DNA of 40,710 bases from Fuerstiella sp. (lineage in GTDB: Bacteria > Planctomycetota > Planctomycetia > Planctomycetales > Planctomycetaceae): NCBI GenBank assembly GCA_029247265.1, contig JAQWLN010000130.1, positions 1 to 40,710 on the forward strand, given 5' to 3'. The notes under the pieces are model-generated. The model searched no databases. It had not been told where the DNA came from and was given only the letters and a program-made list of their open reading frames with translations. The position numbers were made by a program, and so were the translations under genes. Shown here piece after piece: positions 1 to 40,710 of the stretch (its first letter is position 1; the number at the start of each line of letters is the position of its first letter).

Positions 1-131
1 CCCCGTTTTTGATCCAGGTGTTATGAGAGTACGGGTTGGGTAACAGGGGTAGTGTCGCTGTGCTGATGGAGCGGAGTTCGCGCAGTGAACGTAGCGGAAT
101 CAGTACAGCGTTGCGCGAACGAGTTTGGGGG

Positions 132-818
132 TAGGCCGCCAGCAGTTCGTTCGGCGATGGGCTGGCGTTGCTGATTAGCCAGCGGTTGGGTGACGGGGCA
201 TCTGGTTCCGCACAGCTGTACGAACTGTTTTGCGACGTTATTGCAGAGAATCCAGGGATCAAGGAGTCGGCGGGAATCGACCTTGCGGCGATTCGGGCGA
301 GCGATCCGGCTGCATCCAGCCTGCTACATCCGTTTCTGAATTTCAAGGGATTTCACGCGGTCCAGGCATACCGCATTGCAAACGCGTTGTGGTCGAATAA
401 CCGTCGCGGCCTGGTGTATCACATTCAGAATCGAATCAGCGACATTTTCAACGTAGACATTCACCCGGCGGCGACAATTGGTTCGGGAGTGTTCATCGAT
501 CATGCCTCAGGTGTTGTTATCGGTGAAACCGCCTTCGTTGGAGACGACGTGACAATACTACACGGCGTTACTCTGGGCGGTACGGGGAAGGACAAAGGTG
601 ACCGTCATCCGAAGATTGGTCGCGGCGTTCTTATTGGCGCTAACGCTCAACTGCTCGGCAACATTGAGGTCGGTGAAGGTTCAAGTATCGGCGCCAGCAG
701 CGTGGTGCTTAAGAGCGTCGAGCCTTACAGCACTGTGGCTGGTGTCCCGGCACAGGTTGTTCGCCGTGAAGGCGCCCCGACGATTGCACTGAAACCGCTG
801 GCTGCTGCCGGGGCGTAG
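132..818 (+). CDS. cysE: Serine O-acetyltransferase (CysE), 5' end damaged
   Basis: Serine acetyltransferase makes O-acetylserine from serine and acetyl-CoA, the first step of cysteine synthesis in the cytoplasm. The left-handed beta-helix hexapeptide region is clear, with DIHPAATIG, DHASGVVIGETA, TLGGTGKDKGDRHPKIG and a closing AGVPAQVV. The N-terminal part (LKGF-like FKGFHAVQAYRIA) matches the long E. coli type, usually about 270 residues. The only start in the open frame is a TTG at 168 (216 aa, no good ribosome site). CysE-like sequence (SSFGDGLALLISQRLG) continues upstream of that TTG to a TAG at 132-134, so roughly 50 N-terminal residues of the helical trimer-contact domain are missing or out of frame. 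Either the gene is a recent pseudogene, or the sequence has an error, or a short form is made. The catalytic core looks intact. Family call is certain; functional status is not. Confidence 0.85.
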
Positions 819-856
819 CCACGCCCGTTCGCAACGGACTTTGCCTTGTGGCGTGA
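819..856. terminator. Possible bidirectional terminator between convergent genes
   Basis: The 43-bp gap between the ends of cysE and the leftward PQQ gene contains an inverted repeat: CACGCC at 820-825 and GGCGTG at 850-855, with a smaller CGTT/AACG hairpin nested inside. There is no strong T tract on either side, so this is only a plausible stop for both transcripts. Confidence 0.3.
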
Positions 857-861
857 CTCAA

Positions 862-2226
862 TCACTTGATGGCGATGAGCCGCTCTGTTGTACGAAAATA
901 CAGTACTCCCTCTGAGATGGCGGGTGTTGCGAAACAGGGCTGGCTCATCTTGTTTCTCGCCAGCACTTCGAAATCAGGCCCGGCCGACACGACGTAGACC
1001 GTACCGTTTTCGGAAGCACAGTAAATCTTTCCGTCAGCCGCCACCAGGGAAGACAGGATCGACGCGCCCGCGCCCAGTCGCCGTTCGTAGACCTTCTCGC
1101 CGGTTAACGAATTGAAGCAGCGGAGAACTCCATTGGAATTCCCCAGATATAGATAGTCTCCGTACACGACGGGCGTTGACATATAGGAACCGCCGCGTGT
1201 TGTGCTCCAGATAACTGACTTGTTGCTGTCATTGTTTTCATCTTCTTCAGAAGGAGAAATGTCTCCCCTGGCCTCGGGCCGCACTACATAAATCGGAGAC
1301 TGAGAGCCGTGCGCGTTCGTGATGTAGATCAAACCGTTGGCTTCAAATGGTGTGGGCACGGGATTGTCCCCTCCTCCGCGGATTCGCCAGAATTCTTCGC
1401 CGGATGCGAGATCGTATGAGACAATCCATGGCCAGCCATTGACGACCACCTGAGTTCTGCCCGGAGAGCTATGAATGAACGGCGTTCCCCAACTCCGTTC
1501 ACAAATATCCTTCCGCGAGACTCGCCAGAGTTCCTCACCGTCAGTGAGGCTCAGCACGGCAACAAAGGGATCATCGGGGTCGTCGCAGACAATCGCCACG
1601 CGATCTTTGTGAATCGCCGGCGAACTCGCGTAACCCCATCCAATACCGTATTTGCTGATGTTGATCGTCCCCAGATCGCGACGCCACGTCAAAGTTCCGT
1701 CCAGGTCGTAACAGTGGAGTCCTTCGGAGCCAAAGAAAGCCAGGACGTCGTTTCCTGCGACAGAAACGCTGGTGTTCGCGTGAGTCGCCTTGATATGGCG
1801 AGTCGCGCGAGGTCGCCCCTTGTGCGCCGTCTGCCGCCAGAGTTCGGCCCCCGTCGACTTGTCGTAACAAAGGACCACCCAACTCTGTTCGCCGTTATCA
1901 TCCGCTGCATCGGGGCGTCCGCCGCGACCAACTTTCAGTGGCGCTTTGCCCTCGCTGGCGATCGCCGTCGTCAGAAAGATGCGGTTGCCGACGACAACCG
2001 GACTTGAATGACTCAGCCCCGGCACTTCCGCCTGCCACTGTACCCCTTCGATGTCGCCGGCCTGTGGATTGGCATTCCATCCGCTCCGCACCGGAAAACC
2101 ATCCGCGACTCCGGCGTTGCCTGGGCCGCGAAAAACGGGCCAGTCCGTTCCGTCGTCAGCTCCATATGCACCCGCAGATGTCGTGACGCTGACAATCAGC
2201 AACAAATATCGCCGTCGCAAATTCAA
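862..2226 (-). CDS. Secreted PQQ-type beta-propeller protein
   Basis: The 454-residue protein starts with an Arg-rich signal peptide (MNLRRRYLLLIVSVTTSAGAYG) and continues with WPVFRGPGNAGVA, the usual opening of planctomycete outer-membrane-assembly-like PQQ repeat proteins. Repeated blades follow, such as GTLTWRRDLG, TDGEELWRVS, ASGEEFWRI, SLTGEKVYERR and ENGTVYVVSA. These are the W-rich blade ends of a BamB or quinoprotein-like propeller. No enzyme active site or cytochrome motif is visible, so it is more likely a periplasmic binding or scaffold propeller than a dehydrogenase. It lies 45 bp downstream of the FG-GAP gene on the same strand and is probably co-transcribed with it. Substrate and partner are unknown. 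Confidence 0.85.
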   Translation of the reverse strand: MNLRRRYLLLIVSVTTSAGAYGADDGTDWPVFRGPGNAGVADGFPVRSGWNANPQAGDIEGVQWQAEVPGLSHSSPVVVGNRIFLTTAIASEGKAPLKVGRGGRPDAADDNGEQSWVVLCYDKSTGAELWRQTAHKGRPRATRHIKATHANTSVSVAGNDVLAFFGSEGLHCYDLDGTLTWRRDLGTINISKYGIGWGYASSPAIHKDRVAIVCDDPDDPFVAVLSLTDGEELWRVSRKDICERSWGTPFIHSSPGRTQVVVNGWPWIVSYDLASGEEFWRIRGGGDNPVPTPFEANGLIYITNAHGSQSPIYVVRPEARGDISPSEEDENNDSNKSVIWSTTRGGSYMSTPVVYGDYLYLGNSNGVLRCFNSLTGEKVYERRLGAGASILSSLVAADGKIYCASENGTVYVVSAGPDFEVLARNKMSQPCFATPAISEGVLYFRTTERLIAIK

Positions 2227-2271
2227 AGTTTTCTCCTGTGAGATACCAGACCATCACTGACCGCCAAAGAC

Positions 2272-3417
2272 CTATCGGCTCGATTTGTGCTGTGGACGAT
2301 TCAGGAAAACCTGATTTCCGGAACCGGAATTTGCAACCGCTATATCCCGGAAACCGTCCCCATCCAGGTCCCCTGTATCCAAACCATAGGTTGCATGGGA
2401 AGCGTCACCAAAGCAGACCTCTCGGAAACTGCTTCCATCACCCGGATTGAAGAACACGGCATTCTGCTGCGCTGCATTGACCGCCACAAGGTCCACGTCG
2501 CCGTCGTTGTCCATATCGACTGCAGACAGAGCATATGTCTTACCGCCTTCACGGCCAAAGTTGAAAGTTTCGTCGAAGCTCGTCTGGCCATCCCCCAAAT
2601 AGACAACGTTTGTTTGCCCGATGTTGCCGGTCACCAGATCGAGCCAGCCGTCCGAGTTCACATCGGCTACGGCAATCGCACGAGTCTGATCATCTCCGCT
2701 TCCGAACGGAATCCGCGTATTGAAGTTCGTGTGCCCGTCATTCAGAAGGACGAAGTTCTGCTGTGCGTCTCTGTTTGCCAGGACAAGATCTGCATGACCG
2801 TCCCGGTTTAAATCGGCAACGGCAACATCGATTGTGGAATCGTCGCGTTGTCCGAAGGGCAATCCTGCGAAAAACTGGCCGGTGCCGTCGTTCAGGTAGA
2901 TCTGATTCCGCCGTCCGCGGCAGGTTGCCAAGACGTCCACGTCTCCGTCCGCATCGATATCCGCTAACGTCAGACTGCGGACGCTTGAAATTTCTCCGAA
3001 GTCTCTACTCTTTCCAAAGTATCCCGCTCCGTTATTGAGAAATACGCAGTTTGGGGCCATGTCGTTGCCCACGACAATGTCCAGGTCACCATCACCGTCC
3101 ATGTCAGCAACTTCGGTGGCATAGGAAGTGCGACGTTCCTGGCCCAAGGGGCGCTGCACACCGAAACGTGCCCGCCCCTGATTCACCATCAGAAAGTTCT
3201 GTTGCGGCCAATGGCGCCCGTTGGCAATGATCACGTCCAGGTCGTTGTCCCCGTCAATGTCAGCAATTCGGACAGAGGCGGAAAGATTTGCCTCAGTGCC
3301 CATTATCAGCCGGTCGGTGCTGACGAAGATTCGCTCATCGCCGCACAGTGCGCCTGGCAGGGCCATCGTCAGTGTTTCTGCCGTCACCAGCATCACGATT
3401 GTTCGCAGTTGTCTCAT
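2272..3417 (-). CDS. Secreted FG-GAP/VCBS repeat protein
   Basis: An open frame begins at 3459, but the Met at 3417 is a better start because it opens directly into a signal peptide (MRQLRTIVMLVTAETLTMAL, then PGALCGDE). The 381-residue product is built of about six to seven repeats with the calcium-binding pattern DxDxDGDxD, for example IDGDNDLDVI, MDGDGDLDIV, IDADGDVDVL, LNRDGHADLV, VNSDGWLDLV, MDNDGDVDLV and LDGDGFRDIA. These form an integrin-alpha-like FG-GAP propeller, exported and probably surface or periplasmic. No catalytic domain is attached. It is the first gene of a leftward pair with the PQQ propeller. The family is secure; the ligand is unknown. Confidence 0.85.
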   Translation of the reverse strand: MRQLRTIVMLVTAETLTMALPGALCGDERIFVSTDRLIMGTEANLSASVRIADIDGDNDLDVIIANGRHWPQQNFLMVNQGRARFGVQRPLGQERRTSYATEVADMDGDGDLDIVVGNDMAPNCVFLNNGAGYFGKSRDFGEISSVRSLTLADIDADGDVDVLATCRGRRNQIYLNDGTGQFFAGLPFGQRDDSTIDVAVADLNRDGHADLVLANRDAQQNFVLLNDGHTNFNTRIPFGSGDDQTRAIAVADVNSDGWLDLVTGNIGQTNVVYLGDGQTSFDETFNFGREGGKTYALSAVDMDNDGDVDLVAVNAAQQNAVFFNPGDGSSFREVCFGDASHATYGLDTGDLDGDGFRDIAVANSGSGNQVFLNRPQHKSSR

Positions 3418-3574
3418 GGTCTCAGGTTTTATGGAGGATGATCTACGACGAGTGAACAACGCCTGCGGAATGTTTCACCTTCTGTTCCGTAATTCGGAGC
3501 GGGCGCAACGCGAAGCAAGTCTCGTCGTCGCGTGTCTTCTGGGCGATTCAAAGAGAATGCGCTTGTCGAATCAA

Positions 3575-4420
3575 CTACTTCGATTGCAACGCGATGAACT
3601 CGCGGGAACGCAGAATTACCTCGTCCGTGATGCCCATGTGTCCTTTGTCCGGATAACGATGAAACGTGTGAGGCGCGTCTGCCTTTTTGAGGGCTTCGAC
3701 CATCAGCAGGGCGTTGCTGATTGGGACCGAACGGTCGTTGTCGGAATGCAGAATCAACAGTGGTTTGGTGTCTGCTGTCACATGATTGACGGGGGACGCC
3801 AGGTGTCGTGCCTGAACCGCATCGCCGGTCGGTGGGGTCCAGATGTTGCCCCAGCTGAGCGTCATGAGTTCATAGTTGGCCGCGACGCTGATGACTGCCC
3901 GCACGTCGTTGCTGGCTTTCTCCCAACCGCCGGTCCGCTTGAACGGCCCATCACCCAATGTTGCCGCCAGAGACACCATGTGACCGCCCGCCGACTGGCC
4001 CATCAGGAAGATGCGATTGGGGTCGACGTTCAATTCCTTCGCATGGGCATGTACGTAGCGGACGGCGCATTGCACATCCTGATAACAGGCCGGGGCCGGT
4101 GAGACGCCGACAAGTCGATAATCGATCGACATCGCGAAGAAGCCAGACTCTGCCCACTGCCGGACAACGATGGTGGACCCGTCTTTCTTGCGTCCGCCGC
4201 GCCACCGCCCACCATGAACCGAAATAATCGCCGGCAGCGGACTTTCGGACTTCGGGTAAGCGACGTCCGCCAACAGACCGGCTCCGTGGACTCGGCCATA
4301 CACAACGTCTTCACGGACTACGATGTCCGCTGAAGCGGTTTCCTGCGCTGTCGGTAATCCCGCGCTGGTCATTATGCTGACGAAAGCGGTCAGGTGGATC
4401 GTTGATTGGATCATGGGCAA
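3575..4420 (-). CDS. Secreted alpha/beta-hydrolase esterase (BD-FAE type)
   Basis: The 281-residue protein has an N-terminal signal peptide ending near residues 25-31. It shows the hormone-sensitive-lipase/feruloyl-esterase layout: oxyanion-hole HGG at residues 69-71, nucleophile elbow GQSAGGH with Ser143, an acid within SDNDRS (Asp227 or Asp229), and His261 in DKGHMG. Planctomycetes use such enzymes to deacetylate or deferuloylate polysaccharides outside the cytoplasm. It is on the same strand as the FG-GAP and PQQ genes, with a gap of about 150 bp. The esterase class is well supported; the actual ester substrate is not visible from the sequence. Confidence 0.85.
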   Translation of the reverse strand: MPMIQSTIHLTAFVSIMTSAGLPTAQETASADIVVREDVVYGRVHGAGLLADVAYPKSESPLPAIISVHGGRWRGGRKKDGSTIVVRQWAESGFFAMSIDYRLVGVSPAPACYQDVQCAVRYVHAHAKELNVDPNRIFLMGQSAGGHMVSLAATLGDGPFKRTGGWEKASNDVRAVISVAANYELMTLSWGNIWTPPTGDAVQARHLASPVNHVTADTKPLLILHSDNDRSVPISNALLMVEALKKADAPHTFHRYPDKGHMGITDEVILRSREFIALQSK

Positions 4421-4457
4421 GTTCCTGAGTAATACGTAACAGTCGCCAACGCGATAG

Positions 4458-4763
4458 TTATTCGTCAGGCCGCGTCTGTTGTGATTCGAGAAACGCCAGC
4501 AGATCGATAAATTCCTGCTGCGTCAGCCTCTTCTCCAGCCCGTCGGGCATCGTGCTGACGGTCTGGGCGGTGATCTCTTCAATATCCGAAATGGCCAGTT
4601 GATGAATTTTGCCCTGATTGTCGCCGAGTGCAAGCAACTCACTCGTTTCAGAGACGCGAATGCCTGACAACACTTGGCCGTCCTTCAGCGCCACGACGAT
4701 TGTCGAGTAGCTGGGAGCGACAGTTCGGCTGGTCATGGAAATGATCGTGTGCCCATCTGGCAA
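4458..4763 (-). pseudogene. Orphan C-terminal fragment of a PVC-type heme-binding protein
   Basis: This 101-codon frame matches only the extreme C-terminal part of PVC cytochrome c/dehydrogenase proteins: an exchange motif (IVVALKDGQVLSGIRV), the segment ISDIEEITAQTVSTMPDGLE and a final QEFIDLLAFLESQ. The same block occurs near the C-terminus of the full-length protein at 13711-18135 (VRKDGRVANGML, DDIEELLASRKSLMPEGFE). Here there is no CxxCH heme motif, no dehydrogenase domain and no signal peptide, and nothing similar remains upstream in 4764-5049. It looks like the remnant of a gene whose 5' portion has been deleted. A short functional protein cannot be excluded, but I judge it unlikely. 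Confidence 0.6.
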
Positions 4764-5049
4764 TCAGAATTGCTGCAGCACCAGAATACGCGAATCTGCG
4801 CGGGATGAAAGTATCTGAGTGGTTACGACGGGTGAATTCAGTTTCGCACCAGGATCCGGTTCGCTCCAGGTTCCACGTCAATCAGGAACGTGGTATAACA
4901 TCAACCAAAGTCACGACCGTCAAGGCGTGGAGCCTTACACGCAGCGTACGAGTGGAATCGCGGTTCTCGGCGTCGTGGCGCTGCTGGAATGGAGTGACGA
5001 TGAACAGACAGAAGTCGATGCCAGAGATGTACGATAGACCGGTCACACC

Positions 5050-5529
5050 ATGAAAAAAGTCGCAGTATTCGTTGACGTGCAGAACGTCTTTTACACCGTG
5101 AAAGACAGTTTTGGATATCATTTTAACTATACCGCGTTCTGGGACGAGGTCACAGAGGATCGAGAAGTCGTGCATGCCTTCGCGTACGCGATTGATCGTC
5201 GAGACCCCAGGCAGATTGGTTTTCAACAGATCCTCAAAACCATCGGTTTCGAAGTAAAGCTGAAGCCTTACATTCAGCGACGTGATGGTTCGGCGAAAGG
5301 CGACTGGGACGTGGGGATTACTCTGGACATGATCGAACTGGCACCGGAAATTGACGTGGCTGTCTTGGCGTCCGGCGATGGCGATTTTGACCTGGTCGTC
5401 AGCAAACTTCAGGATAAGTACAAAGTGGACGTCGAAGTATACGGCGCAAGAAAACTTTCTGCAGCAAGTTTGGTCCAGGCAGCGACACGCTTTGTGCCTA
5501 TCGAAGGACGGTTGTTGCTGTCAAAGTGA
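5050..5529 (+). CDS. NYN-domain (LabA/DUF88) putative nuclease
   Basis: The 159-residue protein is a single NYN domain of the PIN-like nuclease superfamily. The acidic metal-binding positions are present: Asp9 in VFVDVQN, the KGDWDVGITLDMI helix with Asp85, Asp87 and Asp93, and ASGDGDFD with Asp110 and Asp112. Cytoplasmic proteins of this family (LabA/MARF1-like) are thought to cut RNA, though targets are mostly unknown. The ATG at 5050 follows a stretch with no obvious Shine-Dalgarno sequence, but homology starts right at the N-terminus. It stands alone between divergent and unrelated secreted-protein genes. Confidence 0.88.
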   Translation: MKKVAVFVDVQNVFYTVKDSFGYHFNYTAFWDEVTEDREVVHAFAYAIDRRDPRQIGFQQILKTIGFEVKLKPYIQRRDGSAKGDWDVGITLDMIELAPEIDVAVLASGDGDFDLVVSKLQDKYKVDVEVYGARKLSAASLVQAATRFVPIEGRLLLSK

Positions 5530-5703
5530 GTCAGACTGAGAATGGACATGGCTTCCGCGCAAAGGGGCGGCTCGATGACAGTGGCGATGAATCGTGCACG
5601 TTGTCTCGGATTGTGATAGAGTCCGATTTGTAGATGGCTTGCGGTTATCTCGCCGCCTTCTGTACGGTCACGCTTCCTGGTGTTTTTTTTGGAAACGCGT
5701 TCC

Positions 5704-7482
5704 ATGTGTCAACGCCGCGTGCTTTCAGCCGAGTGTTCAGCGCTGGCAGGGCCCAGCCTTCTGCATATTATACAATCGCTGTCGATTGGGGCGATCGTGA
5801 TTTTCGCGGCGGCGACCGTGTCAGCCGACGTTCGCGTACCGCGTCTGTTCAGTGATGGCATGGTGCTGCAGCAGCAGACAAACAATGCCGTCTGGGGATT
5901 TGCCGCGCCGGGTGAACAGGTTGCTGTAAAGGCCAGTTGGGGAGCCGAAGGCCGTACAGTGGCAGACGCCGCCGGTGACTGGCGGGTCCTGCTGCAAACG
6001 CCAGCGCACGGTACGGGACATTCTCTGATGGTCAGCGGCCGTAACTCAATCAGTATTCAGGACGTCTCGATCGGAGAAGTCTGGTTGTGTGCTGGCCAGT
6101 CGAATATGGGCTGGAAGCTGGGCAGCACCTTTGGCGGTGAAGAAGAAGCTGCCACGGCGACCGCTCCGGACTTCCGTATCTTTGTGTCGCAACGGGAGCA
6201 TTGGCATGAGCCACTGAGGGAATCAAGGGACCGGCTGGCGAAGTGGTCGGCATGTAATCCGAAGTCGGCGGCGGCGACGTCTGCAGTGTCGTACTACTTC
6301 GGCCGTACGCTGCAAAGGGTACTGGACATTCCAGTGGGCATCATCGTTCAGGCGTACGCCGGGACACCGATCGAAGGATGGATGCCCCAGGACGTTCAGG
6401 CGGACGATCCGAGAATGTTGGCGGCCATCGATGATCTGAAGAAACGATCAAGACGGTATTCGGTCGACGAAGCAATGCAAACGTTTCAGAACGAACTGAG
6501 CGTCTACAACAGAAAGATCGATGCCGGGGAAACGATGAAGGGCCAGTTCCGAGTACTTCAGCCTCCCTTCATTACGAAACCGGCAACGCTGGGACATCAA
6601 TATCCGTCGCATATATTCAACGCCATGATTCATCCTGTGAGGCCTTACGGAATCAAAGGAGTCGTCTGGTATCAGGGCGAAAGGAATTCGAAGAACGTTC
6701 CGCAGGCACTGAACTATCGCAGACAACTTGCAAGGCTGATTGGCTATTACCGGACATCGTGGCACAAGTTATCAGGCGGCAACGTGGCGAACGAGTTTCC
6801 TTTTTACTTCACTCAACTGCCCAGCTGGCATGCTGCTCAGACGGACCCCGTCGAAGGCCTGGAAGCACCATGGGTGGTGAATCGGGAAATGATGAGACTG
6901 GTGACAGCAGATGTTGCCAATACCGGTATGGCTGTGGCCATCGACACGGGTGACGAGATCGTACTGCATCCGCAGAATAAGAAACCGATCGGAATTCGGC
7001 ACGCGTGCATGGCTTTGGCACGAACGTACGGAAAGCCGATCGTCGGCTCCGGGCCGCGATTTCTAAGTGACACGACTCGGGGCAGCAACATCGTGTTGAA
7101 ATTCGATTCAGTGGGCAGTGGGCTTGTGTCCGCGAGGTCAGGCAAGTTGAATTCATTCGCGATCGCAGGGCGGGACATGCAATGGCATTGGGCCGATGCG
7201 GTCATCGAAGGGAACACCGTGGTTGTCTCATCGCAGCAGGTTTCACAACCGGTCGCTGTACGCTACGCGTGGGCCATGAATCCTTCACGGCGAAATCTGT
7301 TGTACAACAAAGAAGGATTTCCCGCATCGCCTTTCCGTACAGACAGCTGGCTACTGTTTGACCCTGATCGCGATGAAGTGGTCGAAGTTGAAAAACCGAA
7401 AAAGCCAGACGGTTATCAGTCTGCTGACTGGGAGCTTCCCTCCATCACGGTGAGTTCAGGTTCAATCAGCCGGGTAAGGTAA
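5704..7482 (+). CDS. Secreted sialate O-acetylesterase (SASA family)
   Basis: The frame opens at 5680, but the ATG at 5704 gives a normal signal peptide (hydrophobic stretch around residues 18-38, cleavage near VSADVRV), for 592 residues. The N-terminal beta-domain (LPRLFSDGMVLQQ-like) precedes an SGNH hydrolase core: GEVWLCAGQSNMGW with nucleophile Ser133, the GVVWYQGERNS block, and a C-terminal GDEIVLHPQNKKPIG carrying the Asp/His pair. This is the layout of eukaryotic-like sialate 9-O-acetylesterases and bacterial carbohydrate esterases that remove acetyl groups from glycans. It likely acts in the periplasm or outside the cell. Planctomycetes commonly use them on sulfated or acetylated algal polysaccharides (inference). 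All catalytic blocks look intact. Confidence 0.9.
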   Translation: MCQRRVLSAECSALAGPSLLHIIQSLSIGAIVIFAAATVSADVRVPRLFSDGMVLQQQTNNAVWGFAAPGEQVAVKASWGAEGRTVADAAGDWRVLLQTPAHGTGHSLMVSGRNSISIQDVSIGEVWLCAGQSNMGWKLGSTFGGEEEAATATAPDFRIFVSQREHWHEPLRESRDRLAKWSACNPKSAAATSAVSYYFGRTLQRVLDIPVGIIVQAYAGTPIEGWMPQDVQADDPRMLAAIDDLKKRSRRYSVDEAMQTFQNELSVYNRKIDAGETMKGQFRVLQPPFITKPATLGHQYPSHIFNAMIHPVRPYGIKGVVWYQGERNSKNVPQALNYRRQLARLIGYYRTSWHKLSGGNVANEFPFYFTQLPSWHAAQTDPVEGLEAPWVVNREMMRLVTADVANTGMAVAIDTGDEIVLHPQNKKPIGIRHACMALARTYGKPIVGSGPRFLSDTTRGSNIVLKFDSVGSGLVSARSGKLNSFAIAGRDMQWHWADAVIEGNTVVVSSQQVSQPVAVRYAWAMNPSRRNLLYNKEGFPASPFRTDSWLLFDPDRDEVVEVEKPKKPDGYQSADWELPSITVSSGSISRVR

Positions 7483-7791
7483 GTTACTGAAAGTCTTATC
7501 GCTGTCGTTGGTACTGTGGAATGATCGTACCAGAAACATTCCCGACAACTCAAAACATCCGAGAGGCATCCGTTCGCCGATGACCTGGCTTGTTGTGGAA
7601 CGGAGATCGTCATTCGACGTGTTGAGGCTGAGCCACTTCGAGACAAGAAGCTGAGCCAACTGTCCAACACAGTCGCCGCTGACAGATTATCAGTCAATGC
7701 AGCTGCGACGATTATCAACAACTTGGGTCAGAATGTCCGTTGTTCCAGAGAGGATAAACTGCGGCGCTGTTACGGGCCGCAGGTCACTTCT
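7483..7791. other. Intergenic region between convergent genes
   Basis: This stretch of about 310 bp separates the acetylesterase end from the histidine kinase end. A plus-strand frame near 7585-7745 stays open for about 60 codons but has no start or family resemblance. I see no hairpin with a T tract and no RNA gene. Confidence 0.4.
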
Positions 7792-10200
7792 TCATTCAAC
7801 GCCAACGGAGGTACGTCGCCGCGAATGTCTCGCTACCGTGTCAATCAGCCGTCGTTTATCAACAGGCTTAGTCGCGTAATCATCGCAGCCTGCTTCAAGG
7901 GACTTGGCGCGATCCGTTGACATGGCGTGTGCGGTAAGGGCGACAATTGGAAGTGTATATCCTTCCGCGCTCAGTTGCCGTGTGGCGGCATAGCCGTCCA
8001 GGACTGGCATCTGCATGTCCATAAGAATCACGTCAAACGGACAGCCATCGCGTGTTGCGGCTTTTGCCATATCGACAGCATGCTGACCATTACCAGCAAC
8101 GATCACCTCTGCTCCGGCTTTGCGCAGAATGAAGCTGATCAATCGTTGATTGTCCGGACGATCTTCGGCAAGAAGAACACGGTCGCCGAAAATAGAACCG
8201 TCCGTTTCAGTCAATATTTCCTCTGTCGTCGTACTTTCGGATGGAGCGGGCGTCGCGTGAAGCAGCCGAACGCTGTTCAGCGGGCCGGTGCTGACGGTGA
8301 ACGAGAACGTGCTTCCTTCGCCAAGTGTACTGGACACAGAGAACTCGCCACCAAGCAGTTCCGCCAATCGCCTGCTGATCGAAAGCCCAAGTCCAGTTCC
8401 TCCGAAGCGACGCGTAGTCGACCCGTCAGCCTGAGTGAACGGTTTAAAAATGCCTTCAATCTTTTCATTGGCAATTCCAATGCCGCTGTCCGTCACGTCA
8501 AACCGCAGCTTCGGTCCGTCCTCAAAGGAAGTCATCAACCGGGCATCTATCCGGACCGCTCCTGTCTCAGTGAACTTGATCGAATTCCCAACGAGGTTGA
8601 TGAGAATTTGGCGTAGCCGATTCGGGTCAACGCCAATCGTTTCGGGAATCGGCCCATTGAGCTGGAGACCCAGTGACAATCCTTTTGCTTTGGCACGAAC
8701 TGTCATCAACGTTACGACGTCAGCCAGAATCTGGTGAGGGGACGATTCGATTCGATCAACCTCAATTTTGCCGGATTCAATCTTGGAAAGGTCCAGAATA
8801 TCATTGATGTGTTCAAGCAGATACTTCCCGTTTTCCTTGATGGTCCGAGCCGAATCCATGTTTTTCTTTTCGACCACGTTGTCGATCAGAATATCAGTAA
8901 AACCCAGGATTTCAGTCATCGGCGTCCTGATCTCATGACTCATATTTGCGAGAAACTCGCTCTTTGCCATCGTTGCCGAAGTGGCCTCATCGGCCTTCGA
9001 TCTGGCGACCTCCGTCTGCGTCTTCAGACGTTCATTCAGTTCGTTAAGTTCAAGATGATGGGCTTCTGAGTCTTCCAGCAGGCTTTCAGTTTCTGCAGCT
9101 CTTTCCTTGAAGACCTGAGCCGCTGTTGCCAGTCGTCCGAGTTCATCGGATCGCGCCAGACCAGGGGTCCTGTCGCGGGCCTGCCCGCATGCCAGTTCGT
9201 CAAACGTACGTGCAATCGCATTCAGGGGAGGCGCTACGTCACTGCCGATGACCCATGCGGCTGCGATACCGAGCACGATCGTAAGGATGGAGAAAGCGTT
9301 GCTGGCAAGCTGGAAGCGATGGCTGTCACTTGCCATCGTGGTTGCCAGTGAATTCACATGCTGAGACTGTTTCGAACGAATCTCGCCGGCAAGCCTGCGA
9401 AACTCCTCGGACTCTCCGGCCAGAACAAAATTCACTAGGTGCAGGTAACCACGTGTCGCCTCGACCATCTGGATCAGCGTATCTTCGTAGCCGTTGACGG
9501 CTGCCATGGTTGTCTCGGCCGGTGCAACGGAATCGTCTTCATCGTCCGAATCGAAGTTGTTCAATAGTTGCCTTGCCGCAGCAAGATGAGCTTTGGAATT
9601 GCGCACGTGGGTCGAATCCGGAGCATGAACGAAATACATCGCACTGAGTTCTGCCGCCCGAAACTCCGCCTCGATTGCCGAAACATAGCCGGAGACGGCG
9701 GACGCACGGGATATCAGATCCATTCCCGCGAAAAACTCCCTGCTGTACCTCTCCAACACCTGATCAACAAGGCGTCGGCGTTTGGCTCGGTCTACCACGA
9801 CCGCGTCAAACATCGCCCGGTGAGCCGTCAGATGACTCTTCATCGTCTCGATCGCCGCACGGTCAGAGTCAGTCAGCGGATGCATCGATGCACCGACAAG
9901 TAATTCATCCAATTCGTCATGAAGTTGGGCGGCGCGTGCTTCAGGACCGTGATATCCGGAAAACGCGAACAGTAGAACGTTTCGCTGCAGTGCACCCACA
10001 ACTCGGTCAATTGCGTCGAATGCCTCAACCTGATGGTTAAACGTATCGTATTCCTCGAGGTCAGCTCTGCTCTTGCTGAGGCCGTAGTGGCCAAGGACCG
10101 CAATGGAAACGTGCAGTGCCAGAACAATTGAAAAGCCGAGAGAAATCTTAGCACTAACGCTTAGACCTCGAGCTCGATTTGTACTTCTTTCCTGTGTCAT
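7792..10200 (-). CDS. Membrane hybrid sensor histidine kinase/response regulator
   Basis: The 802-residue protein has a transmembrane helix at about 20-40, a 260-residue all-helical periplasmic sensor, a second helix at about 300-320, HAMP (320-372), a coiled coil (370-410), HisKA with SHEIRTP and phospho-acceptor His422, HATPase (N box INLVGNSIKF, G1 DSGIGI, G2 GGTGLGL) and a C-terminal receiver with Asp728 and Lys778. It would autophosphorylate and pass phosphate to its own receiver, then to an unseen phosphotransfer or response protein. The large helical sensor resembles those that read a periplasmic binding protein, as TorS reads TorT. That fits its position 8 bp downstream of a substrate-binding-protein gene, which is now broken. 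No output partner lies alongside. All kinase motifs are intact. Confidence 0.92.
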   Translation of the reverse strand: MTQERSTNRARGLSVSAKISLGFSIVLALHVSIAVLGHYGLSKSRADLEEYDTFNHQVEAFDAIDRVVGALQRNVLLFAFSGYHGPEARAAQLHDELDELLVGASMHPLTDSDRAAIETMKSHLTAHRAMFDAVVVDRAKRRRLVDQVLERYSREFFAGMDLISRASAVSGYVSAIEAEFRAAELSAMYFVHAPDSTHVRNSKAHLAAARQLLNNFDSDDEDDSVAPAETTMAAVNGYEDTLIQMVEATRGYLHLVNFVLAGESEEFRRLAGEIRSKQSQHVNSLATTMASDSHRFQLASNAFSILTIVLGIAAAWVIGSDVAPPLNAIARTFDELACGQARDRTPGLARSDELGRLATAAQVFKERAAETESLLEDSEAHHLELNELNERLKTQTEVARSKADEATSATMAKSEFLANMSHEIRTPMTEILGFTDILIDNVVEKKNMDSARTIKENGKYLLEHINDILDLSKIESGKIEVDRIESSPHQILADVVTLMTVRAKAKGLSLGLQLNGPIPETIGVDPNRLRQILINLVGNSIKFTETGAVRIDARLMTSFEDGPKLRFDVTDSGIGIANEKIEGIFKPFTQADGSTTRRFGGTGLGLSISRRLAELLGGEFSVSSTLGEGSTFSFTVSTGPLNSVRLLHATPAPSESTTTEEILTETDGSIFGDRVLLAEDRPDNQRLISFILRKAGAEVIVAGNGQHAVDMAKAATRDGCPFDVILMDMQMPVLDGYAATRQLSAEGYTLPIVALTAHAMSTDRAKSLEAGCDDYATKPVDKRRLIDTVARHSRRRTSVGVE

Positions 10201-10208
10201 GCCAGCCC

Positions 10209-11528
10209 CTATGCAGTGAGCAGATCATACCAGCGTACGAGACTGTACTCGTATGAATCCATGACGGTGTTCCAGCGCGCAACGTTGCCAAGTCGTTCCA
10301 TGTACGATCCGCCTGTTCGGGTGCTGCCCGCTTCGACAGCTGTGCGCTGGTCCGCACCCGGAAGGTCTTTAGTGGCAACCTTCCCTTTGTACCAATAGTC
10401 CCATTCGGCATCGTCGAGATATTTACGTGTCCGGTCCGGGATTGAGATGTAATATCCCTGTGGAGCCATATAGGCTCCGGCCAATCCCTCAAGCCACCAG
10501 TTCATGTATTTGTAGGCAGCGTCACGCGCGTAGTCTGTCGTTTTCGAAGACAGGCAAAGAACTCCGTGCCAGCTTCGGTACCCCTCGCGTGGTGCGGCAT
10601 AAGTAACCGGAATGCCCATTCCATTGAGCGTCGAAACGGCGGGAGAAAACATACTCTCGATCACAACCCGCCCGGTCTTCATGAAATCAACGGACTGAGG
10701 CACAGAACTCCAGATGCCATTGAAATGGTCGCGACGTTTGTAGTCCAGCAGAACTTCAAACAGACTGTCAATTTCAGCCTTTGACAGATTGCCGATATCT
10801 TTGAACGACAACAGTCCCTGTGCCTGTGTGGCAAGCGCCGCGTCAAAAATGCCGATCGTTGGTTCATTTACCAGACCGACTCGGCCGCGATATCTGTCAT
10901 CCAGCAGCCAGCCCCAGCTTTCCGTTTCTTAGGGTTTGCCTTCAGGAATGATGGATGTGTTATAGCCAAAGGAATCGACATAGTGGACGTACGGAAGAAA
11001 ACTGATCTGGTCTGTTTCCTGGGGACCTAGGTTGCCATCCCGCTGAACATGTAGCAGTTTGTGAGGGGCGTCGCCGGCTCCGACGGACATACCCGGCGTC
11101 AAACGTCCCGTCTTGGAAAGGTCGTTGATCTCGCTTCATCTGGAAATGCGTGCCTTTTCAATTGGCTGAATCGCATTGGCCTGCCACAGCACGTTCATGC
11201 TGTTGGACCACTGTTCATAGACGTCAAATTCTTCGGGATGCGTCGAGGCCTTTTGCAGCACCCCCGCGCTTCCGTTCGGCTCGAACGAAATGCTTATGCC
11301 GAGTTCCTGTTATGCTCGGTGGCGGATGTCCTTCTGAAGTGTGACATCAGTACCGAGGACCCTCAGTGTGACACGCTGGGCGGCATGAACGGCAGGTGGC
11401 GACGAGAGCCACGCCGCTCCAACTGCGGCAGCGCCTTTCCCGATAAATTGCCTTCGGGAAGTCACCTCTTCAGTTTGATTCTTTTTGTCTTGTCCGGTTT
11501 GCCTCACGTCGCCTAGTCCTACTGACAC
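10209..11528 (-). pseudogene. Tat-exported ABC substrate-binding protein (PotD-like), three in-frame stops
   Basis: Read in one continuous frame, these 440 codons encode a full extracellular solute-binding protein of the spermidine/putrescine (PotD, COG0687) type. The N-terminus has a twin-arginine signal (TSRRQFIGKGAAAVGAAW), followed by VTLRVLGTDVTLQKDI. Typical blocks follow: QWSNSMNVLWQANAIQPI, ETDQISFLPYVHYVDSFGYN, VPQSVDFMKTGRVVIESMFS and a C-terminal YMNWWLEGLAG. Three stops interrupt it without any frameshift: TAA at 11310-11312, TGA at 11136-11138 (a likely Trp position) and TAA at 10929-10931 (a likely Tyr position, before ETESWGW). No permease or ATPase genes are nearby; the only partner is the hybrid kinase 8 bp downstream. 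The protein was therefore probably a sensor ligand-binding subunit and not part of an importer. It is presumably non-functional now, but recently so. Confidence 0.85.
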
Positions 11529-12464
11529 CTTGCCGACCGACGTGCCTCAGCAAACACGATGCTGGGCCACGTCTCACAATCAGACTGAAAACATTCTGCA
11601 ACATGCATTCAGTCTCGGAAAAATCAACGGACTCGACACGATCGGCCAACCGTCATAATGTGATAGCAAACAGCAGCGATCAGGCGTACGTTTGCTGACG
11701 CCCCGTTGACGCCCCGTTGACGCGACAGGAAACGCCCCTTCCACTTGTTAGATGCGTGGTCCCATCGTGGGAGCGCTGGAGCGGGACAATATCCGGAGCA
11801 CGCGGTGGCCCGATGATTGACATCTGATCTGCACCGGACCATTCTTTTAAGCCATCGCCGGACCGACGAGTATCGGCACTCAGCGATCGGCCGACTTTGT
11901 TCTCCAACGATTCCGCTGCGGCTGAATTACCGACGCTTGTCCTAACTGGCTGAAGCTCTCAGCTGCGTCCTTACCGCTAAGGCAGTGATAACCAGACGTC
12001 CCTGGAAGTGAAGTCTCGTAAGCCCTCAACGAACAGGAGTCCTGGCGGAGGTTCCTTCCATCAGAGCCGCGAAGTGCGAACGTTGACTGCAACGGCGCGG
12101 ATCCCGGACTCTATCTACGGAAGAGCTTAGCGCACGATCGGAACATTTCACGTTCGTCCGAAGTTCAACGAAAGGGCGGCATTCTGGAAAGAAATATTCC
12201 TGTGAACTCGCTACCATCGTCGAGTGAGCGGCGGTGGCATTCAGCCAATGCCTTTAATCATTCTGATGCCTGGCCCTTCTGGTAGCGACAGGGCCTGAAA
12301 GTCAGACACGAGTGACTGTCCGGGCAATACCATTTCTCAACGAGAAGTGAGTATCACCCCGACCGCAGTGTCAATTGCTTCCTCCCCGGTAGCGATGTGC
12401 AGCTGCGAAACACAATTCAATCACATCTTCCTTCAAACAGAGCCCGCGCAGCCAGGAGTATTAA
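11529..12464. other. Long intergenic region with short tandem repeat
   Basis: About 935 bp lie between two divergent units. I find no coding frame with family resemblance on either strand, and only short unsupported frames. An 11-bp direct repeat, TGACGCCCCGT, occurs twice in tandem plus a partial copy at 11696-11723. The region must hold the promoters of the leftward binding-protein/kinase pair and of the rightward oxidoreductase, but no consensus promoter is convincing by eye. Confidence 0.4.
11696..11723. repeat. 11-bp tandem direct repeat (2.5 copies)
   Basis: TGACGCCCCGT is present at 11696-11706 and again at 11707-11717, followed by TGACGC. It lies in non-coding DNA. It could be a binding site array or simple slippage; nothing else supports a function. 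Confidence 0.7.
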
Positions 12465-13580
12465 ATGAGTCAGCTGAACATCGCGATGATCGGACTTGGT
12501 TTTGGCGCCGAATTTATCCCCATTTACAAGGCTCACCCCAATGCCAACGTCGCGGCGCTGTGCCGTCGCAACGAAGCTGAGCTCAACAAGTGTGCAGATG
12601 AATTCGGCATTGAAAAACGCTATACAGACTATGACGACGTGCTGTCCGATCCGGACATCGATTACGTGCACATCAACAGTCCGATTGCTGACCACGCATG
12701 GATGTCACTGAAGGCGCTGGACGCGGGCAAACACGTCATGTGCACGGTTCCGATGGCAACCACAATCGATGAGTGTCGTCAGATCGTGGAAAAGGTCAAA
12801 GATACCGGACTGAAGTACATGATGGCCGAAACTGTGGTGTACAGCCGTGAGTTTCTGTTCATTAAGGATCTGTATGACAAGGGCGAGCTGGGAAAAATTC
12901 AGCACGTCGCAGCGTCACACCCGCAGGATATGGATGGATGGCCGAGTTACTGGGAAGAAATGATCCCCATGCACTACGCGACGCATGTGGTGAGTCCCTG
13001 TCTGGGACTGATGAATTCGCTGGCAGAACAGGTCAGTTGCTTTGGTTCCGGGACAGTCCGTGACGACATCGCTCAGAAGTCCGGAAATAAGTTCGCTGTG
13101 GAATCGTGTCACATCAAACTTAAGGACAGCGATGTGACGGCTCATGTCTGGCGATGTCTGTACGACGTGGCTCGGCAATACCGTGAAAGCTTTGATGTGT
13201 ACGGCACGAAGAAGAGTTTCGAATGGACGCTGATCGAAAACGAACCCCACGTACTGCACACGGCCAAGAAGCCGGAGAATGAAATCGCTGAGAATATCCA
13301 AGTGACGGACTTCGCCCATTTGCTGCCCACTGAAATTCAGCGGTTCACTCAGACGCAGGAGATTCACGACGCTGACCACCTGAGTTTTCTTCAGGGTGGA
13401 GGTCACGGTGGATCGCATCCACATCTGGCTCACGAAATGATCAGCTCTCTGCTTGAGGACCGTGATCCACGTCCCAATGCTGTCACCAGTGCAAACTGGA
13501 CGTGTGTCGGAATTTGTGCGCACGAGTCTGCAGAGAAAGGCGGCGAAATTGTCAAGCTGCCTGAGTTCACGCTGGGATAA
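12465..13580 (+). CDS. Gfo/Idh/MocA-family oxidoreductase
   Basis: The 371-residue cytoplasmic protein starts at an ATG preceded by a good ribosome site (CCAGGAG, 8 bases upstream). The N-terminal Rossmann domain shows NIAMIGLGFGAEFIPIY, with the glycine-rich NAD(P)-binding loop, and the C-terminal alpha/beta domain carries GGGHGGSHPHLAHEMI, a likely metal or substrate site. These enzymes oxidise or isomerise sugars and cyclitols. The usual EKP motif, whose Lys is catalytic in most members, is replaced here by CTVPMA (near residue 93), so this member may use a different mechanism. It sits 130 bp upstream of the large ThuA/dehydrogenase gene on the same strand, a pairing that suits sugar catabolism, since ThuA and Gfo/Idh/MocA proteins often occur together. 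Confidence 0.88.
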   Translation: MSQLNIAMIGLGFGAEFIPIYKAHPNANVAALCRRNEAELNKCADEFGIEKRYTDYDDVLSDPDIDYVHINSPIADHAWMSLKALDAGKHVMCTVPMATTIDECRQIVEKVKDTGLKYMMAETVVYSREFLFIKDLYDKGELGKIQHVAASHPQDMDGWPSYWEEMIPMHYATHVVSPCLGLMNSLAEQVSCFGSGTVRDDIAQKSGNKFAVESCHIKLKDSDVTAHVWRCLYDVARQYRESFDVYGTKKSFEWTLIENEPHVLHTAKKPENEIAENIQVTDFAHLLPTEIQRFTQTQEIHDADHLSFLQGGGHGGSHPHLAHEMISSLLEDRDPRPNAVTSANWTCVGICAHESAEKGGEIVKLPEFTLG

Positions 13581-13710
13581 ACGGTGTGGCTGCGAGGCAC
13601 GCTGCTAACGGCTGAACATAGGCGGTTCGAGGATTTGGGTACGATGGCATTGGTACCTGAGTGAAACGGTGTTTTCGCGGCATGAGTATCGAGAAACGAG
13701 TAATGCAACT

Positions 13711-16700
13711 ATGAACTTCTTAAGCACCAGTCAGCGGTTCAGCTCTTCAATGCTTCTGATTGGTTGCCTGACGGTGATCACACCGAGGGTGTCATGTGGA
13801 GCAGGTGCCGCGGATCTGCAGCTGCTGTTTATGGGCGATAACGGCCACCATCGGCCCGAAGCTCGGTTTCAGGAACTTGCCCCCGCACTGGCCGATCGCG
13901 GTATCGAACTGAAGTACACGGACCGGATGGAGGATCTGAACGCTGACACGCTGAAACAGTTCGACGGTCTGCTCCTGTATGCCAACATTGACCGCATCAC
14001 AGACGCCCAGGCAAACGTCGTGCTCGATTATGTCGCTAGTGGCAGGGGGTTTGTGCCGCTGCACTGCGCGACATTCTGCTGGCGGAATAACGCGGACATG
14101 GTGGCATTGATGGGAGGCCAGTTTCAGAGGCATGGCGGTCAGGTGTTTACGACGCAGGTCGTTGCCGCGGAACACCCCGTCATGAAAGGCTACGGCAGCT
14201 TTACCAGTTGGGACGAGACCTACATTCATCATCTGCACAACGAACAAAATCGTAGCGTACTGGAATATCGCGTTGAAGGTGACCAGGCAGAAGGCAAGGG
14301 TCGCGAACCGTGGACGTGGGTGCGAACTCACGGCAAAGGTCGAGTCTTCTACACGGCGTGGGGACACGATCATAGAACGTTTTCTAATCCGGGCTTTCAT
14401 AATCTGGTGGAACGAGGCATCCGTTGGGCGTGTGGTGATGACCCTGGAAAAGTGCCGGCCTTCATCGATCCGGATACCTTCGTCGTTCCGAAGATGACGG
14501 CATTGCACACCGACACAACTGGCTTCGAATTTGTTGAGGTCGGTCCGAAGATTCCCAATTACACTCCCGGACAAAGGTGGGGAGTGCAGGGCAAGCCGCG
14601 AACAACCATGCAAAAGCCCCTTCCCGCGGAAGAATCTATTAAACACTTCGTCACTCCGGAAGGCATGGCCGTTCGTCTGTACGCCGACGAACGAAACTTC
14701 CACGCCAAACCCATCGCCATGAACTGGGACGAACGCGGTCGTCTATGGATCTGCGAAACCGTGGATTATCCAAACGAACTGGGCCGGAATCGTGACCGTA
14801 TTCGAATCTGTGAGGACACAGATGGTGATCACGTGGCGGACAAGTTCACCGTGTTTGCCGAAGGACTGAGTATCCCAACCGCTATCATGATCTTTCGTGG
14901 TGGGGCGGTTGTGCAGAACGGTACTGAGACGATCTACCTGAAGGACACCAACGGAGATGACGTTGCCGATGAAAAGACGGCATTGATCACCAACTGGGTA
15001 CTGGGTGACACTCACGGCGGAGTCAGCAATTTTCGTTACGGTCTGGATAACTGGGTGTGGGCCATGCAGGGATACAACAACAGCACTCCGCGTGTTGATG
15101 GCCAGCCGATGCAGACGTTCCGTATGGGCTTCTGGCGATTCAAACTGTCACAGACTGATCCGCCGAAAGTGACAGACCTGGAGTTCATTCGATCCAGCAA
15201 CAACAACACCTGGGGACTGGGTCTCAGTGAAGACGGACTGATCTTTGGTTCGACGGCCAACCATAACCCCAGCATGTTTGTGCCGATTCCTAACCGATAT
15301 TACGAACAGGTGCGTGGCTGGGCGCCGTCGACACTGGGGACCATTGCAGACACGTATAAGTTTCAGCCGATCACTGAAAACGTGCGACAGGTCGATCAGT
15401 TTGGTGGCTATACCGCGGGAGCAGGACATGCGTTATATACAGCGCGCGCCTTTCCGCAGCAGTGGTGGAACCGGACGGCTTTCGTATGTGGCCCGACAGG
15501 ACATCTTGTGGGTACGTTTGTGCTGCGACGCGACGGAGCCAATTACGCGTCCACAAGTCCGGTCAACCTGCTGGCTAGCGACGACGAATGGAGTGCTCCC
15601 ATCATGGCCGAGGTCGGTCCTGATGGAGCCGTCTGGGTGCTGGATTGGTACAATTACATCGTACAGCACAATCCCACGCCTCAGGGATTTGAAACGGGTA
15701 AGGGCAATGCCTACGTCAGTGATTTGCGGGACAAGAAACACGGCCGTATTTATCGCGTTGTCGCAACGGTTGCCGATGCAGGACGAGTCTCTGGTGCTGA
15801 CGACGTTCTGCACGATTACTCCAGCATGAAGAATGCGTCTGACGCAGAACTGGTCGGGACTCTGAAGCACCCGTCCATGCTCTGGCGATTGCAGGCTCAG
15901 CGATTGCTGGTGGAACGTCGTGCGTCAGAGACGGCTCCAGCGCTTCTGCGACTGTTAAGCGATACGTCTGTGGACGCAGTCGGACTGAACGTCGGTGCAA
16001 TTCATTCGCTGCATGCTCTGAATGGATTGGGAGCAATTGCCAGTGACCAGGCAGTACAGAATGCCGTGGCGGATGCCCTGCATCATCCGTCGAACGGAGT
16101 TCGACGAAACGCTGTCAGTGTGCTGCCTGCATCTGCGGATGGACTGCAGGCGATTCTGGCAGAGGCCACCGCGTTGTTGAATGAGTCCGATGATCAGGTT
16201 CGGCTGCAGACCATCCTAAAAATTGCGGATATGCCACTGTCGGAGAGTGCCGGACAGCTGGTGGCTGAAATCGCCCGCACGGCGCAGGATCCTGTGATCG
16301 TTGATGCGGCGACAAGTGCGGCCGCGGCTCATGCATTGCCGTACCTTGCGGCCGTGTCCGATCAGTCAGCCCCTGGAAATAACATTCCCATCTCAAGGCA
16401 GATTGCCGAACACGTCTCACGAGGAAATCCCTCTGCCAGTGAACTGGAACAGGTCGTTGCCAGTCTGCAGTCTGCTGACGATGCTGTCGTGGACGCAGTG
16501 CTTGATGGACTGACCAGCGGAATACCGACGGATTTCAAAATCAGCACAACGGATGCGTTCGATACGGTGCTGGTGAGTCTGCTGAAGAAAGGCAATTCGG
16601 GAACGAAAAGCAGGCTGGTTCGCCTGGCAACACAATGCGGAACATCCGCACTGGAGGCTCATGCTGAGGAAATTGTCAAGTCCCTGCTAAACACTGTTGC

Positions 16701-18135
16701 TGACCTGAAGAGCGATGATGAGGCCCGGGTCGCTGCGGCCCGCGATGTTGTTGGGTTTCGGGCGGACGACGAAGATGTTGCACAGCAGATCGTCGATCAG
16801 CTGAATGCTCAGATTGCTCCACAGCTGGGAATGCGGTTTCTACAGACATTGCGACTCAGTCAGACGCCGGCTGCCGGTGAGATCGTCGTGGACAAGTTGC
16901 CCGGTTTGACGCCGGGACTGAAGTCAGCGGCTATTGGCACTGTGCTGAGTCGTCCGGAATGGGTAAGGGCATTGCTGGCGGGGATAGAAACGCATGTTGT
17001 GGAGTTGAGTGACCTGTCACTTGACCAGAAGCAGGCACTGCGCAGCTTTCCCGACAGACAGCTGCAGAAACAGGCAGAGAAACTGCTGGCCATGGGCGGA
17101 GGTCTGCCTGATGCGAATCGAGACAAGGTTTTGAAATCTCTGCTGCATCTTGCCAGCACGGAGGGCAACGTCCAATCAGGACAGGAGATGTTTAAGAAAC
17201 ACTGTTCTAAATGCCACATGCATGGTGAGATGGGGAAGGCCATCGGCCCCAACCTGACGGGGATGGCCGTTCATCCCAAGGCGGAGCTGTTGACGCACAT
17301 TATTGATCCGTCTCGCAGTGTGGAAGGAAACTTCCGCATCTACACAGTTGTCCGCAAAGACGGGCGAGTGGCCAATGGCATGCTGGCCGCCGAGACTCGC
17401 ACCAGTATTACCTTGATTGACACGGAAGCGAAAGAGATCAGCATTCAGCGTGATGACATCGAAGAACTGCTGGCCTCTCGCAAATCGTTGATGCCCGAAG
17501 GCTTTGAAAAGCAGGCAACTGAAGACGACATCGCGAACCTGTTGCAGTTTCTGACCAACAAGGGCAAGTACGTCCCTGTTCCGCTGGACCGTTATGCGAC
17601 GGCCATCAGCACAAAGGGAATGTTTCACAATGGTGATAACGGACCGGACCGAGTGATCTTCTCGGACTGGAAGCCAAAGACTTTTAATGACGTCCCATTC
17701 GTACTGACGGATCCGCGTGGCAAGACGAAGCCCAACATCATTCTTCTGCACGGACCTCAGGGCCCCGTTCCACCACGAATGCCGAAGACGGTTTCACTTC
17801 CGTGCAATACGCCCGCCAGAGCCATTCACTTTCTCAGTGGAGTCGGCGGTTGGAGTCACCCGGCTTTCCGAGGGAAGACAGCGTCCGTGACCGTTCGTCT
17901 GCACTACGCAGACCAGACGTCTGAAGACCATGCTCTGTTGAACGGTGTGCATTTCGCTGACTACATTCGTCGAGTCGACGTTCCCCGAAGCGAATTTGCC
18001 TTTAACGTGCGCGGGCAGCAGATTCGTTTTCTGAGCGTGACGCCCAAACGCAGCGATAAGATCAACACGATCGAACTGCTGAAAGGTGACGATCCCACGG
18101 CCCCAATTGTGGTTGCGGTGACCATCGAACGCTAA
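13711..18135 (+). CDS. ThuA / PVC-type membrane-bound dehydrogenase / HEAT / cytochrome c fusion protein
   Basis: The frame begins at a GTG (13669), but the ATG at 13711 opens a signal peptide (MNFLSTSQRFSSSMLLIGC), giving 1474 residues. Domains in order: a ThuA-like trehalose-utilisation domain (about 30-260, with GFVPLHCATFCW and RVFYTAWGHDHRTF); a PVC-type dehydrogenase/heme-binding propeller (about 300-680, with RLWICETVDYPNELG, ICEDTDGDHVADKFT and VWVLDWYNYIVQHNP); an alpha-helical HEAT-like region (about 700-1140); a cytochrome c domain with one heme motif CSKCH (1165-1169) and a following IGPNLTGM; and a C-terminal beta-sandwich-like module. It is probably a periplasmic electron-transferring sugar or polyol oxidising enzyme. 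The biochemistry of this planctomycete family is not established. No frame damage is seen. Confidence 0.9.
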   Translation: MNFLSTSQRFSSSMLLIGCLTVITPRVSCGAGAADLQLLFMGDNGHHRPEARFQELAPALADRGIELKYTDRMEDLNADTLKQFDGLLLYANIDRITDAQANVVLDYVASGRGFVPLHCATFCWRNNADMVALMGGQFQRHGGQVFTTQVVAAEHPVMKGYGSFTSWDETYIHHLHNEQNRSVLEYRVEGDQAEGKGREPWTWVRTHGKGRVFYTAWGHDHRTFSNPGFHNLVERGIRWACGDDPGKVPAFIDPDTFVVPKMTALHTDTTGFEFVEVGPKIPNYTPGQRWGVQGKPRTTMQKPLPAEESIKHFVTPEGMAVRLYADERNFHAKPIAMNWDERGRLWICETVDYPNELGRNRDRIRICEDTDGDHVADKFTVFAEGLSIPTAIMIFRGGAVVQNGTETIYLKDTNGDDVADEKTALITNWVLGDTHGGVSNFRYGLDNWVWAMQGYNNSTPRVDGQPMQTFRMGFWRFKLSQTDPPKVTDLEFIRSSNNNTWGLGLSEDGLIFGSTANHNPSMFVPIPNRYYEQVRGWAPSTLGTIADTYKFQPITENVRQVDQFGGYTAGAGHALYTARAFPQQWWNRTAFVCGPTGHLVGTFVLRRDGANYASTSPVNLLASDDEWSAPIMAEVGPDGAVWVLDWYNYIVQHNPTPQGFETGKGNAYVSDLRDKKHGRIYRVVATVADAGRVSGADDVLHDYSSMKNASDAELVGTLKHPSMLWRLQAQRLLVERRASETAPALLRLLSDTSVDAVGLNVGAIHSLHALNGLGAIASDQAVQNAVADALHHPSNGVRRNAVSVLPASADGLQAILAEATALLNESDDQVRLQTILKIADMPLSESAGQLVAEIARTAQDPVIVDAATSAAAAHALPYLAAVSDQSAPGNNIPISRQIAEHVSRGNPSASELEQVVASLQSADDAVVDAVLDGLTSGIPTDFKISTTDAFDTVLVSLLKKGNSGTKSRLVRLATQCGTSALEAHAEEIVKSLLNTVADLKSDDEARVAAARDVVGFRADDEDVAQQIVDQLNAQIAPQLGMRFLQTLRLSQTPAAGEIVVDKLPGLTPGLKSAAIGTVLSRPEWVRALLAGIETHVVELSDLSLDQKQALRSFPDRQLQKQAEKLLAMGGGLPDANRDKVLKSLLHLASTEGNVQSGQEMFKKHCSKCHMHGEMGKAIGPNLTGMAVHPKAELLTHIIDPSRSVEGNFRIYTVVRKDGRVANGMLAAETRTSITLIDTEAKEISIQRDDIEELLASRKSLMPEGFEKQATEDDIANLLQFLTNKGKYVPVPLDRYATAISTKGMFHNGDNGPDRVIFSDWKPKTFNDVPFVLTDPRGKTKPNIILLHGPQGPVPPRMPKTVSLPCNTPARAIHFLSGVGGWSHPAFRGKTASVTVRLHYADQTSEDHALLNGVHFADYIRRVDVPRSEFAFNVRGQQIRFLSVTPKRSDKINTIELLKGDDPTAPIVVAVTIER

Positions 18136-18363
18136 ACCCGTTTGAGGCGATTTGCTGTGTTCCGGACTTTTTGATTCGTCACGGCTGAACGTTGCCGCAG
18201 GAGAGGCGGCGATGCGACATAGCGCCTTGTCGGGCCGTGTTTCGACAGTAAAAACACTCAATAAACGGATTTGTCCGGAAAGGCTGTAACAAATTGGTTT
18301 TCTTCGCACTGAGGGTAAATAGTTCAATTAATTTACTACTCAACGCAAACTCAGGAGAACGCC

Positions 18364-19422
18364 ATGAAACGCTTCACCCAATCACTGTTTTTTGTGGCAG
18401 CCGTCTGTCTGGTTGCCGGAACGGATTCAACATTCGCCCAGTTTAAGTTCAATAAGGGCGGCAGCTCTCGCAGTTCCGTCTCTAAGGGGTTTTCAAACAG
18501 TTCGCGCAACTCGTTGTCACGAAATCCGGGTTCGTCAAACAGTTCTCGTAAGATCTCGTCCGGAACGATCAATAAGTTTCGGAAGTCACCTGCGACGAAC
18601 AACTCGAATCCAAGCAGCAAAGGCAGTGGCCGGTTTACGCTGGGAACGGGAAGGTCTCAGACAATTCGACGGAACACGAACACGGGCTCTTCGAAACTTT
18701 CCGGTAAATTCGGAAGTCAGCTTCTTCAGTCGAAGGTCGGATCCAATAAGCCGCTGCGAATCGGCGGCAGTGGACTGTCAAAGGTCTTACCACAGAATGG
18801 CAAACAGCCACAGCTTGGCGGATCACTCGGTAAGAAGCCTAACCTGTTGGGGTCAAAGTTTAACCATACGAAGTTCAAGACCCTGCCATTTACATCAAAC
18901 GGCATCAACAAGGGACTGCCCAAGTCCACGGTATCGAAGAACGGCAAGAAATGGTGGCACGATGCGGTACACCACATCATCAGCCACAACCAGCATCACT
19001 GGTGTCATACTCGACCGACTTCATGTCACTGGTGGACGCAGTACTGTCAGCCGATCACCCACTGTCATCACAACGACGTGGTGATCTGTGACTGGAACCG
19101 AGTTCACTGCAGCACAGTGCTGCACGTCGGAGCTCCCGCACAGAACGTTCAGTGGTACCTGGGTATGAAGGGGATTCTGCTGCCAGGCAAGGGATTGGGA
19201 ATTGACGCAGTCGAGCCTGGTTCTCCTGCAGAACTGGTTGGTCTTCAGCCCGGTATGGTCATGACAGTGTGTAACGGTATCCTGCTTGTTGACGAAGCGT
19301 CCATGCAGGAAGCCATCTGGAGTTCCGGAGGAATTCTTCAGATGACACTTTTGTCTGCAGACGGCAGTCAGGTACTGGAAGGCACTGTTCGAATGACACG
19401 AGTTGCCGCAGTGGCGTTCTAA
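18364..19422 (+). CDS. Secreted Ser/Asn-rich protein with His/Cys-rich centre and C-terminal PDZ domain
   Basis: The ATG follows a strong ribosome site (CAGGAG). The 352-residue product has a signal peptide cleaved near STFA-QFKF. Residues 30-195 are low complexity, rich in Ser, Asn, Gly and Lys, and basic. Residues 195-250 are packed with His, Trp and Cys (KKWWHDAVHH, NQHHWCHTRP, SCHWWTQYC, ITHCHHND, ICDWNRVHCS), which looks like a metal-binding or disulfide-rich module. Residues about 257-345 form a PDZ domain (GKGLGIDAVEPGSPAELVG, LQPGMVMTVCNGILL). No protease domain is attached. It is probably an exported adaptor that binds a metal and a protein C-terminus. I do not recognise the full architecture by name. 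It stands alone and ends at a terminator hairpin. Confidence 0.8.
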   Translation: MKRFTQSLFFVAAVCLVAGTDSTFAQFKFNKGGSSRSSVSKGFSNSSRNSLSRNPGSSNSSRKISSGTINKFRKSPATNNSNPSSKGSGRFTLGTGRSQTIRRNTNTGSSKLSGKFGSQLLQSKVGSNKPLRIGGSGLSKVLPQNGKQPQLGGSLGKKPNLLGSKFNHTKFKTLPFTSNGINKGLPKSTVSKNGKKWWHDAVHHIISHNQHHWCHTRPTSCHWWTQYCQPITHCHHNDVVICDWNRVHCSTVLHVGAPAQNVQWYLGMKGILLPGKGLGIDAVEPGSPAELVGLQPGMVMTVCNGILLVDEASMQEAIWSSGGILQMTLLSADGSQVLEGTVRMTRVAAVAF

Positions 19423-19467
19423 AACGGAGAGTGGCATCATCCACGTCGGTTTACAGCAATCCTTTGC

Positions 19468-19497
19468 CCCGGTCTCGTAAAGAGGCCGGGTCTCTTT
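19468..19497 (+). terminator. Rho-independent terminator after the PDZ gene
   Basis: CCCGGTCTC (19468-19476) pairs with GAGGCCGGG (19482-19490) through nine base pairs including one G-U, closing a five-base loop. It is followed by the T-rich TCTCTTT. It lies 45 bp past the PDZ gene stop and just before the opposing fragment at 19512, so it can end the plus-strand transcript. Confidence 0.75.
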
Positions 19498-19511
19498 ATG
19501 CGCCCATTGAG

Positions 19512-20003
19512 TCAGACAACAAAGTACGATTCATCGGCACTCCACGGACTGCGACGAAGCTGGATGTTGTTCAGTCCCAGCGCTTCATGGACGGCAACGG
19601 TTTCTCCCGGAAATACGGCGTGGTTAAGCTCGTCAAACCCAACGACGGAACCTTTCGTCAGCCGGCTGCCCAGCATTTCCAGGCAGTCTTTTGTGGGCTG
19701 GTAGAGGTCGAGATCAGCCGTCAGACGCAGCAGTTCCATCCCGGGAATGCGGGCCATATTTGTCTGGTACTGAGCGTAGTTGCGATGGTTGGTCCAGATC
19801 ACCTCGTCAAAAGATTCAAAGGAAGTCAATCCGGCAGCAGCTGAGATCTCGCTCATTTTTCCGTTCGTGCCAAGGCCACCGACTTCTGTCAGTCCGGTGA
19901 TGCCGAAATTTCGCATTTGCCTGCAGCGTTCCGCCAGTTCGTCGTTATTGGTGGTGATGGCTCCGCCTTCAATCGATTACAGAACTTTGGTGGCGTGGAA
20001 GCT
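19512..20003 (-). pseudogene. 3' half of DegT/DnrJ aminotransferase fused to a methyltransferase tail
   Basis: Read leftward from the breakpoint at about 20003, the frame gives SFHATKVL, a TAA at 19977-19979, then SIEGGAITTNNDELAERCR, RNFGITG and GTNGKMSEISAAAGL. This is the region right after the PLP-binding Lys of DegT/DnrJ/EryC1/StrS sugar aminotransferases. The Lys of HATK is the cofactor residue. Near 19725 the match switches abruptly to the C-terminal end of a TylF/cephalosporin-hydroxylase-like class I methyltransferase (LYQPTKDCLEMLGSRLTKG, VGFDELNHAVFPGE). A deletion probably joined the two. The aminotransferase 5' half is on the opposite strand at 22545-23127. An ATG at 19916 leaves 134 codons open, but a working protein is unlikely. 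Confidence 0.8.
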
Positions 20004-20004
20004 G

Positions 20005-20466
20005 AAGGGTGCCCCGCATTACATTGAGACGATGGAGTTTCTGGGCGAAACGCTGGCCTACGACAGCGAATCGCTGATGGACACCATCGTCCACCGCCTT
20101 TGTTGCTGCTGTGAGTACATCCAGCTGGATTTTCGCTACGAAACGTTTTTCAGTACCGATCTGTTGCTGCCCGAAATAAGCGCGCCAGGCCAGTGGGCAC
20201 TGGAAACGGCCAGAGCACTTGAGGCGACCAGCTACGTCAACCCTCCGGGTGGTCGACACATTTTCGATGCCGATGCATTTCAGACAGCCGGCGTGGATTT
20301 GACATTTCTGGAACCGGCACTGCCTGCGTATGATCAGAACAGCAAACAATTCGAAGCCGGCCTGTCGATTATTGACGTCCTGATGTGGAACGATGTGGCG
20401 ACTGTACGTGACATGATCGCCGACTATAAATTAACTGCTGCCGACAGGCACTTGTCTGCGGCCTGA
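20005..20466 (+). pseudogene. 3' half of a WbqC-family gene
   Basis: From the breakpoint the frame reads KGAPHYIETMEFLGETLAYD, then a helical stretch, then YVNPPGGRHIFDADAFQTAG, FLEPALPAYDQ and LSIIDVLMWND. That is the C-terminal two-thirds of the WbqC family, found in O-antigen and surface-glycan clusters. The family's N-terminal opening is missing here; it lies on the minus strand at 23126-23404. The frame is open upstream to 19780, but that part is antisense to aminotransferase sequence and not WbqC-like. It ends 10 bp before the next gene. Confidence 0.8.
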
Positions 20467-20476
20467 GTCATCACGA

Positions 20477-20755
20477 ATGCCCAAATTCGAAATCGAATCC
20501 GACGCCGAAGCGTACTGTTTCCTGAAGGCTTCACTGACACCGATCTACACGGTCACGTTGTTGCCGCGGTCAGATTATTTTGCGCAATGGCAGTATCACT
20601 ACCAGGTCAGTTCAGGACACGAACTACTGCATGAACTGCGTGGTGACTTCCGCACAATTCTGCCCGGTTCGCTGGCGGCACAGGCCGTCCGAATCGTAGG
20701 TTCTCTTAAGGCTCCGCCGGAACCCGGCGAATCCACGAAGGCGACGGGGCAATGA
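20477..20755 (+). CDS. Small conserved-looking protein of unknown function in glycan cluster
   Basis: This 92-residue acidic-start protein (MPKFEIESDAEAYCFLKASL) has no domain that I recognise, no signal peptide and no membrane segment. It starts 10 bp after the WbqC 3' half and its stop overlaps the start of the next gene by four bases (ATGA at 20752-20755). It was therefore translated as part of the same operon. A glycan-related role rests on context alone. Confidence 0.6.
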   Translation: MPKFEIESDAEAYCFLKASLTPIYTVTLLPRSDYFAQWQYHYQVSSGHELLHELRGDFRTILPGSLAAQAVRIVGSLKAPPEPGESTKATGQ

Positions 20756-21747
20756 TTATCGCGAATCGTCTTCCGCCTCAGCACACTGCAACGACATGGT
20801 TCTCTCCAGGACGAGCGGCGTTTGCCTTCCTGGTCAAGAATGTTGCCTGCCCAACCACGGTCTATCTGCCGTCGTTCGTGTGCTGGTCGCTGATTGACAC
20901 AATGCAACAACGATTACCGGACGTGAAAATGCGATTCTATCCGGTGCATCCTGATTTGACTTGCCAATACCCTGAGCAAGCCGAATCAGACTCCGCGTGC
21001 GTCTACATCCATTATTTCGGTCACATGAAAGACGCCTCCGAAATTCCGCCAGACCTGACGCTACTGGAGGACCATTCACACCTTCCATTGCAGACGAATC
21101 CGCCGTCTCACATCAACGACCGGGTCCGGCACATCTTCGGCAGCCTGAGGAAAGCCTACCGTGTGGCCGACGGCGGGTTTCTGGATGGATTCCACAATCC
21201 TGTCTACGTGGCTGACCGAAATCTGCCCGCCTGGCTTCGACATGAAGCCGACGATTGGCGGGACATGCGAGAGGCGGAGAACATGACCGACCGCAGCTGG
21301 ACAATGTCTGATATTTCAAGCCAGGCACTGGCGGTCATTCTGCAAACCGATGTCTCCGCGATGCGTACCCAGCGACAACTGAATGATCGCGTTCTGGTCC
21401 GGAATTTTCCCGTCGGACGCCCCCTGATTGACTATTCGGAAAACGAGTGCCCGTTGCTGCACAACCGACTGTGTTCTTCGCGTGAGGAGCGAGATTCACT
21501 ACGAGCCTTCCTCGCCGAACGGGGTGTTTACGCGTCGATACACTGGCCAGTCCACGATTACCTTTTGCAGCGTCGCGATTCCATTGACTGCGAAGACGCC
21601 ATCTGGCTCCAGGAGCATATCCTGTCGCTTCCGATCGCAGAATGTCTGGGATTGGCACAGATGGAAACGATCTGCAAGGCAGCCTGCCAATGGAAAGCGG
21701 CCGGAGGACAGCAATTCGGATCAGCGGCAGATCAACACGACGGCTGA
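20752..21747 (+). CDS. Diverged DegT-like PLP-dependent aminotransferase fold protein
   Basis: The 331-residue protein overlaps the preceding gene at ATGA. The segment HIFGSLRKAYRVADGGFLDG resembles the loop of the DegT/aminotransferase fold where Ser-x-x-Lys holds PLP and is followed by Asp-Gly-Gly. Before it, LTLLEDHSHLPLQ corresponds to the strand carrying the PLP-contacting Asp and His/Gln. The C-terminal third (ERDSLRAFLAERGVYASIHWPVHDYL) matches the small domain of the fold, with a His-Trp-Pro substrate loop. The N-terminal large-domain core is shorter than usual for DegT (about 370 residues). It may aminate a sugar or be a relative with altered chemistry. The frame is undamaged and lies entirely inside the inverted segment. 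Confidence 0.65.
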   Translation: MIIANRLPPQHTATTWFSPGRAAFAFLVKNVACPTTVYLPSFVCWSLIDTMQQRLPDVKMRFYPVHPDLTCQYPEQAESDSACVYIHYFGHMKDASEIPPDLTLLEDHSHLPLQTNPPSHINDRVRHIFGSLRKAYRVADGGFLDGFHNPVYVADRNLPAWLRHEADDWRDMREAENMTDRSWTMSDISSQALAVILQTDVSAMRTQRQLNDRVLVRNFPVGRPLIDYSENECPLLHNRLCSSREERDSLRAFLAERGVYASIHWPVHDYLLQRRDSIDCEDAIWLQEHILSLPIAECLGLAQMETICKAACQWKAAGGQQFGSAADQHDG

Positions 21748-21897
21748 CTCAACAGCAGAATTGTCCCCCCGTCTGGCCAATGTGCAATTACCCCCAGCCC
21801 AACAGAAAAGAAGGTCCGGCCGCTCCGCAGCGTCGATCTTTAACATAAGTATGGCCGGCACCATAATCACGTTTATCGGTCGTTTCTGGAATGTTCT

Positions 21898-22548
21898 GTG
21901 ACTTCACGCCTGGGAATTAAACTCAGATCCGCAGTCGAAGAACACCGTTCCGGCAATCTGGCGGCGGCGCTCAAGGTGTACGATGGGGTCCTTGCTGTGT
22001 CGCCAGACCATGCCGACGCTCTCCACCTGAAAGGACTGGTCGCGTTCCAGACGGGTGTCAGCGATGAAGCCGAAGCGTCGATCCGTCGCGCCATCGAGCT
22101 TCGCCCCGGGGAGGTCGAGTTTCGGGCCAATCTTGCATCAGTGCTGCTCCGTCAGGACCGAATTGACGAGGCCGAACAGACAAGTACTGTAGGAATGGCA
22201 GATTTCGTCACATTGAAGGATGTTATCTTTCATGTGAATGGAACCGGTTGGCGTCAGACCCTCGAAAATCGCGGGCCGTTGCCTAATCATCGTACCGCAC
22301 ATGCTTTCCTGACAGGAGAGTTGACGTCAATCTCAGACAATGGACAGACGCCGTCCAAGTGCGACTGGTCTCCGGTTTCCTTCAACCCAACCGTCAGCAG
22401 GAACTTCTTCATCCCCTCGGAAGGCACGTCCATACACACTGCCAGCAGTGCCCGAATGACGCCGGGCAAAGCAAAAGTGTGGATCCGCACAGACGACGCC
22501 ACGCACGGCATTGTCCCTGAGGTAACGGAACGCGAGACGGCGCCATGA
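21898..22548 (+). CDS. TPR-repeat protein, probably C-terminally scrambled
   Basis: The frame has a GTG start after a 150-bp gap and encodes 216 residues. Residues 1-100 are about two and a half tetratricopeptide repeats (NLAAALKVYDGVLAVSPDHA, DEAEASIRRAIELRPGEVEF, ANLASVLLRQDRIDEAEQ). After EQTSTVGMADF the sequence loses all TPR character and resembles nothing I know up to ERETAP. In intact planctomycete clusters such TPR N-termini often continue into a glycosyl- or methyltransferase, so an internal deletion is likely. The stop overlaps the start of the next gene (ATGA at 22545-22548), indicating former translational coupling. Protein-binding by the TPR part is the only function that can be supported. 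Confidence 0.55.
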   Translation: MTSRLGIKLRSAVEEHRSGNLAAALKVYDGVLAVSPDHADALHLKGLVAFQTGVSDEAEASIRRAIELRPGEVEFRANLASVLLRQDRIDEAEQTSTVGMADFVTLKDVIFHVNGTGWRQTLENRGPLPNHRTAHAFLTGELTSISDNGQTPSKCDWSPVSFNPTVSRNFFIPSEGTSIHTASSARMTPGKAKVWIRTDDATHGIVPEVTERETAP

Positions 22549-23127
22549 AACAACACGTAAAAGACCTGGCCGTCTTTGGTGGTTCAATACTGTTTGAGAA
22601 GCCTCTCGCTGTCGGACGCCCGAATGCGCTCGACAGAGACGACTTTCTGCGACGAATATCGGACGTCCTTGACAGCGGACAGCTGACTAACGATGGCCCC
22701 CAGGTGAAATCGTTTGAGGAAATGGTTCGTCGCGTCACTGGAACTCGACACGCCATTGCCGTTTGTAACGGAACGATGGCCCTGCAGATCATGGCGATGG
22801 CCTGCGAACTCAGCGGCGAGGTCATTGTGCCGGCTATGACATTTATTGGCACCGCGCATGCCCTGACATGGGTTCGGTTGAAACCGATATTCGCTGATGT
22901 CGAGCGAAACACGCATACGCTGGACGTCAATTCCGTCGAAGCATGTATCACGCCGCGTACGTCAGCAATTCTTGGAGTTCACCTTTGGGGCAATCCATGC
23001 GATGTTGACCGATTGCGCAGCGTCGCACGCAGCCATGGTCTGCCGTGGCTGTTCGATGCCAGTCACGCGTTCGGCTGCAAATTGCGTGGCGTGCCTGTCG
23101 GTGGCCGGGGCGATGCAGAAGCATTCA
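22545..23127 (+). pseudogene. 5' half of DegT/DnrJ sugar aminotransferase
   Basis: Codons 1-194 are a clear DegT/DnrJ/EryC1/StrS N-terminus: RRISDVLDSGQLTNDGPQVKSFE, the cofactor phosphate loop GTRHAIAVCNGTMALQIMAMA, PAMTFIGTAHAL, a strand ending PIFADVE, and WLFDASHAFGCKLRG, whose Asp contacts the PLP pyridine nitrogen. After GRGDAEAF at 23126 the expected SFHATK is missing. The frame runs on for 53 unrelated codons to 23285, antisense to WbqC sequence. The missing part is on the minus strand at 19725-20003. The intact enzyme would transfer an amino group to a nucleotide-linked keto-sugar for surface glycan. Confidence 0.85.
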
Positions 23128-23404
23128 AGCCGTACACGTCCAGACTATCCAACAGGCGCTTGCGCCACATTTCCGTCGGGTGGACTCGAACACCGGAAAT
23201 GGGCGTGGACCGCTCACACTGGGCGATCGGTACGCGAACGTATTTCCATGCGGTTTGCCCCGCCGACAGCACTCGATTTCGGTAGACCCATCCGCGTCGA
23301 ATGTACTGAGGAGTGTCAAATACTACCCAGCGGTCGGTGGCGTGGATCAGCCCAAAGTAGCCGAGATATGCGAAGAAGTACGGCTGCATCATGCCGAGTC
23401 GCAT
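23126..23404 (-). pseudogene. 5' half of a WbqC-family gene
   Basis: Reading leftward from the ATG at 23404, the product starts MRLGMMQPYFFAYLGYFGLI and continues with DRWVVFDTPQYIRRGWVYRN and WRKRLLDSLDVYGL. This is the diagnostic N-terminus of the WbqC family (MQPYFFPYLGY and QYIRRGW blocks). After 93 codons the match stops at the inversion breakpoint. The frame then runs antisense to the aminotransferase until 23063. The C-terminal part is on the plus strand at 20005-20466. This ATG would have been the first gene of the original leftward operon, divergent from the NtrC-type regulator. Confidence 0.82.
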
Positions 23405-23935
23405 TTGTTCAGCCCCGCGTTATGTTGAAGTCGAGCGTATTACTGCGTCTCAGAATTTCATCGGCGCGTTACGCTGAACGACCGTGGTCGTGCACATGGG
23501 CAAATAATGAAATGGGGGAAAACGCGAAGTCTGACGATGCTCCAGAAACATATCTGTCTGGAAAATTCTGTCGCGAAGTCGTTCGTTTTCAGCAGACTGC
23601 GGATCGGTGCAATCTGCGTGATACGGAAAGGCTGATGTTAAAGTGTACGATTTGTGACGACCGTAAGGATTTTTCTGATACGGGATCTTGCGATGATGTG
23701 GCCGCACCATATGTTGCCCCCAAATCGCGCCTGATGGATTTTTGCATCGTAAGTTCACATATCCCTTCTCATTGACCCGGTACGCTGGGTGCATTTGTTG
23801 TTCAACGGTGTTCGGACACAACCCCTTGACGACTAAATGCATCTTTGTCCCCGGGATGCGCTCCCAATCATCACTTGAAATTACGCATGACACGCTGCGT
23901 CTGTCACTTGCATTGGGAATTCTGAGGGGAAAAAT
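23405..23935. other. Divergent intergenic region, possible small ORF
   Basis: This 530-bp gap separates the WbqC 5' end (leftward) from the NtrC-type gene (rightward) and should contain both promoters. A plus-strand frame from an ATG near 23511 to about 23775 is open for about 87 codons and contains CTICDD and several other Cys residues. It has no recognisable family and no clear ribosome site. I leave it uncalled as a gene. Confidence 0.35.
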
Positions 23936-25336
23936 ATGGCTTCTGATACATCGGGTTCGTTGCTGGTCGTTGACGACGATCGACACATCCAAAATGCCAT
24001 GGCGGATTATCTCCGCAGTCTTGGCCACCGCACAGAAACGGCTTCGACCCACGGGGAAGCTGTTGAACGGATGCAGGAGTTTCCGTTCGAAGTTGTCGTC
24101 TGCGACGTCAATCTTCCTGATAAAGACGGCTTTGAGTTGTTGCAGTGGACACGAGAGAACACGCCGGATACCGCCGTTATCCTGCTCACCGGATTTGGCA
24201 CGATCGAGAGTGCGGTCGAAGCCATCCGGATGGGGGCCTTCGACTATCTGACGAAACCCGTCATCGACGAAGAGTTGAACCTGTCGATTGAGCGAGCGAT
24301 CAACCAGCGTCAGATTCTGCAGGAAAATCTGCAGCTCAAAGCTCAGTTGAACGAAAAGCACGGTCTGTCAAACATCATCGGCAAAGACTACAAAATGCTG
24401 CGGATGTTCGAACTGATCGAAAGTGTGGCCGACACGCGGACTACGGTGCTGATTCTTGGTGAGAGTGGTACCGGGAAAACGATGACCGCTCGGAGCATTC
24501 ATCAGCTCAGTAATCGAGCAGACAAACCGTTCGTGGAAGTGGCCTGTGGTTCGTTGCCCGAAACGCTTCTAGAGACGGAACTGTTTGGACACGTTGCCGG
24601 GGCATTCACGGGGGCGACTCATGATAAAATCGGAAAGTTTCTGCAGGCTGACGGCGGCACTTTGTTTCTGGATGAAATTGCCACTGCCTCGCCTCAGTTA
24701 CAGGTCAAGCTGCTGAGAGTTCTGCAGGAACGGGAGTTTGAAGCTGTCGGAGGCAACCAGACTCACAAAGTTGATGTGCGTCTGGTGCTGGCCACAAACC
24801 AGGACCTTGAAGAAGCCGTGCGTCGAGGTGAGTTCCGCGAGGATTTGTATTACCGAATCAACGTCATTACGCTCACCCAGCCCTGTCTGCGCGAGCGACT
24901 GGGTGACATTCCGCTGCTGTTGGACCACTATCTGAAACAGTTCAACATGCAGACCGGTCGTACCATCGAAGGTGTTGACGACATGGCGATGCACGCACTG
25001 CAGCAATACCAATGGCCCGGAAATGTGCGTGAACTGGTTAACGTTATTGAGCGTGCAGTCGTCTTGTGCAAAGGTGACCGTATCGGTGCTGGTGATCTGC
25101 CAGAGAATCTGTTCGCTGAAAATGACCAACAGGCGAATGTTGAGGCACAGCTCGGCGGGGCATCATTAAAGAAGGCGTTGACGACTCCGGAACGACAGCT
25201 GATTGTGCAGGCTCTGGAATCGAACGGCTGGAATCGTCAGAACACGGCGAAGTCGTTGGGAATCAACCGCACCACGCTGTACAAGAAGATGAAGAAATAC
25301 GATATCGACTTCGAGACCGTATACAAACACGCATAG
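23936..25336 (+). CDS. NtrC-family sigma-54-dependent response regulator
   Basis: The 466-residue protein has all three NtrC domains. The receiver spans about 1-120 (DDD at 13-15, phospho-acceptor Asp57 in [11 protein letters not shown], Thr85, Lys107). The AAA+ domain spans about 147-380 (Walker A GESGTGKT at 175-182, GAFTGA at 222-227 for sigma-54 contact, Walker B LFLDE near 243-247, arginine-finger region [10 protein letters not shown]). A Fis-type helix-turn-helix lies at about 420-455 ([20 protein letters not shown]). It would activate sigma-54 promoters after phosphorylation. No cognate kinase is adjacent; the hybrid kinase at 7792 is 14 kb away and carries its own receiver. The ATG follows GAGGGG. 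A terminator lies 75 bp downstream. Confidence 0.95.
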
Positions 25337-25412
25337 ACGATGCTATAGCCTCAAGAGGCATTGAGTAAGTGACCCCGATGCGAATGGATTCGTCGTAGTC
25401 TCTACTCCTCCA

Positions 25413-25445
25413 ACAGCCACCTGGACGCCGCGGGTGGCTGTTTTC
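25413..25445 (+). terminator. Rho-independent terminator after the NtrC-type gene
   Basis: ACAGCCACC (25413-25421) and GGTGGCTGT (25433-25441) form a perfect 9-bp stem around an 11-base loop, followed by TTTT. Placed about 75 bp after the regulator's stop codon, it isolates that gene from the next. Confidence 0.8.
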
Positions 25446-25666
25446 GTGGGAGATCAGTATACCGTTTTCCGCGAAGGTTCCGCAGTCCCGTCGCATTTGG
25501 CACGGAGCGTTTCACACGCAGCAGACATGAACGTTTGCAACTACAGCTTTTCGTTGGGGCGCGTGGAGACGGGAATTGTTTTCCGAATGTTCGATGGATA
25601 GACTAACAATGTGCACGACGTGCCGTACGCCTTTGATATTCCGTTTCTGCCAAAGATTATTGAACG

Positions 25667-25891
25667 ATGCCGCTGTTTGAGTTTGTCTGCGAGGATTGCC
25701 AGAGTGAATTTGAGCTGCTCGTGGGACACCGCGAGAAAGTACATTGCCCGGAATGCAGCTCGGTCAGACTGGAAAAACTGATGAGTACTTCTGCTGGTCG
25801 GATGGCGTCCGGCGCGGCTCTTCCTGTGGTTAACGGCTGCCCGCCTGCAGAAATGGGCCCGTGCAAGCCAAACTGCTGCCGACTTCCCTGA
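25667..25891 (+). CDS. FmdB-family zinc ribbon protein with Cys-rich tail
   Basis: This 74-residue protein begins MPLFEFVCEDC, the signature of FmdB-type putative regulatory zinc ribbons. Two CxxC knuckles (Cys8/Cys11 and Cys27/Cys30) would bind one zinc ion. The family's role is unclear, though it has been linked to transcription of formamidase or amidase genes in some bacteria. Unusually, the C-terminus is again Cys-rich (GCPPAEMGPCKPNCCRLP), which could bind a second metal. The next gene follows after 27 bp on the same strand, so the two are likely co-transcribed. Confidence 0.8.
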   Translation: MPLFEFVCEDCQSEFELLVGHREKVHCPECSSVRLEKLMSTSAGRMASGAALPVVNGCPPAEMGPCKPNCCRLP

Positions 25892-25918
25892 CGCCGGACA
25901 GCCGGCGATCGTTGGTTC

Positions 25919-26884
25919 ATGAGCAATGCAATGCAATTTGAATCGGAAGCATTGCCACTGACGAATTCAGCGTGGAGTGCGGACTGGGCATCTGAATCTT
26001 CACGATTGATGCCGGTCTCGCAGACGCTTTCCGCAGTCTCCGCAGACCGCCGGTTGGGCAGCCTGCTGGTTCAGCAATTGCCGGATGACACGGTTGCGTT
26101 GTCAAATCTCAGTACTGAGCTGCAGCTTCCTGACGATGAACAGCACGATGTGCGAACATCGCTGTTGCAGCAGTCTGTATGGGTGTCGAAGGCAGTGTCG
26201 CCTCGTTATGTGCGTTATCTGGTCAGTGAAAGAGAGGCAGCTGTTATCAGAGCCTTGTCGGATGCTGGCTTTACTTGCGCGGGACAGGTCGAGGAGTGGA
26301 CAAAGGCGGAACATTCCGTGACTGCGGAATTCCACCTCCCGGTCGGGAGCGTTTGCTGCCGGGTTGAAGCTGTCGATGTCGCTGCACATTCATCATTGGA
26401 CTTCACATCATTGTTGTCGGAAGGCGGCGACGATTTGTCATTGCCGCACATCAGCATTCCGCGTGCGGTGCTATGCGGTCTGCTTGATGATTGCCTTCAG
26501 CATTCGAACGATTTGCCGATGCTGCCCCTGCCTGAGGCTGAACAGTTGTTGCGATTGTGGCGTCTGTCCCGATCGCAGGTTCGAATTTTTCTTGCCGTCC
26601 ATGAAGAGCAGCCCGCAGGACTCATGCTGACCAGCCTGGTCGATGACGGGCGTGTAGCGGGAACGTCGGACGTTGTGATTGAATACATCGGTGTGGGATT
26701 CAATGCGCGACGTAAAGGAATTGCCGCGGGGATGCTGTCACTGCTGTGTTCCGACGTCTGCGGCAGGCATCAGTCGCCAAAGCTGACGGCGTTTGCAGGA
26801 GCTGATAACGAGGCGGCCGCGTGTCTGTACCGGAGGGGTGGGTTTGCACCTGGTGGCCGCTTGTGGGTGTGGATTGCATCCTGA
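25919..26884 (+). CDS. GNAT-family N-acetyltransferase
   Basis: The 321-residue protein has a GNAT acetyl-CoA fold in its C-terminal half (about 190-321). The segments include QVRIFLAVHEEQPAGLML, VIEYIGVGFNARRKGIAAGML with the RRKGIA pyrophosphate-binding loop, and the closing ADNEAAACLYRRGGF. The N-terminal half (1-180) is a diverged second domain with PVSQTLSAVS and a region resembling an extra GNAT-like sheet, but without a recognisable CoA loop. The acetyl acceptor cannot be read from the sequence. It sits 27 bp after the zinc-ribbon gene. Confidence 0.8.
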   Translation: MSNAMQFESEALPLTNSAWSADWASESSRLMPVSQTLSAVSADRRLGSLLVQQLPDDTVALSNLSTELQLPDDEQHDVRTSLLQQSVWVSKAVSPRYVRYLVSEREAAVIRALSDAGFTCAGQVEEWTKAEHSVTAEFHLPVGSVCCRVEAVDVAAHSSLDFTSLLSEGGDDLSLPHISIPRAVLCGLLDDCLQHSNDLPMLPLPEAEQLLRLWRLSRSQVRIFLAVHEEQPAGLMLTSLVDDGRVAGTSDVVIEYIGVGFNARRKGIAAGMLSLLCSDVCGRHQSPKLTAFAGADNEAAACLYRRGGFAPGGRLWVWIAS

Positions 26885-27036
26885 ACATTGCGCATCCGGT
26901 CAGGGCGCTGGGATACCTCACAAATTGTTGAGGAATATTCGATTCCACCGGCAAGAACACAGCCCTTCATTCGATAGCAGATTCGCAAGTTTCTCCAATA
27001 CCGGACCTCCATTGCGGCTCCACGTCAGGTGTATTC

Positions 27037-28158
27037 ATGAGTGTCGTGGACCTGTTCAATCAAATTCCTGAGAACGATTTTGGATTCTTTCAGCAGGTCC
27101 GCACCGTCGCAGACGTGATGACCAAGGCTCCGCACTGTCTGACGCCGGCCGACACATTCGAAGCAGCGACGGAACTGCAGAGGAAGGGACGATTTCACAC
27201 TGCTCCGGTACTGAACCCGGACGATCAGGCGGTTGTCGGAATTGTGTCAGACCGTGATCTTCTGCGACATCGACCTCGTACACTTGGCAAGGCCGGGGAA
27301 GGCGACGACGATCATCGACGACTGAAAGACGGCGTCGCTATGTTTATGACTCGCAAGCCTGTCTGGTGCAGCAGTGATCGCTCTCCGGTGAAAGCCATGA
27401 CACTGATGCTGGATAACCACGTCGACAGTGTTCTGGTATCGACCGATGGCACCACGCTGGACGGTATCGTAACGCCTCGAAACATCATCAAGACGCTGCT
27501 GCTTTATCATCACGTCTGCACACGCGATTTCGATCTGCGGCGGCTTCGTCTCGTCGATCTCGATCTGAGGAACGGTATCCCTTTGGACGAGGTGTTTTCT
27601 CGCGGAGCACAGACCGTACGAGACGTGATGACAAAGGAGGCCGTGACGATTCAGAGCGACGACCTGTTGTCGTCCGCGATCGCTTGCATGCAGGAACAGG
27701 AGATCCGTCACCTGCCGGTGGTGAATAAAGAAAATGTAGTCGTCGGAATGCTTTCGGATCGAGAAATATTGAAGTGTCTGCCGCCGCCGGAACTACGGTC
27801 AGGCGAGCCCGAGAAAAGCTTCAGGGAAGTGCTATTTGCCACCAACGACAAAGAGACACTGCATTTGCCGGTGCACTCCGTTATGTGTGAACAGGCCTCG
27901 TCCGTCAATCCCGACGTGCTGCTGACTGATGCCCTGGCAATACTGAACGGCACGACGGTCAGCGGACTGTCTGTGGTGAATGCGGAGACTCATCAGTTGT
28001 GCGGAATCCTCACAACGTCAGATATTCTGCGGGTGTTTGGCGTCGTAATGCAGATCGGCGTGCTTTCAGAACCGCCTGTCGTGTTGGAAGAAGCCGAGTC
28101 CGCAGCGGAATCCGAGCCTGTCGTTGAAAACGAGTCTGCAGTTGAAGCTGCTGTATAG
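27037..28158 (+). CDS. Four-CBS-domain protein
   Basis: The 373-residue cytoplasmic protein is made of two Bateman modules. CBS motifs begin at about residues 22 (TVADVMTKAPHCLTPADTFE), 100 (VAMFMTRKPVWCSS), 190 (TVRDVMTKEAVTIQSDDLLS) and 280 (VHSVMCEQASSVNPD). Each is followed by the GIVSDRDLL-type strand that binds the ribose of an adenosine ligand; the first and third have it best conserved (GIVSDRDLL, GMLSDREIL). No catalytic domain is attached. The C-terminus is an acidic Glu/Val/Ala-rich tail. It probably senses adenine nucleotides or a related ligand and acts on an unknown partner. It ends 35 bp from the convergent SDR gene. Confidence 0.9.
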   Translation: MSVVDLFNQIPENDFGFFQQVRTVADVMTKAPHCLTPADTFEAATELQRKGRFHTAPVLNPDDQAVVGIVSDRDLLRHRPRTLGKAGEGDDDHRRLKDGVAMFMTRKPVWCSSDRSPVKAMTLMLDNHVDSVLVSTDGTTLDGIVTPRNIIKTLLLYHHVCTRDFDLRRLRLVDLDLRNGIPLDEVFSRGAQTVRDVMTKEAVTIQSDDLLSSAIACMQEQEIRHLPVVNKENVVVGMLSDREILKCLPPPELRSGEPEKSFREVLFATNDKETLHLPVHSVMCEQASSVNPDVLLTDALAILNGTTVSGLSVVNAETHQLCGILTTSDILRVFGVVMQIGVLSEPPVVLEEAESAAESEPVVENESAVEAAV

Positions 28159-28193
28159 CGCAGACGGCTGTGACCACAAAGGTTCCTGGCAAC

Positions 28194-28985
28194 TCACGAA
28201 TGCATCACGTAGCCGCCGTCGACGTTGATCGTCTGTCCCGTCACCTGCGATGCTCGCGCGGATGACAGAAATACGATCATGTCCGCCACATCTTCCGGTT
28301 GTTGCCAGCGTCCCAGCGGTACCAGCTGTCGAATTTTCTCCGCGGCCCATTCGTCGTAGTCAAGCTGTTGCTCTGGCGTCTGCCGATCATTCCAGGACTT
28401 CCATACGCTTTTGTTAAGCGGTGTCTTGACCATTCCCGGGCACACGGTGTTTACGCGGACACCACTGGATGCGAGATCCTTCGCCATCACCTGAGCAAAA
28501 TTGATGTTGGCCGCTTTTGAGGCACTGTACGGAGGATCCGTGGGCGAACCAATCTGCCCGGCCACCGATGCCACGAACACCATCGTGCCTTCGCAACGAT
28601 CGACCATGCCCGGTGCAATCGCGTGAGCCACGTTGACCATGCCCGAGATGTTTACGTCCAGAACTCTGGCCCAGTCGGACGGTTGCAGGCAGGTAAATGG
28701 AAATCCGAGTTTGCCCGACCCGATGGCCGCGGCATGGACGACATGCTGAATCGGCCCAATTCGCAGTTCGGTTGCCTCGACGGCAGACCGAACTGCCGAC
28801 TCATCCGCAATATCAACAGACCTGCCTTCGGCAGCGCCCCGTTCTGTCACAGACTCCACGTCTGAAGAGATGTCCCAGACAGCAACCCCGGCGCCTTCAC
28901 GAACAAATGCGTCGACGCACGCTTTCCCGATGCCGCTGGCGCCGCCAACCACCACAACGGAAGATTCCTTAAGTCGTAATTCCAC
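28194..28985 (-). CDS. Short-chain dehydrogenase/reductase (SDR)
   Basis: The 263-residue classical SDR has the cofactor loop VVVGGASGIG (residues 11-20), the Asp38 region favouring NAD, HAAAIGSGK in place of NNAG, and the catalytic triad Ser140, Tyr153 and Lys157 (YSASK). The C-terminus shows GRWQQPEDVADMIVFLSS and TGQTINVDGGYVM, as in FabG-like and sugar or cyclitol dehydrogenases. It is cytoplasmic, complete and apparently a single-gene unit; the substrate is unknown. Confidence 0.9.
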   Translation of the reverse strand: MELRLKESSVVVVGGASGIGKACVDAFVREGAGVAVWDISSDVESVTERGAAEGRSVDIADESAVRSAVEATELRIGPIQHVVHAAAIGSGKLGFPFTCLQPSDWARVLDVNISGMVNVAHAIAPGMVDRCEGTMVFVASVAGQIGSPTDPPYSASKAANINFAQVMAKDLASSGVRVNTVCPGMVKTPLNKSVWKSWNDRQTPEQQLDYDEWAAEKIRQLVPLGRWQQPEDVADMIVFLSSARASQVTGQTINVDGGYVMHS

Positions 28986-29109
28986 AAATATTCTCTCTTG
29001 GATCTAAAGCCACGTCAGTGATCACGTCGTGGTCGACGACTGTGTGCCGCACCCGTGTCTGCCGTCAGAGTTGAATGGAGGTGATGTTCCGTAGAGCAGC
29101 GGTGTCTGA

Positions 29110-30516
29110 TCAGGCGACGATGTCGTCGATCACTCGCCCGTGAACGTCCGTGAGTCGATAGTCGCGGCCGGAATAGCGATAGGTCAACCTGGTGTGATCA
29201 AGACCCATCTGATGCAGGATCGTCGCGTGCAGGTCATGTACATGCATGCGATTTTCAACGGCGTGCATTCCAAATTCGTCGGTGGCGCCGTAGGTCGTGC
29301 CGCCCTTGATGCCGCCCCCGGCAAGGAACATAGAAAATCCGGTGTTGTGATGGTCCCGGCCGGCCTTCCTGGGGTCGCCGCTCTTGTCTTTTTGGGCATA
29401 CGGCGTGCGACCGAACTCGCCTCCCCAGACAATAAGCGTATCGTCCAGCATCCCCCGCTGCTTCAGGTCCCTGATCAATGCGGCAGATGCTCTATCGCTG
29501 TCTGCACACAGTTGCTGATGCTTGCTGTTGTTATTGTTGTGAGTATCCCACGGTTGCTTTTGACCTTTGTTGACGTAGTAGACCTGGAGAAAACGAACGC
29601 CGCGTTCCGCAAGTCGACGGGCCATCAGACAACTTCGTCCGAAGACGGTGTCTCCGTAGTCTGCTTGCGTCTGCTGCGTTTCGAGGGCCACGTCGAAGGC
29701 TTCCTCTGCTGCGCTCTGCATGCGAAAGGCCATTTCCATAGTTCGAATGTTCGCCTCCAGAGATTCCTCATTCTGTCGTTTGTTCGCATGACGGCGATTC
29801 AGAAAATGCAGCAGGTCCAGCTGCTCACGTTGTTGAGTGCGCGTCAGCGACGGATTGCGAATGTTGGTCACCAGCTTGTTGACGTCCGGCTCGTTGGTGT
29901 CGACAGCGGTACCCTGATGCTGGCCCGGCAGGAATGCGTTAGACCACAGCTGTGGGCCAACAACAGGACGGCCCGGAGACAATGCCACAAAGGCCGGCAG
30001 GTTTTCGTTCTCACTGCCCAGGCCATATGAGGCCCAGGAACCCAGACTGGGACGCACCGGCTGAGGATGGCCCGAATGCATGATCAACAGACCGGGTTCA
30101 TGATTTGGTTCATCGGTATGCATCGAACGCAATACGCACAGATCATCAGCCACTTCACTCAGCTTTGGCAGCAACTCACTCATCACGACACCGCTGTCAC
30201 CGTGCGGTCGAAACCTGAACGGCGAGGACATATAGCCGCTGCCTTTGGACGGGCGTTCCAATTTGCTCGTGGGCTGCTGGCCTTCGTACTTTTGCAAATC
30301 CGGCTTCGGGTCGAATGTGTCCACGTGCGACGGCGCACCATTCATGAACAGAAAGATGACTCTCTTGGCCCGCGCCGGAAAATGGTGCCCGGTTTGTAGG
30401 GCAGGTTCCGCGGCAGAATCTGCACCCAACAATCCACGGGCGGCCAGCCAGCCGAAGCCAGCGCCCGCTGACTGAAGCAATTGGCGCCGAGGCATGTGTG
30501 TTGCAGGGAACATCAA
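29110..30516 (-). CDS. DUF1501 secreted sulfatase-like protein (Tat substrate)
   Basis: The 468-residue protein has a twin-arginine type leader (MPRRQLLQSAGAGFGWLAA; this Met is at 30495, and an upstream ATG at 30516 is also possible). It shows the DUF1501 core: KRVIFLFMNGAPSHVDTFDPKPD, LRSMHTDEPNHEPG, QVYYVNKGQKQPWDTHNNN, IVWGGEFGRTPYAQ, GRDHHNTGFSMFLAGGGIKGG, and a C-terminal HDLHATILHQMGLDH. DUF1501 proteins share the alkaline-phosphatase/sulfatase fold with metal-binding His and Asp residues. In planctomycetes they are usually encoded directly after a DUF1549/DUF1553 cytochrome gene. Here the upstream 500 bp have none, so this copy is orphaned. Confidence 0.9.
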   Translation of the reverse strand: MMFPATHMPRRQLLQSAGAGFGWLAARGLLGADSAAEPALQTGHHFPARAKRVIFLFMNGAPSHVDTFDPKPDLQKYEGQQPTSKLERPSKGSGYMSSPFRFRPHGDSGVVMSELLPKLSEVADDLCVLRSMHTDEPNHEPGLLIMHSGHPQPVRPSLGSWASYGLGSENENLPAFVALSPGRPVVGPQLWSNAFLPGQHQGTAVDTNEPDVNKLVTNIRNPSLTRTQQREQLDLLHFLNRRHANKRQNEESLEANIRTMEMAFRMQSAAEEAFDVALETQQTQADYGDTVFGRSCLMARRLAERGVRFLQVYYVNKGQKQPWDTHNNNNSKHQQLCADSDRASAALIRDLKQRGMLDDTLIVWGGEFGRTPYAQKDKSGDPRKAGRDHHNTGFSMFLAGGGIKGGTTYGATDEFGMHAVENRMHVHDLHATILHQMGLDHTRLTYRYSGRDYRLTDVHGRVIDDIVA

Positions 30517-31012
30517 TGGATCTCCGGTGGGTGGATCGAAGGAGGAATGTGCGGACGGTCAGATTAACACATTCGCGTTTCGGATGCCCGCCAATTTTAC
30601 GTCGAACCGGTTCGACAGAGGCAACGCCGGTCTAGGGATCGCCCGGTCCGGCAAACTCTTCGGAAATGCACAGTCTCCCGGCAATGTCCGAGCTGCCTGT
30701 CCGTGAGACGTGTGTTGTATGGAATGACCATTGAAGGAGCGGCGTGACGCCCTCAGTGGGACGTGCCGGAGCATTGTTGATTTGGTGTCAAAGCGATGGC
30801 GCCGTTGTCGGCAGAGCGACAGTTGGACGCGTCTCTGTGCTCTCAGTCTCAGGGTATAAGTTGCCATGGATTCCCAACTTGTGTTCATTTGCGCGCATTG
30901 GTACACGGTTGGCGTGAATGAGTCTGGGGCCTGGTGCAAGCGTTATGAACTTGTTTCAGTCAGCCTTCTGATCTTTCTCAACAGCTTTCACGCTGAAACA
31001 GGAGCATGAACC
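30517..31012. other. Divergent intergenic region
   Basis: These 496 bp contain the divergent promoters of the DUF1501 gene and the small secreted-protein gene. No DUF1553-type partner, RNA gene or clear repeat is visible. Confidence 0.4.
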
Positions 31013-31657
31013 ATGACGATTCAAAAAACTGTTTTCTACGGCATTGCCGGTCTGCTGATCGTGCCAGTCGCCAGTGCTCAATACTGCGCACGAGCACAAA
31101 CTGTCTACGCACAACCGTTGTATCATCAATATCACCACCTTTCCTATCGATTGCCCTATCTCAATTACACCGCAGTTCATCATCCGCAAACTGTTGAAGC
31201 ACCACCGAGCCCGGCAGCCGTTTCGTTTGGAGGGTTCCCGCATGTGGATGAACTGGCCGCGCGACTCGAAGTACTGATGAACCAGATATGCCTGGATCTC
31301 TATTACAACTACTCCCTCAACCCCGACTTTCACGCAACTTATACGGAGGCCTACAGCCTGTACCAAACGACTCGATACATCCATGCGGCAGAGCACAACT
31401 ATGATCGCGAGACCGTTCGTCAGCGACTGGGCGGCGCCGACGCGCTGTTTCATCACATCCGGGACGACGTTCGTGGGTGGCATCGCGTTTCCAGGCGTCA
31501 GAATGGACCACTGGGTATCGTCGCAAAACTTGAAATGGCTGAGGAAACACTGCATCATCTGATGGAAGACGTGGGGGTGTCCGTGAGTCCCGGTCTGGAA
31601 GAGCCGCCGGTTCCGAAGAATCTGCCCGTCGTTCCTGCACCGCTGACGTTGGAGTAG
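31013..31657 (+). CDS. Secreted hypothetical protein
   Basis: The ATG follows a good ribosome site (ACAGGAG). The 214-residue product has a signal peptide ([20 protein letters not shown], cleavage near ASA-QY), a Tyr/His-rich linker ([17 protein letters not shown]) and a helical domain (about 75-185) with regularly spaced His residues. I recognise no named family. Planctomycetes carry many such small exported helical proteins. It stands alone, 212 bp before the radical SAM start. Confidence 0.7.
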
Positions 31658-31869
31658 CGAACAGTGGTCAGGTTGGCGAGTGTGGCCGGGGGTGGAACGG
31701 GAAACCAGTGAAACTCCGGGGCTGGCAGCGCGGGTTTGCTTTTTGTTCTTCGCAAGCTCAGTCCAGCTCCGGCCGGCGACCTCACGTTCGTAGCGCCGCG
31801 ACTTTGCTGGACATTCGGGTATACTTCGGATCGTTCCATTTCCGCACCGTCCGTACGTACCGTCACAGC

Positions 31870-33435
31870 ATGCCCGACATCGTCCTGGCAACGCTTAATG
31901 CTCGTTACTGGCATTCGTCGTTTGGCCTGCGCTATCTGATGGCGAATATGGGAGAGCTGACACCGGCGACGGTGATTCAGGAATTCGGAATCAATGATCG
32001 TCCGGTGGACATGATCTCGACCATCCTGGCGGCTGAACCACGCATCGTGGGGATCGGAGTCTACATCTGGAACGTCGAAGCGGCGACTCACCTCGTGGCA
32101 GATCTGAAGCAGGTGCGGCCGGATATCTGCGTGGTGCTGGGTGGCCCGGAAGTGAGCTACGAGACGGAAATACAGTCGATTGTCGGGTTGGTCGACTACG
32201 TCATTACGGGCGAAGCGGATCTTGAATTTCCCGCTTTGTGCAGACGCTTGCTCGCTCAACCGTCTGAGTCGCGATTGGATGTGCACGACAGTTCCGTTGG
32301 CGTGAATGAGTTCTGTCGTCCGCAGATTATTCGCGCTGCCGTTCCGTCTCTTGACGAAATCCGAATGCCCTACGATCTGTACACGGATGAGGATATTGCG
32401 CATCGCGTGATCTATGTCGAAGTGTCCCGAGGCTGTCCCTTCACGTGTGAGTTCTGTCTTTCAGCGCTGGACATTCCGGTACGGCTGTTCGACGTGGAGG
32501 AATTTCTGAATGCGATGCAGTCGCTGCTGGATCGGGGAGTTCGCAGCTTCAAATTTGTGGACCGTACCTTCAATCTGAACATGCGCGTCAGCCGCATGAT
32601 ACTGCAGTTCTTTCTTGGCCGCTGTGATCTGGGTCTCTTTCTTCATTTCGAAATGATTCCTGATCGTCTGCCGGATTCCCTGCGGCAGTTAATCGTTCAG
32701 TTTCCGCCGGGGGTACTTCAATTCGAAATTGGCGTGCAGACGTTCAATCCGGAAGTCGGCGAGCTGATCAGCCGACGGCAGGATAACGACAAACTGATTG
32801 ATAATTTTCACTTTCTGCGACAGGAATCGGGAGTTCATATTCACGCAGATCTGATTATTGGACTTCCCGGTGAGACCGTCGAGTCATTCGCCGCCGGATT
32901 CGATCGCCTGGTTGAGCTTAATCCTCAGGAGATTCAGGTTGGCATTCTGAAACGTCTGAAAGGGACTCCGATCATTCGGCACGACGCGGAATGGCAAATG
33001 GTGTACAGCGCTCAGCCACCGTTTGAAATTCTCAGCAACCGCCTGATCGAGTTTGAGACGATGCACCGCTTGCGCCGCTTCGCCAGATTCTGGGACCTTA
33101 TCGCCAATAGTGGAAACTTTGTTCACAGCTGTCCGCTGATCTGGCAGGGGCGTGAGTCCGCCTTCGTCTGTTTTCTGGAATTGAGCGACTGGCTCTTTGA
33201 AGTGGAACAGCGATCATTCAATATCTCGCTGATACGATTGGCTGAGCGGATTTTTCAGAGTCTTTCAGGACATCAGCCGGAAGAGCACGTGGCGTCGACG
33301 ATCTGGCGCGACTACGTCAGCGCGGGGCGAAAAGACAAACCGCATTTTCTCCGTGGATTTGACCTGCCGCCACCACATGAAGTTGTCGCCGGGGAAAGAC
33401 ACCAACCATCCCGTCAGGCGCGTCACGAGCGTTGA
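31870..33435 (+). CDS. Radical SAM protein, DUF4080 type
   Basis: The frame is open from 31708, but homology starts at the ATG at 31870 ([20 protein letters not shown]), giving 521 residues. Residues 1-130 form a Rossmann-like B12-binding-type domain ([25 protein letters not shown]), but without the DxHxxG motif that holds cobalamin in true B12 enzymes. Residues 180-380 form the radical SAM barrel with [14 protein letters not shown], the three cluster cysteines being Cys189, Cys193 and Cys196. The C-terminal part is the DUF4080 helical domain. It would use a 4Fe-4S cluster and SAM to generate a radical; substrate unknown. It ends at a hairpin shared with the opposing gene. Confidence 0.88.
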
Positions 33436-33440
33436 CCGCA

Positions 33441-33465
33441 GGTGCGATCGGTTGTTGGTCGCACC
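33441..33465. terminator. Hairpin between convergent genes
   Basis: GGTGCGA (33441-33447) pairs with TCGCACC (33459-33465) over an 11-base loop in the 36-bp gap between the radical SAM stop and the opposing gene's stop. There is no T tract, so it may be a factor-dependent or partial terminator. The nearby GTCGCACCAATA is repeated directly (overlapping 33459-33486). Confidence 0.4.
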
Positions 33466-33471
33466 AATAGG

Positions 33472-33960
33472 CTAGTCGCACCAATACGCACCGAATGGTC
33501 CGCCTTCACCCGAGTCAACCCACACGATATTAGCGTCGGCAATGGCGATGGCGGTCTTCAGGTCGGCATCGACTGCGGTCGCAGCACAGCAATCGGCATT
33601 CAAGTTCGAGGCCGCGATAGAACACTGTACCGCGGTGGCGACGGCGGTGGCTGATTTACCGGCATCGTCCGAGTCAATGAAGGCCTCTCGGACGGAATTG
33701 GCAGCGCGCACAAAGTCGGATGCTGTTGGGTCAGAGGCGATTGCTTGCCGTGCGGCCATCTTCTGTATCCATTTGCGGCCTTTGACAAAGGCCGCATCCG
33801 GTCCTTTTGCACACACCTCAGCCAGTCGCAGGAACTCCTCGATACGTTTTTGCTGCTCAGGTTCCAGCTGGGCCGCGTGCAGTGGCTGAATTCTGCGAAT
33901 ACTTCGTACCGCAACGGCGATGCGAATGGCTGGTGGCAGGCACTCCAGACGTTCTTCCAT
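33472..33960 (-). CDS. Ala-rich hypothetical protein
   Basis: The frame opens at 34002, but the Met at 33960 (MEERLECLPPAIRIAVAVRS) looks the more natural start, giving 162 residues. The protein is helical and Ala-rich (SATAVATAVQCSIAASNLNAD, AVDADLKTAIAIADANI), resembling the helical repeat proteins of unknown role that are common in planctomycetes. There is no signal peptide, membrane segment or catalytic motif. It is convergent with the radical SAM gene. Confidence 0.5.
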   Translation of the reverse strand: MEERLECLPPAIRIAVAVRSIRRIQPLHAAQLEPEQQKRIEEFLRLAEVCAKGPDAAFVKGRKWIQKMAARQAIASDPTASDFVRAANSVREAFIDSDDAGKSATAVATAVQCSIAASNLNADCCAATAVDADLKTAIAIADANIVWVDSGEGGPFGAYWCD

Positions 33961-34221
33961 GTTCCTCGCTCGTACTTCAGTCACAAAAAGAAGGGTTTCC
34001 AACGTTGACAGGCCTGAAACGCGTTACGAATGCACGTGGCTCGCAGTGGCTGGTACGAAGCACACGTCGCCTGTCAGGAAACGTTTTTCGTCCCCACCAA
34101 TACGCCGTAATCGTGAAATTTACGCCAGAACCGCCGTCAATGTTGGGCGAATTCAGGATTTGGATCTCACATTTCTGCCACAGAGCCTCGGCTGAGGTCT
34201 CTGTGGTCGGGTGTTGTCGTG

Positions 34222-34578
34222 TCAGAATCTCCAAAACGTAAGTGCCTGCAGATACCAGGGCTGTACGGCCTGGATATACTCGCGTTTGGTTTGAATTCGG
34301 ACGTCCACGATGATCCAGTCGGGGCTGCATCCGAGAATTTCGCACAGAGTTCCGCTCTCAAGAGCGAGTTCATACACCGATTTCATCACCTGAGCCTGCT
34401 GAAGGCTGGTCGTTTCGAATTCGGTGGACCAGTACGATATTCCGCTGCGCCACATTTCGTATTCGACCTAGACGCAATACGTGGTTTTGACGGCAAGTAC
34501 CGAATGTTGAGCGTTGGCAGTGCCCGAGAAAGCCGCCAACAGACACAAGACGGGAATACCAGCTTTGAGCGTAGACAT
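34222..34578 (-). pseudogene. Small secreted protein with one in-frame TAG
   Basis: From the ATG at 34578 a clear signal peptide (LKAGIPVLCLLAAFSGTANA) leads into QHSVLAVKTTYCV, then a TAG at 34468-34470, and the same frame continues VEYEMWRSGISYWSTEFETT, LALESGTLCEILGCSPDWII and DVRIQTKREYIQ. The joined 118-residue product reads as one coherent small exported protein, with the stop at a position where Gln (CAG) is one substitution away. I do not know its role. The 77-codon part after an internal ATG lacks the signal peptide and is probably not functional. Confidence 0.7.
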
Positions 34579-34764
34579 GGACCGATTTCCTTTATGGTTT
34601 AATGAGTAAATTCATCTGCCTACGGAATGAAGCGAAAAGATCGAGGTTGTGTTACAGTCTCCGTGCACATTTTTTTCGCCTCTCCTCGGCACCGCGCGTC
34701 GTGAACGTCAAGGCAGAGGCGTGCAAAAGCGGGCGGATTTACATCGAATCAGGACACCCTCAAC

Positions 34765-36429
34765 ATGAGTTCACTTCTGAAAATCAGTGCGTGTCTTGCA
34801 CTGTCCACTATTCTCAGCGGTTTGTCGGGAGCCGCGGTTGTCGCGGACGATGGCAGCACTGTGCGAGTGTTCATCTTTGCCGGCCAGTCAAACATGGTGG
34901 GTTCTGATTCGAAGGTGGAGGACATCAAACGTTTTCCACCATTTGCTGGGCTCGGGAACGCTCAGGCGGACGTCCGGTTTTCGTATTGCATCGGTCGCCA
35001 GAATAAGTCTCGCTCTGACGGCTGGGTGGATCTGCAGCCGGTCAATAATGTGGTGGGGCCGGAGCTGAGTTTTGCCCGCAAGGTGGCTGGGAATATTGAC
35101 GCTCCGATTGCAATCATTAAATGTGCTGCGGGCGGCACGCATCTGGGCGGCGACTGGAATCCCGACCAGCCCGAGGGGTTTGAAATGTATCCACTGGCGC
35201 TGGACCTGATCAGGTCGTCGCTGGAAATGCTGGACAAACAGAAGATTGACTACCGCATCGAAGGCTTCATGTGGCACCAGGGCGAAAACGACATGTTTAA
35301 CGAAGGGTACATGGCGAGCTATGGGAAGAACCTGAAGAACTTTCTGGCGCGTTGGCGCCGTGATCTCAAGACGCCTGACTTGAAGTTTTATATTGGAGAG
35401 CTCTGTACCAAGACGATCTGGGGCATGGATCTGCGTCCCCGCATGTACGCAATCAGCCAGGGGCAGAAAACTGTCACTGCAGCCGACCGGCTGGCCGAGT
35501 ACATTCCGACCTCCCATGTTGGCGTCGAGATCGGCGGCGGTGTCGGATTACATTATCACTATGGGACGCTGGGGCAATTGGAACACGGTGTCAACTATGC
35601 CGACAGTTATTTGCGGACGATCGCTAAGAGCGAAACGCCTGCTGCCCGGACACTGCAAAAATGGCCGTACAAAAAGGGAAGCCGAATCAAACTGTTCGTG
35701 CTTTCCGGTCACCGTAATATGGAAGGCGAACGCGCTTTCGTACAGGAACTGAAGGGCCTGAAACGCGAACTGCTCAGTGACAATCACAGGATCGCTTACA
35801 CATACAGTATCGGTGGCGGCTATCGGAAGTCCGCTGGTTGGGAACCGCTCGGTCCCGCAGGTTATTACGATACGTTCGGGCCGGAGCTCAGCTTCGCTGC
35901 CAGGCTGAGCGAAAAGCTTGACGACAATATCGCAATCGCCAAATTCACCCACAGCGGTTCGCAGATGAATGACTGGACACCGGAAGGAAGTCTGGCGAAA
36001 ACTCGACACCTCTATCCGGACTTCATCGCCTTTGTTAAAGATTCAGTGAAGGAACTGCAGGCAAGGGGGCACGAAGTGGAGCTGGCAGGGATTTTTTACC
36101 ATGTGGGCGAAAACGAAATGTCCATGCCGTCGTATCGGAAAAGCGCAGCTGCATGGCTGCAGTCGACGGTGACTCAGAGTAGACTGGATCTTGCGGCGCC
36201 GGAACTCCGGTGGTACGTCAGTCAGCAGCCTCCTACCGATCATGAACGTGTTAACGCGATCGATGTGACTGGTCAGCTGGAAGGTGTCGCGTCGGCCGAT
36301 GGGAATTTGATGCACACTAAGGTGTTTGACCTTCCTGATCAGCCAAAGCAACTCGTCCTCAACACGGCTGGTGTGGTTCACCTGGGACAGGTCATCGCCG
36401 ACGAGTTTCTTCAGGCGACCGCTCGTTAG
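34765..36429 (+). CDS. Secreted tandem SASA-domain protein, second domain degenerate
   Basis: The 554-residue protein has a signal peptide (about 1-26) and two successive SGNH/SASA domains. Domain 1 (about 33-290) is a normal acetylesterase of the type acting on glycans: VRVFIFAGQSNMVGSDS with nucleophile Ser42, FMWHQGENDM and LHYHYGTLGQLEHGVNYAD with the catalytic His. Domain 2 (about 305-550) repeats the layout (KLFVLSGHRNMEGERAF, GIFYHVGENEMSM, GVVHLGQVIADEF), but the nucleophile position is Arg317 (GHRNM in place of GQSNM). The second domain is therefore probably a non-catalytic binding or structural partner. It is not adjacent to the other SASA gene (5704-7482). The frame is intact. Confidence 0.88.
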   Translation: MSSLLKISACLALSTILSGLSGAAVVADDGSTVRVFIFAGQSNMVGSDSKVEDIKRFPPFAGLGNAQADVRFSYCIGRQNKSRSDGWVDLQPVNNVVGPELSFARKVAGNIDAPIAIIKCAAGGTHLGGDWNPDQPEGFEMYPLALDLIRSSLEMLDKQKIDYRIEGFMWHQGENDMFNEGYMASYGKNLKNFLARWRRDLKTPDLKFYIGELCTKTIWGMDLRPRMYAISQGQKTVTAADRLAEYIPTSHVGVEIGGGVGLHYHYGTLGQLEHGVNYADSYLRTIAKSETPAARTLQKWPYKKGSRIKLFVLSGHRNMEGERAFVQELKGLKRELLSDNHRIAYTYSIGGGYRKSAGWEPLGPAGYYDTFGPELSFAARLSEKLDDNIAIAKFTHSGSQMNDWTPEGSLAKTRHLYPDFIAFVKDSVKELQARGHEVELAGIFYHVGENEMSMPSYRKSAAAWLQSTVTQSRLDLAAPELRWYVSQQPPTDHERVNAIDVTGQLEGVASADGNLMHTKVFDLPDQPKQLVLNTAGVVHLGQVIADEFLQATAR

Positions 36430-36978
36430 GAGGCAGTGACGTAGACAAGTAGCTGTCCTGCCCCTGCAGACACCCTTGTCAGTTTGTCCAAACGCTGTCG
36501 AGAAATCTTAGCGTTGATCTTGTTGCTCTACGCGTGACGCATCTGAATAAAGGAGTCGATCGCACGATCCTCGTTCAGATCGTGCGCCGCCAATTCACTC
36601 CGATCACGACCGGACGAGCAATCAGGAAAACAATCACTGTAGTTTTCACGCACTTCCGAAGCATGTTTGGATTTTCCACAGCAGTACAAAGGTAAATGAC
36701 GATTCCACGGCGTCCGCAATGAAAGTAACTGCGAGCTATGTGACGTCAAGGATGCCAGATCGAGCGTTGAACGCTTCCTGCCCGGTTGCGGATTCAAAGC
36801 ATTTCACGAAATGACATGTGCCGAGTGTATCCCATAGAGCCATGACTGCCATGGTCCCTGACGCCCCGTTCGCAGGGAAGCAATGATGGGAGAGAAGAGA
36901 GGCCTCGTTCCGAGATCGCATGAACATCCATGCAATCTCGTTTGGCCAACGTCAATCTCCCGCGAAGCTGGCATCGTC
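36430..36978. other. Intergenic region between convergent genes
   Basis: These 549 bp hold only short unsupported frames. No terminator, RNA gene or family match is evident; the region may contain an old gene remnant too decayed to identify. Confidence 0.35.
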
Positions 36979-37890
36979 TTACGGCTCTGTTTCGGCTGAT
37001 GGCCGTTCCTCGAAGCTCACTTGTTGGATCCTTTCCGGTCGCTGTCTGACAATTCGCCGTGCCTGGACTCGTCCGGCAAGATGGCCGCCAAGAACTCCTG
37101 CCACGTAGAGTGGTTTTCCCAGGGCAGGCACGACCGTCGAGATTGATTCGCCCAGATACGTTCCATAGGCCGGGTACAGAATGCGGTTTGCGGGCTGTTC
37201 GTCTGCGAGCGTTCCTTCAGCACGCAGGTAGCTGAGTGCGTCGTTGCTGGCCACGGGTTCATACCATAGGGGGGGGGGCACGGGCAGCAGATAACCGGCT
37301 GCATAGGTTCCCTTGTAGTATCTCCTGGCGAAGTCTTTGGCGTGGCCGCCTTCGTGCATCGCCACAGCCGGAATGTCGGAGTAGATACTGACGGTATTGG
37401 TGAATGGGTTGTAGTGATCACCGCCAATCAGTCGACCGGTGAACACGGTCTCCACCAGCCAGGGCGTAGTGCCGAGCGTGTAACGCCAACCCCAGCCGAC
37501 CGACTTGTTGGCCACCAGTCGCTTCCATTCGTTGCCGGGAGCGTACTGATTCAAACGGACCTTGACCGTGGTCAGGTTGTTGCGTGCGAGATATGCGGCG
37601 ATCGCCTGTTCGGTTTCCGGCGAAATGTTGTGATTGTCGACTCGCCGATTCCACAGCATGATCTTGTCGGGGATTCCAACGACCCACCCGATTCCATCAA
37701 TGATCGGTCGCCGCCGGCCTCGTTCAATTTGCGTGTCGGTAACGGCAGCCAGTTGTTCTGAAGTGTGATACCCCGAGCTGGCTCCGTAGCGATAGGGAGC
37801 GGTGACACAGCCGCTGGCGAACAGGCACAGTGCGGTACAAAGCCCGATCGCGATATGGGCGAATTTCCACCGGCCACAGGTGCGTAACAT
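36979..37890 (-). CDS. Lipoprotein with HExxH metalloprotease motif
   Basis: The frame opens at 37941, but the Met at 37890 (MLRTCGRWKFAHIAIGL) starts a lipoprotein signal with ALCLFASGC (lipidated Cys28), for 303 residues. The core holds VAMHEGGHAKDF, where HEGGH (179-183) fits the zinc-binding HExxH of metallopeptidases; a downstream Glu-rich helix (YLRAEGTLADEQ) could supply a third ligand. No known peptidase family is obvious, and the role in the outer or inner membrane is an inference. A run of ten C residues (plus-strand G, about 37269-37278) lies within the coding sequence at VPPPLW. Confidence 0.65.
   Translation of the reverse strand: MLRTCGRWKFAHIAIGLCTALCLFASGCVTAPYRYGASSGYHTSEQLAAVTDTQIERGRRRPIIDGIGWVVGIPDKIMLWNRRVDNHNISPETEQAIAAYLARNNLTTVKVRLNQYAPGNEWKRLVANKSVGWGWRYTLGTTPWLVETVFTGRLIGGDHYNPFTNTVSIYSDIPAVAMHEGGHAKDFARRYYKGTYAAGYLLPVPPPLWYEPVASNDALSYLRAEGTLADEQPANRILYPAYGTYLGESISTVVPALGKPLYVAGVLGGHLAGRVQARRIVRQRPERIQQVSFEERPSAETEP
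37269..37278. repeat. Homopolymer tract of ten G (C on the coding strand)
   Basis: Ten consecutive G on the plus strand sit inside the HExxH lipoprotein gene and encode part of PVPPPLW. Gain or loss of one base would shift the frame after about residue 210. Confidence 0.85.
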
Positions 37891-37941
37891 CATGCAGTTG
37901 TACTCGGTGGATAAGGGAGATATTGATTCGGAACGACGCAT

Positions 37942-38289
37942 TCAGGTCGCGAATGATATCTGTGTCCTGTAAATCCGAAAAGATCTGTTAGCGGACATGA
38001 GCGAAACGCCGTCGCCTGGTACAAACAAGGGGCAGGCGCGAATGCCATTGACTAACGCGAAACTCATTTACTTGTGCTGGCAAATCATACGCCGTGCACC
38101 GCGATTCGAAAAATGGGCGTATTCTGACATTGTTGAATTACGGATGAGTTCGTGAAACGGTTGGCCACCGTTCGATAGTGAATGGGAATCGAATCAAACT
38201 TGGCAACAACAGACGCAGCGTCGGAATAAGTCGACAACGGAAATGCGGCGACCTGGTAATCGCACGTGGGCAACGACGTATTCCATTCG
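37942..38289. other. Intergenic region
   Basis: These 348 bp lie upstream of the lipoprotein gene and downstream of the VF530 gene, both leftward. A minus-strand frame at 38085-38408 overlaps the VF530 gene and looks like a shadow. Nothing else is seen. Confidence 0.35.
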
Positions 38290-38595
38290 TTACTTCGGGC
38301 GTGCTCGATTCCAAACACTGTCCGTTTCACTTTGTGTTTCATTGGTGTCTGCGTTTTTCTTGCCATGCCGCGCGTCGTAACTGATCGAGTACACATAGAG
38401 CCGCTCAACTTTTGCTCGGGCCCAGGCCGTTTTTCGAAGAAATTTCAAACTGCTGTTGATGCTCGGCTCGCACGTAAAACAATCGATGTTGATGCGATTA
38501 CCCAACCGCTCCCAGCCGTACTCAGCGACCAGGTACTCGAGGATCGATTTCAGCGTCATGCCGTGTAGTGGATTGTTAGGCTGTGATTTGCTCAT
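38290..38595 (-). CDS. VF530-family (DUF2132) DNA-binding-like protein
   Basis: The frame opens at 38712, but family homology begins at the Met at 38595 ([19 protein letters not shown]), giving 101 residues. The block [45 protein letters not shown] and [13 protein letters not shown] is the complete VF530 domain, a small helical fold described as DNA-binding-like in Vibrio VF530. About 30 extra residues rich in Asn, Thr and Lys follow. Cytoplasmic; function in the cell unknown. Confidence 0.85.
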
Positions 38596-39020
38596 GGGTT
38601 TTAGTGTAACGAATTGATTCAGCAGCCAGGGTACTCGCCGCATATTGCCATAGTTTTGTTGCCTGATCAAACTTGGGGCAACGCAGGGCGTCAGCTTCAT
38701 CGACCGAAGCACCTAAATGGCACTGGGCGAGTCGATCTGGAAACGTTGATATGTTGGCTCTGACGGTAACCTGATGTCAAGACAGGGGAAATGATCCGCT
38801 GCAAGAGCGATGAACTCATTTCGCTATTCAAACCATCGGAATGCCGTGAGTCGCGCGATTGATGGAACAGCTGAAACGGAGGGAGGTGTTTGGTCGTTCC
38901 TCTAATGTTTTATGACCCCGGCACCGAGAGCGGGCAGCGGTGCCGTGAGTGGAATGCCTGAGCTCTTTGGTCCATTGTGAATGAGAGTCAGATTAGTAGG
39001 GACGCGATCACGGCGACGGT
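38596..39020. other. Intergenic region
   Basis: This is a gap of about 425 bp between the end of the leftward msrA gene and the start of the leftward VF530 gene. No coding frame, RNA gene or terminator with a T tract is convincing. Confidence 0.35.
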
Positions 39021-39692
39021 TTACTTCGTCATCGCGTTGAGGCGATTCGGAAGCACCCAGTCGGGCCGCACGAAATGGCAGGTGTAGCCATTTGGCATTC
39101 GCTGCAAGTAGTCTTGGTGCTCCGGCTCTGCCTCCCAGAAGGGACCGGCACGGTCTACTTCCGTGACCACTTTTCCTGGCCATATTCCGGACGCATTAAC
39201 GTCTTCGATCGTGTCCAACGCGACCTTCATCTGCTCGTCCGTGGTGTAGAAAATGGCCGATCGGTACGACGCACCACGGTCATTGCCCTGTCGATTGACG
39301 GTGGTCGGGTCATGAACCTGAAAGAAAAATTCAAGCAGGTTCCGGTAGCTTGTCTGATCCGGATCAAACATAACTTCAATGGCTTCGGCATGCGTGCCGT
39401 GGTTGCGATAGGTCGCGTTCGGCAGGTTACCGCCTGTGTAACCGACTCGTGTCTTGACAACTCCGGGCATCCTGCGAATCAGTTCCTGCATTCCCCAGAA
39501 GCATCCGCCAGCCAGTATCGCTTTTTCATTCAGTTCACTGTCTTCACTTAATACTTCCGTTGATTCGTCATTCGCCAGCTCGTTTCGCTCCTTCTGCTCG
39601 TTTCGCTCCTTCTGCTCCGTGTTCACGCCAATCACCACAAGAGCTGCCAGCATGGCCAATCCACAAACTGTCAGTATGCCGATTTTTATCAT
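39021..39692 (-). CDS. msrA: Membrane-anchored peptide methionine sulfoxide reductase A
   Basis: MsrA reduces methionine-S-sulfoxide in proteins. The 223-residue protein has the complete family core: [17 protein letters not shown] with nucleophile Cys64, [51 protein letters not shown] and [11 protein letters not shown]. An N-terminal hydrophobic helix ([20 protein letters not shown]) followed by a charged linker indicates export or anchoring facing the periplasm, unlike the usual cytoplasmic MsrA. The linker contains the tandem peptide [13 protein letters not shown], encoded by an 18-bp direct repeat. The C-terminus ([12 protein letters not shown]) has one further Cys that may resolve the sulfenic acid. 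Confidence 0.93.
39579..39614. repeat. 18-bp tandem repeat in the msrA linker
   Basis: CTCGTTTCGCTCCTTCTG occurs at 39579-39596 and again at 39597-39614, followed by a further partial CTCC. On the coding strand it encodes two copies of a QKERNE hexapeptide in the linker between the membrane helix and the enzyme. Confidence 0.9.
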
Positions 39693-40030
39693 GGTCTCGA
39701 TCCGGAGTACTAAAGCGTTATTCGATGACTGTTTGACGAGGATACCAGCACGACACCCTGTCGACGTGCATCATGGCCTGCCTGAATGTCATCGACATCG
39801 TCTAAGTATCGATGCAAGGCCGCTTCATAATCTTCCCACATAATGAAATACGAAGGCTTCCCTCTAATTTTCTCGCACCACTGTCCGTTTGGATGTGGAA
39901 AAAACGCGAATTCTTTGTTTTGGTTTGCCCGGCATGACTGCCGACGAGGTAACTGCCATTAGTGTTGGTTCTGGTGCCGTAATCGAATCAGCCGATGCCG
40001 AAATTGTAGAAACACCAATGTTTTCAACAA
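39693..40030. other. Intergenic region, possible gene remnant
   Basis: A plus-strand frame between about 39868 and 40052 is open and reads GMTADEVTAISVGSGAVIES and ETPMFSTSIRSSTG, which looks protein-like but matches no family I know. It runs into the tRNA-like sequence at 40031. It may be the tail of a disrupted gene. Confidence 0.3.
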
Positions 40031-40075
40031 GCATCCGTAGCTCAACTGGATAGAGCACCGGTCTTCGGAACCGGG
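40031..40075 (+). tRNA. Truncated tRNA-Arg (anticodon UCG), 3' part degenerate
   Basis: The sequence GCATCCG, then TA, the D arm GCTCAACTGGATAGAGC, and the anticodon arm CCGGT-CTTCGGA-ACCGG match a bacterial tRNA-Arg with anticodon TCG. The remainder should give a T arm with TTCGAAT and an acceptor 3' strand CGGATGC. Instead a GC-rich stretch follows (GGCGGTTGCCACGG) that forms at best a weak T-like arm with a wrong loop, and there is no matching acceptor strand or CCA. It is a tRNA fragment, possibly left by integration or deletion, and not a functional tRNA. Confidence 0.7.
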
Positions 40076-40080
40076 GCGGT

Positions 40081-40514
40081 TGCCACGGTCGGGCGTCGCC
40101 AGTCAGAATTCAGACGTGAAACAAGACGACATTCTCCCGTGAAACCCCACAAACTCCTGCCACGCCTGCATATCGCTTCGATTCCACAATCGCAGAATTA
40201 AACTTGGGCGGCTTTCCGAGCTTGGTCTTGTGAAGCCATGGATGGGCGAAATCTATGTGATGTCGGTCAATCATTGGACCATATTCACGGAGCCAACACG
40301 CGCCGATCCTATACCTTGCAGCAGAACCGTGGAAACTGAAAGAATCTGCTTCACATCGCCCTGTAGGTGACTGCATGCCAAGATATAACGGCACCATTGA
40401 TGGAATTGTGAATTTGACGTGCCTCATGTGCAGAAATTTACATCCCGTCCGGCACATTAACCTGTTTTCACATTAGACTGAATCACCGTCCCGTGTAGCA
40501 GTCTCCGGAATTCC
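40081..40514. other. Intergenic region, unsupported minus-strand frame
   Basis: A minus-strand frame at 40110-40457 (115 codons) has no recognisable family, signal peptide or ribosome site, so I do not call it. The region should contain the promoter of the cytochrome gene at 40515. Confidence 0.3.
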
Positions 40515-40710
40515 ATGACTCCAACCAGACACGTTCCATTCCTTGCCTGGACTCTGGCCGCTGTCTGTGCCTCGGCCGCTGATCCGCCGATCGATTTCAG
40601 TCAGGATGTCGCGCCGATTCTCGAGAAGCATTGTCTGCATTGTCACTCGGACAACATCAGCAAGGGTGACGTCTCGCTTTCGACGATCAAGAGCCTGCGG
40701 AAAACGAATA
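40515..40710 (+). CDS. Secreted planctomycete cytochrome c protein (probable DUF1549/DUF1553 family), 3' truncated by window edge
   Basis: The first 65 codons are present. A signal peptide (MTPTRHVPFLAWTLAAVCAS) is followed by IDFSQDVAPILEKHCLHCHS and a heme motif CLHCH. This is the typical start of the large planctomycete cytochrome c proteins (PSC1/DUF1549/DUF1553). In other loci they precede a DUF1501 gene. The rest lies outside the window, so the domain content is inferred from the N-terminus only. Confidence 0.8.
   Translation, partial: MTPTRHVPFLAWTLAAVCASAADPPIDFSQDVAPILEKHCLHCHSDNISKGDVSLSTIKSLRKTN

Follow-up and report, generated by a model that had tools for sequence, protein, structure and literature searches.

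Probable decay of a putative glycan gene cluster in one Fuerstiella lineage through an inversion and two deletions with four-base overlaps

A cluster of eight genes that is intact in a relative was found broken by four lesions in the Fuerstiella genome studied here (G000). Relative to G002, a Fuerstiella MAG of the same genus, the lesions are an inversion, two deletions and a nonsense codon in the DegT gene. The window, i.e. the whole stretch of DNA that was analyzed, is a contig of 40.7 kb. We consider it very probable that the locus represents the lineage-specific decay of a conserved glycan cluster by illegitimate recombination at 4-bp homologies, with no dedicated recombinase. The assignment to glycan synthesis comes from the gene families, suggesting that the cluster product might be a glycan.

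The cluster of G002 comprises eight intact genes on a single strand, in the order WbqC, a small ORF, a DegT-like gene, a GT41 glycosyltransferase, a 225-aa protein, a DegT aminotransferase, a sulfotransferase and a methyltransferase. Intact orthologous blocks covering parts of the cluster, likewise on one strand, were present in G004 and G012, in agreement with the proposal of the initial annotation that the whole cluster once lay on one strand. A WbqC match was recovered from 21 of 120 family genomes, G000 included, and only in G000 did it consist of two pieces on opposite strands. A comparison with relatives had been set beforehand as a refuting test, and none of the 20 other WbqC-bearing genomes had the same split; the scramble is thus known from one genome only. 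The G002 arrangement is the ancestral state. A single TGA was observed within the WbqC match of three of the 20 other genomes (G004, G075 and G138), and the ORF listing of G004 gives an open frame of 263 aa. The features of the locus are as follows.

19512..19712, minus strand: 3' end (66 codons) of a TylF-like methyltransferase gene, which deletion X has placed in frame with what is left of DegT
19712..19715, plus strand: joint of deletion X, GATC; about 1977 bp lost by G002 coordinates 28131 to 30108
19713..20002, minus strand: continuation of DegT over 96 codons, one of them an in-frame TAA (comparison with G002)
20003..23127, no strand: inverted block, shortened by an internal deletion; its counterpart in G002 is contig C60, 30399-35587 (comparison with G002)
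20003..20006, plus strand: left inversion joint, TGAA (joint alignment to G002)
20005..20466, plus strand: C-terminal part of WbqC, which shares 68% aa identity with G002 across the 152 codons compared
20477..20755, plus strand: small intact ORF of 92 aa with no Pfam match; the G002 counterpart lies between WbqC and the DegT-like gene
20752..21747, plus strand: intact gene of 331 aa that weakly matches the DegT/DnrJ family and shares 74% aa identity with its G002 counterpart
21898..22179, plus strand: 5' fragment (first 94 codons) of a gene for a TPR / GT41 (OGT-like) glycosyltransferase (701 aa in G002)
22178..22181, plus strand: joint of deletion Y, AGAC, within the inverted block; about 2060 bp lost by G002 coordinates 31345 to 33405
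22180..22548, plus strand: 3' part (122 codons) of the gene that follows, with a Phage_L5_gp82 Pfam match (225 aa in G002), in an in-frame fusion with the GT41 fragment
22545..23126, plus strand: N-terminal 194 codons of the DegT/DnrJ/EryC1 aminotransferase (comparison with G002)
23124..23127, plus strand: right inversion joint, TTCA, the inverted copy of TGAA (joint alignment to G002)
23126..23404, minus strand: N-terminal part of WbqC, which shares 78% aa identity with G002 across the 92 codons compared

The initial annotation had proposed that positions 20003-23127 were inverted, and comparison with G002 shows the whole interval as a single inverted block. The two sequences are collinear in five blocks, of which the middle two are inverted: window positions 20002-22181 and 22178-23127 gave minus matches, and the flanks at 19712-20008 and 23124-25336 gave plus matches. 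Relative to G002, the two inversion joints are reciprocal to the base, with no sequence lost or added at them. The gene halves match adjoining parts of single intact G002 genes, which is far beyond chance; at the level of sequence, the inversion is thereby confirmed as genuine. On re-reading, the coordinates and strands assigned to the DegT and WbqC halves and the TGAA/TTCA ends were as annotated. Reversal of the block reproduced the reported in-frame joints (GDAEAF to SFHATKVL in DegT and DVYGL to KGAPHYIETM in WbqC) and a WbqC of 246 aa. The WbqC of G002 is also 246 aa long, and aligning the two halves to it required no gap. The DegT reading frame, once opened across the reversed joint, stops at a TAA right after KVL. 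The claim that a flip restores both genes therefore stood for both frames at the joints and for WbqC as a gene, but failed for DegT as a gene, with its TAA and deleted C-terminus. Since parts of DegT were removed by the deletions, flipping would restore WbqC and not DegT.

A single event had been put forward to explain the four DegT and WbqC fragments. One inversion does account for them but is insufficient for the locus, which also carries a nonsense codon and has lost about 2 kb in each of two deletions. The in-frame TAA lies at 19977-19979, directly after KVL, where G002 has CAG (Gln). The DegT 3' half is cut after about 96 codons and continues into the last 66 methyltransferase codons. Lost through the deletions were the DegT C-terminus, the sulfotransferase, most of the methyltransferase and most of the GT41 glycosyltransferase. 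Both deletions left in-frame fusions, an outcome expected in 1 of 9 cases by chance. The overlap at each rearrangement joint is four bases; with random breakpoints in the G002 locus, an overlap of at least four bases has a chance of 0.018 per joint and of about 6e-6 for three joints. The lesions were probably independent of one another.

We compared amino-acid changes on the window and G002 branches in a relative-rate analysis summed over the seven broken fragments, the intact 331-aa gene and the flanking regulator being left out of the sum and given separately. With the first outgroup, which had almost no informative sites in the methyltransferase (0:0) and GT41 (1:0) fragments, the window branch had 48 changes and the G002 branch 26 (p = 0.014). 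With the second outgroup, which covered five of the seven broken fragments, the counts were 35 and 27. The intact 331-aa gene was as skewed as the fragments (27 versus 11 and 19 versus 10 with the first and second outgroup), and the regulator had 4 changes on the window branch versus 5 on that of G002. The relative-rate signal of relaxed selection is weak. Pairwise dN/dS of the fragments was low (0.045-0.246), and there were no frameshifts in the fragments compared with G002. Together with the two in-frame fusions, these results suggest that the decay is recent or that some remnant is possibly still used.

A genome search of G000 (E up to 0.001) yielded no intact second WbqC. There was no close second DegT, the nearest other matches having 29-30% identity, and a close copy of the sulfotransferase was not found in a search run without a positive control. 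A GT41 paralogue on contig C136 is near full-length (51% identity) and carries an in-frame TAG, its terminal stop being TGA; no glycan genes were recognized by eye among the ORFs listed next to it. With no second WbqC, only distant DegT matches and a GT41 paralogue interrupted by TAG, we rejected the idea that G000 holds a compensating copy at another locus. In-frame stops of all three kinds were seen in broken genes, namely TAA in DegT, TAA and TGA in a solute-binding protein gene, and TAG in the GT41 paralogue. Ku (PF02735) was found in none of nine genomes by a search that was positive in one of 14 control genomes (G000 is 90.5% complete), and Ku end joining was rejected as the maker of the joints. 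RecA loss was rejected as a cause because the gene was present in all four genomes searched, G000 among them. A literature search found no title naming this locus.

We evaluated the possibility that the joints are assembly or library artefacts, produced by chimaeric molecules or by strain mixing in the metagenome bin. The split is unique to G000, and the window is a contig of 40.7 kb from an assembly in 280 contigs that is 90.5% complete, which suits such an origin. Two base-exact reciprocal joints would, however, need two matching chimaeras, and the further damage to these genes, a stop in DegT and the deletions, suits real decay. A k-mer assembler would not be misled by overlaps as short as four bases. 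No inversion within a gene was seen in three of 14 fetched 20-kb stretches of G000 and in positions 23500-40710 of the window, compared with G001 and G002 at the best 40 candidates per genome. We regard an artefact as improbable. In the same genome, synteny switches were noted at the end of a gene in the stretch L067 (16304-16533) and at about 3.1-4.5 kb in the stretch L073, a segment containing a short gene fragment. A programmed invertible switch that toggles both glycan genes by phase variation would explain why reversing the segment reopens both frames across the joints. The initial annotation had argued that the short homology speaks against a recombinase, and this was borne out: the TGAA/TTCA homology is only 4 bp with mismatches on both sides, 24 pairs of inverted repeats were listed, none of which lies at both ends of the inversion, and a Pfam scan of 23 window proteins revealed no recombinase domain. 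Moreover, DegT is still dead once flipped, and relatives (G002, G004 and G012) keep a single orientation. The two deletions and the nonsense codon make a reversible switch very unlikely, and we give it almost no credence.

The three rearrangements all lie within 3.5 kb and are absent from G002, and with their 4-bp joints they could also have arisen together in one replication-based template-switching event (MMBIR/FoSTeS-like). Such an event need not revisit the same bases, whereas the inversion joints are exactly reciprocal and lossless, as from an excised and reversed segment, and distances of about 290 and 950 bp separate the deletion joints from the inversion ends. We therefore view a single template-switching event as doubtful. 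A further proposal concerns only the maker of the joints within the decay reading and is no alternative to decay. Type II topoisomerases cleave DNA with a 4-base stagger. Subunit exchange by gyrase or topo IV between two cleavage sites would thus yield lossless joints when the overhangs match over exactly 4 bp, as would suit the four-base overlaps at all three rearrangements and the inversion that lost nothing. Gyrase-mediated illegitimate recombination by subunit or interface exchange is discussed in one report (PMC11164529). The deletion overlaps, however, were measured by comparison with a relative of 73-80% identity and may have spanned 5 bases, and the same joints are obtainable by slippage between short repeats; in Deinococcus, RecA-independent deletions use repeats of 4-11 bp (PMC8149714). 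We hold topoisomerase exchange as a tentative possibility for the mechanism. It seems unlikely that it made all three rearrangements, as a natural lossless inversion with 4-base overhangs and two sibling deletions; if it did, the locus would provide a genomic signature for recognizing such events elsewhere.

We favor decay by illegitimate recombination. An ancestral eight-gene glycan cluster on one strand would have been inactivated in this lineage by the lossless inversion between TGAA and TTCA, the two deletions of about 2 kb across the 4-bp repeats GATC and AGAC, and one nonsense codon in DegT, each evident in the comparison with G002. These were probably separate events that took place in the cell rather than in assembly, and the joining at 4-bp homologies would have been RecA-independent and Ku-independent. 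The loss may have been tolerated, with the cluster now decaying. Alongside two deletions and a stop mutation, the inversion belongs to a process of gene loss that is biologically ordinary, rather than being a re-flippable switch. The locus offers a clean, polarized case of the loss of a conserved bacterial glycan cluster, with the ancestral order preserved in a relative, and a small inversion demonstrably without base loss that rests on four bases of homology. It also cautions that a flip said to restore both genes may hold at the joints yet fail for the gene.

Pseudogenized clusters of the polysaccharide or O-antigen type are multi-gene glycan loci that one lineage has inactivated via rearrangement, deletion and nonsense mutation. 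The present locus has the marks of a decayed cluster, with an intact orthologous cluster in G002 and several inactivating lesions. It resembles the O-antigen type in the kinds of lesion, but one of those seen here is an inversion that lost no sequence and had just 4 bp of homology, and we noticed no insertion sequence where the segments meet. In invertible DNA switches a reversed segment swaps gene halves; the locus is alike in that swap and unlike in that it lacks inverted repeats long enough to be useful, the scanned proteins include no recombinase and DegT is not restored. In Deinococcus recA mutants, joints lay at exact repeats of 4-11 bp with the sequence unchanged at the joints, and the study describes deletions and no other large rearrangement, although shorter ones might evade its screen (PMC8149714). 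The very short exact repeats at the joints are shared with our locus, whereas the Deinococcus cases are deletions only and lack RecA, the gene for which is present in G000. For gyrase-mediated illegitimate recombination, an end exchange between two cleavage complexes has been proposed, which would result in homology-poor joints (PMC11164529); here, the shape of the joints is what would point to such an exchange.

A search of 58 genomes (G000, whose contig C219 is the window in full, and 57 relatives) recovered the whole locus in one same-genus genome, G002, on contig JAQWOH010000018.1 of a Fuerstiella sp.; G000 is listed under the same genus. Aligned to G002, the window falls into five blocks, given in their order along the G002 contig:

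18239-19715, plus strand, block 1
19712-20008, plus strand, block 2
22178-23127, minus strand, block 3
20002-22181, minus strand, block 4
23124-25336, plus strand, block 5

The block order and strands in G002 indicate that the interval is inverted and that two G002 stretches (28131-30108 and 31345-33405) are missing from the window. This comparison of the syntenic locus bears out the exact inversion of 20003-23127 proposed in the initial annotation, with TGAA (20003-20006) and TTCA (23124-23127) at its ends, and the four DegT and WbqC fragments that it named were seen in the ORF listing and the sequence. The ancestral cluster had been predicted to lie on a single strand, and the G002 locus, in uninverted order, carries eight intact genes, all on the same strand:

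gene 1, WbqC, 246 aa (PF08889)
gene 2, small ORF
gene 3, DegT-like protein, 335 aa
gene 4, TPR/GT41 glycosyltransferase, 701 aa
gene 5, 225-aa protein, 12978-13655 of stretch L017 (PF25735; Pfam Phage_L5_gp82, E 1.7e-10)
gene 6, DegT aminotransferase (PF01041)
gene 7, sulfotransferase (PF13469)
gene 8, TylF-like methyltransferase, under Pfam's cut-off

The Phage_L5_gp82 match is an unexpected family in a glycan cluster. Single-strand orthologous blocks were also found in G004 (contig C165) and, over two contigs, in G012; the G001 assembly is broken on either side of the cluster and hence uninformative on the locus. WbqC matches occurred in 21 of 120 family genomes (G000 counted), and only G000 had it as two opposite-strand pieces. 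The intact one-strand relatives and the G000-specific split show that the window arrangement is the derived state.

Reversing 20003-23127 by script gave a continuous 246-aa WbqC, as had been claimed, and joined DegT in frame, but a TAA stop follows SFHATKVL after the joint, so flipping the interval would not restore DegT. In the window, WbqC is split, as is DegT, which has TAA in place of G002 CAG and has lost its C-terminus; what is left of it runs in frame into the final 66 methyltransferase codons (19512-20002). The sulfotransferase is absent from the cluster, and of the 701 GT41 codons 94 are left, which read in frame into 122 codons of the neighbouring 225-aa gene (21898-22548). Two genes remain intact, the small ORF and the DegT-like gene of 331 aa. 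In-frame fusion after both deletions has a chance of 1 in 9 and is probably a coincidence. No close WbqC or DegT copy was found elsewhere in the G000 genome (6.53 Mb, 280 contigs, 90.5% complete), and a sulfotransferase search of it, run without a positive control, was empty. A GT41 OGT-like paralogue on G000 contig C136 (25864-27924; 7852-9921 of stretch L078) is 51% identical to the G002 cluster GT41 and has a single in-frame TAG (L078:8572); both near relatives of the cluster GT41 found in G000 look broken. A listing of inverted repeats over 19000-24500 contained 24 pairs, none of them placed at both interval ends. The inversion most probably belongs to the stepwise loss of a conserved glycan cluster, and is very unlikely to be a switch.

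Pairwise dN/dS between the window and G002 was as follows:

WbqC parts, 0.112 and 0.238
DegT parts, 0.148 and 0.155
GT41 part, 0.108
225-aa gene part, 0.246
methyltransferase part, 0.045
intact 331-aa gene, 0.102
four flanking genes, 0.018-0.142

The fragments showed no frameshift and, given also the low dN/dS, most of the divergence from G002 seems to predate the cluster loss. Relative-rate tests pointed towards a faster-changing window (48 v 26; 35 v 27 with the other outgroup, 5 of 7 fragments), a tendency that is outgroup-sensitive and that the intact gene shares.

As an artefact control, we fetched 14 further G000 stretches and compared three (20 kb each), along with window 23500-40710, with G001 and G002, scoring the best 40 candidates per genome. 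Among these candidates, long collinear blocks predominated and no intragenic inversion was seen. Synteny switches at a gene end in stretch L067 (16304-16533) and at ~3.1-4.5 kb in stretch L073, the latter holding a short exporter-like fragment, indicate that gene relics occur elsewhere in G000; as far as sampled, the scramble is local. The L073 fragment (3121-3733), at a synteny break with G002, resembles, from by-eye ORF reading, the C-terminus of an RND-type exporter; nearby, 3915-4207 is 91% identical to G002. A further synteny switch follows window 25336, beyond which G002 changes contig and G001 does not. Separately, a solute-binding protein gene (10209-~11475, minus strand) adjoining a histidine kinase has three in-frame stops (TAA 11310-11312, TGA 11136-11138, TAA 10929-10931), and the ~5-kb block holding it (7453-12436) is absent at the same place in G001 and G002.

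Each joint was aligned to both G002 partner sequences, giving overlaps of GATC and AGAC for the two deletions and TGAA/TTCA for the inversion. In the window sequence itself, the bases bordering the inversion overlap differ on either side (C-TGAA-T vs T-TGAA-G), so that this overlap is exactly four; for the deletions four is the best estimate, because the reference relative has only 73-80% nucleotide identity. When 200,000 pairs of breakpoints were drawn at random within the G002 locus, 1.8% had an overlap of at least four. Compared with G002, the two ends of the inversion show neither loss nor gain of bases.

A reciprocal lossless inversion, two deletions and 4-bp joints point to illegitimate recombination, which probably produced the rearrangements in three steps. 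RecA is present, and Ku was not found in nine genomes. Type II topoisomerases (gyrase and topo IV) cleave with a 4-base stagger. End exchange by either enzyme would explain the joints, accounting both for overlaps that are all four and for the lossless inversion. PMC11164529 discusses how subunit exchange may lead to illegitimate recombination. Slippage or alternative end joining would account for the deletions equally well; in Deinococcus, PMC8149714 describes RecA-independent deletions at 4-11 bp repeats.
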